Positions 1 to 64,000 of a stretch of DNA of 64,000 nt are shown here, piece by piece. The stretch covers positions 5,952,001 to 6,016,000 of the forward strand of contig JAHQIY010000003.1 in the NCBI GenBank assembly GCA_019054805.1, in the 5' to 3' direction. The notes beneath the pieces were generated by a model. That model was not told the DNA's origin, did not search any database, and saw only the letters and a list, made by a program, of their open reading frames with translations. The position numbers and the translations under genes are program-made. This stretch comes from Brachionus manjavacas. Taxonomy: Eukaryota > Rotifera > Eurotatoria > Ploima > Brachionidae. Within the stretch, counting starts at the first letter, position 1. Every line of letters begins with the position of its first letter.

Positions 1-2211
1 TTCCTTTTTGAAAAAAAATTTGATTTTGAGTTTTTTTTGCCAAAACTCGGGCAACAATTGCCAATTTAAAAAAAATCTAAATAGAAATAATTATTTAATT
101 AGAGAAAAAAGAAATGTTTTTTAATTCTTAATTAATTTAATTTTTGATCAAGTTCAATTAAATATTACTTTTAGAAAATCAATTACGACATTGTTAAATT
201 TCCTACAAAACTTCCTTCAATACAAAAGGAAAAAAATCAATTTAAAAAAGTCTGCAAAATTGCACGCTACTTTGAACTATTAAAAATAATACGAAATTAA
301 TTGGCACCAATTTTGTAGACATCCGGAGGAGGTTAAGCAAAATGTGTTTCACTTGGTTTCATTTGCAGGACAAGTTTTTTGCCATTGAAACAAAAGTCAC
401 AAAAAAATTTTTCTTTTTTGTATTGGAAATTTTGTGAAATTTTACAATGCCATCAATTACCAAATTTAGAATTTTGTCAATTTCATTTTAAGACTTTTTC
501 AATTCGCTTTAATTCGAAATTTTAAAGACATCAATATTTAACTTCGAATTTAAGATTTCGAATTAGTCAGTAAGTAAAGCTTTCATTTGACTTGAAAATT
601 ATTACACTCTCAGACAATCTTTTCCAGTGTGGAACCACTCTATTAAAAAAAAAAAACACGTCTAGCAGTCACATCAGCTGCCAAATCATCTCTAAACTTG
701 GCAGGAAAGCTTACCCTCTGAAATTTCATGCTATTGCCTTTTACTATTGCAGCACAACCCCTTGCTCCACTGATCTAGATAATGGGTCTCTGAATAATTC
801 AACATTTTCTAGTCTATTCTGCAATTTAAACATTTCAATCAGATCCCCACTCACTCTTCTTTCACTTAATTTTGTTAACCCCATTTTTGCCAATCTCATC
901 TCATAAGATATACCTCTCAAAGTCAATGAGTTTTTTATAGCGTGCCCTTGTACTTTCTCTAATGCATTCACATCTATATTTTTTATTACTTGGATTTCAG
1001 ACCTGCACTAAAAACTCTAAGCGTGGTCTTATCCTAGACCTATACAATTTTTTCCATTAGTTTTTCTCTCTACTGAAAAAAAACCGGTTAAGTATTCCAA
1101 GTTATTAACCTCTGGTGTTACATTCTCACTCACTTTGATGCTATTAACTAACCCTATGACTGACATCCATTCTTTCAAATTTCATAACCTTTTTAGCACA
1201 TAAACCATGCATCTCCATCTTATTTGATACAAAATTTGTTTTAAGTTTTAAGATTCCGGCCGGATAAATTAAATTTTTAAAGTATTAATGCGATCAAAAA
1301 TTCAAGTTTTTATATTTCTTTATTCCTTTTTTTTGTAAACGTTCAATTCAAAAAATTTTTTTCTGAAAAATAATCTCAAAAATCAAATAATAATTTAAAC
1401 GAGTTATTCATTGTAAGATTGAGATCCAATATTAAATTTTAGAGCTTGTTAAATTTTAAATTTCTGTTTTAATCTATGAATAGACAGAACCTTAAAATTT
1501 AAAAATTTATTTTTTTAAAGTTTGATTTAGTTAAAAAAAACATTAAAGATACAAAAAATTAAATAAAATTATTAAAAAGTAAATAATTTAATAATCCAAA
1601 TGGCAAGATTTTTTTTCTATTTAACTTTTTTGAAATTTTGAAATTATGCTGTTTAAAACTCAATGCTTAACCATGTTAAAAATTGGAAATGTAAAATAGA
1701 AAAAAAACCTTGCCAAATGAAACTCTATAAAATTAATCAACTTTAACCTTGAAAATAAAGTAAAAAAATTGCTTTAAAACAAACAAATCTAACTAAGTAC
1801 TTTTTGAAAAATTTTTGAATATACAACATTTAAAATAAAAAATTTAAATAAAAAAATTTTGTTAAAATTTAATCCTTATCTTTTGAACAAACTAACCTTA
1901 AAAAAATTAAGTAGAATCTAGAGTGAAGATACTTTTAGAAAATTTTTAACTCTAATGTAAAAAAAAAAACCTTCTGAATCTTATTACCAAAAAAAGTTGC
2001 GAAATGAGAAGACCCAAATTCGAAATTATTTAAATTTAATTTCGATTTTCAATACAAACAAAATTAGTATTTGATTTGAAAATTAAAATTGAATCAATTC
2101 TAGAATAAAAGGTAAAAATGGACTTGTTAAAAATTCTCTAAGAATTATTTAGAAAATAATTTTTATAGATTTTTTTGTATTAATAAAAAATAAAATAATT
2201 GTAAATTAAAG
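1..2211 (+). other. Intron of BCL11 copy 1 (3' part)
   Basis: The first about 203 bases match the start of the intron of copy 2 (about 11494-11655), apart from a roughly 38-bp indel and scattered substitutions. The missing upstream exon of copy 1 should therefore end only about 40 bases left of the window. The last about 15-20 bases before the acceptor AG (2210-2211, or 2216-2217) also match copy 2. The middle does not match and holds LINE debris (595-1250). The rest is A/T-rich with no recognisable content. Confidence 0.7.
595..1250 (-). mobile_element. Decayed LINE 3' fragment (reverse transcriptase C-terminal region)
   Basis: The minus-strand translation around 744-971 contains NALEKVQ, then KLSERRV-GDLIEMFKL. 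These are hallmarks of the region after the RT domain in CR1/Jockey-like LINEs, and they are close to the element at 60080-61482. Further upstream (to about 1250) the match continues with frameshifts, including a degraded stretch equivalent to MGLCANK-CKVMHF. It is a dead, 5'-truncated insertion in the intron of BCL11 copy 1, which helps explain why that intron is longer than in copy 2. Confidence 0.75.
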
Positions 2212-4661
2212 AATCAGAAAATGGCAATATGTCCACACCATACATTTACAAGTGCTCGGAATGCAGCAAATTATTTAGAAATGCGGCATTTCTTGTCGAG
2301 CACATAGAGTCAGATCACAATATGATATTGTGTAAAAAATTTACCAAAACAGGCGCCTCAATAGAACCTAAATCGAGCGTAATGCAAAATGCAAAACCGC
2401 AACAGGTTGCTCCAAAGACAATTAACTTTAAACCAGTGCAAGTGACGAACGGAAATTTAGCCACCACAAACAGACAGTCAATGTCGCCACAATCGGGCCT
2501 AAATTCGCCCAAGAAATTCAAGTCCAAGCATGACATTTCACCTCAATCAATGCATCAACAAAACAGTGGTACCATGCTTTCAGTGAATAATACAACGCCA
2601 ACATCCGCTGCTGCAATCGCTACCGTTCTGGCCAACAACAATTTGACAAAAAAATTCACCAACATAAATTTGGCAAATTCAAATCTGAGCCAACTGAAAG
2701 CAATAAAAACAACAACCAACGGTCTGACCATAATAAATAACAATTCTATGGGTGGCAACAGTGTCAACAGTGTCAACAGTGTTTTGAATAACAGTGGCGT
2801 TTTGAATAACAGTGGTGGCAACAATCGACTTGGCACAATTCGCAGCACAATCATACCAAATGGCGGCGGTGCAACAAACAAAATGTTGCCAACAAACAAA
2901 CCGCTTGTCAAGGAAGAGTACGACGATGCAGCAAATCAAACAAATGATGAAGACGAACAAAACCAAGAAGACGAAATAAACAACAACGCCAACAGCAGCA
3001 GCAGCAATGAAGAAGAGAGCGTAGAGTGTGGCAAAGTGATTTCAGCCAAAAGTGGTCCATCTCAGCTGAGCATAAAAATAAACTCATTGCTGAACCAGGC
3101 TGGCGCAGGAGGAGCTTCCAATTCAATTGCGGCAATCGCTGCCGTTCTAAACTCTCAATCAAACTCTTCTAATTCTTCGTCGTCAAATTCATCGACTTCA
3201 ACATCAGCATCACCTTCAACGTTGACCAACAGCCCAAATGTTCTATCTCAATTGAACAATCTTTTCACTCAAAACACATCTCCAAATTACATAAATTTGT
3301 TCAATCAAAATCTACTCAACTTGTTGAACAATCAATCGCAATCGTCACTCTTGTCACCATCGTCGACTTCGTCGTCGAGTGCTTCGTCGAACAAAATGCA
3401 GCCAAATGGTGCCATCGCATCGTCAAGCAACTCGAGCACTTTTATTCAAAACGGTGATGACAAGTCTCGCAACAAAAATCTGCTCGAGACCATAAACGAA
3501 TTGGCCAAATTCAACCAAGATCCGTCAAAGTTGAGTGTGACAAGTGCTACAAGTGTACAAAACAAAGTGAACATGCTAAATGGAAGTGGTGGCATGAGTG
3601 GTGGTGGAATGGGTGGTGGTGGAATGAGTGGTGGCGCAGGGAGTTGTGCAGTTGGCATGAATGGCCTTGTGAATAAGCCCAAGCGTGAAAAAAGAACAGA
3701 TACATGCGAATATTGTGGCAAGGTGTTCAAAAACTGCTCGAACTTGACCGTACATCGGCGCAGTCACACAGGAGAAAAGCCGTACAAATGCGAGCTATGC
3801 AACTATGCTTGTGCTCAAAGTTCCAAACTGACCCGACACATGAAAACTCATGGACGCGCCGGCAAAGAAACATCCTATTGTAAATACTGTTCGATGCCGT
3901 TCAGTGTGCCTAGCACATTGGACAAACACATGAGAAAATGTGACAAAAATCCCCAATTCAATCCAAACGCATCCTCTTCATCAGCAACATCAACAACAAC
4001 AACACCAACGCCAACGCCAACTTCAAATTCAGCTCTAACTCCAATCTCAAGTGCAAATGGTGCACACAGTTTCGGCCTAAGTCTACAAAGCAAAATAAGT
4101 CTTGCACAAAATCAACTGAACATGAAAAAGTCCATTCAACAAGCAAAACGTTTGCCAAACCAAATAAACATGATGGCTTATAGTATGCAGAACAATTTGC
4201 CAGCTGGTGTGCGCATGAACCATTTTAGTCAAGATAACGATTTGGATCATGAGAATGACGAAGAGTTGGATGCGTTGGCCGAAGAAGGTGACAATGAAGA
4301 CGAAAATTGTCTCGAGAGCACTATTGACAATGAAAATCAACAATACGACGAAGAGTACGGCGACGACGAAGAAGAACAAGCCATGATCAAGAATGACAAT
4401 TTATTCGACGAGGAAAATTTGGAAGATGAGTTCGATGAGTCCAATATGGACACAATGGAAAACGAGGAGCCTGGCGAAGATTTGACTCTGAAAAATTTCA
4501 ACCCCATTGCTCGTTTAAATCGTAGAAAGAACAACTCGAAAAAATCAGAGACCAACATGGACCCGCACCACGAACCGGATGACGATCTTGACGACGAGCC
4601 GTTTGCCGAGTCCAGTATCAATCAATTCAAATCACAAGAGATGGTCATGAACCTCACTTAG
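2212..4661 (+). CDS. BCL11: BCL11/CG9650-type zinc-finger transcription factor, copy 1, last exon
   Basis: This large 3'-terminal exon (ATG at 2229 is internal; the exon opens after AG at 2211 or 2217, both in phase) encodes a nuclear C2H2 zinc-finger factor. Residues from 2229: a finger at 9-30 (C9, C12, H25, H30), long Asn/Ser-rich low-complexity stretches, a Gly/Met-rich linker about 455-475, then the diagnostic C-terminal trio starting at residue 493. This trio begins with [16 protein letters not shown], continues with a HTGEKPYKC linker and a [19 protein letters not shown] finger, and ends with CKYC-MPFSV-STL-KHM. These match vertebrate BCL11A/B almost residue for residue. The vertebrate middle finger pair is absent. 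The tail after about 680 is very acidic. BCL11 proteins bind DNA and recruit repressor complexes. The upstream exon with the C2HC finger lies left of the window. A possible polyadenylation signal follows near 4689. Confidence 0.93.
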
Positions 4662-6890
4662 AATAATTTGACAACAAATCAAGAAAAAAATAAATAAATT
4701 TTGCATTTCTTTCATTTTGTTCTTAATTGTTTAAAAATTAGATGAAGTTACACATTGGGGGTCTAATGAGAAACTTACTCCGGTTACGGGTAGACATATT
4801 TTAAAATTTTACAAATGAGGAGTTGTGTTTTTTTTCCAAGTCAGTCGAGTTATTTAAAGCATACTTTAGAACGAATTGACCAATTTAAATGAAAATTTTT
4901 GTGTAAATTAATATTTTTTTTCTTTTTTCTTTGATGTTATATTTGTTTTATTCTTATTGAAACAGTTTTTATGTTATTGCCAATCGATTGTACCCGGATT
5001 ATAGAAAACTTGGATGTTAATCTCCTTTTTTTTGATTGCATTTTTTGAAAAATATGTGAGCAATCGATTTATTGCCGCCGGAACGAATTGCCGCAACATA
5101 TTCGCAGCATATTATTGTAAAACCCTTTTTTCTTTCTCATTGTTAGAAGTATATACAAACAAACAGTATTTATGAAAAGTCAGTGTAGACTCGAGTTTAT
5201 TTTGTCAAGCACTGGCTGCAAATATTTTTTTCTCTTGCAGTAAGTGTTGTTAAATTTTTATGGAAAAAAATCAAAAAAAAAAGTTTTAAAAGAAAATTTT
5301 CAATTTAAATGAAATTTGAACTTTTATTTTTTCTAAATAGGTAAAGTGTGTGTTATTAAATAAGTTGTAATTTTTATCTAATAAATAAACCATATTAATT
5401 TTATTTCTTTTCTTTTCGCTTCTTCTACTTATTTTCATACCTTTTTTGTTTTACTTTTTCCTTTATTTTTCACGTTTTATATCAGTTTTTTTTTTCTTGT
5501 TAAATTATTGTAACATAAAGTGATCAAATTTAAATAAAATTGAAAAAAAAACTAAAATTTTTATTTTAAATGAATGCAAATTTTTCAGATTTTCATATGT
5601 CAGCATAACGCAATATTAATTGCTGAATTTTGTTAGTTTGAAAACTACAAAATTCCTTAAGAAATTCGCAGTATTTAATAATGTAACCAAATATTTTATA
5701 AAAATTTTAATACCAAGAAAAATCATTTTTACAATCAGAGTCAAAATAAGAGATTATTTGAAAATAATGATCACTTATTTTTATATTAATTGGATTTTAT
5801 ATGAAAGGAAAGAAGACAAAGAGTTGATCAAGGTGAAATTATTTAGGTTTAAATTTTCCTTGATGTAATACAAGGTTCAGTTATCTGCCCATTACTCATT
5901 CATAAATTTCAGGCATGGTTCATGTGAAAGCGCATCGATACTTATAAAAGATTCTAGATGGAGTTCAGTTATCCGAGTCAGATAAAGACAGTTTTGGTTT
6001 TGTTTTAAATATCTAGTGGCAATCTAGTCATCACTGCGACAAATTTTTTATTTTTTTATTCATTCGAAATATATCTCAAAGCCTCGAAATTTATAAATTT
6101 TTATTTTATATTTTTTTAAATTTTTATACTTTAGAAAATAAATTTATTTCTAAATAATTTATTTCTATTACTAAAAAAATTGAAAGATCTCAAATTTTTT
6201 TGAGTTCTTGTGCTTTTTTATTAAGAAATTTTTTGATGATGAGTCAATTTGACTTGAAGCAAATGATTTAAATCTTTCATAAATATCAATAATTTGATTT
6301 TTGAATTTAAAATGTCAATTTAAAGAAAATTTTCGGAATCAATAAATAGTCATTTGAAAAGTTTTAAGATAGAAAATATGTCTCGTTGTTATAGTAAAAA
6401 ATGAAATTTTAAAATCGGCTCTATAACTTTTATCAGCTGATACATTCAATTTATCGCCTAAAAAAAGCTTGTTTCTTATTAAAAAATTTAAATTAAAAAT
6501 TGAAAATTTGTATCAACTATTTTTCAAGTCTTAAAAAATGATTTTCTTTTAAATTCGATTTGATACCAAATCCTTTATTATAATTTTAAATTGAAATTTT
6601 TTTATATGATTTTGATTTATTAAATTTTTTGTTTAAGAATCAGAAAATTATTTGATTTGACTAAAAAAAAAAATTTAAGTCATTGACTTGACTTAACTTA
6701 AGACTTGTGACTTAAAAACAAGTCTGTTTTTAATAATCATAATAAAGCTATAATGTGAATGACAACATGAAATGGGTTTTTAGGCTTCTATGTAATAGCT
6801 TTTTAAGTTTTGTGTGTCAATTTTATTTTAAAATTTGTTTGCTTCAATTGATAAGACTACTTTATTTGGAATATTTTCCCAAACGTTTGA
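4662..6890. other. Intergenic, A/T-rich
   Basis: This stretch holds the 3' flank of BCL11 copy 1 (AATAAATAAA near 4689). An open frame at 5620-5868 has lysine/isoleucine/phenylalanine-rich, A/T-driven composition and no recognisable motif, so I do not call it a gene. I see no other feature. Confidence 0.5.
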
Positions 6891-6899
6891 TACTTTGTC

Positions 6900-7340
6900 T
6901 ATTAAAAATTGTGACGTTGATCACAGTTTTTGGCTAATAGACTTTCTATCTGAAATTCGTGTGATCTTAATTTTTGTGTCGATTGAAAAGATTGTTAATT
7001 TTTAAACGTAATTTTATTAAACCAGTTAATTTCATCAAAACTCTTAACTTTTTTATTCATTTGTATTTAATCACCTCTAAGTCTCCTGATTTCAAGTGTT
7101 GTCAAATTAATTATTGCAATCTTTTTTCATAGGATCCTGATTTTAGGCACAAGTCTTGTTGCTAATCTTTGAACGGTTACGATGGCGTTTATGTCTTTCT
7201 TCAAGTAAGGTCCGCAAATTGTAACTCCATATTCAAGATGAAGTCTGTCAAAAGTTTTGTAGAGTCTTAATATTGAATACTGTGAAATTAAAATGTTCTG
7301 TCAATCATCCCAAAAACGTTTCTTGAATTTTTGATTGATG
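6900..7340 (-). mobile_element. Decayed LINE RT C-terminal fragment
   Basis: On the minus strand around 7140-7240 the translation reads like LEYGVTICGPYLKKDIN, then a VQRLATRLVPKI-like segment. This corresponds to the conserved 'LEYA-VWSP--KKDI-ALE-VQRRATKLVPKI' block after the RT domain of CR1/Jockey-like LINEs. A second, frame-shifted match near 7290-7340 (NVFGMIDRTF-like) is the preceding segment. There is no intact frame. It is an old copy, more diverged than the insertion at 8232-9013. Confidence 0.65.
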
Positions 7341-8230
7341 AATTCATGTGAGTTGACCACTTTAAGACTTCAGAAATTGTGAAGATTTAAAGTTCCAAAG
7401 TTGATTTAATCTCCATCTCTTTATATAAAAGCTTTCAATTCTTTTTCAATCTAATCTATTTAATAATATTATCTTTATAATATTTTAAATAAGCTATTTT
7501 ATTTTTTGGATTTTTATTAAAAGGGTTTTTATATTAATTGTTTAGATGCTAAAATAAAATTTTTTGGGTTTTTTTTTGCTCTCAAATTTATTCTAAAAAA
7601 GAACTAAAAATATTTCATTAAAATTATTAATGATTATTAGAAAAATTATTATTGAGTGTTAAAAAGAAATATCAATGAATTTAAATATTCGAAAAAAATT
7701 AATTTTTATGGTCTTTTCGTTTTCTTAGTTTTTTACTTTTTAGTAAATTTTGAAATATCTAAAATTTTATTATCTTAATTTAAATTTTCTTAATTTAAAT
7801 TTTGTTTTCTAAATGAAAATTTCTATTTTCATACCATATCCAAAACAAACGATGGCATATTTACCTATTAGATATGATACATTAACATTGTGCAGTAATA
7901 AAGGCCCATGACTTTGAGAATTGAGTATTTTATTTATTAAACAAAATAAAGAAAAAGAGAGAACAAAATCTACTTTTACAACAAAGATTGTGAAAAAAAA
8001 AATTTCAATTTAGTACATATTTTGCAATAACAACATAATATCCCTTAATAATTACCAAAAATACTCAAACTAACCCATAACTATATTAAATTAACTATTG
8101 ACACAACATTTCATTTTTTTTCAAATCAGTTTTTCATCCACATTAAGAAAGGCCTAAAAAATCATTTTAATTAAAAGTATATAAATAATTATTTAGAAAT
8201 TTTATTAATTTTTCTATTCACATTAAAAAT
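7340..8230. other. Intergenic, nothing recognised
   Basis: A/T-rich sequence with homopolymer runs. I see no coding pattern, RNA gene or repeat match here. Confidence 0.5.
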
Positions 8231-8231
8231 C

Positions 8232-9013
8232 AGGTGAACCGAGCTACAGGAATTCTAGGCCAGTTGAAAAGATCATTTAGATATTGGACCATAGATACTT
8301 GCAGGACCCTCTATTGTGCCTACGTAAGACCCCACCTGGAATATGCCGCTGTTGTCTGGTCCCCCCTAGCAAGAAAGACGCAAAGATGCTCGAGCAGGTG
8401 CAGAGATGGGCCAACAAACTGGTGCCCCGCATTAGAAACTGGCGCTACGAAGACCGTCTAGTCGTCCTTAGACTAACTCCCTTTAATGAGCGCCGTGTTC
8501 GTGGAGACCTGATACAGATGTTCAAACTCACCAAAGGCATCAACGAAGTGAGCTGGGTAAACCCCCGGCTCCCCCAAGTTCACTATCCCAACCCGGACCC
8601 GCCAGAGGTATCAGAGGTCATGCAAGAAGATTTTCCGGCCAGGCTTCCACCAAATGTCTACAACGGGCAAACACATTCACCAACAGGATAGTCAACGAGT
8701 TGAACGCCTTGCCAGTTATAGTGACAGACGCCGACTCCGTCAACAAGTTCAAGAATGGATACGATGCATTCCGGTCTAGTCAACAATCCTGAAGATGAAC
8801 ATTTATTTATAAAATTTTTCTCTTACAGCTTTTTCTATCGAGAATCTTAACTCTTACTTTGACCTAAAAATTTTAAACAGGATTTCTTTTTTCAGTACTT
8901 TCTATGTGTTATGTGCAAGGAGCTACCATGGGTGACCTCCTAGTAGGTCATCTCCGCAAGCTAGTCTTGCTGTAGCTAATGTATATTATTATTATTATTA
9001 TTATTATTTTAAT
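8232..9013 (+). mobile_element. 5'-truncated LINE (family A) 3' end with (ATT)n tail
   Basis: This is the C-terminal part of a non-LTR reverse transcriptase ORF, spread over two frames because of at least one frameshift. Visible blocks are ATGILGQLKRSFRYW, CAYVRPHLEYAAVVWSP, LVPRIRNWRYEDRL and ERRVRGDLIQMFKL, then an NELNALP-type C-terminus near 8700-8790. The 3' UTR follows with a hairpin (TCCGCAAG..CTTGC near 8950-8975) and an (ATT)n tract to 9013. It is much more G+C-rich than its surroundings, so the insertion is fairly recent. Closest relative in the window: 61850-62765 (minus), which shares protein blocks, tail and hairpin. Confidence 0.88.
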
Positions 9014-9232
9014 TAAGCTATTTTTAAATGATTTTTAATGATGTAAAACAAATCCTAATATCAATAAAATAAAACCATCTTTTTGGTTTTTCTGAAGAAT
9101 AACCAAAAAAAAAGGTATTCAAAGCACTAATTTTAAATTTTAGATTTTATAATTATTGAATATCGAGAATAAAAATGCGTTCATGTTAGTGTGAGTTAAC
9201 CATTTGACATAAAAATTAAAAATTTTTGTATT

Positions 9233-9995
9233 TGGTTTAATTTTTTGTGTTTTAATAACAAAATGTATCCAATGTTGAAAAAACACTGAAAAAGTGTGAT
9301 GTTTCAAATATTTTTTTAGCTCCGCGTTTAATCATGTGAGGCTGAAATGAGTCAAAAGGGATAAACCGTTTACCACTAAAATTGTATATAATTGGCAAGA
9401 AATTTAACCCTAAAAATAGAATTTTGACCCTTTTAACCCATTTGCCCTATTAGAAAATTTTTGAATTTTCTAATTAAATTATTTAATTCATTTAATTTAA
9501 ATTATTCGAAACAAAACAACAGTGAGTTTTAAAGAAGTCTAAAAAAAGGAAAGATTTTTTTTGTTTTTTCTCTAAATTCTTTTGGCAAACAACTAAAACA
9601 AATCCAATTTGAGCACTCACCTAACTCCTTATTTACACCACCGATTGCGTTTTTTAGACGTTTTAAGCTTATGTTTAAACATTTTGCTATTTTGTATGTT
9701 TGAAATATAAACTTGGTTTTTAAAAAATGGAAGAGATATAGGGGGTTTTAAAATTCGGTCACACTATTAACCCATAATCCCTTTTGACTAGGTTACCATA
9801 TTTTTTCCAAATTTCCAACTAAAAATTAAATTCATTCTATTTCACTAAAGAGTTTAATTTCAAATATGAAAATACTTGCAATATTAAATAAAATTTTTTT
9901 TTTGAAACTAAAATAAATATTTGAAACATCGTACTTTTTCAAATTTATTTCAACATTTGATATATTTTGTAATTCAAACACAAAAAATTAAACCA
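9233..9995. mobile_element. Non-autonomous inverted-repeat element C1
   Basis: The ends are inverted copies. The left begins TGGTTTAATTTTTTGTGT and the right ends with its complement. Within the arms a run including CAAAATGTATCCAATGTTG and a GATGTTTCAAATATTT motif is matched in inverse at 9900-9985. The same arms recur at 42942-44244 (C2), which supports a mobile family. There is no transposase. The interior holds a second, 14-16-bp inverted pair (9347-9362 and 9775-9790, core GAGTCAAAAGGGAT), possibly a nested insertion. Confidence 0.75.
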
Positions 9996-10859
9996 TATGT
10001 TATTTAGTTTTTTTTAATTTATTTTTCTTGATACGAGCATTGATTTATTTTTTTAAAATGGCTAGTTATAATAAATAAATACTTAAAAATTTAAGTTAAT
10101 TTAAAAACTAAAAATTAGCATCATTGAAACTGTAATTAAAAGAGTTTTTATTTAAAATTGAAATTATGGAAAAAATTAGCAATTATATTTTCAATTTAAA
10201 AAAAAATTAAAATGAGTGAAATTATTTATCCAAGAAAATGATCGGTCTTTTTGAAACCTTTTTATTTGAATAAAAAACCCTCTTTTGAAATTTTAAATAA
10301 AACAAAAGTATTTATAACACATATTAAAAAAATAAAGAGCATGCAAAACAACTTTAAATGAACTTGAATAGATTTTTTGAAAACAATTTATTTTAAGACT
10401 TGATTGAATTTTTTCAATTTGAGAAAAATTATTAAAAAATAAATTTTTTTTTTAAAATTAGATTTAAATTTCAAGTATTTATTTAATACTTCAGTCTGTA
10501 AAGATTAACTTAAATTATGAACTTTTTTCTAAATATTTCTTGTAGCAGAAATGATTAATTAAGTTCTTTAGATAATCTAATTCACTATTTTTTAAAAATC
10601 CAAATGATACTAATTATAGTATTTTTGAATTGCTCTGTACTTGTTAAAATGAAAAATTAATTTAAATTTGTTCAAATTTTTGTTTAAAAATCGCCAACAA
10701 AGTGAACTTTATTAATGCATAAATGATCTAAGTCAAATCCAGCTACCAACTGTATACCACCATCATGATTTTTAAATGAAGCTAACTCGCCAATAAAGCT
10801 AAATCTTTGCTAAGGATTAATACACTGCTAACCAAAAAAACCATTTGAAAACGATACAG
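9996..10859. other. Intergenic/5' flank of BCL11 copy 2
   Basis: A/T-rich sequence with no recognised gene. A possible 3' splice site AG at 10858-10859 lies just before the first visible exon of copy 2, so an additional short upstream exon may exist. I could not find one encoding the family's MSRRKQ-like N-terminus. Confidence 0.4.
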
Positions 10860-10864
10860 ACGCA

Positions 10865-13800
10865 ATGAATGAAAAGCATGCTGAAGAAATTCTGAATCAA
10901 TCGGAGCTGTCCGAATGCGGCGAGGACGTGAAGCCGGAAATAAAGTCGTCGCTCGAGTCGCTCAATGTGAATAAGCGAAAGAAGAAATCGGTGATACAAA
11001 ATGCGGCCGATGAGGACAGCGACGACAATCTGGACGATGAAGAAGTTGATCTTGACGAGAATAACAATGAATTGAAAATAAACGAAATCTGCGACAGTGA
11101 CATTAATGAAAATGGTCACGCGGCCTCTGACCTCGATCTAAGTCTATTCGATGAGAACAACAACTTGTCAGAGGACAACCATGAAGAGGAGAACTTTTGC
11201 AACCAGGATTTGATTGTGTGCGGCATGTGCCAGGCTGATTTCAGACTATCGAATATTATTGATTTTATTGAGCACAAAATAAACAAATGCTTGAACCATA
11301 ATCAAAAGTCACAAGATGCTCTACTGAAGAATTTGAACTCAAATCTGTCTCAGATTAATAATAAGCTGAGCACTGGCAAAATTAGATCCAATTATAAAGT
11401 TAATTCAGATGGCTGTGAATTAAATGAGAGTGATGATGCTCATTTGAATGGTAAGGGTTTTTTTTTTTTTCCAGCAAATTTTTTGTCCATTTTTCCTTTT
11501 TGAAAAAAATTAGATTTAGAGTTTTTTTTGCCAAAACTCGGGCAACAATTGCCAATTTAAAAAAAAATCTAAATAGAAATAATTATTTAATTAGAGAAAA
11601 AAGAAATGTTTTTTAATTCTTAATTAAACTTTTAGAAAATCAAACACGACATTGAAAATTTTTAAAACATTTAATTTTTGTAAAATAAGAAATGAAAATT
11701 TTTGAAACTGAAGTTTTCTTATTCCAATTTAAAATTACAGATAAATCTATTTACAACAACCATTGGAATTTCAAAAATTTGATTTAGTTTAAAAATGTGA
11801 AATAAATTAAAAAATTATTTAACGTAAAAATCGCTTTCTCTTTTTCGCTATCAAAGAATTTCTTTTGAGAGAATTATTTAAAACTATTAACTATCAAAAG
11901 AAATGTTTATTAAAATGAAATAATTGAATCACTATTGATTCATCATAATTTTTTTATTTTCTTATTAATTATTTTTACACTTTTAAAATACGTAATGTTT
12001 TACAATGATTATTTTTATCACTGTATTAGAATTAGGTAGAATCAAGTTGATAATATTTTTAGCTTTGCATAATTTTATATATTATTAATAAAAAAGTTAG
12101 ATGTTTTATTTTTGAAAAAAAATTTCGAATAAAAATAAAATTTAAATTTGAAGAAAATACGCAAAAAATTAGGATCAAATAACCACTTTAACATTTATTT
12201 AATCAATTGTAAATTAAAGAATCAGAAAATGGCAATATGTCCACACCATACATTTACAAGTGCTCGGAATGCAGCAAATTATTTAGAAATGCGGCATTTC
12301 TTGTCGAGCACATAGAGTCAGATCACAATATGATATTGTGTAAAAAATTTACCAAAACAGGCGCCTCAATAGAACCTAAATCGAGCGTAATGCAAAATGC
12401 AAAACCGCAACAGGTTGCTCCAAAGACAATTAACTTTAAACCAGTGCAAGTGACGAACGGAAATTTAGCCACCACAAACAGACAGTCAATGTCGCCACAA
12501 TCGGGCCTAAATTCGCCCAAGAAATTCAAGTCCAAGCATGACATTTCACCTCAATCAATGCATCAACAAAACAGTGGTACCATGCTTTCAGTGAATAATA
12601 CAACGCCAACATCCGCTGCTGCAATCGCTACCGTTCTGGCCAACAACAATTTGACAAAAAAATTCACCAACATAAATTTGGCAAATTCAAATCTGAGCCA
12701 ACTGAAAGCAATAAAAACAACAACCAACGGTCTGACCATAATAAATAACAATTCTATGGGTGGCAACAGTGTCAACAGTGTCAACAGTGTTTTGAACAGT
12801 GGTGTTTTGAATAACAGTGGTGGCAACAATCGACTTGGCACAATTCGCAGCACAATCATACCAAATGGCGGCGGTGCAACAAACAAAATGTTGCCAACAA
12901 ACAAACCGCTTGTCAAGGAAGAGTACGACGATGCAGCAAATCAAACAAATGATGAAGACGAACAAAACCAAGAAGACGAAATAAACAACAACGCCAACAG
13001 CAGCAGCAGCAATGAAGAAGAGAGCGTAGAGTGTGGCAAAGTGATTTCAGCCAAAAGTGGTCCATCTCAGCTGAGCATAAAAATAAACTCATTGCTGAAC
13101 CAGGCTGGCGCAGGAGGAGCTTCCAATTCAATTGCGGCAATCGCTGCCGTTCTAAACTCTCAATCAAACTCTTCTAATTCTTCGTCGTCAAATTCATCGA
13201 CTTCAACATCAGCATCACCTTCAACGTTGACCAACAGCCCAAATGTTCTATCTCAATTGAACAATCTTTTCACTCAAAACACATCTCCAAATTACATAAA
13301 TTTGTTCAATCAAAATCTACTCAACTTGTTGAACAATCAATCGCAATCGTCACTCTTGTCACCATCGTCGACTTCGTCGTCGAGTGCTTCGTCGAACAAA
13401 ATGCAGCCAAATGGTGCCATCGCATCGTCAAGCAACTCGAGCACTTTTATTCAAAACGGTGATGACAAGTCTCGCAACAAAAATCTGCTCGAGACCATAA
13501 ACGAATTGGCCAAATTCAACCAAGATCCGTCAAAGTTGAGTGTGACAAGTGCTACAAGTGTACAAAACAAAGTGAACATGCTAAATGGAAGTGGTGGCAT
13601 GAGTGGTGGTGGAATGGGTGGTGGTGGAATGAGTGGTGGCGCAGGGAGTTGTGCAGTTGGCATGAATGGCCTTGTGAATAAGCCCAAGCGTGAAAAAAGA
13701 ACAGATACATGCGAATATTGTGGCAAGGTGTTCAAAAACTGCTCGAACTTGACCGTACATCGGCGCAGTCACACAGGAGAAAAGCCGTACAAATGCGAGC

Positions 13801-14522
13801 TATGCAACTATGCTTGTGCTCAAAGTTCCAAACTGACCCGACACATGAAAACTCATGGACGCGCCGGCAAAGAAACATCCTATTGTAAATACTGTTCGAT
13901 GCCGTTCAGTGTGCCTAGCACATTGGACAAACACATGAGAAAATGTGACAAAAATCCCCAATTCAATCCAAACGCATCCTCTTCATCAGCAACATCAACA
14001 ACAACAACACCAACGCCAACGCCAACTTCAAATTCAGCTCTAACTCCAATCTCAAGTGCAAATGGTGCACACAGTTTCGGCCTAAGTCTACAAAGCAAAA
14101 TAAGTCTTGCACAAAATCAACTGAACATGAAAAAGTCCATTCAACAAGCAAAACGTTTGCCAAACCAAATAAACATGATGGCTTATAGTATGCAGAACAA
14201 TTTGCCAGCTGGTGTGCGCATGAACCATTTTAGTCAAGATAACGATTTGGATCATGAGAATGACGAAGAGTTGGATGCGTTGGCCGAAGAAGGTGACAAT
14301 GAAGACGAAAATTGTCTCGAGAGCACTATTGACAATGAAAATCAACAATACGACGAAGAGTACGGCGACGACGAAGAAGAACAAGCCATGATCAAGAATG
14401 ACAATTTATTCGACGAGGAAAATTTGGAAGCATTTTACAGCTCTGATTATTTAAATTGTAAATCCAGAGAAATTGTTATTAAAACAGCTCAAGCTAGTAT
14501 CTCCAGGCACGAAAATATTTAA
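10865..14522 (+). CDS. BCL11: BCL11/CG9650-type zinc-finger factor, copy 2, with altered C-terminus
   Basis: The exons are 10865-11450 and 12220-14522 (alternative acceptor 12226). The donor is G|GTAAGG at 11451, and phase 1 joins correctly. Exon 1 encodes an acidic, lysine-containing N-terminus and the family's C2HC finger (C119, C122, H137, C142; [20 protein letters not shown]), which matches CGQCQMNFPLGDILIFIEH of BCL11A. The large exon is virtually identical to copy 1 at 2212-4425, including synonymous sites. The difference I noticed is a 3-bp deletion plus a substitution in an Asn/Ser/Val repeat near 12795. All four C2H2 fingers are kept. After 14430 the sequence departs from copy 1, so the acidic tail is replaced by about 30 unrelated residues and a stop. 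It could be functional, a truncated paralogue or a pseudogene. ATG 10865 is the first visible in-frame start, but a short 5' exon may be missing. Confidence 0.88.
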
Positions 14523-15150
14523 TAAATTTTACCTTAAAAATTTTTGTTTTGATATATTTATAGTGATGAATTAATAATATATTTTTTATATATCCGAAAT
14601 TGATTTGGTATTGAAATATTACTTTTTTAGCTATTAAAAGATTTTTTTCTATTTTTAAAAAGTCGAAATATTTTAAATAATTTGATTTATTAAATTTAAT
14701 TTATCTTTGTTAATTTTGAATACCCATTAATTTTTTAAAATCTCATTTGAAATAAACTTTACCGTATTTTATAAACAAAACAGATTCTTTCGAAGAAAAA
14801 AGTCCTCTGTAATATAGCTTTTATGTGATATTTTTCAATTTTATTAATATTTTTAATATGTAAATTAAAAAAACGAACATTTTTAAATCTCTAAAATCAT
14901 CATTTCTTATATATTAAAATATTTATTCTTATTAATATTTTATTTTATGAATTGTTTACAATTTATTATTCATATTTGAGCTATAATATTTTTCCACCAC
15001 AAAACGAGTAAAATTACCAAAAATTAATGTAATATAGCTACTCCTACTTCATATTCACTAAATTATATAAAATCAACACTTTTCTCTTTATTTTCGCAAC
15101 AAATATATTTAATTCCTAATTAATTTTGTATTTCATAACTATTAATATAA
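14523..15150. other. Non-coding A/T-rich spacer
   Basis: This is the region beyond the breakpoint of BCL11 copy 2. It does not resemble the downstream region of copy 1. I see no gene or repeat signature. Confidence 0.5.
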
Positions 15151-15158
15151 AAAAATAG

Positions 15159-15690
15159 CTAATTAAAGAAAAATGAAATTAAAAGCCTTTTTTTAAGCAT
15201 TTTGGTACCACAATTTTCACTTAGTTTTCCGACAATATTGTTTGAAGTAGGAGGTAAAACCTCAATCATATATATTGGTCTACTGATGACATTAACTCTT
15301 TTGCTATATTCATGACTACTAAATTCATCAGACCAGAAGAACACTTGCTAGTTGTTCCATTTATTATCACTAATTTTTCTGGGATTTTCATCCTTTTATA
15401 TAAAATATATAGTATTACTTAAAGAAATAATTCTGTGTCACTTTTTGATCTTCTGGATATCTTTAGTAGGTTCCGAATCTTTGTTTTTTAGAAGGTTCTA
15501 GTCCATCATTAAATTATTGTCTAATGATATCGTCAGGCTTGTATCCTAAAGCCTCGAGTTCGATTTTATGTTGTTTGATCGCTTGATCCAGAAGAACAAT
15601 TGCTAGTTGTTTCATTTATTATCACCATTTTTTCTGAGATTTTCATCCTTTTATAATAAATATTACTAAAAGAAATAAAAATTGATTCGA
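15159..15690 (-). pseudogene. Unidentified decayed coding remnant with internal direct repeat
   Basis: The minus-strand translations read like coding sequence broken by stops. Around 15480-15620 there is KIELEALGYKPDDIIRQ, then LEPSKKQRFGTY; around 15200-15345 there is SDEFSSHEYSKRVNVISR and a C-terminal part with NCGTKMLKKR. I do not recognise the family; a transposase remnant is possible. A block of about 90 bp (15334-15427) is repeated directly at 15589-15679 with about 10% differences, so part of it has been duplicated. Confidence 0.4.
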
Positions 15691-15734
15691 GTGAATCAAA
15701 CTTTTATTTTAATAATTATATTCCAATTACTTAG

Positions 15735-16400
15735 CCACGTAATAAATACGGAGGAGGAGTATCTATCTATCTTGAATTAGATTTTTCCGTAATTACTGAC
15801 ACTGCCCCTTCTTTTAATATCTTTAATAGAGAATATTTAGAAATCCTTGATTTGTTATTAGTTTCATCCTCAGTAATAAATAAAATAAGTGAGTGTCGAG
15901 TTCTCAATAATCAAGATATGACAAGTGACCATTTTCCAATCGAAACCTCCATAGCTTTCGATTACTTATTTACCTCGAAATCCCAATCAAAAAAGTTTAA
16001 TTATAAAAAAGCAGATTGGCATTTATTTCGTGAAGTTCTAAATGTCCCAAGCCATTACTTAGTTGCTTTTTCAGGGACGATTGACGAACAAAACGAAATA
16101 ATTACCAAAAAAATTTTGTCTGCTGCACAAAAAAGTATACCTTTTCAGACTCTAAAAGTTTTCAAGAGCAGAATTTAATCCCGACCCTAACACTTGACAA
16201 CCAAGATTTTAATACAAATGAGAAAAAAGGAAAGTAATTTGGAGAAATATTATCTACAACATTTAGCCTTAATACTGACCTTGAAAACACTGAAAAAGAT
16301 TCAGAAATAACTCACTCCAATTTAAATTTTTTTAAGAGCAATAGTCAGCCAAAATTTAACGAACCGATTAACCTTAATGAAATGATATTGAAAAAAAAAA
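15735..16400 (+). mobile_element. LINE family B fragment: endonuclease domain remnant
   Basis: Translation gives NKYGGGVSIYLE, then NIFNREYLEILDLLLVSSS and DMTSDHFPIETS. The SDHFPI block is the conserved end of the apurinic-like (APE) endonuclease domain of non-LTR elements, and the sequence parallels 26280-26900. Part of the endonuclease is deleted (GGGVSI runs directly into the NIFNRE block). The match continues to a linker with KFNEPINLNEMIL near 16350-16385 and is then cut by the tail of another element. Further RT sequence of the same kind resumes at about 17100-17480. Confidence 0.75.
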
Positions 16401-16510
16401 AAAAAAAGCAATTGGCTGTACAAGTGGGGCGTCTACGTGCGCCACTGCTTGGAGACCTAAATCTCCCATAGCATTTATACTACTACTACTATACTATACT
16501 ACTAATTGCT
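16400..16510 (+). mobile_element. LINE 3' tail with two short hairpins and (ACT)n
   Basis: After a long A tract, two short inverted repeats occur (GGGCG..CGCC near 16426-16444, then GGAGA..TCTCC near 16450-16468), followed by an ACT-rich microsatellite (16479-16503). This layout (hairpins then trinucleotide tail) matches the LINE 3' end at 60080-60150 (minus). It interrupts the family B fragment. Confidence 0.5.
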
Positions 16511-16519
16511 TTTTGGCTT

Positions 16520-17040
16520 CGTTTTCTGTAGGGCATTGAGCATGTGTTCTTTTAGGTTTGCTTCTTCTCTTTTTTACTCTTATCTAAATTTTTTGCATTC
16601 TTTCTTAAATAATCAATCAAAGCATCTGAGGCAGATTTTTTAGCGTTTTCTTTACTTCGTTCTTCTAATGAATTTTTGTCTGCATTTGATAAAATCAGAA
16701 GGATCAGATTATAAGTTATAATTTGGAGATAAAGATAACGATAATAAAATCGGTGCTTTGAAAGGAGTCATTGAAGTAGTGGGTTCAGGTGATAATTTAG
16801 GTGAAGTGCGTTATAGTCTTACTGAATTTAATTGCAATTTTTGTTCATTAGACGGCAAAATTTCATCATCTGAAAACTCTTCAAATAATTCGCCTACATT
16901 TAAGATATTTCTTTCGATAAAACTCCGGTTGATTAGATTAATTCCTTATAATTTTAAAATTTTAAATGAAATAAAAATTGTGAAAAATTTTATTTTAAAA
17001 AGTAAACCTCAAATTTGGCTACGGCGTGTGCTCGCTTAAA
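16520..17040 (-). pseudogene. Unidentified decayed coding-like stretch
   Basis: The minus strand shows coding-like segments broken by stops: a lysine/serine-rich stretch near 16570-16690 (EERSKENAKKSASDAL, DKSKKEKKQT) and an upstream acidic/serine-rich stretch near 16780-16930 (LFEEFSDDEILPSNEQK). I do not recognise the family. It lies between two pieces of a family B LINE, so it is probably transposon- or gag-derived. Confidence 0.3.
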
Positions 17041-17099
17041 AGCTTTTGTTGTTATCTTTTTGAAAAGTGCCCGTTTAACCTATTTGATTAAATCATTTC

Positions 17100-17485
17100 T
17101 TTACTGTAGAACATTTTAAAGTAAAAATAAATAATCACTTTAGTGATGAATTCAAAATATCTAATGGCGTTTCTCAAGGATCAATTATTAGACCTTTATT
17201 ATTTGGTATTATAAATGATATTTCTTAAAGAATAAACTTAATGATGAATATTCACTTTTTTGCAGGCGATCTTGTTTTTTTTTTTTTTTTTGAAAATAGA
17301 AATATTAAAAGTGAGATGAATAAGTAGAAAGATGAATTAGAACAGTGGATTTTCAAGTGGAAAATGAATATTTTGGTTGAAAAGTCTTGCTCAATGATAG
17401 AAAAAAATGCCTCAGCTATACACAATGAATTCAAAAAAGTTAGATGAGAAAAATTTTCGACAAAGCATCCCAACTTTTCGAATTA
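17100..17485 (+). mobile_element. LINE family B fragment: RT palm remnant
   Basis: Translation shows NGVSQGSIIRPLLFGIINDIS, equivalent to the GVPQGSVISPLLFSIFINDIP block of the element at 30190-31340, then FAGDLVFF in place of the catalytic FADDL, and QWIFKWKMNILVEKSC. The second catalytic aspartate context is altered (FAGD), and stops and a T tract break the frame. It is inactive. Confidence 0.75.
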
Positions 17486-17539
17486 AAATACGAAAATAAC
17501 TCTAATTTATTGATTATTTCAAAAAGTAATGTTTCAAAT

Positions 17540-18340
17540 CGTCAGTAAAAGGTTGGTACTGTGGGATAGCGCCTGGTCACCCGATAACAAACAATGCACT
17601 TGAATCAACAAGCAAAAGACTCGAAAAATTTATACGAGCCTAAAACAATAAAATTAGATGTATTTTTAGAGGACCTAGATAAAAATGTTACTGGCCATTG
17701 GTCATTTGTAGGAAGTGAAGAAGTTGTTGACACAAATATGTTTTCTATTCAACCAAAAGTTTCATTGTGGGAATATATACAGGGTTATCAATGGTCATTG
17801 TTTAATATGAAGGTAGAGAAGATCAAATTAGAACACAGCTTTACTATTTTGTACAACGAAGTTCGTATAATCAAGTCATTCCAGTTAGACATTGTACACA
17901 AATTATTAAACCAGATGTAATGCAGCAAACTTTCCCCAAAAAGCGTGGTCGTGAATCAAAACCTAAACTTGAACAAGCAACTATTTCAACACAAGCTCAA
18001 GCAATGACATCAAAATAAGCTCAATCAACGAATACAATACATGAGATTTACAAACAAATGTGCAAAGATTATTTGTTGTCGGTTAATCAATGTAACTGGA
18101 GTACATTTTCAGAGTTTACAAGCGAGTATCAAAAACAATTAAATCATGATAATTGGAAACTGAGCACTTTTACATGCGAATATTTGCACAAGTATTACAT
18201 ATGCAAACACATAATTGGTATCATATGCGAACAGTTCAAAAATCAACCTATTCCAAGATTTCCAAGAATCCCGTACCTCTAAATAAGATTCGTGGCAAAG
18301 GTAGACCAGCAAAAATGAAAGAGTCTTTGAATAAATAATT
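17540..18340 (+). mobile_element. MULE-type DNA transposase C-terminal remnant with SWIM finger
   Basis: The frame opens with IAPGHPITNNALESTNK (17570-17615), resembling the 'ST-N--ES-N' block at the end of MULE transposase cores. Further on (about 18150-18230) is a SWIM-like zinc finger, TCEYLHKYYICKHIIGII, whose first cysteine of the usual CxC pair is not evident. The C-terminus is basic, RGKGRPAKMKESLNK, as in many animal MULE transposases. Frameshifts and a stop near 18016 split it. It is a dead remnant; I see no terminal inverted repeats. Confidence 0.65.
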
Positions 18341-18344
18341 TTTT

Positions 18345-18780
18345 TTTTAAATATTTTATATATTTGATTTTTTTGTTAGAGTTTTATTTTTTTTATTGGA
18401 CATTTAATATTTATATGACATTTTGTTAAATACTTGAATTTTAATTATATTTGACGAATTCATTTTTCATAAGACAAAATATTTAATATCATAAGATAAT
18501 TGTTTATAGGTGGAAATTTTTCTTTTTTTGTGGGGATTTTTACTGACGTTCTTCATGTTTTATCTAAATCTAAATTTATAGAATGTGTTTTTTTTTTTTT
18601 TTTTTAGCTAAATAAAAACAGCAATTATTCATTTATTAGATATGAGCTTGAGATAAGATTATTAATTAACCCATAGCTTTTTTTGAATAAAAATAAAAAA
18701 TCAAAATAAAGTGGAAAAAAATAAATAAATATAAAAATATTTTAAATATAAAAGAAATTTAAAAAAATAAATATATTCAA
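18345..18780. other. A/T-rich spacer
   Basis: Non-coding sequence with T and A tracts. Nothing recognised. Confidence 0.4.
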
Positions 18781-18784
18781 ATCT

Positions 18785-19510
18785 CGATTTATCTAGATCC
18801 AAGCCAGTCTTTATATCAAATGCAATTACATCTTTGCCTGAATTCGAATCAAGAACTTCAAGAAAATGTGATATGGATTTGGAGAATGACTTAAATTTTG
18901 AGACCAAAAATCTCTCTTAAATAAAGTAGACGTAAATAAATCGGCTGGACCAAACGATATTGATCTGCATTTACTCAAAACAAATTCACAATCTTTAGCT
19001 TTTCCCTTGTCGCAAATTTTTAAAAAATCGATCTGTGCAGTCAACATCTTGTACTTCAAATTTACTGAAAACTTTAGATCTTTTAACGGATTCAATCAAT
19101 AAAGAATTTTGTGTTGATACTTTTCACGCCGACTACTCAAAAGCGTTTGATAAAGTTTCTCACCCAAAACTTATTTAAAAACTTGAAAAATATGTTATAC
19201 AGGATAATTTATTATCGTGGATGAAGAATTTTTTGACTGAGAGAAGCCAAAGAGTTGTTTTGGGAGAATCAGTATCATCTTGGTAGGAGGTCTCAAGTGG
19301 TGTGCCTCAAGGTTCTGTACTTGAACCAATTTTATTTGTCGTCTATATAAATGATTTACCAGAATTGTTAGAGAGTCCGTGTAAGATGAATGCGGATGAA
19401 AACAAGTTACTTAATATTTGGAAATTCATCCCAAACAATAAATTGCAAAACGACATAATAAAACTAGAATATTCAAAGGATTCTTCAAAACTTGTTCGTT
19501 CCAGAATTTA
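18785..19510 (+). mobile_element. Decayed LINE reverse transcriptase fragment
   Basis: The linker reads VDVNKSAGPNDIDLHLLK (18925-18980), the usual 'NKSPGPDGI' block before RT, then FHADYSKAFDKVSHPKL (19120-19172), [14 protein letters not shown] and [12 protein letters not shown] (19290-19380). The catalytic YADD is replaced by NADE, so this copy is inactive. Sequence type is close to the LINE at 60080-61482. Stops and frameshifts are present. Confidence 0.8.
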
Positions 19511-19539
19511 AAGGCGTTTTTGAATTTAGCAAGGACTCA

Positions 19540-19935
19540 ATTTGCCGTCTAGATTTTCTTGTCTATCTGCTCAATCTATTTGAGCTTACAATTCAAATCT
19601 AAACCTAAATCTCTTTCCACGGACGACTGTTCTAACACATGCATGTGTAATCTTTTTTCACAGTGAAAGGAATTTGGGAGTGCTTTTGGAGCCAAATCGC
19701 ATAGCATTTCTTTTGGTTAAACTACATGTGCCAAGTGTCAGCCCAGTACTATATTGTCAATATCTTTTTGAACAAGTTCTAGGTCAATCAGCGAATTACG
19801 TATTGTGGAGATTTGCTGCCGTTAGCAAAAAGTTTATATGCATTTAGTACTGATTCTGACATGTCGTTTATCGTTTAAAAAAATGATAAACAGTAATGGT
19901 CCAAGGACCGATCCTTGAGGCACACTACTAAAGAC
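19540..19935 (-). mobile_element. Decayed LINE RT fragment, opposite strand
   Basis: On the minus strand the sequence starts at 19935 with SSVPQGSVLGPLLF, runs through MRFGSKSTPKF (about 19680-19720, the 'KCKVMHFG' block) and ends with VERDLGLDLNCKLK (about 19580-19625). It abuts the BCL11-derived fragment at about 19936-20180 in the same orientation. It is broken by frameshifts. Confidence 0.75.
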
Positions 19936-20180
19936 GTTTGAGTTTATTTTTATGCTCAGCTGAGATGGACCACTTTGGACTTGAATTTCTTGGGCGAATT
20001 TATGCCCGATTGTGGCAACATTGACATTCTGTTTGTGGTGACTGAATTTCCGTTCGTCACTTGCACTGGTTTAAAGTTAATTGTCTTTGGAGCAACCTTT
20101 TGCGGTTTTGCATTTTGCATTACGATCGATTTAGGTTCTATTGAGGCGCCTGTTTTTAGTAAATTTTTTACACAACATCT
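19936..20180 (-). pseudogene. Third BCL11 fragment, internally deleted
   Basis: The minus strand carries [35 protein letters not shown], matching BCL11 copies 1 and 2 (equivalent to about 2326-2525 of copy 1) with several substitutions. It then jumps directly to the sequence equivalent to about 3050-3085 (GTGGTCCATCTCAGCTGAGC). About 520 bp is missing between, with only a 2-3 bp overlap at the join. The frame is lost after the join. There are no fingers, so it is non-functional, and it is continuous with the LINE fragment to its left. Confidence 0.85.
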
Positions 20181-20235
20181 TTTTGTTTTTTTTTCTTTGA
20201 AATTTAAGACAACCATTTTTGACAACCGTTAATAT

Positions 20236-20940
20236 CAATTATATAATTCGCCTTCTTAGATTTTGTAGTAAAGTTCTATGACATCAGCATTGGGAGATGA
20301 TCAATGGAATTAAAGTGACTTATAGAATAGAGTTTTATTTTTATTTTCATGTGGCCGCAACCTTAACTGCTCGAAACGGCAAAATTTTCATGTATGATTT
20401 TTCGGGTCTCAGTTTATCTGAACAGTTGATTACCTAATAAGTGATAAATTAAAAGGAATAATTTTCACTATTTCAAATATGTGATTATAAATAAGTTTTG
20501 GTGATCAAAGAACAAATTGGGTGATCAAAAAATTTATTGATATAAAATATTTAAAGTCCAAATATTAATAAATTAAACGAGTCATTTAAAATAATTTAAT
20601 TGTATATCCTACTTGCAATTTTTAATGTGAATATTTTAAATTTGCGAGAATTTTGTCCATGTTATTTTCCTAAAAAAGGTGATCAAATATTAATTTTGTA
20701 ATAACTGGATAGTTTTAGCGATCAATTTAAAAATTATGCGATCAGAAAAAAAAGGTGATCATTAGTTCAGTTAAGTGATCAATATTGATCACTTCAAAAA
20801 CGTAGGTCAAAATTTTAACTTGTACTTTTTTAATTTTTCAAATAAATCATGACTTTTACTGTAATCAGAGCTGTCCGGCATTTTTTTTTCTTTCTTTAAT
20901 ACTAGTCTGTTTTCTTGCAATTTGTAGATTTTATTTTAGT
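20236..20940. repeat. Spacer with a cluster of GTGATCA motifs
   Basis: Between about 20499 and 20800 the motif GTGATCA or GCGATCA occurs at least seven times, including an inverted pair (GTGATCAATATTGATCAC near 20775-20793). The rest is A/T-rich. The pattern resembles the subterminal repeats of some non-autonomous DNA transposons, but I cannot define ends. Confidence 0.4.
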
Positions 20941-20954
20941 ACTTATTTTTTAAT

Positions 20955-21965
20955 CTGATATTTGGGTCTTACTAAAACACTCTCTTTTTTAAAATTTCCT
21001 GACCCCCATTTTTTTTGCAAAGCAAAAATATTTTTAAAAATTTTAAAATATCCTTTAGTCTGAATTTTTCTTTTTTTTTTTGAAAATTAAACTAGTTTTT
21101 CTCCAAAATTTTTATTTTTTTTGAAAAATTAAATATTTTTATATTTTTAAAAACCTGACCCCCAACTGACTTCGATTTTCCTTGAAGAATTTAACGAGCT
21201 TTCTAAAAATAAAAATAATAATAGAAATAATAATAATTAGCTACTGCAAGAAACTTGCGGAGAAGTCTTACACGGAAGACTACTATTTAAACCCGTTCTT
21301 AGTTTTTCTCCATGAAGTATAGTTTTTGAGATATTTTGATTAAAATAAATGTTGGTTATTGTTGGAATCAAATTTAAAAATTTTAATACGACATACCATT
21401 CGATTGAGAATTTTCTTAGATTTTTGACTGTTATTTATTTAGAAAAATTAAATTTTGATTTTTTTACTTGCAAAGTTGCTTAATAAATAAAGTTTTTTTA
21501 GTTTTAAAATTTTTGAAATTTGTCAAATTTTGAAAAATTATTCCATGACCAAAAGATCAAATTAAAATAAAAATAAACGTAACATGCCTTTAAAAAAAGA
21601 AAAAAGAGGCAAAAGATTGCAAAAAAAAAAAAATAAAAATTTCGTCTCATTCAAGTTTATTTTATATTTGCGTAATTAAAAATTTATTTATAAAAGTTAA
21701 TCAATTTAATAAAACAAAATTTCTCAAATATTACAATTATAAATTGAATTTTCTCAATTATTATGAAATTATTTGAAATTGTCAAATACTCTACTTCCTG
21801 GAAAAAAACTCAGCACAGTTTTAGAAAGCTCGTTAAATTCTCTTCAAAGAAACCGGGAGTCAATCGTATAAATTTGGGAGTCAGGTTTTTATAGAATATA
21901 AAAATATTCAATTTTCAAAAAATAGAGAAAAATTTAGTATTTTAGTAGGACCCGATATTTTTGCG
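20955..21965. mobile_element. Foldback (inverted-repeat) element with LINE tail in its loop
   Basis: The left arm runs about 20955-21208 and the inverted right arm about 21819-21960. The best-matching parts are GAATTTAACGAGCTTTCTAAAA against its complement (inner ends), the CTGACTCCC/CTGACCCCC blocks and TGATATTTGGGTCTTACTAAAA (outer ends). The arms differ by indels. The loop starts with a family A LINE 3' tail (21215-21300, minus), so the LINE inserted in the element. No transposase. Confidence 0.65.
21215..21300 (-). mobile_element. LINE family A 3' tail (solo)
   Basis: Read on the minus strand: TTCTCCGCAAG, short loop, CTTGCAGTAGCTAATTATT, then AAT/ATT repeats. It matches the tails at about 8940-9013 and 61850-61910. 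The element here is severely 5'-truncated. Confidence 0.75.
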
Positions 21966-22230
21966 TATTATCATTTATAAAATTTTAAAATAAAGTCTGA
22001 ATTTTTTTATTAACAAACAAACTTTGTTTTTCACAAATACTTTGATAATTGTTTAAATATAAAAAGTAAAATAACAAACAAGCACTTGAGAAGAAAAAAA
22101 TAGAAAAACAAAATAAGCGACCCCAAGCTCTACAGACCCAAGGTACTGTTTACTCGAACAAAAGATTGGCTCAATTTATACAAAAATCAGCACCTCGTTT
22201 AAAAAAAAGAAGACTCAATTTATTTACAAT

Positions 22231-22726
22231 TTATTCGTTAGTGTTCGCGATAAGCTCGGTCTCATTCTTGGACGAGTCGTTGTCCGAGCTTGTTGTGTTA
22301 TCTGCGCTATCCTTGGAGTCGACTTCTAGTTTGGAGCGGCTTGACTTTGTGCTTAGCGATTTACAAGTCTCCTCCTCGTTCTCATGACTGTTCAGCTCTA
22401 CATCTGTTATAAACACCGTCACATCGTTAACTGTAATCGATATGGTCTGAGCGTTGTCGAACTTGAAGTGCTTCGAGTATTTTCTGTTCGCTCTGGACTT
22501 GAGGAGAATTTCTTTGCGCTTTTCCTTTTTGCGTTCCTGTTCTATTTGGTTTTCTATGGTGGCTAGTTGTTGCGTCACTTGTGAAATGCGGGGCTTGCGA
22601 GTCGACGTTCCTTTGCGCATGTTGCACATCTCGCATCGGAACGACTCGTTTTTGTTTCGATAAGTACACAATGGACAGTCCCAAAATGCATCATCGACAG
22701 CGGTCGTGCTACGCGATCGCTTAGCT
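22231..22726 (-). CDS. RYBP: RYBP/YAF2-family Polycomb (PRC1) adaptor
   Basis: This is the last exon of a RING1- and YY1-binding protein homologue, a nuclear adaptor of variant PRC1 complexes. The N-terminal part has a RanBP2-type (Npl4) zinc finger, FWDCPLCTYRNKNESFRCEM continuing to the CNMRKGTSTRKPRI hallmark that is nearly invariant in RYBP and YAF2. A lysine/glutamate-rich helical linker follows, then the C-terminal RING1B-binding strand segment ISITVNDVTVFITDVE, equivalent to LAVTVGNVTVIITDF in human RYBP. The tail is Ser/Asp-rich. The exon opens after AG at 22728-22727 (phase needs two bases from upstream). A tiny candidate first exon is 23231-23256 (ATG GGA AGA..., donor GTTAGC), which fits in phase but is unproven. 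Stop TAA at 22231-22233. Confidence 0.9.
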
Positions 22727-23640
22727 CTTAAAAAAAAATTTTCTTACCAAATCAAAAAAATAGCCAAATCTATCATACTTTCGGTTATCCATCTTTTCAA
22801 CCAGTCTATGCTAGCTCGATTTAGTATTTGATTTTCTCTCTATCGACACAAGTCAATTGGAACTTGTGATTTTAAAATGGATAATTTTATAATAAATTAT
22901 TTGTGGGAATTTAATTTTAGTACTAGGTCTCAAAGTTTGTCTTAAACTCTAATCTTATCGCTTTTAGATTTTTGTGGACCAGATGTGGCTTAATCAAAAA
23001 ATCACACTTTTAATGCACAAGTCAAAATCAAATGCACTGTTTTAATGTCGTTTAAACTTTTAGTGATAAAAAACAGCTTTAGTTTTGATTTTTTTCTACA
23101 AGCCTGTAGCAAAAAAGTTATCTGATTATGTCAACTATGATTTTTTCCCTCAGAATATTTTTAACAAAGAAATTTTCACTTTTTTTTATTTTTTATTCAA
23201 AAATTAATTTAAAAAAGGCTCCAAGCTAACATTCGAAATGAGCGCATTCTTCCCATACGCAGTGAAGCTTCATCTTCATCTGCCAAAAAAAATAAACAAA
23301 AATAGCTTAATTTACATCATAATAAATAAAAATCTTTTTTTCCTGTTTATCATTGCACAAATTTTTTAAAATATACATAAATTTTTCATATTTTGATTTT
23401 TTCCCTTTTTTTTTTTTTCTATTAATATGCAGTGTTGTTTAGAATCTAGAAAATTAGAAAAAAGTAAGGAAAGATAATAAAGAAAAAAATAAAGAAAATA
23501 AAAATAAACACTATGATACAATTTAAGGAAATTAAGTCAAATAAAATACTTTATTTTTGCATGCAAAATTTTATGTTTAAGCATTAGCTAAAAAATGAGA
23601 TATTCCATGTGATTGTGATGTTACAACAAAATCAAAATGG
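22727..23640. other. RYBP 5' region and spacer
   Basis: It probably contains a roughly 0.5-kb RYBP intron (22727-23230, if the candidate first exon is right) and the upstream flank. It is otherwise A/T-rich with no recognisable element. Confidence 0.4.
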
Positions 23641-24485
23641 CCAACTCATTTAGGGTATAGCAATCTTTAATACCAACGTGCACCCAAAATCTAAATTCAT
23701 AACAACTTTTGGATATTGGGGCAGGTTTTATAGCTTTACAAGAATGCCCTTCAAGCTATGCATTACACCATATGTCCAGCAACCCTTGCTCAACTGTGTA
23801 CTTAAATATTTCAAAAAGAACACAAAATTTACTCATGGGTATTTGGACGATTTGATTAAAGCATACTTAAATTATCATAAGCTCCAGGTCTTACTGAATG
23901 TGCTAAGGGCAAAACTTAATCTTGCTGGATGGGTGCTTAATACGCAAAGTCCGTTTTAAACCCAGTGAAAATAATTAATTTCCTGAGGAGCAGAGTGGGA
24001 CGGTTTAGGGATCACCCGTAGTAAAGGCGCATCCACCTTCGTGCATTCTATGACAGAATCCCTTCTTTCATCCGACCCGAAAGGAAGACTCCTATGAAAG
24101 TCAGAGGGTATTTAAATCATTAACACCTTCCTCCGCATGACCATCACTACCAGAAAAGAATACTGGTGGTATATGAGCCTCCTCATACACATTCATAGGC
24201 TCAAGTTTAGGAAGTACCCTAGGAACCACATGACCCGGTTCACCGATGTCTCGGAGTACCATTCAGGGTCAGTCGATGACGACTCGGGAAAAGATTTCTC
24301 AATCGTTGCTCCCACTGACTCCATTCTTTTTAATGAGGCAGCAGCATTTTCTTTAGATTACCGACCATGCAAGATACGTTATAAATCGACAATTAGGTTA
24401 TGGAAACGGGTTAGAACAAAGTGGGCCCGCTTCTACTCATCAGGGAAGAATCGATGCACCGTTTCTTCTCCGTCATACTGATGGT
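23640..24485 (+). mobile_element. RT-RNase H remnant (LTR- or DIRS-type retroelement)
   Basis: An open stretch 23678-23959 has FITTFGYWGRFYSFTRMPFKL, equivalent to the 'YLRF--NGR-YQF--LPFGL--AP' block, followed by HGYLDDLI as the catalytic (Y/F)xDD box, and LAGWVLN. After a frameshifted part (SKGASTFVHSM, about 24020-24050) another frame (24137-24481) contains FTDVSEYHSGSV and ILFNEAAAFSL, which resembles the start of an RNase H domain (TDAS--G-GAV). The order RT then RNase H indicates an LTR/DIRS-like element rather than a LINE. I see no LTRs, integrase or recombinase. It is a decayed remnant of uncertain family. Confidence 0.6.
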
Positions 24486-24489
24486 AACT

Positions 24490-24860
24490 AATTCAGTTTA
24501 TAATATTTATTTCAGAAAAAGAACACAAAAAATAAAAAAATATCACAAAAAAAGATGAAAAAACACTAATTCAATTAAATCTTAACTTTATCTTAGTTTT
24601 ATTCACTAATTAAGTAAAAAATTCACTAATTAGTATTTTTTTAATGCAATAGTAATATTTTTACTGAATTTGTGGTAACGTTTACTGACGTCCGTTAATT
24701 AATTTAAATTGACAAAATTGAGATTTTTAAACTTTGATGATGAAACAACATGCTGAAATTTTGAAAAATTGTCGTTTGGCTTAGCAAATTTGAAAAACCA
24801 AAATTTAATTAATATCGTCTTCACGTGATTTAAAAAACCGTTGAAAATTGTGTGTTGGCA
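24490..24860. other. Spacer / possible 5' UTR of the following LINE
   Basis: A/T-rich, with no coding signal. It could include the 5' UTR of the family B LINE whose ORF1 starts at 24861. Confidence 0.35.
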
Positions 24861-27800
24861 ATGTCGCTCAACAAAACAAACCAAAACCGACGGTCGATAT
24901 TTAAAAATTCGGTCAAGCTAAACTTGAAGAGGTTAGACAAACCGATTAGCCATAAAGTCTTATTTAGTGCACTAGATGTCGTCCTGAACCAAGAGGAAAA
25001 TGATGCGATCACAAGTATCTACAATTCTCTTCAAACAAAGTTTGGATAATAGAGTTTAATGCTGCTTTTAATGTTGCCAAAATGTTCGATCGTGACATCA
25101 ATATCAATGGAACCATTTTCAGACTTGAAGATGCAAATAAAGTCCCTGATCTCAGAAGGTATTGTACTTTTCGTTTTCACTTCTTACCCTCTGATTTCGA
25201 GAATCATAGACTTGAAACCTTCTTTAATGCTGTTCGAATTGATGGACTTAATATTGAACACATTACTGAAGAAAAATATAAAGATAGACCCGAGAGGAAA
25301 AATGGTGTCAGAAGAGTGAGAATATCATTTCCAAAAGAAGCTGAGAACATTATTGGAAGCTTGTCAGGCCCCACAATAATGTATGGTTTAATTGTGTGTT
25401 GTGTCAATTGTTGGACAAAAGCAGAAATGCTATTTTTGTGATAATGAAGGACACAACATAGCGAAATGCCCTGACCAAAGGAACACTTTGCGAAAAGTGT
25501 CATCAGAAAGGACACTTGACACAAAAATGCTACATTGCCTTAAAGCTTAAGTCGCTTAAGAGGAAAAAGATTAAATACAATGATCTTTACATTGACCAAG
25601 AAGAAACGCAATCATTATTTGAAACTGACCAAAAAGATAATGATGAAAATGTGATGCCAAAAACACCTGGATATCAGCCAACAAATTTCAATGACGTAAT
25701 ATCCTAAATTAGCCCAAAAGACCTTAAAACTCCAGTTTTAGAAGAAGCTTTGGTAAGTCGTTTAAACGATTTTCTACCACTATGCCAGTCACCTGTCAAT
25801 GTACGCTCATATGATCAGAATGAGACTGAGAATTTTTTCCAAACCAAAAATCAAACCAAGAGATTTCCCGAATCTGATCCAAATGAAAAAGAGCTCACCG
25901 AAAATAAATCAAAGAAACCATTAGTTGTGTTAGAAAATGAAAACGACAATACCTTCGAGTCTGAATCAAACAGTTCAACAACTGAATGTTCAATTCAAGT
26001 AGATCAATCATCTAACGAAATTGGTCAGCAAACTGACAGTCAAAACAGCATTGAAGAAAATTTAGAATGAACAAGAAGATAAATAAATCAACTTTAAGAA
26101 CAAAACCTCTTAATTAAACAAGGTTTGTAATTACAAATTGGAATTGTTTTCATTTACTTAGTAGGGTTCATCTCTTAGCCAATTTTTAGCTCAAAAATGT
26201 CTCGACATTGTTCTAATCAATGAACTAAAGATAGATTTAAGTGAGGCAAATATTTATCTTGATTTTCACAATTATCAATTCATATCAAAACCACGCAACA
26301 AGTATGGAGGAGGAGTAGCTATTTTAATTAAAGAAGGCATTGAATTTATACAAGATTTCTCTTATGAGGAATTAAATTCCGAACTCCTTTGTATAAAAAT
26401 GAACTTAGGAAAGAATATTGAATTGTTTATATTTAGTCTTTATAATCCACCCAATGTGCTTCTGAACTTTGAGTTTTTTAAAACAGTTAATAAAAAATGT
26501 AGAAACTACATTTTAGGTGGTGATATTTAACACCAGAACAAAGGAAATAGGCTGCGGGAAAATGAAAATGAAAACGGCATAATGTTGGATAGAATAATCA
26601 ATGAGTTAGACTTTTCATTAATCAATGATAAGCGTCCTACTTTCAATATTTTTAATAGGAATTACTTTGAAATTCTTGATCTTTTTTTAGTTTCATCTTC
26701 ATTAATTGCCAATTAATTTTGTCGGACAAAATTATCGACTTTTGTGTCCTAAATAGTCAAGACATGACTAGTGGCCATTTCCCAATCCAAGCATCGATTT
26801 CTATGGGCTATCAATTAGAAAATAAATCAGCAGCTAAAAAGTTTAAATATAAGAAAGCAAACTGGCATTTATACAGCGAGATTTTTAAATTCTCAAATAG
26901 TGAATATCACTGAAAGTTCCCTCACAATAGATCAATTAAATGATAAAATTACAGAAAAAATTATTTCTACTTCACATAAAAGAATTCTTTATCATTCTCA
27001 GAGAATCTACAAAACCAGTCTTTCCCCGAACATTGTTATTCTGATAAAAGAACGCAGAAAGTCAGAAGAAACTTTCAAAAAACTCGCTGTCAAAATCTCA
27101 AGAAAAAATTTAATCAACTTACATTTGAGTTAAAGGCCTCTTTTAAAAAATTCTGGAATCAAAATTGGTTTGATTTTATTGAGAAAATGGGAAAAATCCA
27201 CTGACAAGTAGACCATTCTGGAAAAAAATAAATAAATTTAGATCAAAAGAAGGATCAAATTTAATTCCAAATTTGTTTTTAAATGACAATGAATTCAAAA
27301 CTAATGAAGAAAAGGGAAAATGCTTTGGAGAACTCCTATCTTCAATATTTAGTCCTAATTCTGATTTAATAGATCTTGATAAAGATTTCGAAAAACTTAA
27401 TTCTAGATCTGAATTCTTTAGAAATTATGATCAAGCTAGTTTCAATGATCCAATTTGCTTAAATGAATTAATTGTGGCTTTAAAAAGATTGAAAAATGAA
27501 GCGGCATCAGGACCTGACCAATTTCATTATCTTATGTTACCTAGAAATTCATTAATAGAAATAATAGAACTTTTTAATTTATCTCTTTGAGAAGGTAGAG
27601 TCCCTAATACATGGAAAACATCGAACATTACTATGATTCAAAAAAAAGCCTCTTCTTTACAAGATCCTTTAAATTATAGACCAATTAGTATAACGAGTGG
27701 TTTAGGAAAGCTCCTGGAACGCATAGTATTTTCAAGATTATACAATTATTTGGGAAAAAATTCACTCCTTATCCAGGAGCAATCTGGATTTAGGAAACAC

Positions 27801-28953
27801 TGGCGAACATCAGATAAACTTTTCTTTTTAATTCAAAAAATTTTGGAATCATTTAATAGAAAAAAAAGAGTTTGCAGCCTTTTTTTTGATATTTCTTAAG
27901 CCTTTGATAGGGTTTGGCATGAAGGTCTACTTTTTAAATTGATTAAAATGAATTCACCTCATTACTTGACTAACTGGATTATAAAATAACTGCAGGTGTT
28001 CCTCAAGGCTCAGTAATTAGCCATCTTTTAATTAGTAAATATATTAATGACATCCCCAAAAGAAACAAAACAAATAACGAATACTCTCTGCTTTTCGCAG
28101 ATGATCTAGTTACATTCTTCATTTATAACAAAAAAGGGAACCTAGAAAATAAGATAAATAAATACACCAACGAAATAGAACAATGGCTTATTAAATGGAA
28201 AATGAAGATATCAGTTGAAAAGTCGTGTTCAGTAGTCATTTCTAGGGAAAAAAAAGAGGGTGATAATCAAAACTTAAAAATCTTTGGATACACAATAGTG
28301 AGCCAAAAAGAAATCAAGTTTCTTGTTATTAAATTTGATTCTAAGTTAAACTTTAATATACTAGTAGACGAAATTTAAGAACGCTGCAACAAAAGGCTAA
28401 ATATTATTAAGATATTGTCAAACAAAAAATGGGGTCTCAATCAAAACACACTAGGAAATTTATATAAATCTTTAGTCGGATCGATTTTAGACTATTCTTT
28501 TCCTAGCTTGAATTCATTTTCAGAAAATAATATCAAAAAACTACAAGCAAATCAGAATACAGCAGTAAAATCTATCCTTAAGTAAAATATGATACTCCCT
28601 CCAACATCGTGCAACATGAAGCTTTTAATAAACTAAAATTACAAACAGTCTCGAATTGTCTTTTTGAGTTGAGTGAGAGATATGTTAGGGCAGGACTGAG
28701 TCATTCTATTCCATTGGTTGAAAGACTGGTGAAAGAATTCAAAGAAGGTTAGCTACCTTACTATTTCTTCTTTTTTTCCTGAAACTTGAACTATTTAAAC
28801 ATGTGCCACATGTAACAATCTTTTCCAATTTATGTCTTTTCAACTTTCATTTTTTAGCTTATTTACTCTATTTTGATTCTTTTTTTTTTTTTTTATCTAA
28901 TTTTATTAACTTTAATTTTATTTTTATTTTATTTTTAACTTATTCTGAAGGAT
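24861..28953 (+). mobile_element. Near full-length but decayed LINE (family B) with gag-like ORF1, APE and RT
   Basis: ORF1 (about 24861-26070, frameshifted) ends its core with two CX2CX4HX4C zinc knuckles (CYFCDNEGHNIAKC about 25424-25465 and CEKCHQKGHLTQKC about 25490-25532; a frameshift separates them). ORF2 starts near 26115: endonuclease blocks ITNWNC, INELKID, NKYGGGVAILIKEG, SLYNPP, GGDI (then a stop in place of the GDFN context) and DMTSGHFPIQAS. RT follows from about 27490: NEAASGPDQFHYLMLP, NYRPISITSGLGKLLERI, EQSGFRKHWRTS, AFDRVWHEGLL, AGVPQGSVIS and the intact FADDL box (about 28096). A segment of the palm is deleted near 27985. The C-terminus runs to about 28750, then a T-rich 3' UTR that stops abruptly at 28953, where another LINE begins. 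It is not active as it stands. Confidence 0.88.
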
Positions 28954-30185
28954 GTCATTTACATGTTACTGCTGGCCTTTCTACCTTACGTCACCCTTGA
29001 GGTGTCCATTGAAAGGCTCTTTTTGGTATACATGTTTCTTTCATTCTAAGTACATGTCCAAGCCTCGCAGTTTTTGATTTTTTATCCATGACTTAATGGC
29101 TCCGAATTTGTTCTTGTGTATTAGTCAGCATTTGAACATGTCTCAGGCCAGTATATCCGAAGGATGCTCTGCAGTCTTTCAGTTTGGAGGGTTTTCAGGC
29201 TTTTCTTGTCGGATTCACACATCCCCCAGCATTCGCTACAGTACATCAGTGTCGATTTTGCTACGGCGTTTTACAGTTTAAGTTTTGTTTCCTTGCTGTA
29301 GCTGATTGATATCCATGCTGGTCGGAGTCTAGCATAGTAACTCTTTACTTTAACAAGTATTTTCTTAATATCACTGTGTATTCACATCGCTCGACTGATG
29401 GGATTTGTAAATCAAAAAAGGAAGAGACGGATATCCGATGAGACATGGATACCGATATACCAGTGTGCTAGTTAAGTAGAAGAAGCTAGCTCAAAAAGGG
29501 ACCCACATATGCTACACAAGATCACTAATGCGATATGTGGCTCCTCACAGAAAAGAACAACATTAGTAAAAGGCAAAGATGGTCGTATCCTAACAACTGA
29601 AACAGAGAAAAGACAATGATGGGTTGGGCACTTTAATGAAGTTCTAAATAAACCAGAACCTAGAAGGTCTTGACAACCTGAACTAGTTAGCACTTACCTC
29701 GATTTAGACACAGAAGAGCCTAGTCATAAAGAAATAGAATATGCGATTAGGGCTCTGAATAACAGAAAAGCCTCGGGTATTGACAGAGTCACGACAGAAA
29801 GACCTAATAGTCAATCTCCCTAAGAAAGGTAACAAAATGATCTGTGACAATTTGCTATGAATAACACTTCTAGCGTTCTGGAAAGAATCAAAAACTCTTT
29901 GTATGCTAAACTTAGAGAAGAGCAAGCAGGATTTAGACGAGTTAGAGAATGCATGGAACATATATTTGCACTTAGGAACATCATAGAACAAAGTCTGGAA
30001 TGGAATAGCCTCCAGTATTTTAGTTTCATTGACTTCAAGAAAGCCTTTGAGAGCATATACAGAGAAACCTTGTTAGCCTTATTAAGATCTTATGATCTGC
30101 CACACCATAGTTATGTCAATCAATTCCAAATTTGAAACCCCGATGGCACACAAATCGAGTGGGTAACCGAATTCACTTATTAAGA
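28953..30185. mobile_element. 5'-inverted LINE (twin-priming structure)
   Basis: Two pieces of one LINE type meet head to head near 29400. On the minus strand 29400-28953 holds the ORF2 C-terminal region: SDVNTQ, YYARLRPAW, MYCSECWGMC-like, LQSILRIYWPET, LGHVLRMKETCIPKRAFQW. On the plus strand 29401-30185 holds earlier ORF2 parts in order: QKRKRRISDETW, RDPHMLHKITNAIC, NNRKASGIDRVT, EEQAGFRRVRECMEHIFALR, FIDFKKAFESI and finally DGTQIEWVTEFTY. That last block lies just before the SDVNT block in intact relatives. The inverted 5' part therefore ends roughly where the sense 3' part starts. Stops and small deletions are present. Confidence 0.75.
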
Positions 30186-30189
30186 TTAA

Positions 30190-31345
30190 CAAATTTAAAA
30201 AAACCCTTTCACCTTTAGGATCTGATTTTAATTATTTATTTATTTGTTTTCTGTACCATATCTCTCACTCAACTTGAGACTGTTAGTAGTTTAAGTTTAT
30301 TATATGCCTCATGATGCAAAATGTTGGAGGGAGTATCATATTTTAGTTTCAAGATGGATCTAACTGCTGAATTTTGAATCACTTGTATTTTTTTAATGTT
30401 GGTTTCTGTGAATGAATTTAAACAAGGAAAAGAATTATCGAGAATTGATCCTATTAAGGATTTGTATAGATTTCCTAATGTTTTGGGTTTAAGGCCCCAT
30501 TTTTATTCGATAGATATTTAATAATATTTAGTCTTGAGTTACAGCGCTCTTTTATCTCATCCACCATTAAACTAAATGTAAGTTTTGAGTCTAATGTAAT
30601 TCCTAAGAACTTAACTTTTTCTTTTAGATTTAAACTGTTTTCATATAATTTTAGGTCTAGATTAGTTTTTTTTCTAGAGTTTTTTTTAAAGATCGTGTAG
30701 CATGACTTTTCAACAGATATTTTCATTTTCCATTTGAAAAGCCATTTTTCAATTTCTTTTAAGTACTTATTTATTAAACTCTCGAGATTTCCTTTCTTTT
30801 TAAAAATAAAAAAAGTAGCTAAGTCATCTGCAAAAAGAAGAGAGTATTGGCTATTGGTCTTATTTCTTTTAGGTATGTCATTAATGAAAATGCTGAAAAG
30901 AAGCGGACTAATTACTGATCCTTGTGGAACCCCTGCTTTAATTAAGTATTGGTCACTCAAATGTCCGTTTACTTTTACTATAAAAGATCTGGAATCGAGA
31001 AATGATCTGATCCAGTAAATAAGATAAGGAGGAAGATTAGTTTTAATTAGCTTATAAATTAGTCCATTATGCCAAACTCTATCAAAGGCTTTAGAGATGT
31101 CAAAATATAAACAGCAGACTTTTTTCTTTCTATTAAAAGATTCAACTACTTTTTGTATAAGAAAATAAAGGTTATCCGCTGTGCGCCTATGTTTTCTAAA
31201 TCCTGATTGCTCATTTATAAGTAGGTTATTTCTTTCAAGAAAATGGTATATTCTTGTATAAATAATACGTTCAAGTAACTTACCAAGGCAACTTTTCATA
31301 CTAATAGGACGATAGTCAGAAGGGTCCTCAGTGGGAGGAGATTTT
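30190..31345 (-). mobile_element. 5'-truncated LINE family B copy with long intact RT frame
   Basis: The minus strand 31299-30475 is a 274-residue open frame covering RT: LGKLLERIIYTRIYHFLE, NEQSGFRKHRRTADNLYFL, YFDISKAFDRVWHNGLIYKL, AGVPQGSVISPLLFSIFIND, LLFADDLATFFIF (catalytic FADD) and KWKMKISVEKSC. It continues, frame-broken, to SDERYG-type C-terminal sequence and a tail at about 30225-30255 with the TACAGAAAACAAATAAATAA motif shared with 32215-32255 and 43190-43220. The 5' end is lost in the RT N-part near 31345 (PTEDPSDYRPI). It is younger than the copy at 24861-28953. Confidence 0.88.
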
Positions 31346-31379
31346 CTGATTCATTTAATTTCATTTTTATAATTTTTGT

Positions 31380-32030
31380 CATACTTTAAATTTCTTCTCA
31401 AATTTTAAAGGGCTTAAATTTTTTGGGGTAACAAATTTAATTTTTTTAAGATGACAAAAATAACTAAAAGTGGTGACTAATTTAATCTATTTTAGCTGAC
31501 AATAAAAATCTAATTATTCTGACAAAAAAACTAAACGACTGACAAATATATAAATATTGAGATGACTATTTAATAATTTTGCACCGACAAAATTTTATTC
31601 ATTTTTATTTTATTTTATTTTAGTTCTAATTAAGCTATTTAGTTCGACTTGAGTGGAAATTAAAAGTAATGACCCTATGCTTCACAAGGAGTGAATAAGG
31701 AAAAAAAAAGAAAAGCTATTTACTAATTTAATTCTCTAAGATTGTAAGGAATGAACTTAAATTGTGACGTTTTCTCATAGTTGACTCTGACTTGATGATG
31801 AAATTTGGACAAAACGGTTTGTCATAATCGTCTGGAACTTCCTTCTGATTTTGGTGCTATAGTTCAAGATTTTGATTTTTATTGTCACCTCAAATCAGTA
31901 ATTTGTTTTAAAAATGATTAATTAGTAAAAAAAGTATTTGTGTCACTCAAATAATTATTTTATTAGTTAATTAATTTATTTGTCATCATATGTAGTTTTT
32001 TTGTCAGTAAAATTTAAGTCCAGTCCATTA
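31380..32030. repeat. Spacer with TGACAA / TTGTCA motif clusters in opposite orientations
   Basis: TGACAAA-type motifs recur on the left (about 31452, 31497, 31530, 31550, 31586) and TTGTCA-type motifs on the right (about 31889, 31940 as TGTCAC, 31980, 32002). This arrangement resembles inverted subterminal repeats of a DNA element, but I could not fix ends or a long arm. The middle is A/T-rich without a gene. Confidence 0.35.
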
Positions 32031-32083
32031 ATTGATGGCCATTTTAAAGTAAAGTTTTTAAAAATTTAATGATTAAATACAAT

Positions 32084-32260
32084 CTTTTCCAATTTATATC
32101 TTTTCAACTTTCATTTTTTTTAGCTTTTTTGATTCTTTTTTTTTTTTTTTTTTATCTAATTTTATTAACTTTAATTTTATTTTTATTTTTATTTTTTTTT
32201 AACTTATTCTGAAGGAGCTCTTGCTCGGTACAGAAAACAAATAAATAATTTAATGTAGAA
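32084..32260 (+). mobile_element. LINE family B 3' tail (solo)
   Basis: This stretch repeats 28818-28953 closely (ACAATCTTTTCCAATTTAT, then long T tracts, then TTATTCTGAAGGA) but continues with GCTCTTGCTCGGTACAGAAA and AACAAATAAATAATTT. It therefore supplies the true 3' end that is missing from the copy at 24861-28953. Inside it GAGCTCTTGCTC can form a small stem. Confidence 0.75.
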
Positions 32261-32283
32261 TTGCTCATTAAGAAAAATAATAT

Positions 32284-32378
32284 TTTAATCAATAGATCAG
32301 CTTAATTCCATTAGCAACTCCGAATTGCTTGAATTCTTATGGAGTTGCTAATGGAATTAAGGTGATCCATTGATTAAA
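32284..32378. repeat. Near-perfect ~95-nt hairpin
   Basis: The left arm 32284-32321 and right arm 32341-32378 are complementary over about 38 positions with about three mismatches, separated by a roughly 19-nt loop that itself contains GAATTC. It lies between a LINE tail and the 3' end of DOT1L. It could be a tiny snap-back MITE or a transcribed hairpin. No flanking duplication is evident. Confidence 0.7.
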
Positions 32379-32870
32379 GTATAAAAAAATGAAAAATGAA
32401 AAATTGAATATTCTGCAGAGTTACTTTGATCACTTGCTTGAAATTTTGATTTAATTAAGCTTTAAGCTAAATTAAAAAATTGAAACAAAAGGATTAAACC
32501 AAGTTTTTTTGACTGAACTTTAATTGTAATTGTGTGGTTCTTTTTGGAATGAAATATTAAAAAATTTAATTATTTTTAATTTTTATTAAAATTTAAATCA
32601 GCTCAGTGTAGCCAAAGTTAATAGAGCAAAAACTTTTTGTATATATCTTTTAAACACACAAACAAAACCAATTTAAATACATAAATTAAACAGACAATCA
32701 AAACGAAATTTGACTTGACATGAGATGACAATAACGGCATTTAAATTTGAGTATGCCAAATAAAATACGGCACCAAAATACCCTTACGCCTTTTATTTAC
32801 AATTTAGGTTTTTTTGGGGCCAAATAAAACTGACAAACAAATAATAAAACTCGTTAGATAGGCCACATAT

Positions 32871-41592
<8,722 letters not shown>

Positions 41593-41937
41593 TAATGGTT
41601 GACACGACAACTTAAATCATGAATCCATAGACTAATGACGTTAAATGATCTACTTTAGACAAATGAAAGCGAAAATTTGTTGAAAAAAAACTAACACGAT
41701 AAAAACAAAATCCAATACTACCAATTTAAAATCTAATGAAGTATTCTAATTTGAAAGGGTTTGAATAATCGATCAGAATGAATCTTTATGAAAAAATAAT
41801 TAAATCACAGCTTTAAAATAAAAATCTAACATTAAATAAAAACTATGAAATTTTAATCATTTAATCAAAATTTAAATAATTATTATTTTTTAACTTGATA
41901 TTATCATAAAAATTTATAATTGTTTCAAGTCATCGAT

Positions 41938-42051
41938 ACAGTCGTCTTAACAACCCTTTTGGCTGCTTGTGCTGGTCGAGCATTTGTGACCGAAACTGAT
42001 CAAAGAATTATGCAAAAGAGACGCATGCGCTTCAAGGCATCTCGTTACTAA
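41938..42051 (+). CDS. Orphan 3'-terminal exon of an unrecognised small protein
   Basis: After a plausible acceptor (TTTCAAG at about 41930-41936, or CAG at 41946-41948), an open frame of about 37 codons with clearly non-A/T codon use encodes TVVLTTLLAACAGRAFVTET, then DQRIMQKRRMRFKASRY and a stop. It begins with a short hydrophobic stretch and ends very basic, like the tail of a small membrane or mitochondrial protein. I do not recognise the family. The region to the left shows no obvious first exon before the divergent DOT1L start at 41592, so it is either a gene with an undetected 5' exon or a gene fragment. Confidence 0.45.
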   Translation, partial: TVVLTTLLAACAGRAFVTETDQRIMQKRRMRFKASRY

Positions 42052-42059
42052 AAACTCAG

Positions 42060-42940
42060 ACGATTGCTCCTCGAAATTTTCTAAGAGTAAAAATTTGTTA
42101 ATAGAAAGTGCATAAAATAAAATTTGCTTATGGTTTAGATAAAATTAAATTTTAATTTTCCAGTGACAAATCTAACATAACATTTAGTCTTCACTCGGAA
42201 ATGGATCAAAGCAATCTCATAAAATTCAAATTAAATAGTAAATGAAATTTTGAAACGAAATTTTTATAAATTGTTTAATGGACTTTGATGAAGAGTGAAG
42301 ACTTTAGCTTATCAATTTTTTTTGAGTTTCATTTCAAAATCGTGAATTTTAATTAATTTTAAAGATATTTTTATTTATTTCAATTTCTTATGTAAATGGT
42401 GATGTTTAAGCTTCATGACTAAAACAATAAAATAAATTAGTTCAAAGTATTTTCAAATAAATACTTCAATAAATATTTTTTAACAATTTAAAAAATATTG
42501 ACAAAACAAAGAAAATTATAATTTTAAAATATTGTTTGAATTACATAAGAATTTCGTACTAATTTCGTCTTTGTTTATTCCTCGAGACATAATTAATATT
42601 GTCGTAAAGAATGATATGCTTGTTAAATTGAATATTTAAAAATAAGGTAGTCATTTGGTTGAACAATCATTAATATTTAAATATAATATTATTTCAATTT
42701 TTTGATTGACTAAATCATCAAATTTTCTCTTAACATTGATCACACAAATACAAAAAAATTTAAAATAATAAATTAACTTCTAAAGTTAAATACTCAACCG
42801 CTTAATATTGCTATTAGAATAGATTAAGCAGAAAGTGATAAATCTATTTTAATTTTTTATTTTTTTTAAAAGTACAATAGAAAAAAGTCTGATAAGTTAC
42901 TCCCTATTTTTACCTTTTATTATTTTAATTTCAATTAGAT
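42060..42940. other. Spacer, nothing recognised
   Basis: A/T-rich sequence, possibly containing the 3' UTR of the orphan exon. No other signal seen. Confidence 0.4.
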
Positions 42941-43171
42941 TTGGTTTAATATTTTGTGTTTGAATTACAAAATGTATCCAATGTTGAAATAATGTTGAAA
43001 AAGTGCGATGTTTCAAATATTTTTTTTCAGTTTCAAAAGAAATAAAACTTTTAGCTAATATTTTAAAATAATTTCAAGCATTTTCATATTTGAAATTAAA
43101 CTCTTCAGTGAATTAGAACTTTTATTTGAAAATTTGCTGAAAAATATTGAAAATTCTTTTTTTAATTTTAA

Positions 43172-43300
43172 TTAATTAATTAATTTATCTATTTGTTTAT
43201 CTGTACCGAGTTAATGCTCGTTCAGAATAAAAGTATATGAAAAAAAAAATGAATTAAAAAAAAAAAAAGATAAATAATTCATTTAGATTGAAATTTATAT
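43172..43300 (-). mobile_element. LINE family B 3' tail (solo), inside C2
   Basis: On the minus strand: T tracts, TTATTCTGAACGAGC, then TCGGTACAGATAAACAAAT and an AATTAATT tail. It matches 32084-32260. It is a severely truncated insertion within element C2. Confidence 0.7.
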
Positions 43301-43318
43301 TGATCGTTGAAAAACTCG

Positions 43319-43919
43319 GTCTAGTCGGTTAGGTGAATCATAGTTCACCATTTATGCGAAAAATTCTTTTACTCAGATTTTATGAACTATTCGCTCACCC
43401 ATTTTTTTGTTCACGTTAAAGTGAACCAAAATAGAATTATGTGAACAAATTAAATAAAGCTATTTAATAGAATGCCTAATTCTCGAAACTGAAATAAAAA
43501 TAAACTATTAAGGTTAATAATTTTTTTGATTTTTTAATTTGAAGGAGCTTTAGAAACAGCTTAGCATTTGCTTTGATCAGGTTGACTTGGTATTACCCTT
43601 TCAAAAATCCCAATTACCCAAATGTGCTCTCTACTTTAATCTTTGTCTTTAAACATAAATAATTAAAATTAATTTTTCACCCTTCAAGTGTTTGACTTAG
43701 GAGAACAAAGATACATCTATTTCGCAAATTTTACCTACTCCGCCCAACTTTAAATTTTTGTGAAATTATATTTTTTTCTATCTTATTTTTTTAATATCAC
43801 AATAGCTTTTTTCTAAATAGATGAACAATTTTAGGATTAGGTGAACTAATAGTTCATAAAACCTGAGAACAAGAGTTGCTCCAGTAACAGGTGAACCACA
43901 GTTTACTTAACCGACTAGA
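43319..43919. mobile_element. Nested ~600-bp inverted-repeat element D
   Basis: The left end GTCTAGTCGGTTAGGTGAAT and the inverted right end (..ACTTAACCGACTAGAC) form imperfect TIRs of about 30 bp. GTGAAC/GTTCAC motifs recur just inside both ends (near 43345, 43395-43445, 43831-43890), a pattern of subterminal repeats seen in hAT-like non-autonomous elements. There is no coding region. It sits inside C2. Target duplication is not clear. Confidence 0.7.
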
Positions 43920-44244
43920 CTTTTCTTTTTAAATTTCTTTTTTTCTTTTTAGACTTTCGTTTTGATGCATTTTGAAAAAAATCAATTTATAAAAAAAGGA
44001 AAACAGAGCCTAGATACTTTTTAGAAATATTTATATCTTAAGAAATTTTCATCTTAAAATCATCTTATCACAAATCTAAAGTCAAAATTTATTAAAAAAA
44101 AAAAAGAAGTTTTTCATGCTTGCAATATTAACTTTAAATTATTTTTTTTTTGGAACTAAAAAAAAATAATTGAAATATCGCACTTTTTCAATGTTATTTC
44201 AACATTGGATACATTTTGTAATTCAAACACAAAAAATTAAACCA

Positions 44245-45438
44245 TTTTGATAAAAATATATTTTTACAAAATAAAAATTAAAAAACTATCTTGTTTTTGT
44301 TCTTATAATTAAAAATTTATTCGGGAAGTATAAAATGATGCATCAATTTTTATTTAAATATCATAATTGATGCTGAAAGTTCATGAAATTTTAAACCTAT
44401 ACTATGATTTAAATTCGTAAAATTTTTCCGCGAATTGTTGTTTAAAATTTGAAAAAAAAATTTTTGTTAAACGTAAACAAAAGCATTAAAATTAATAAAT
44501 TTTTTTATTTAGAGAATAGATCGAATATTGATAGAAATAGCATTAAATTTTAAATTTTTTTGACTTTCTTTCAGGCATAATTAATTTTTTTTTTGAATTT
44601 AATGCTTAAAATTTCTTAAAATTTTTAATTTTTAATTTTTTGTAAAATGTCTAACCACTTTTAATTTTTGGGTCTTCTTCTTTTCTTAATTTTTGTTAAT
44701 GATTCACCATTTTTATTTAAGAATCTAGATACCAAAATTTTGCAGATTAATGCAACAATTTTTAAAGACTGTTTAAAGACCTTGAAACAGTTTTGTCAAG
44801 TTAAATTTTACAGTAAAGAATTTAAATAAATGGTGGACTTTTTTGATATTTTTGAACAAAATTGATATCATCTAGCCTTACACTTTCTGCATAATTTTTG
44901 AAAAAAAGAAAAAGTTAAGTTCAGAAAAAATGAAAATAGGTGATGAAGACATTCTATAATATCATTTTACTATTCTTATTTAAATTTAAAAAGAAGCCTA
45001 AAGAAAAATGACTCAAGAAATTTGAATTATAATTTAAGAAACAGCAATAATCTAATTGAATCATTTGAAAGCAAAATCGAAAAGTGTAGAAAAAACCTTG
45101 AGTATCGTTATTCAAGATTAATAAATTGCTTTGTGATCAAGAGACCAATTTTAAAAATTTCAATATTTTAGCTTTCAATTTTCAAAAACATGAACTTGGT
45201 TTATATAGATTTTGTGACAATATTTGTATTAATTGACTTAAATAGCTTGTTGTTAATTTTTTTTAAATAACTATGTAATTAATAGCTTTTTTGAAATAAT
45301 ATAATTTTTTGATTAACTTATTAATTTGATTTTTTTAATTAACCTTGAAATTTTAAAACCACCAACTCTTGCCTATCCCTCTTTGAAAATAAGACTAACT
45401 TCAGGTTCGTTTCTTTTAGAGTTATTCAAATCAAATAC
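44245..45438. other. Spacer, nothing recognised
   Basis: A/T-rich DNA with no coding or repeat pattern that I can identify. Confidence 0.4.
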
Positions 45439-46416
45439 AGTACCGATTTGACAAGTGGATTTCTGGTAATACGTAAATTTACGTAAAATTACTTAGTTAT
45501 AGAATGTAAATTTACGTATTTTTACGTAATTTTACCTATATTTACGTAAATTTACGTAAAAATTGGTAAAAATTAGAATGCCAAAAAAAAGCCCGATTTT
45601 TTGAATTTTTTATTATTTTCTAAAAAATTTTGAAAAAATTAGTTTCTATTTATTAAATAAAATTTTACCAAAAGTTACTTTTTTTTTACTAATTTTTACG
45701 TAAATTTATGTAAAATATGTAAAATATGTAAAATGGTAAAATATGGTAAAAAAAAGTAACTTTTGAAAAATATATCGAGACAAAAAGAATATTATAAATT
45801 AATAGCTTATTTTAATCATTTGATTTATTTGGCTTGATTGACTTTGACCTTGCGTTTTAAGGTTATCTCTCGCTCTATCCCAGGCCAGATCAAAGGCTGA
45901 ATCTTTTGGCACATATTTCTTTAATTTTCCTTAAATCCAAGTTTAAAAAAAAATAGCATAATATTATATTACATACTTTTAATTTCAAAGAAATTTTACA
46001 ATTACTAAATGTAATAATTTCATAAGTCAATTAAAAAAAGTAAATAATTCTCAAAATTTTAAAAGATTATATATATGTTATTTTTTGTTTTATAGGTAGT
46101 TGATATAGTGATAGACAAAAATGGCGGATGGTCGGACTGCTAGTTTATTAGAAAAATTAAAATTTATTAATTTTCTTTCAAAAGTTACTTTTTTTTACCA
46201 TATTTTACCTTTTTACATATTTTACATAAATTTACGTAAAAATTAGTAAAAAAAAAGTAACTTTTGGTAAAATTTGATTTAATAAATAGAAACTAATTTT
46301 TTCAAAATTTTTAAAAAAAAAACAAAAAATTCAAAAAATCGGGCTTTTTTTTGGCATTTTTGGCAATTTACGTAAAATTACCAGAAATCCACTTGTCAAA
46401 TCGTTACTGTATATGA
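45439..46416. mobile_element. ~980-bp foldback element with long inverted arms
   Basis: The arms of roughly 260-330 bp (about 45439-45770 and 46155-46416) are inverted copies with some indels. Termini are CAGTA(C/A)CGATTTGACAAG and the element is flanked by TA on both sides, as in Tc1/mariner-like insertions. The arms contain tandem ACGTAAATTTACGTA-type units and matched CCAAAAGTTACTTTTTTT and GCCCGATTTTTTGAATT blocks. The loop (45771-46154) is unique and includes GACAAAAATGGCGGATGG near 46114-46131. No transposase. Confidence 0.85.
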
Positions 46417-47030
46417 TACAAATCATGCGACAATTTTTTAATTTTATTTAGCTTATTTTACATTATTAATATCCAATCTTTGATAAATTTGTTACAGTTT
46501 TAGCTGTTTTTAGTTAATTTTAGAATATATTCAAATTTGGGTTATCAGTTTTAAATTATTTTTAAATCAAATCTTCATATAAAAAATTGATTTGACAGTA
46601 AAAATCTTAAAAATTTGCAGAATTTTAGGTCAATTAAAGAAAAAATAACACATTTAATTGTTGAAAATATAAATTTATTTAATATTTGTGCTTGAATAAA
46701 TAAATTTTTTGATTAGAACATGTCCTAGTATTTAATAAAAAAAAGATAAAAATTTCGAAATATATAATTGAAAGACTTGGTCAAATGAAAAAAAAAATAA
46801 AAAAAAATAAAAATTTTGTTTTATTAATTAAATAATCTTCTACAAATATGCATTGATTAATCCTTTCAAAAAAGGACTAAATTATTTAGTTCTATTAAAT
46901 CAGTCAGATATATACAAAAATAAAGGGCTGAAGGGAATCGAGTTCAATATCATTTCCAAACAGCCCGGTAATTTTTCTCAAAAAAATTTAAAACAATACT
47001 AATACACACAAATAATTTTAAGCAAAAAGA
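46417..47030. other. 3' flank of BTAF1
   Basis: A/T-rich sequence with the presumed BTAF1 3' UTR at its right edge. Nothing else identified. Confidence 0.45.
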
Positions 47031-50000
47031 TCAATTTAAAGACTTGATAAAATTGTTTAAGTTATACTCATTTTCATACTGAGTTTCGTCCCAAACCTCG
47101 GTAATATTCTCCAGTAGTTTAGCATAGCCACTAGGCACACCAGCGCTATTCTCTTTAGATTTTTGATCGCTTGTAGTGGGCGCATCTCTATTAAACATAT
47201 TCATCAATTGCTCTGTTCCCATTGAGGACAAATTTGAATTGTCAATATTGACCACAGAATTGGCAATGCCAAGTTTAAATCGCTGCAAGCTCATTATTTT
47301 TTCTTCTATTGTTCGTTTGGTAATCAAACGATAAACATTGACTACTTTGGTCTGGCCAATTCGATGCGCTCTATCCATAGCTTGGAGGTCTTTTTGCGGA
47401 TTCCAGTCGTGTTCAACGAATATGACGGTGTCGGCGCCAGTCAAATTCAAACCCAAGCCACCAATTTGAGTCGTCAATAGCAATATATCAATGGAAGGAT
47501 CTGAATTGAACTTTTTGACAATGCCAAATCTTTCACCAGCTGGAACTGTTCCATCCAATCTTAAAAAGCTAACATTTTGCATTTTTTTCAACAATTCATT
47601 TTCAATTATATCTATCATTGACTTTAGTTGGCAAAAAACTAGCACTCTGTGTTGATTTAGCACACTGCTCTGGTCTAGCTCGTTGCCATTGTTTTCCTCA
47701 TTATTTCCGATGCCACATTCATTTAGTAAATCTTTTAGGGCCATCAATTTGCCGGAATGTTTAGCCTCATTTAGAGAATTTGAGCCAAATTCTGACCTTA
47801 TCTTGTGCCATTTGGGATGTTCTTGATTCAACACCAACGACGGATGATTGACCACTTTTCTCAAGTACTGCAAAGCTTGGAACACATGTTCGCCATTTCC
47901 TTTCTTAATGTCTTCAGCCTCTGCCTCTTCCTCGTTGTCCAAAAGACCAAGACTTTTTTTGATGTTGTCGCTCACGTTCGATTTGGCAAAGTCTTGGTAC
48001 AGTTCAATTTGCAACGGGCTCATTTCACAATAATAATCTTGAATAATCTTGGGCGGCAAGTCTTTGAGCACCTCTTCTTTGGTACGGCGCAGTAAAAATG
48101 GCAAAACTTGTTTATGCAGTGATTCTAGAGCAATGACGCTCAGTTGATGAAAGCCATTGTCTGATTTTGATTTTCCATTTTCGCCATTTTTCTCCTGATT
48201 AATGGACATGGATTTTTCAAGTTTATTCTGAAATGAGGCTGATTGCGGCGCTATGTACCGCGCGTACTTTAGATGAAATTGCTTCTCGGTGCCAAGATAA
48301 CCCGGTAGCAAAAAGTCGAACAAACACCACAATTCTGTCACATTGTTTTGGATCGGTGTACCAGTTAGAATAAGTCTGTGCGATGCGCGTATTTGTTTTA
48401 TAGCTTTGGACAGCTTTGTCTTGGAACTTTTTATCAAATGACCCTCGTCCAAGATGCAATAGTTCCATTTTTGACTGAACAAATATTGAATGTCATGCCG
48501 AATGATGTCATATGATACAATAAAAACATTGAATCTGGTGCCGGGCTCTTTGTTTTTGTTGAAAAAAACGCGGCGTAGATTCTCCCTTTCGGAAACAGAG
48601 CCGCAGTAAATAAATGGCCTGAGACATTTTTTGTCCACAAATCGCTCTATTTCGTGGTGCCAATGATTGGTCAAAGTTGTTGGACAAATGATGATGGACT
48701 GAGCGAATTTTTGGTCATCGTCCTCGAATTGTGCATGATCCAGACAGTGCTTTTGTCTTTCGTAGTGATCGCCGGATAGAATGCAAATGGACTGTAGCGT
48801 TTTTCCCAGGCCCATGTCATCGCACAAAATACCATGTAAATTAAACTTTTTCAAAAAAGCAAGCCAATTGACGCCCATTTGTTGGTACGGCCTTAGCTTG
48901 ACACCAATGAGGACTTCGGTGGGAAGCTTGTAGGCTTTTAGTTTACGATTGTCCATTAGCTGGTCCAAAAAGTCCTGTTGTTCGCATTTCATTTTGAGAA
49001 TGTTGGCATTTGTGCTGGTTATCTGTTCGAGTGAGTTGAAATCGGCGCCACTTGAGGTAGACAGGGGATAGAGTTTGACAAGTGTGCCAAAACACTGGCT
49101 CGCCATGCTCCGAACATACCAGTCCAGATCGCACATTCGCTTGAGGACCGGAACTATGAAAATAACAATGAAAGGAATGATGTCGGTGTTGAGCTGCTCG
49201 AACAAGTTGAAAATCAGCTCAATGGCCCCTTGTCTGGCAAACAAATTGAACTCATTGTTGTCCAAACAGTCCAGTGTGTACTCTAACAAAATTTGCATGG
49301 TCCGAACCAGTTCTTTTTTGCACAAAGTAGACAAACACTTGGATGCCAAGTGTCTAACACTGCTCAGTGGCACTTTGATCAGCTTCATCAACTCGGGTAT
49401 TTGCTCCATGTACTTGTTCAGTATGTCCATGTGCAAACAAGCCAACGAGCTTACATAAGTCATCAAGGACAAATAGTTTACCAATTCTTGGTATTTACTC
49501 AAATTGGCGTCAATGTTCAAATCGTCTATTTGACTTAGTTCATCAGTATTTGAATTTCGGAGCAAATTTCCAACAACAAAATTTATTTGATTCACAGGCT
49601 GTTGGACCACGTCCGGCACTACTAGTTCCAATAGCTCGAAACTGTTGTATTTTTCTACAATTGCTTTGAACGCGAGTTCGGCGCCGCGTTTTTCGATCAA
49701 ATTTTTGGCTGGTGTGTCTGTTGTCGAGTTGCTGACCTGCGGAGCCATGTCAGTGGACAGCGCGCCACCGTTGTTGATGGAGTTGGCGCGCTTTTTTACC
49801 TTATTTGGCGTGCTCGGCGTGGACGGAGTGCATGGTGGCATGGACTCTCCATTTGACGAGTCCGAGCTCTGAGTGGCACCGTACGAGTTGTCGCTAATGA
49901 TGCCGTAATACCTATTTATTTCGTAGAAATCCTTATCGGGCAGGCTTCTAATGTTATTTTGGTTGTGTATGAGCGGAGTCTTTAGATGGTCATTGCACAA

Positions 50001-52759
50001 ATAGTTGAGCAAATTTTTGAATATTTTTGGCACCGGATTTGGCTGTCGCTTGGAGCACGTGTCCAACAGAGAGGCCAAGTGTTGACTGCTGATTGCCTGA
50101 AGGTCCGAGTTGGTCTCGAATCGAATGCATTCGATCAATGGCCGGATCATTGGATTCATTTTTTCGCACAATGTGTTCAGCTGAATGCAAGCGGAGGCCA
50201 GTGCTGACAACGATCGTATTTGAAGCTGTTCTTGTTCTTGGTAGGCCTGTTTGTTCAGCTCGATTAAATTGGACACCAAGAGCTTTATTTCGGCTATCAA
50301 TTTGAGATCTTGTTTTTGCGACGGACAACTCGGCGAGTTCAGCCTCTCGTGGATCAAATTGGTCAAGCTGGTGATGTCGTCGAATGTGAACACGTTCTTG
50401 CTCATGTAATCTTGCATGCTCAGACCAAGGTTGTCGCTTAGGTATCTGTGAAAATTGGTGAGCAAAAAGCGGATTTCTTTCTGCAGCCTGGTGAACAAAA
50501 TGGCAATTTCGTCAAAGTAGATCGTGTTCTCGTTGTCCAGACAATTGATGATTTTCACAGAGAGATTTTTTTGTACCAATTCCAGTGTTGCAGTGTTGTC
50601 CCTGAGTTTGAACTGTTTGGCCAGATCGATGATTAGCAGCGAAAAACAAAATCGCTGCAGGCCCGATTTGAAGTTGATTTGCGTGGACAAAAATTGAACT
50701 ATGGAATCGAATGGTCGACTTGCGTTTCCACTCGCATCTTTTTCCTCAATAAACGACACCCTTTGAAATAGAATGGACAGCAATTTGGAGCACAAAAGCC
50801 TGCACTTGATTTGTATGCAATCGCGCACCACTTTGTCCTCGAATCGAACTTGACTCGAGCCCAAATACTCTTTCATGGTGTCTGAATTTTGACTTACCAA
50901 ATAGGCTGGATCAATTTGTTGATTGCACGGATACATGAGCAAAATGAGCCATGTGGTTATGAACGGAAAACAAGTGCTTACCAAAAGCTTTGGACTTATG
51001 TTGTAGTTGAGTGTTTCCCAGAGCTCGACAATGAGACTCTGGAGCATTTTAAAGCCGTTTTCTGAGCCCATCAAAATTGCCTGCTGATACAACAGGCGGA
51101 ATAGTAGGCCTAAATTTTGGCTGTCCTCGATCTGCTCAAATTTGTATCCAAACGAGCCATTCGAGTTGATTGCCACAATTATTTTGTTTATGGTGTTCAG
51201 CGTCGTTTGCTTAACATTGTAGCTTGAGTGGTTCAGAAATGGCAAAAGTCGAGGCAAAATGCTTTGTCCATTTAGCAGGCGGATAAAAGTGGTCTGATTT
51301 TCATGCAATGACAAAAGATCGGACAAAAGAGACATGATATTTGAACACGAAGTGCCCAGATCGTCCAAATCAGACAAAACATCAATCAAAATGTTGATCA
51401 AACAGTCGATTTGGGCTGCACTAAGAAGTGTGTTCAGCTTTTTGGACACTGGCTCTAGACTTGAGCTGGCCACTTGGCGCACATCGTCATCATTATCTTT
51501 AATGCAATTGATAATATTTTCGAATGTGAGCGAAAATATTTGCTTTAAATTGGTCAAGTCATCGGAAGCCGACGCGGCAGCAATTGTGTACTTGAGAATC
51601 ATGATTCCCGAGTGCCGGGTCTCCCAGTTGTTTTTCTTCATGGTCAAAAACATGTTTATAATGGAACAAAGGCGCAGAGTGTCTTGGCAACTAATGGTGA
51701 ACAATTTTGACAAAATGCCGATTGTTTGAGTACATGTTTCTCTAACTGGAGCTACCACTTCGTCGCCAATGTAGTCCGCAAAGCGGTCAAGAGCAATCAC
51801 GCTAAACAGCTTGTTTAAACAAACCTCGAACCAATCGAAATTTGGAATCAGATTGATGTTAGTGTTGGTCAGCAGACTATTGACTATTTTTTTGATAATT
51901 TCTCTAATGCATGTGGCAGATCCATGTCTTATTTCCCATTCGGAATTGAAAAGCTTGCTGAACAGCCATTTGGTGAATAATACAAGAGATTTCACATGGT
52001 TTTCGGTCTCTTCCAGCTTGACTTCTTCGCTTTCCTCTTCCAGCTTGAGTTTTTTCATTTGACCATTGGACGAAATAGGCGAGCTCAAGCTTGGATCCGC
52101 TTCTATCTTCAGCTCACTGCCTTTTCGCTTTAGACTCATTTCGGCTTCGCTGTTCTGAGCGGCCTGAGCAATCTCGGTCTCCGAAGCCAATATGTCATAA
52201 TCACTGAATATGTGCGAGGTGTCCAGTTTGGCGGCGCCAGCCACATCGATTCCCAGCTTCATATTCAACAGGTTTCTTTGCTGTCTTATTTTTTCCGTGA
52301 TCTGAACTTTTTCCTGCACTTGAACCTGAACGGTCTCCGCTGATTTTAAGTCATACTTTTGGGTGTCCGAACTAAGAAGACTGGCGCCACTTGCCAACAA
52401 AGCACTTAGATTGAATTTTTCTAGTTTTAATTCAGGGTCAATGGAATTTAGCTGAAAAAAGTTGCTTATTAGTTCATTTTCGTTGAGATATTTCATAATA
52501 GATTCGATGGTCTGCGATGCAGCTATGCGGGTTTCCCATGACGAATTGGTCACCAATGGCTTCAATTTGTCTAAAAGTTGTCCTAGCTCGTTTGGATGAG
52601 TTTTGACGATTTCTCCTATTTGAAATGCAGCTGTCCTGCGCAAGAACGCTGATTGTCCAGTCTCGAGCAATAAAAAAAGTCGTTCTAGTCTTAAAATTGA
52701 ACAAAAAAATTCAACTCTCACCTTAATTAAAATAAAATCAAATTTACCTTGACGTCATT
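47031..52759 (-). CDS. BTAF1: BTAF1/Mot1, TBP-associated SNF2-type ATPase
   Basis: Two exons: a tiny 52749-52759 (ATGACGTCAAG) and 47031-52689, joined across a 59-bp intron in phase, give 1889 aa (human about 1850). The start MTSRLERLFLLLETG matches MAVSRLDRLFILLDTG. BTAF1 strips TBP from DNA using ATP. The N-terminal about 1240 residues are HEAT-repeat-like helices that bind TBP (GEIVKTHPNEL, NSSWETRIAASQ). The ATPase follows: LHGILCDDMGLGKTLQS (Walker A about 1297-1301), DEGH box (about 1418) with ILDEGHLIKSSKTKLS, LTGTPIQNNVTELWCLFDFL, then the helicase C lobe LRLDGTVPAGER, TQIGGLGLNLTGADTVIF, EHDWNPQKDLQAMDRAHRIG. The C-terminus with ITEVWDETQYE resembles the family end. A Ser/Pro/Thr-rich insert (near residues 930-1000) is typical for a linker. 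It is intact. Confidence 0.96.
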
Positions 52760-54230
52760 ACTTATTCACTACGAAAAATCAGAGCTCATTAATTAAATTA
52801 TTTTTTTTTTAAAATAACTATTATTCGTAAAATAATTTTATTTTATTTTTTTATTTAAGAAAGATATTCATTTTTATTTTTATTTTTCAAGCATTTATTT
52901 ATATGCATTTAAGACTTTGAAAATTATTCTATTTTACTCTTTATTTTAGCTATTGCCACTCTGTGTCATGCACATACTTTCTCGCTTATGCATGTTCAAT
53001 ATGCTATTGCAATGCGAGACTTGAGCAATTAAATCCCATCAAAGTGGTTTTTGTGTAGTTTACCAGAAATTATGACTCCCTCCAAAAATGATTCAACAAT
53101 TATGATTTTTACATTATTTTTAGATCTAGATATATAATCTTCAATTAGGAATTGAATTAAAATTAAATTTAGAAATTAAATTTTTTCGAATTTCACATTT
53201 TGTTTTTCACATTCACGTCGTTTAGAGCCGATTGACCTTTCACTTGCTTTTACAAAAAAAAACTATCCAGATTAATATTTCTTTTATTAAAGTAATCACA
53301 AAATCCTATTGAAAAAATGTAATAATCATTTTTAAAGACTAATTCATAAAATCAAAATTTTTGTTCTTTTAGTTTTTAGCCTCCTTAATTATGACTAAAT
53401 TATATTGTTCCATTCATTCTTGAATTAGAATAACGTAAAGATTAAACTATCCATTTTAAATTAAAATAAAAGAAAATTTTTCTTTTTTTCATTTTATTCT
53501 TTAATATTTCTCAGTTTACTTTTATAATAACAAAAAGTTTTGACACATCAATCATTAATTGACGATTTTAAGTTAAAAATAAGACTTAATTTTTTTTATT
53601 AGAAAATCAATAACTTATAAAAAAAAAATTCGAAATTTATCTCAATTGAATATGACTCCGATTGGCATGTATGGTTTCAAAACATAATTTTTTGCTTATC
53701 TTGCATTTAAATTCGTATAATTATTGAAGCAAGAAAAAATTATTCCAATAATTTTCATTTTAAGCTCAAATATACTTCATTATTTGAATAAATTTGTTAA
53801 CTAAACGCATGTCTAAAATTAATGCTGGTGGTCTTTTTTTTATCTAAATTTTTTTTGTTTTTTATTTCATCACTAAAAGTACACAACCAAAAAATTTTTT
53901 TTCGTAATTTTCCTAACAAGCTTATTCATGTTTATTTTCTATTTGCTTTTCTTGAATTTGAAAAAAAAATGATTGAAATCGAAATATTGAATTTTAATGA
54001 TCCTGAACAAAAATCATTCAGCAAATGCGATGACAATGAAGATAACCACGAAAATTTCATTACTGAATTCACTGAAGTTGTAGTACTAATGATACTGTGA
54101 CACACGCGTAGCCAGTTTGGAGTGCAGTTTATAAGTCTGCGCAATATCAGATTGTTGCCAGTTTAGATATTACCTTTGTTAAATCTGATAAACCGATTTT
54201 CTGAGTTTAGCTGATTCCATTCACTTTAAA
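52760..54230. other. BTAF1 5' flank and spacer
   Basis: A/T-rich sequence. A plus-strand open frame (ATG 53969 to stop 54100, core EILNFNDPEQKSFSKCDDN) is short and acidic with no recognisable family; I do not call it a gene. No other feature seen. Confidence 0.4.
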
Positions 54231-54231
54231 G

Positions 54232-54516
54232 CTATTTATTGAAATCGCGTTCACTACATGGGTTCAAAGTGCATAATTTACATTTAAACTCATTGACCAA
54301 GTCATACTTCATAATATCAATAAAATAAATCTGTAGTCCATTGTCTTTACCTAGTTCATTAGCCGCAATGACTTGACTAACATCTGCACTCATCTCACTG
54401 AAATTTTGCAAGTCAATAATATTTAAATTATTAACAAAAATGGACCCTAAACTGACCCTCAACATTGTTTTCGTTGTTTCAAGAAAGCTCTTACCTATAT
54501 TACCTAATTTATTCAA
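54232..54516 (-). CDS. Unassigned exon or fragment, weakly SPFH/stomatin-like
   Basis: An open frame of up to 94 codons with balanced composition. It contains TTKTMLRVSLGSIF and SADVSQVIAANELGKDNGLQ, then IYFIDI. The spacing T--LR--LG...(I/V)....L....GI-V--I-I recalls the end of an SPFH (stomatin-like) domain, but conservation is weak. It ends KCKLCTLNPCSERDFNK and a stop. There is no ATG at the start of the frame; the first ATG is internal (TKTM). A splice acceptor TTAG near 54506 is possible. It may be the terminal exon of a small gene or a pseudogene. Confidence 0.35.
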   Translation of the reverse strand: MNKLGNIGKSFLETTKTMLRVSLGSIFVNNLNIIDLQNFSEMSADVSQVIAANELGKDNGLQIYFIDIMKYDLVNEFKCKLCTLNPCSERDFNK

Positions 54517-54519
54517 AAT

Positions 54520-55030
54520 AATTGTCTTTTTTGTTTACTTAAATTCATGATTAGATGATTTTAGAATTCATCACAAGTTAAATATGTGATATTTTTATTC
54601 TATTAATAAAAATCACATTAATAAAATTTTGTTTTTTCTTAAATTTAATTTCTAAAAAAATTAACAATTAACAAAAATAAATCTGTCATTAATTTGATTA
54701 ATAGACAGAAAAAATAAAAAATTTAATTGCATTAAATTGTTTAATTAATTGTAGCATAAAAAATTTAATCTAAACTCAAATATTTTTTATATAAGATCTT
54801 ATCATTAAATTGAAGATTTCGTCTAAATCATGCACTTAAAAAGTTTTTGTGTGACAGATCAAAGTAAAATTTTAGAACTTAAAGCTATTTTTAAATCTGA
54901 AATATTACTTTATTAAATTTTTGATTGTATTCTTATTTAAATTATCAAGCATATAATATCATAAAAAAATTCTTTATTTTTAAAACAACAATGTAAAACA
55001 AAGAATTTGCAAAAAAAATTTTAGAAATCT
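54520..55030. other. Spacer
   Basis: A/T-rich, including the probable 3' UTR of DNAJC30 at its right end. Nothing else recognised. Confidence 0.4.
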
Positions 55031-55031
55031 T

Positions 55032-55712
55032 TTACTTTTTGTTTGAATTTTGTTGAATGCTTTGTAAATAAGATTTTCGACCTTTTTCTTCTTCATTATT
55101 TTTAGCTTTATTGACAACAAAAAAACTAGCTGCCAGAATAAGAAAAACTATAAATGATCGAAAAAAAAATTGATTTTTTAAATTAGTCAAGTAATCTTCA
55201 TCAGAAAATTCTTTTTTATTCCAGTAATTTTTCAGTTCCTCTTGCGACATTTTTCTAGAATGATGAGCTCTAGCAGAAGAAGGATGAGGTCTTTTAGTTC
55301 CTTGGCCATAATGAGCCTGAAAATGCTCTTCAAAGTTGTAAGAAGAACTTGATGGATAAACTGGACCAGTTCTAGGCCTGTAGCTTCGAAACGTAAATTC
55401 TCCTTCAGATCTTGTCGGATAATATCCTTGATTTAGGGACATATCGTAATCCAGTTTTTTTTTCTCATCCCCTAAAATTTGATATGCTTCATGAATGGCT
55501 TTAAACTTTTCAGCAGCATTGGCTTCGCTATTTATGTCCGGGTGAAATTTTTTGCTAAGTCGATAGTATGCTTGTTTTATTTCTCGTTTTGTTGCCGTTC
55601 GTTTCAAATCCAAAACACTGTAATAATCCGTGGTATAGAATCTAGTAGCTATTAAATTAATCTGAGCTTTTAAAGGGGTCTTCAGGCGTATCAGTTCTAT
55701 TTTATTCCACAT
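55032..55712 (-). CDS. DNAJC30: DNAJC30-like mitochondrial J-domain protein
   Basis: 226 aa from ATG 55712-55710 (the frame is open a little further but only by non-ATG codons). The N-terminus is basic and lacks acids for about 20 residues (LIRLKTPLKAQ...RFYTT), suiting a mitochondrial targeting sequence. The J domain (about 29-95) has DYYSVLDLKRTATKREIKQA and the catalytic HPD in KKFHPDINSEANAAEKF, which stimulates Hsp70 ATPase. A block YNFEEHFQAHYGQ matches FNFDAFYQAHYGE of human DNAJC30. One transmembrane helix lies near the C-terminus (FRSFIVFLILAASFFVV), as in the human protein, which sits in the inner membrane and associates with ATP synthase. It is a single-exon gene. It lies 3' of RNF5/185 on the same strand. 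Confidence 0.9.
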   Translation of the reverse strand: MWNKIELIRLKTPLKAQINLIATRFYTTDYYSVLDLKRTATKREIKQAYYRLSKKFHPDINSEANAAEKFKAIHEAYQILGDEKKKLDYDMSLNQGYYPTRSEGEFTFRSYRPRTGPVYPSSSSYNFEEHFQAHYGQGTKRPHPSSARAHHSRKMSQEELKNYWNKKEFSDEDYLTNLKNQFFFRSFIVFLILAASFFVVNKAKNNEEEKGRKSYLQSIQQNSNKK

Positions 55713-56067
55713 GTCTATTAACAATTTAAACAGTGAACAACAAAAAATTAATCATAAATAATTTTATTGAATTTTAATTTTTTTAATTAAATGGTGTTCT
55801 AATGCCATTAAATAAAATTCAAACAATTAACTAAATCAGAATTTATTTTTTAAAATAAAAAATTAAATTTAAAAATTTTCAAATTTTTCGAGTCTTATTT
55901 AGTCGAGACAAAAGCATAGTTTAAAAAATGCAAACAATTAATAAACTTTTATTAAAATAAGTTAAAAAAGCAAACCAATATTTACATTTTGCTTTTAGTA
56001 CCAAATGGATAAAACAAAACAAAATATGTGTAATATTTTTTGAAAAAAAAATATCTTTAAAAACTGA
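55713..56067. other. Short intergenic gap
   Basis: A/T-rich interval between the DNAJC30 start and the RNF5/185 stop. It contains presumed promoter and 3' UTR, with no further feature visible. Confidence 0.4.
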
Positions 56068-56718
56068 TCAAGCCAAAAGAATCCAAATAATAAAAATAAT
56101 AGCAATTATCAAAAATATTCGCGACAAAAATTGTTCTTCGGCATATTGCGGTGATCCAGGTGGGGCTAATAAAAAATTGATTAAAAGAATAGGTAAGGAA
56201 GTCAACAAAAATGGTAGCTTACGTGCAGGCATCCGATTATCTGTGGTGAAGTTGAATGTTGAAGCAAAAAAACTAAAAGGAAAAGCACCTATTCCGAACG
56301 AAACATGCAGGCCATCTAAACCAGATGCAAAAAAGTTCTAAAAAAAGCAAATTTATCTTAGATATCGAATAAAAAAATGTTTTTCACTCACGTTTCTCGG
56401 AGCTTCGGTTCTTTGTCCCTGAGGTCTAGGCGGAATTTTGTCCCTCGGGTCTGTTTTATTTGAGCTATTTCTTCCATACAAAGGAATAACTTTATCTTTA
56501 TTGATCGCTGATTTGCATACCGGACACGTTTGGTTTAGTGGCTTAGTTTCGAGCCACTTGTGCAAACAAGGCCAACAAAACAAGTGTCCACACATACTTA
56601 TCACGGCATCCTTGGCAGTTTCCAAACAAATGTTACACTCGTACTGAGAGCTAGCGTTGTCTGAGCTATTTTCATTGTTCTTACCCGATTTTGAAGAATC
56701 TTCTTCGGTAAGAACCAT
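56068..56718 (-). CDS. RNF185: RNF5/RNF185 ER membrane RING ubiquitin ligase
   Basis: Exons 56392-56718, 56223-56337 and 56068-56165 join in phase to 179 aa (human RNF5 180, RNF185 192). This E3 acts at the ER membrane in protein quality control. The RING domain (about 28-70) is [20 protein letters not shown], then [11 protein letters not shown] and CPVCKSAI, with all eight zinc ligands in C3HC4 order. Next comes the family block KVIPLYGR and the [17 protein letters not shown] segment. Exon 2 has the Phe/Gly-rich [19 protein letters not shown], and exon 3 has [16 protein letters not shown] leading into the C-terminal transmembrane anchor. RNF5 and RNF185 are ancient paralogues, and the assignment between them is uncertain. 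It starts 292 bp from the divergent plus-strand gene. Confidence 0.94.
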
Positions 56719-57010
56719 TTTTCAGTTAATACTAAATCGATTCCACAACTAGGCGTTTAATTAAAATTGCATTTAATTATAAATTATTTGAATTTTGAAG
56801 AATTTTAGTATTTTCATAATAAACTAAAATTCTCCTCTTTCTTCATTCATCCCTCAGATTTTTTAGAGACGCAAAGTTAAATTTATGTATCAAAAATTTT
56901 ATGCGTTCAAAATTTTTCTAGAAATTTTCTTAACAAAATCATTGGAATTTTTTTCACTGCATTTATTCAATGCAAGAAGAATATTTGAATTTTTTTTAAA
57001 TTTAAATGAA
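56719..57010. promoter_or_regulatory. Divergent intergenic region, candidate bidirectional promoter
   Basis: Only 292 bp separates the ATG of RNF5/185 (minus) from the ATG of the next gene (plus). Both genes must have their 5' control sequence here. I see no clear TATA or other motif. This is inference from layout only. Confidence 0.45.
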
Positions 57011-59680
57011 ATGGACGAATTAATTACAATCGGTTCAGATGAAGAATTGTTAGAAGGAAATGTCGGCGAAAATGATTTAGTCGCTGATAAAAACGAAACC
57101 AAAAATAGCAACCGATTTAGTCATAGTTTCGACAGCCAAAAAAATAGTTCTAAACCAAAAAGAGAGTTTATCTATGAAGCAACAGAACATAACATCACAT
57201 TAGAGGCAGAAATAGATCAATTAAGGTAAGAAAAAATTATGAATCAAAAGATTTCAATAAAATTAGAAATCTAAAAATTTATATTTTTATCTCATAAGAG
57301 CATTTTTTAGAGAAAAAAACATCAAAATTAAAAAAAAATTATTAACATTAATTCTTTATTCTCTTAATCAGCAATATGAAGAATTAGAGGTGTTTAATTC
57401 ATTTATCAAATATTACGAAATATCGATTTATAAATTTTGTCGGTATTTGAATTAAAATTATTTCAGTATTCAAAACAATTTCTTTATTTTTTAATAATAT
57501 TTTATTTATTATTGTATTAAAATACCATTTATGATTATTTTATTTCTAATCAAAATAAATCCGGCGATTTGAAATTCATTATAAATATAAAATAATAAAA
57601 TAATGATATTTTCTTTTACTGATAAATTAAAATTATAGAAAAAAATTGCAATTATTTTTTACCTAAAACTTTTTTTTTGCTCAAAAAAATTAAATATTTA
57701 AAAATCGTATTTTGACTCAAGAGTGAAAGAAAAGCGCCAATTTATGTAGGAAATTTTTGGACAAATTATTATCTTTTATTTTGATTTTCATTTTTTTCAA
57801 CTTTAAAATTGACAATAAAAAATTAATTCAGTTTAGTTGTTCAAATTCAATAACTTTAGTTCTTTGAAGTTTTCTTATTTTCATATTTATTGAAAAATGC
57901 TAAACAGAAAAAAATGTAAATTTATATATTTTTTATTTTATAAAAAAAAAAGATACAAATAATTAAAAAATGAATGCAGTTACACCTGAATTGATGTGAT
58001 TAGTACTGTGATCTCAAAGAAGCGGTCCACTTTTTTATAAAAAAATACATAGTCCATGTATTAACAATTACCGTTTAATTTAGATTTAAATTTTACTCAT
58101 TTTTAATAAAAAAGCAAGCTTTTTGAAAAAATATTATTTTTTTTTTAAATTCTTGTAATTAATCAAACAGATCTTTCAAATTTCCAAATCATAGTCTAAC
58201 TTTGGCTGTAGACCAACTACACTTAAATTAGTATTCGATGAATAGAGAGAAAGAAAAATATTTAATATTTTAGTTCCCTTTATTAAAATTTTTTTAGCGG
58301 GTAATTACTAGCACCGATTAATCATACTTGGAGACTTTTCATATAACTAACTAATCTCGTTTCTGCCTATTAAAAGCTTAGCTTGGACGTTCTAAACTAG
58401 ATACTAAATTGGATGTCGGCTGTTTTATGGAGGACTGATTTTTAGATTTAGTAAAAATGGTACTTATTTTTATTATAACCCTTGCCGCTAGTAAAATGTT
58501 AAATAATAATTCTAATTGTCCCTTTTCTATCCTAGTGGATAATGGGAAGGCGCTTACTCCTAATCAAGTACCTTTTTGAGTAACTGCTCCGATCTGACAC
58601 AGAGATTACTGCATCGAGAAGTAAAATGTTATAAAAAGAGAGTATTTTAAAAAAAAATTTTTATTTGAATTTTTTTATTTTTTAAACATGTGGATTTTTT
58701 GAAAAATATACAAAATTTCACTATTTTTTTTCTTTTTAAAAGACCAGGATCTAAATTATCTTTATTAGTTATTTTAGTTTTTAAGGCTATGTAGAATTAA
58801 TTTAAAATTTTTCAGAGAACTCTGTTTACCCTAGCCGATGACGCCATATGCTATGCAACTTGATGTTTGTTTTTTTATGACTCCTAGATCCCTCTAATTA
58901 AAAGAATTATTGGTCGACCGGTTAGGGTTAACCGGTTTTGAACCGCATAAAATATCCTGTTAACATATCTTTCGTTTAAAATCGACTTGATATTTTGAAA
59001 TTTAAAATTTTTTTTATTTAAGTAAAAAAATTTTTCAATCATTGTATTTCTATATTAATATATTTTCAATTATTTCAAAGCTTTTTAAATTGAATTTCAA
59101 ATAAAAAATATTTGAACAATTTGTTTAAGAACTTAGAAAAAATTTGAGAAAAAAACTTGCTGAAAATTTAATGTTTATTTTATTTAATTTCTTAAGAATT
59201 CTGAGTGATTTGAGTCCAGACCATATTGAGTATATGGTCTTGAGGGATATTAATTATTTCATTGATATTTTTTCTGGTAATTGTGTAAGTTTTTTGAATT
59301 GCTTTAAACAAATTTTTATAATTATTTATATAAATTTTTTTCAAAAGGATCATAGTTGGCGTCATCAAGAATTTAAAAAATTTTCAAAAAGGTCCGGAAA
59401 TCTTTTATATGAAAATTCTGCAATGACAAGTTATACACAGGACCAGTATATGTCAGCTGTTAAAGCCTTGCAGTCAATTTTTTGCAAAAAAAATAATAAA
59501 TATGACGAATACATAGTGAAAGTATTGCTACCTGAAGCTTTGATCAAGATATGCATGCGAATTTATCAATGTAGTAAATATTCAGCTGAGGAGTTTTTGA
59601 AGAAAAATAATATTCAGAATTCGTTTGCAGATTGTCCTATGGGATCAATTATTTTCTCTGATCAAAAAAATAAGAAATAA
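57011..59680 (+). CDS. Uncharacterised three-exon gene
   Basis: Exons 57011-57225, 59137-59284 and 59348-59680 join in phase (donors GTAAGA and GTAAGT; acceptors TTAG and AAAAG) to 231 aa. The N-terminus is acidic (MDELITIGSDEELLEGN), then polar with REFIYEATEHNITLEAEIDQ leading into a basic helix (RKNLRKKLAENLMF). The C-terminal half is probably helical and folded: SWRHQEFKKFSKRSGNLLYE, TQDQYMSAVKALQSIF and YIVKVLLPEALIKICMRIYQ. I do not recognise the family. Intron 1 is about 1.9 kb and A/T-rich with a short ACCGGTT palindrome near 58917-58945; intron 2 is 63 bp. Because three independent joins keep phase and conserve good composition, it is likely a real gene. Confidence 0.65.
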
Positions 59681-60080
59681 TGTATATTAGACCAACTGGT
59701 TACTGTTATTATTTTATTTTTTAAAATAAATTTTATTACCGGATCAATAATCAAATGATCTCAGTGAAAGAAACTGAAAATGAGCTTAAAAATTTAAATT
59801 ATTTTTTAAAAATGCGATTCTTAATTTATTTTCTGAAAAATAAAATATCTAAAATTAACCTTTGTAACAAAATTTTTCAAACAGAACGATTTTTTGATGT
59901 TAAAATTAAATAATTAAAATTTCATAAAGTTAAAACCCTAATAAAGAAATATAATTGCTTAAATTTTTTTTTTAATTTCAATTTTGTATTGATAAAATTA
60001 GATTACCAATTTTTAAAAAATAACTTAAAAAATCTAGTTCAAATGCACAATAAAGAGCAATTTTTCTGAAAAAAAGAAGC
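59681..60080. other. Spacer
   Basis: A/T-rich 3' flank of the uncharacterised gene. Nothing recognised. Confidence 0.4.
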
Positions 60081-61482
60081 TTAGTAGTAGTAGTAGTAGT
60101 AGTAGTTCTTGATGCGACACCTAACATGTAGATTGTCTAAGCCCATCACCGCCAAATGGCCGTGTAGAGCTGTAGCAGCCGATTCCATTGAACTTATCTA
60201 AAGCCATTTTAAAATTAACGATTGACTTGGATTTCACCACGTTTTCTGGCAACCTATTCCAATGCGGAACTACTCTTTTTGAGAAAATTACATGTCTGGC
60301 ATTTACTGCAGCCGCAAAATCGTTTCTAATTTTAGCTGGGAAATTTTCTCTCTAGACTCTGGTGCTAGTTAATCCTCTTAACGCCCCGGCTGGTCCCTTG
60401 TTTTCTGATTTTCTGAGATTCTTGACCAAGCTTACCTTTTCTATTCCATTCACTAGTTTGTACATTTCAATCAAGTCCCCTCTCACTCTTCTTTCACTCA
60501 GCTCTGTCAGTCCTAATTTTGTCAGCCTCTTTTCATACGGCATGTTTCTTACAGACAAAGATATTTTTGATGCCCTCTCTTGCACCTTTTCCAACGCATT
60601 CACGTCCATTTTCATACTTGGATTCCAAACCTGCACTGCGTAATCTAGGTGGGGTCTCACCATGGATATATACAATCTTACCCACAGTCTTTCCTCTCTA
60701 CTTGTAAACGTTCGCTTTAGCATTCCAAGTACCCTACTCGCTTTCGCACAAGCACTTTTCACTTGGCTGGTCCACTTTAAATATGATGAAACCATCATTC
60801 CAAGATCCCTTTCACAATCTGTGGTCGCTAGTATAACATACCTGTTGCTTTTTTATGTATATTTATGCCTTTCATTTAGTCTGCCGAAATGCATTACTTT
60901 ACATTTGTTAGCACAAAGTCCCATACGCCAAACCTCTATCCATTGACATACTGCATCCAATTCTTTCTGTAACATCGCTCTCTCATAAACATTATTAACT
61001 ATACCGAGTATTTTTGAGTCATCTGCATACAATTCCGTTCTATTTGAAACGCAGTCAGGTAGGTCATTTATGTACAAAACAAATAGCAGGGGTCCAAGTA
61101 CAGATCCTTGCGGAACTCCACTCAGTTTCTCTGACCTTCTAGAAACTCCATCTCCAAGTACAACTCGCTGAGTTCTCATACTCAAAAGTCTTCGAGCCAA
61201 CTTACTATTTTCTCACCTAGTCCATTACCACATAGTTTATGAAGAAGTCGTTGATGCGGTACCGTATCAAAAGCCTTTGAGAAGTCTAATAGTATTTCAT
61301 CCACACTGTTACCTTTGGCCAACTCAGTCGTGATCATATCAAGCGTTTCAAGTAGATTCGTTACACAATCTTTCTTTGGAACAAATCCATGTTGACTTCC
61401 AATTATTAGATTATTCTCTTTAAGGTAAAACATTATTCGGTCCCTGACAATACCTTCCAGAACTTTACAAGCGACAGACGCT
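60080..61482 (-). mobile_element. 5'-truncated LINE, RT with YADD and (ACT)n tail
   Basis: The minus strand reads, from 61482: [94 protein letters not shown] (intact catalytic YADD), KCKVMHFGRLNERH, then ALEKVQERASKISLSVRNM and ERRVRGDLIEMYKLVNGIEK. One frameshift (near 61190) and a frame change (near 60850) break the ORF. The 3' UTR runs to about 60086, where a TAG/ACT microsatellite forms the tail. It is a CR1/Jockey-like non-LTR element and relatively recent. Close relatives in this window: 595-1250 and 18785-19510. Confidence 0.9.
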
Positions 61483-61848
61483 TAAAAAGAAGAATCTACC
61501 AAAAAAATTGTTTCAGTTGCCGTAATGTTAATTTGGAATTTCTCAAATAAGTGAAAAAAAAAATTTTACTTTGACTTGTATATTTACAGATGTATAATTT
61601 ATAAATAATCTTTCTGTAATATAGAAAGCCTTAACAATTTATTTTTTAAAATGTCTTAAATTTTTTTTTAATCATTTTAATTGCAACCATATAAATTAAG
61701 TTTTCAGGGTGGACATTTATATTTTCTTGAAATAAAACTATACTCTTCTTAGCTTTTTTTTTTTAATTATATTTTAAATTTATGATAATGAATAGCTTTT
61801 AGTCTTAATTCCTGTTCACTTATTTTTTTTAAAGCCATCTTAATTTAA
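61483..61848. other. Spacer
   Basis: A/T-rich region between two LINE insertions. Nothing recognised. Confidence 0.4.
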
Positions 61849-62765
61849 TAATAATAATAAGAATAAGCTACAGCAAGCAAGCTTGCGGAGATGGCCTACC
61901 AGGAGAAAAGATGGAAAATAACAGACACTTACCTTTTTAATTCAGTAAGAGTCATGGTTTAATTTAATCTAAGAAAGAATTGTGTGGAATTAAGTAAGGA
62001 TTATGTACAAGAATTTTACAAAAGGAAAATATGCAAAAATACAAAAATAGAATTACATAATAAATAGATTACAGTTTATACCATTACAAATCAAATCAAA
62101 TAAAATTACAATTTAAATAGAATTACAATGAAAAATTAAAATAGAAGAAGTTTACAACAAAAAAAGGTGGAAGGAACTAGTAACTAGTGCGCGTTAGTGA
62201 AATCATATGCTAGACTTGAAGGCGTCGAACTTATTCTTGAACTGGTTGATTGATAGAGAGTCGGTAACTTCGGCTGGCAGAGCATTCCAATAGTTAACAA
62301 CTCTGTTGGTGAAGAAGTTGGATCTCTGCATACATTTAGTTGAGGGCTGCCCGGAGAGTCTTCTCTTATGTACTCTGATTCCCCTTGCTGGACCACTCTG
62401 TGCGAGAGAATTACATTGCACCAGAGGATTCACCCAGTACACTTCGTTGAAGCCATTGTTGAACTTGAATTGCTGGATCAGATCACCTATAATTCTGCGT
62501 TCATGAAGTTGCGTCAGACCTAATACAGTGAGACGGTCTTCATAGCTCCAGTTTCTGATTTTAGGCACCAGCTTGGTAGCTCTCCTCTGAAAGGTCTCTA
62601 ATGCTCTGATGTCTCGCTTACTGGATGGTGACCAAACTGATGAGGCGTATTCCAAGTGTGGCCTCACATATGCGCAGTAGAGGGTCTTGCAGCTGTCGAT
62701 GGTCTAAAAACCTAAATGTTCTTCTCAGATGCCCAAGAATAGGGTTAACTTTGTTGGCCAGAAAA
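61849..62765 (-). mobile_element. 5'-truncated LINE family A copy
   Basis: The minus strand opens near 62765 with ANKVNPILGHLRRTFRF, then (after a 1-nt frameshift) CKTLYCAYVRPHLEYASSVW, KRDIRALETFQRRATKLVPK, WSYEDRLTVLGLTQLHERR and IGDLIQQFKFNNGFNEVYWV, ending with NYWNALPAEVTDS and a stop near 62203. The 3' UTR ends with the hairpin CTCCGCAAGCTTGCTTGCTG and an ATT-rich tail near 61850. It is the C-terminal part only, the same family as 8232-9013. Confidence 0.88.
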
Positions 62766-63301
62766 TTTTTAAGTCAATAACTTTTTTTAAAATTATACTT
62801 GAATTGATTTTGACTTTATGGCCTTTGAACAACACTGAATCACATCTCGAATTTCCATACCAATATGTAGCCTAAAGTTCTAAAGGTATAATTCTAATTT
62901 TGAAAAAGGCCAGCGCAGGCTAACTAAATCGTTTAAAAGTTTTAATTAGTATTTTTTCAAAAATAAAAATTTTCATCGTTTTTCTAAGTTGTGAATTTAA
63001 TTTCTTTTCTAAGTCAAATTTTTTGAAGATAGAATAATTAAAAATATGTTATTTAGCAAAATAATTAAAAAAGTGAAATAAACTTTATTTAAAGTAAAGA
63101 AAACAAAAAATCTTTAGAATATCATAGAAACAAAAATGAAATTAAAATTTATTCCAAAGTTGGATTACTAAATGAAGTAATATTATTATTCAATTTTCCA
63201 TCCTTATTTGAGTACTTAATTTCAAAGTTACCATTTGATACATTAGAAGCCCTTTTTTCAAATCAACTTTTACATAGTTTCAATTAAAAAAATTTAGAAT
63301 T
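62766..63301. other. 3' flank of the CUB gene
   Basis: A/T-rich with no recognisable feature. It contains the presumed 3' UTR of the gene at 63302-63951. Confidence 0.4.
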
Positions 63302-63951
63302 TTACTTGTTTAAGATTGCAATAGCGATAATCAGCAAAATAATACAAGGTAAGCCAACTCCTAAGGTAGCATATATTAGATTATTTGATTTTTTACTTTC
63401 AATTACTAAAAAAAAATAAATAAATAATTAATATAGAATATTTATAAATTACTTATAGTGAAATCATTTTTATTTGTAATGGGAAGTCTGGTAGTTTTTG
63501 TAGTTTCTGAGCCGATCGTAAAGGCCTCGAAATAAATTCTAAATCCTCTTAATGATTCAAGGGCTGAAGAATTTGCAGCTATCAAGCTTTTGTATCTTAG
63601 CTCAATTGATTTATTGGAGCTGTACACGAATCGTGATATTCCGTCCTCATTTTCTCCTAATATCAAGGTATCAATTGCTAAAGTGTCATCCAAAACACTA
63701 AAATTAATCAACATATTATTTTCTTTTTTATATCAAAAACATACTTATCACTTAAATCAATATCTATTAGATACAATTTATAGTAGCTATTTTGAGCTGG
63801 AATCAATGATATTTCACACTGTATGTTCAATTCATAATTGGGATAATTTGGTGATTCTATAATTCCATTTTTAGCGCCTTCAATCTTGATGTCTCGACCT
63901 GAACAAGAGTATGCTTTGATGGTAGAAGTTGGTGTACCTTTTGAAATTCTA
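63302..63951 (-). CDS. CUB-domain single-pass membrane protein, 3' part (5' end outside window)
   Basis: Three exons, 63745-63951, 63453-63697 and 63302-63405, join in phase (introns 47 bp each). The first carries the opening of a CUB domain: CSGRDIKIEGAKNGIIESPN with YPNY following, then NIQCEISLIPAQNSYYKLYL and IDIDLSD. The second completes it: DDTLAIDTLILGE, SIELRYKSLIAANSSALE and RGFRIYFEAF, with a short Thr-rich stalk. The last exon has a hydrophobic helix (LIYATLGVGLPCIILLIIAI) and a very short cytoplasmic end (AILNK). This suits a type I plasma-membrane protein with extracellular CUB, whose family I cannot name from this part. The acceptor at 63952-63953 shows the coding region continues to the right. 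Confidence 0.85.
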
Positions 63952-64000
63952 CTTAAAAAAAAATCAAACTATTTATTTATATGTCTACTAGGGACACATT

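Follow-up and report, generated by a model that had tools for sequence, protein, structure and literature searches.

The window analysed here, a stretch of 64,000 nucleotides of the Brachionus manjavacas genome, carries two adjacent BCL11-type zinc-finger gene copies that lie head-to-tail, both on the + strand (Table 1). Positions are window coordinates, in which negative numbers lie upstream of base 1 and 0 is the last base before the window; searches of the genome covered 114,169,980 bases in 61 contigs. Exon 1 of copy 1 is located upstream of the window, with the ATG of the shared frame at G000:C3:5951374 and the donor after 5951959. This exon ends at -41, where a GT donor follows, and its frame is open from -794, making the 5' extension a candidate coding sequence that may be translated. 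Exon 1 and exon 2 join in frame in both copies.

Table 1 Features of the two BCL11-type copies and of a related fragment, in window coordinates.
Feature	Position	Strand	Remarks
Intron 1 of copy 1	1..2211, first 40 bases upstream of window	+	
Exon 2 of copy 1	2212..4661	+	810 codons, ATG 2229 to stop
Near-identical block, copy 1	2194..4425	+	Counterpart 12201-14430 in copy 2
Old-divergence 5' part, copy 2	10717..10885	+	Counterpart -794..-606 in copy 1
Exon 1 of copy 2	10865..11450	+	BCL-11A-like CCHC finger; donor GT at 11451
Near-identical exon 1 core, copy 2	10886..11450	+	Counterpart -605..-41 in copy 1
Intron 1 of copy 2	11451..12219	+	
Exon 2 of copy 2	12220..14522	+	Common to both copies up to 14430
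Third, decayed, inverted exon 2 fragment	19939..20186	-	

The CCHC finger of copy 2 was recovered with PF25491 (E = 7.2e-13, 48.8 bits against a cut-off of 27), and in the genome search the finger scored 52 bits in each copy. A C2H2 finger lies near the start of exon 2, and a three-finger block (residues 485-577 of copy 1, all of which are also present in copy 2) matched the BCL11A chain 9e6r_A in phmmer (E = 1.6e-44). BCL11A proteins carry an N-terminal basic repressor-binding motif. A loose pattern for this motif was run over -8000..-600 and 4662-10890 in all three forward frames. Its two hits are unconvincing and both lie upstream of copy 1; a short or divergent upstream exon could escape a search of this type.

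The two copies differ at both ends. After 14430, copy 2 continues into an unrelated tail of 30 codons followed by a stop, and the 78 codons with which copy 1 ends are missing from it. Upstream of the ATG at 10865, its frame contains four stops within 150 bases, the nearest at 10829, and the other two frames contain four and five stops, opposite the open frame of copy 1.

Relatives, repeats and neighbouring features

Genome-wide, exon 2 DNA matched the two copies and a third fragment only. This fragment aligns with 12 substitutions and a one-base gap over 212 columns plus a further 38 identical bp; about 520 bp are missing between its two parts, with an overlap of about two bases at the deletion, and 11 of the 12 changes are non-synonymous. 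The fragment runs into a stretch that, judged by eye, resembles reverse transcriptase. At the protein level, among the 50 matches listed, those beyond the two copies and the fragment were at best finger matches of 42-60% identity. On another contig, G000:C2:3075031-3076126 combines a BCL-11A-like CCHC match with a following open frame that bears C2H2 fingers, apparently a distant BCL11-like relative; this paralogue was considered as an outgroup, but its distance was judged too great for donor and recipient to be told apart.

The introns differ in repeat content. Three parts of the copy 1 intron (approximately 248-451, 575-1102 and 1494-1718) match dispersed repeats with at least 46 matches in the genome, the intron itself included, and the search with 11628-12200 of the copy 2 intron matched only itself. 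Dispersed repeats of roughly 85-190 bp, in both orientations and 84-92% identical, also occur at 9230-10004, 42933-43118 and 44116-44245, so that some short dispersed repeats are located between the two BCL11 copies. The stretches 27727-28658 and 30270-31264 form an inverted pair (74-75% identical), the second of which holds a reverse transcriptase frame (PF00078). Further along, a single open frame of 1896 codons on the - strand (47031-52721) bears HEAT repeats, DUF3535 and SNF2 helicase domains, and we take it to be like BTAF1/Mot1. Frames at 39045-39404, 55032-55724 and 56353-56718, all on the - strand, carry DOT1, DnaJ and RING-finger domains.

Distribution of divergence between the copies

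The first-pass annotation had described the large exons, 2212-4425 and 12220-14430, as almost identical, and realignment bears this out, with exactly one substitution and one 3-bp indel between them. The substitution is a synonymous C/T difference and the indel is in-frame; only 8 bp separates the two, both within a short tandem repeat, and they could be one local event. The near-identical block starts at 2194/12201, roughly 15-18 bp inside the intron and with a gap of one base right at its 5' boundary, and stops inside coding sequence at 4425/14430, which is where homology ends. The exon 1 core shows a single difference in 565 bp and no gap. Its block begins 21 bp past the ATG of copy 2, within the exon, and takes in young intron on its other side; thus the limits of the blocks are not exon borders.

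Immediately upstream of the exon 1 core, the flank at -794..-606 differs at 27 of 155 aligned bases (17%), with nine gaps; 5 of the 27 differences fall in its last 21 aligned bases, which are coding sequence in either copy. On the intron side, divergence is 2.3% over the first stretch (-40..135 vs 11451-11627; 4 of 175 bases, three gaps) and 14% over the next (136..201 vs 11628-11662; 5 of 35 bases, one gap). Taken together, the alignment of -40..201 with 11451..11662 has 9 substitutions over 210 bases, one gap of 31 bp and some small gaps; the large indel reported for this region on first pass is indeed there, although its length had been given as 38 bp. Similarly, the earlier statement that the introns match at their ends and differ in the middle holds for the 5' end and for the middle, but at the 3' end the copies share merely the short stretch that belongs to the exon 2 block. 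In two comparisons of the rest of the intron, 202-700 and 1700-2193 were aligned separately to 11663-12200, and the scores did not exceed those of Markov shuffles (134 and 138 of 200 shuffles reached them); sensitive blastn of -3000..8000 against 8001-40000 found no further homologous intron stretch.

The homology of the diverged 5' flank is real. From -900 to -606 the alignment scored 159, against 44 for the best of 200 Markov shuffles, and without the shared coding bases (-900..-640) it still scored 135.5, against a best shuffle of 45 among 200. Two separate blastn matches lie within this flank (39 bp at 89.7% and 41 bp at 87.8%; E = 1.6e-6 and 5.8e-6). Homology was not detected further 5', where 28 of 200 shuffles reached the score of -2500..-800 against 9000..10720. 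Crucially, a single homologous stretch passes directly from old to young divergence. A recent duplication of the whole gene followed by insertions only was rejected, since the 5' flank holds true old homology. For the 3' flanks (4426-5200 vs 14431-15200), one of five regions tested, the score of 45 was below the best shuffle (48.5) and was reached by 2 of 200 shuffles; the alignment consists of A+T runs and was not counted as residual homology.

Origin of the near-identical blocks

We counted synonymous sites by the Nei-Gojobori scheme, leaving out gapped columns. The exon 1 core, with 105.5 such sites, shows no synonymous change and exon 2, with 470, shows one, which gives 1 in about 575 overall, whereas the adjoining flank and intron differ at 36 of 365 aligned sites (Fisher P = 1.3e-14), and at 31 of 344 when the 21 coding bases are removed (P = 5.1e-13). 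The comparison of exon dS with intron divergence that had been proposed as a check therefore returns clearly unequal values. Furthermore, the longest identical run spans 1627 of the 3159 aligned sites, which contain 38 substitutions; none of 20000 permutations reached it (largest run, 938), and because the permutation treats coding and non-coding sites as equally constrained, it is read together with the synonymous comparison. Here, we show that the two copies form a mosaic of old and young divergence in which identity extends to synonymous sites.

Selection on the nucleotide sequence itself could in principle have held the exons identical since an old duplication, and the near-identity does cover the zinc-finger coding parts. 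Such selection would have to have frozen about 575 synonymous sites, including those in low-complexity Ser/Asn tracts, over a period in which neighbouring sequence diverged by 17%. Moreover, the third fragment, no longer a full exon, did change: its 12 substitutions in 249 sites of all classes exceed the synonymous changes of the copies (P = 4.6e-6). We regard this explanation as exceedingly improbable.

The mosaic is probably best explained by an old tandem duplicate in which two blocks were recently homogenised through interlocus (ectopic) gene conversion. An old tandem duplication of one BCL11-type gene would have produced the two head-to-tail copies, whose flanks and intron would then have drifted until little homology remained. 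More recently, one paralogue would have been copied over the other in two blocks, namely the last 565 bp of exon 1 with the adjoining start of the intron, and nearly all of exon 2; the mechanism would be homologous repair, halting where homology became too poor. At -605/10886, a discrete near-identical tract stands beside diverged homologous sequence (27/155, then 1/565), synonymous sites are homogenised along with the rest, and the order and orientation of the blocks, the splice signals and the reading frame are all kept. Copy 1 was probably the donor and copy 2 the recipient, because the open frame of copy 1 extends further than that of copy 2 in both directions. Recent gene conversion had already been put forward on first pass; it is the best-supported reading and the contrast behind it is stronger than described, but its framing as exons against introns is not entirely accurate, because the young block extends over the first 175 bases of the intron.

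These intronic bases also bear on whether a reverse-transcribed copy 1 message might have repaired copy 2 exon by exon. Two block edges are indeed near the splice donor and acceptor, the copy 1 intron contains repeats, a reverse transcriptase frame is present elsewhere in the window, and the start of the intron is more diverged than the synonymous sites (4/175 vs 1/~575, P = 0.012). Several of the intronic differences, however, fall at homopolymer runs, which may mutate faster, and the exon 2 block takes in 15-18 intronic bases. The start of the intron shows 2.3% divergence against 17% in the old flank, and therefore the exchange at the DNA level included the intron. Repair from cDNA is thus very improbable. 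For conversion between the genes themselves, the somewhat greater divergence of the near intron than of synonymous sites leaves some doubt that the exon 1 block arose in a single event.

At exon 2, no diverged homologous flanks were found beyond 2194/12201 or 4425/14430 except for near-chance scores, and the classic flanked tract is not seen there because both block ends border sequence without detected homology. Such sharp ends against non-homologous sequence are also what one would expect if an old partial duplicate, consisting of the 5' flank and perhaps decayed exons, had later acquired new copies of both exons through template switching or non-homologous insertion, with no homologous conversion involved. 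The nearby inverted and deleted fragment shows that a piece of exon 2 has been moved by rearrangement at this locus. Yet two insertions would need the right order and orientation to preserve splice sites and frame, and the exon 1 block has homologous sequence on either side of its left edge, as expected under conversion. Overall, renewed duplication of this kind seems unlikely.

An artefact of assembly or consensus was considered as well, in which a mis-join or polishing placed copy 1 sequence into copy 2, or a haplotype remained uncollapsed. Polishing based on transcripts would affect exons only, and would not readily give intron identity at both splice sites; in addition, each copy keeps its own differences, and the contig spans 9.76 Mb. 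The uneven haplotype assembly offered as an alternative on first pass finds no support, and haplotype duplication was judged unlikely, given that the downstream flanks are unrelated and no second full copy of either turned up. Searching the assembly with 4400-5600 and 14380-15300, with very common words skipped, returned the query regions, the exon end that both copies share and partial matches of repeat-like character, with no second full copy. We consider an artefact of any of these kinds distinctly unlikely.

The points that speak against gene conversion are the unflanked exon 2 block, its length, an unraised GC content at third positions and the somewhat higher divergence of the near intron. 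GC3 in the exon 2 block is 0.43, compared with 0.58 in the unshared C-terminal part, which is short, and 0.50 in the neighbouring 1896-codon frame. A raised GC content in converted tracts is frequent, not obligatory.

The locus illustrates that one divergence figure cannot date a duplicate, as the pair would appear brand new by its exons and old by its flank and intron, and that even a copy with intact-looking exons may depart from its paralogue at its 5' and its 3' end. As BCL11 genes are regulators sensitive to dose, the expression of a second, near-identical DNA-binding copy would be of interest. One speculative reading, to which we give a rather low probability, is that copy 2 is a working second BCL11 gene with the same fingers but without the C-terminal 78 residues, saved from decay by repeated conversion from copy 1 and possibly modifying the action of the full-length protein or competing with it.

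Comparison with known systems

The three-finger block is nearly identical to that of BCL11A. Like the BCL11/ZFAM2 genes described in PMC2889900 (BCL11A, BCL11B, ZNF342 and Drosophila CG9650), the rotifer copies carry a CCHC finger in exon 1; unlike what is set out there, two copies are neighbours here, and one lacks the 3' coding end of the other.

Conversion between paralogues has mostly been reported for exons, and the faster divergence of introns may impede it, according to the part of PMC3966223 drawn on here. The surviving Caenorhabditis tracts given there cluster at 50-200 nt within a reported range of 12-2,958 bp. Neighbouring paralogues are involved in both cases, and the exon 2 block, at 2.2 kb, is long but within that range. 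A pseudogene that apparently converts with its neighbouring gene has also been described (PMC1274310).

In the passages of PMC2720389 considered here, the human pairs DDX19A/B, TUBG1/2 and BMP8A/B are presented as cases of concerted evolution by gene conversion. As at the present locus, these are nearby paralogues in which some exons are near-identical and other parts have diverged, that is, mosaics. High similarity across a pair of exons and their intervening intron was the criterion by which those pairs had been selected, whereas here the similarity of the intron is mostly lost. GC content was raised in most of the published comparisons, with a rise at third positions in rodent Bmp8a/b that was not significant, and is not raised at third positions here. 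The mammalian cases also rest on orthologue phylogeny, while the BCL11 pair is read from one genome. As far as these excerpts go, the process is already well described (PMC2720389, PMC3966223), and the rotifer pair represents a real, well-supported yet ordinary phenomenon in an unusual gene.
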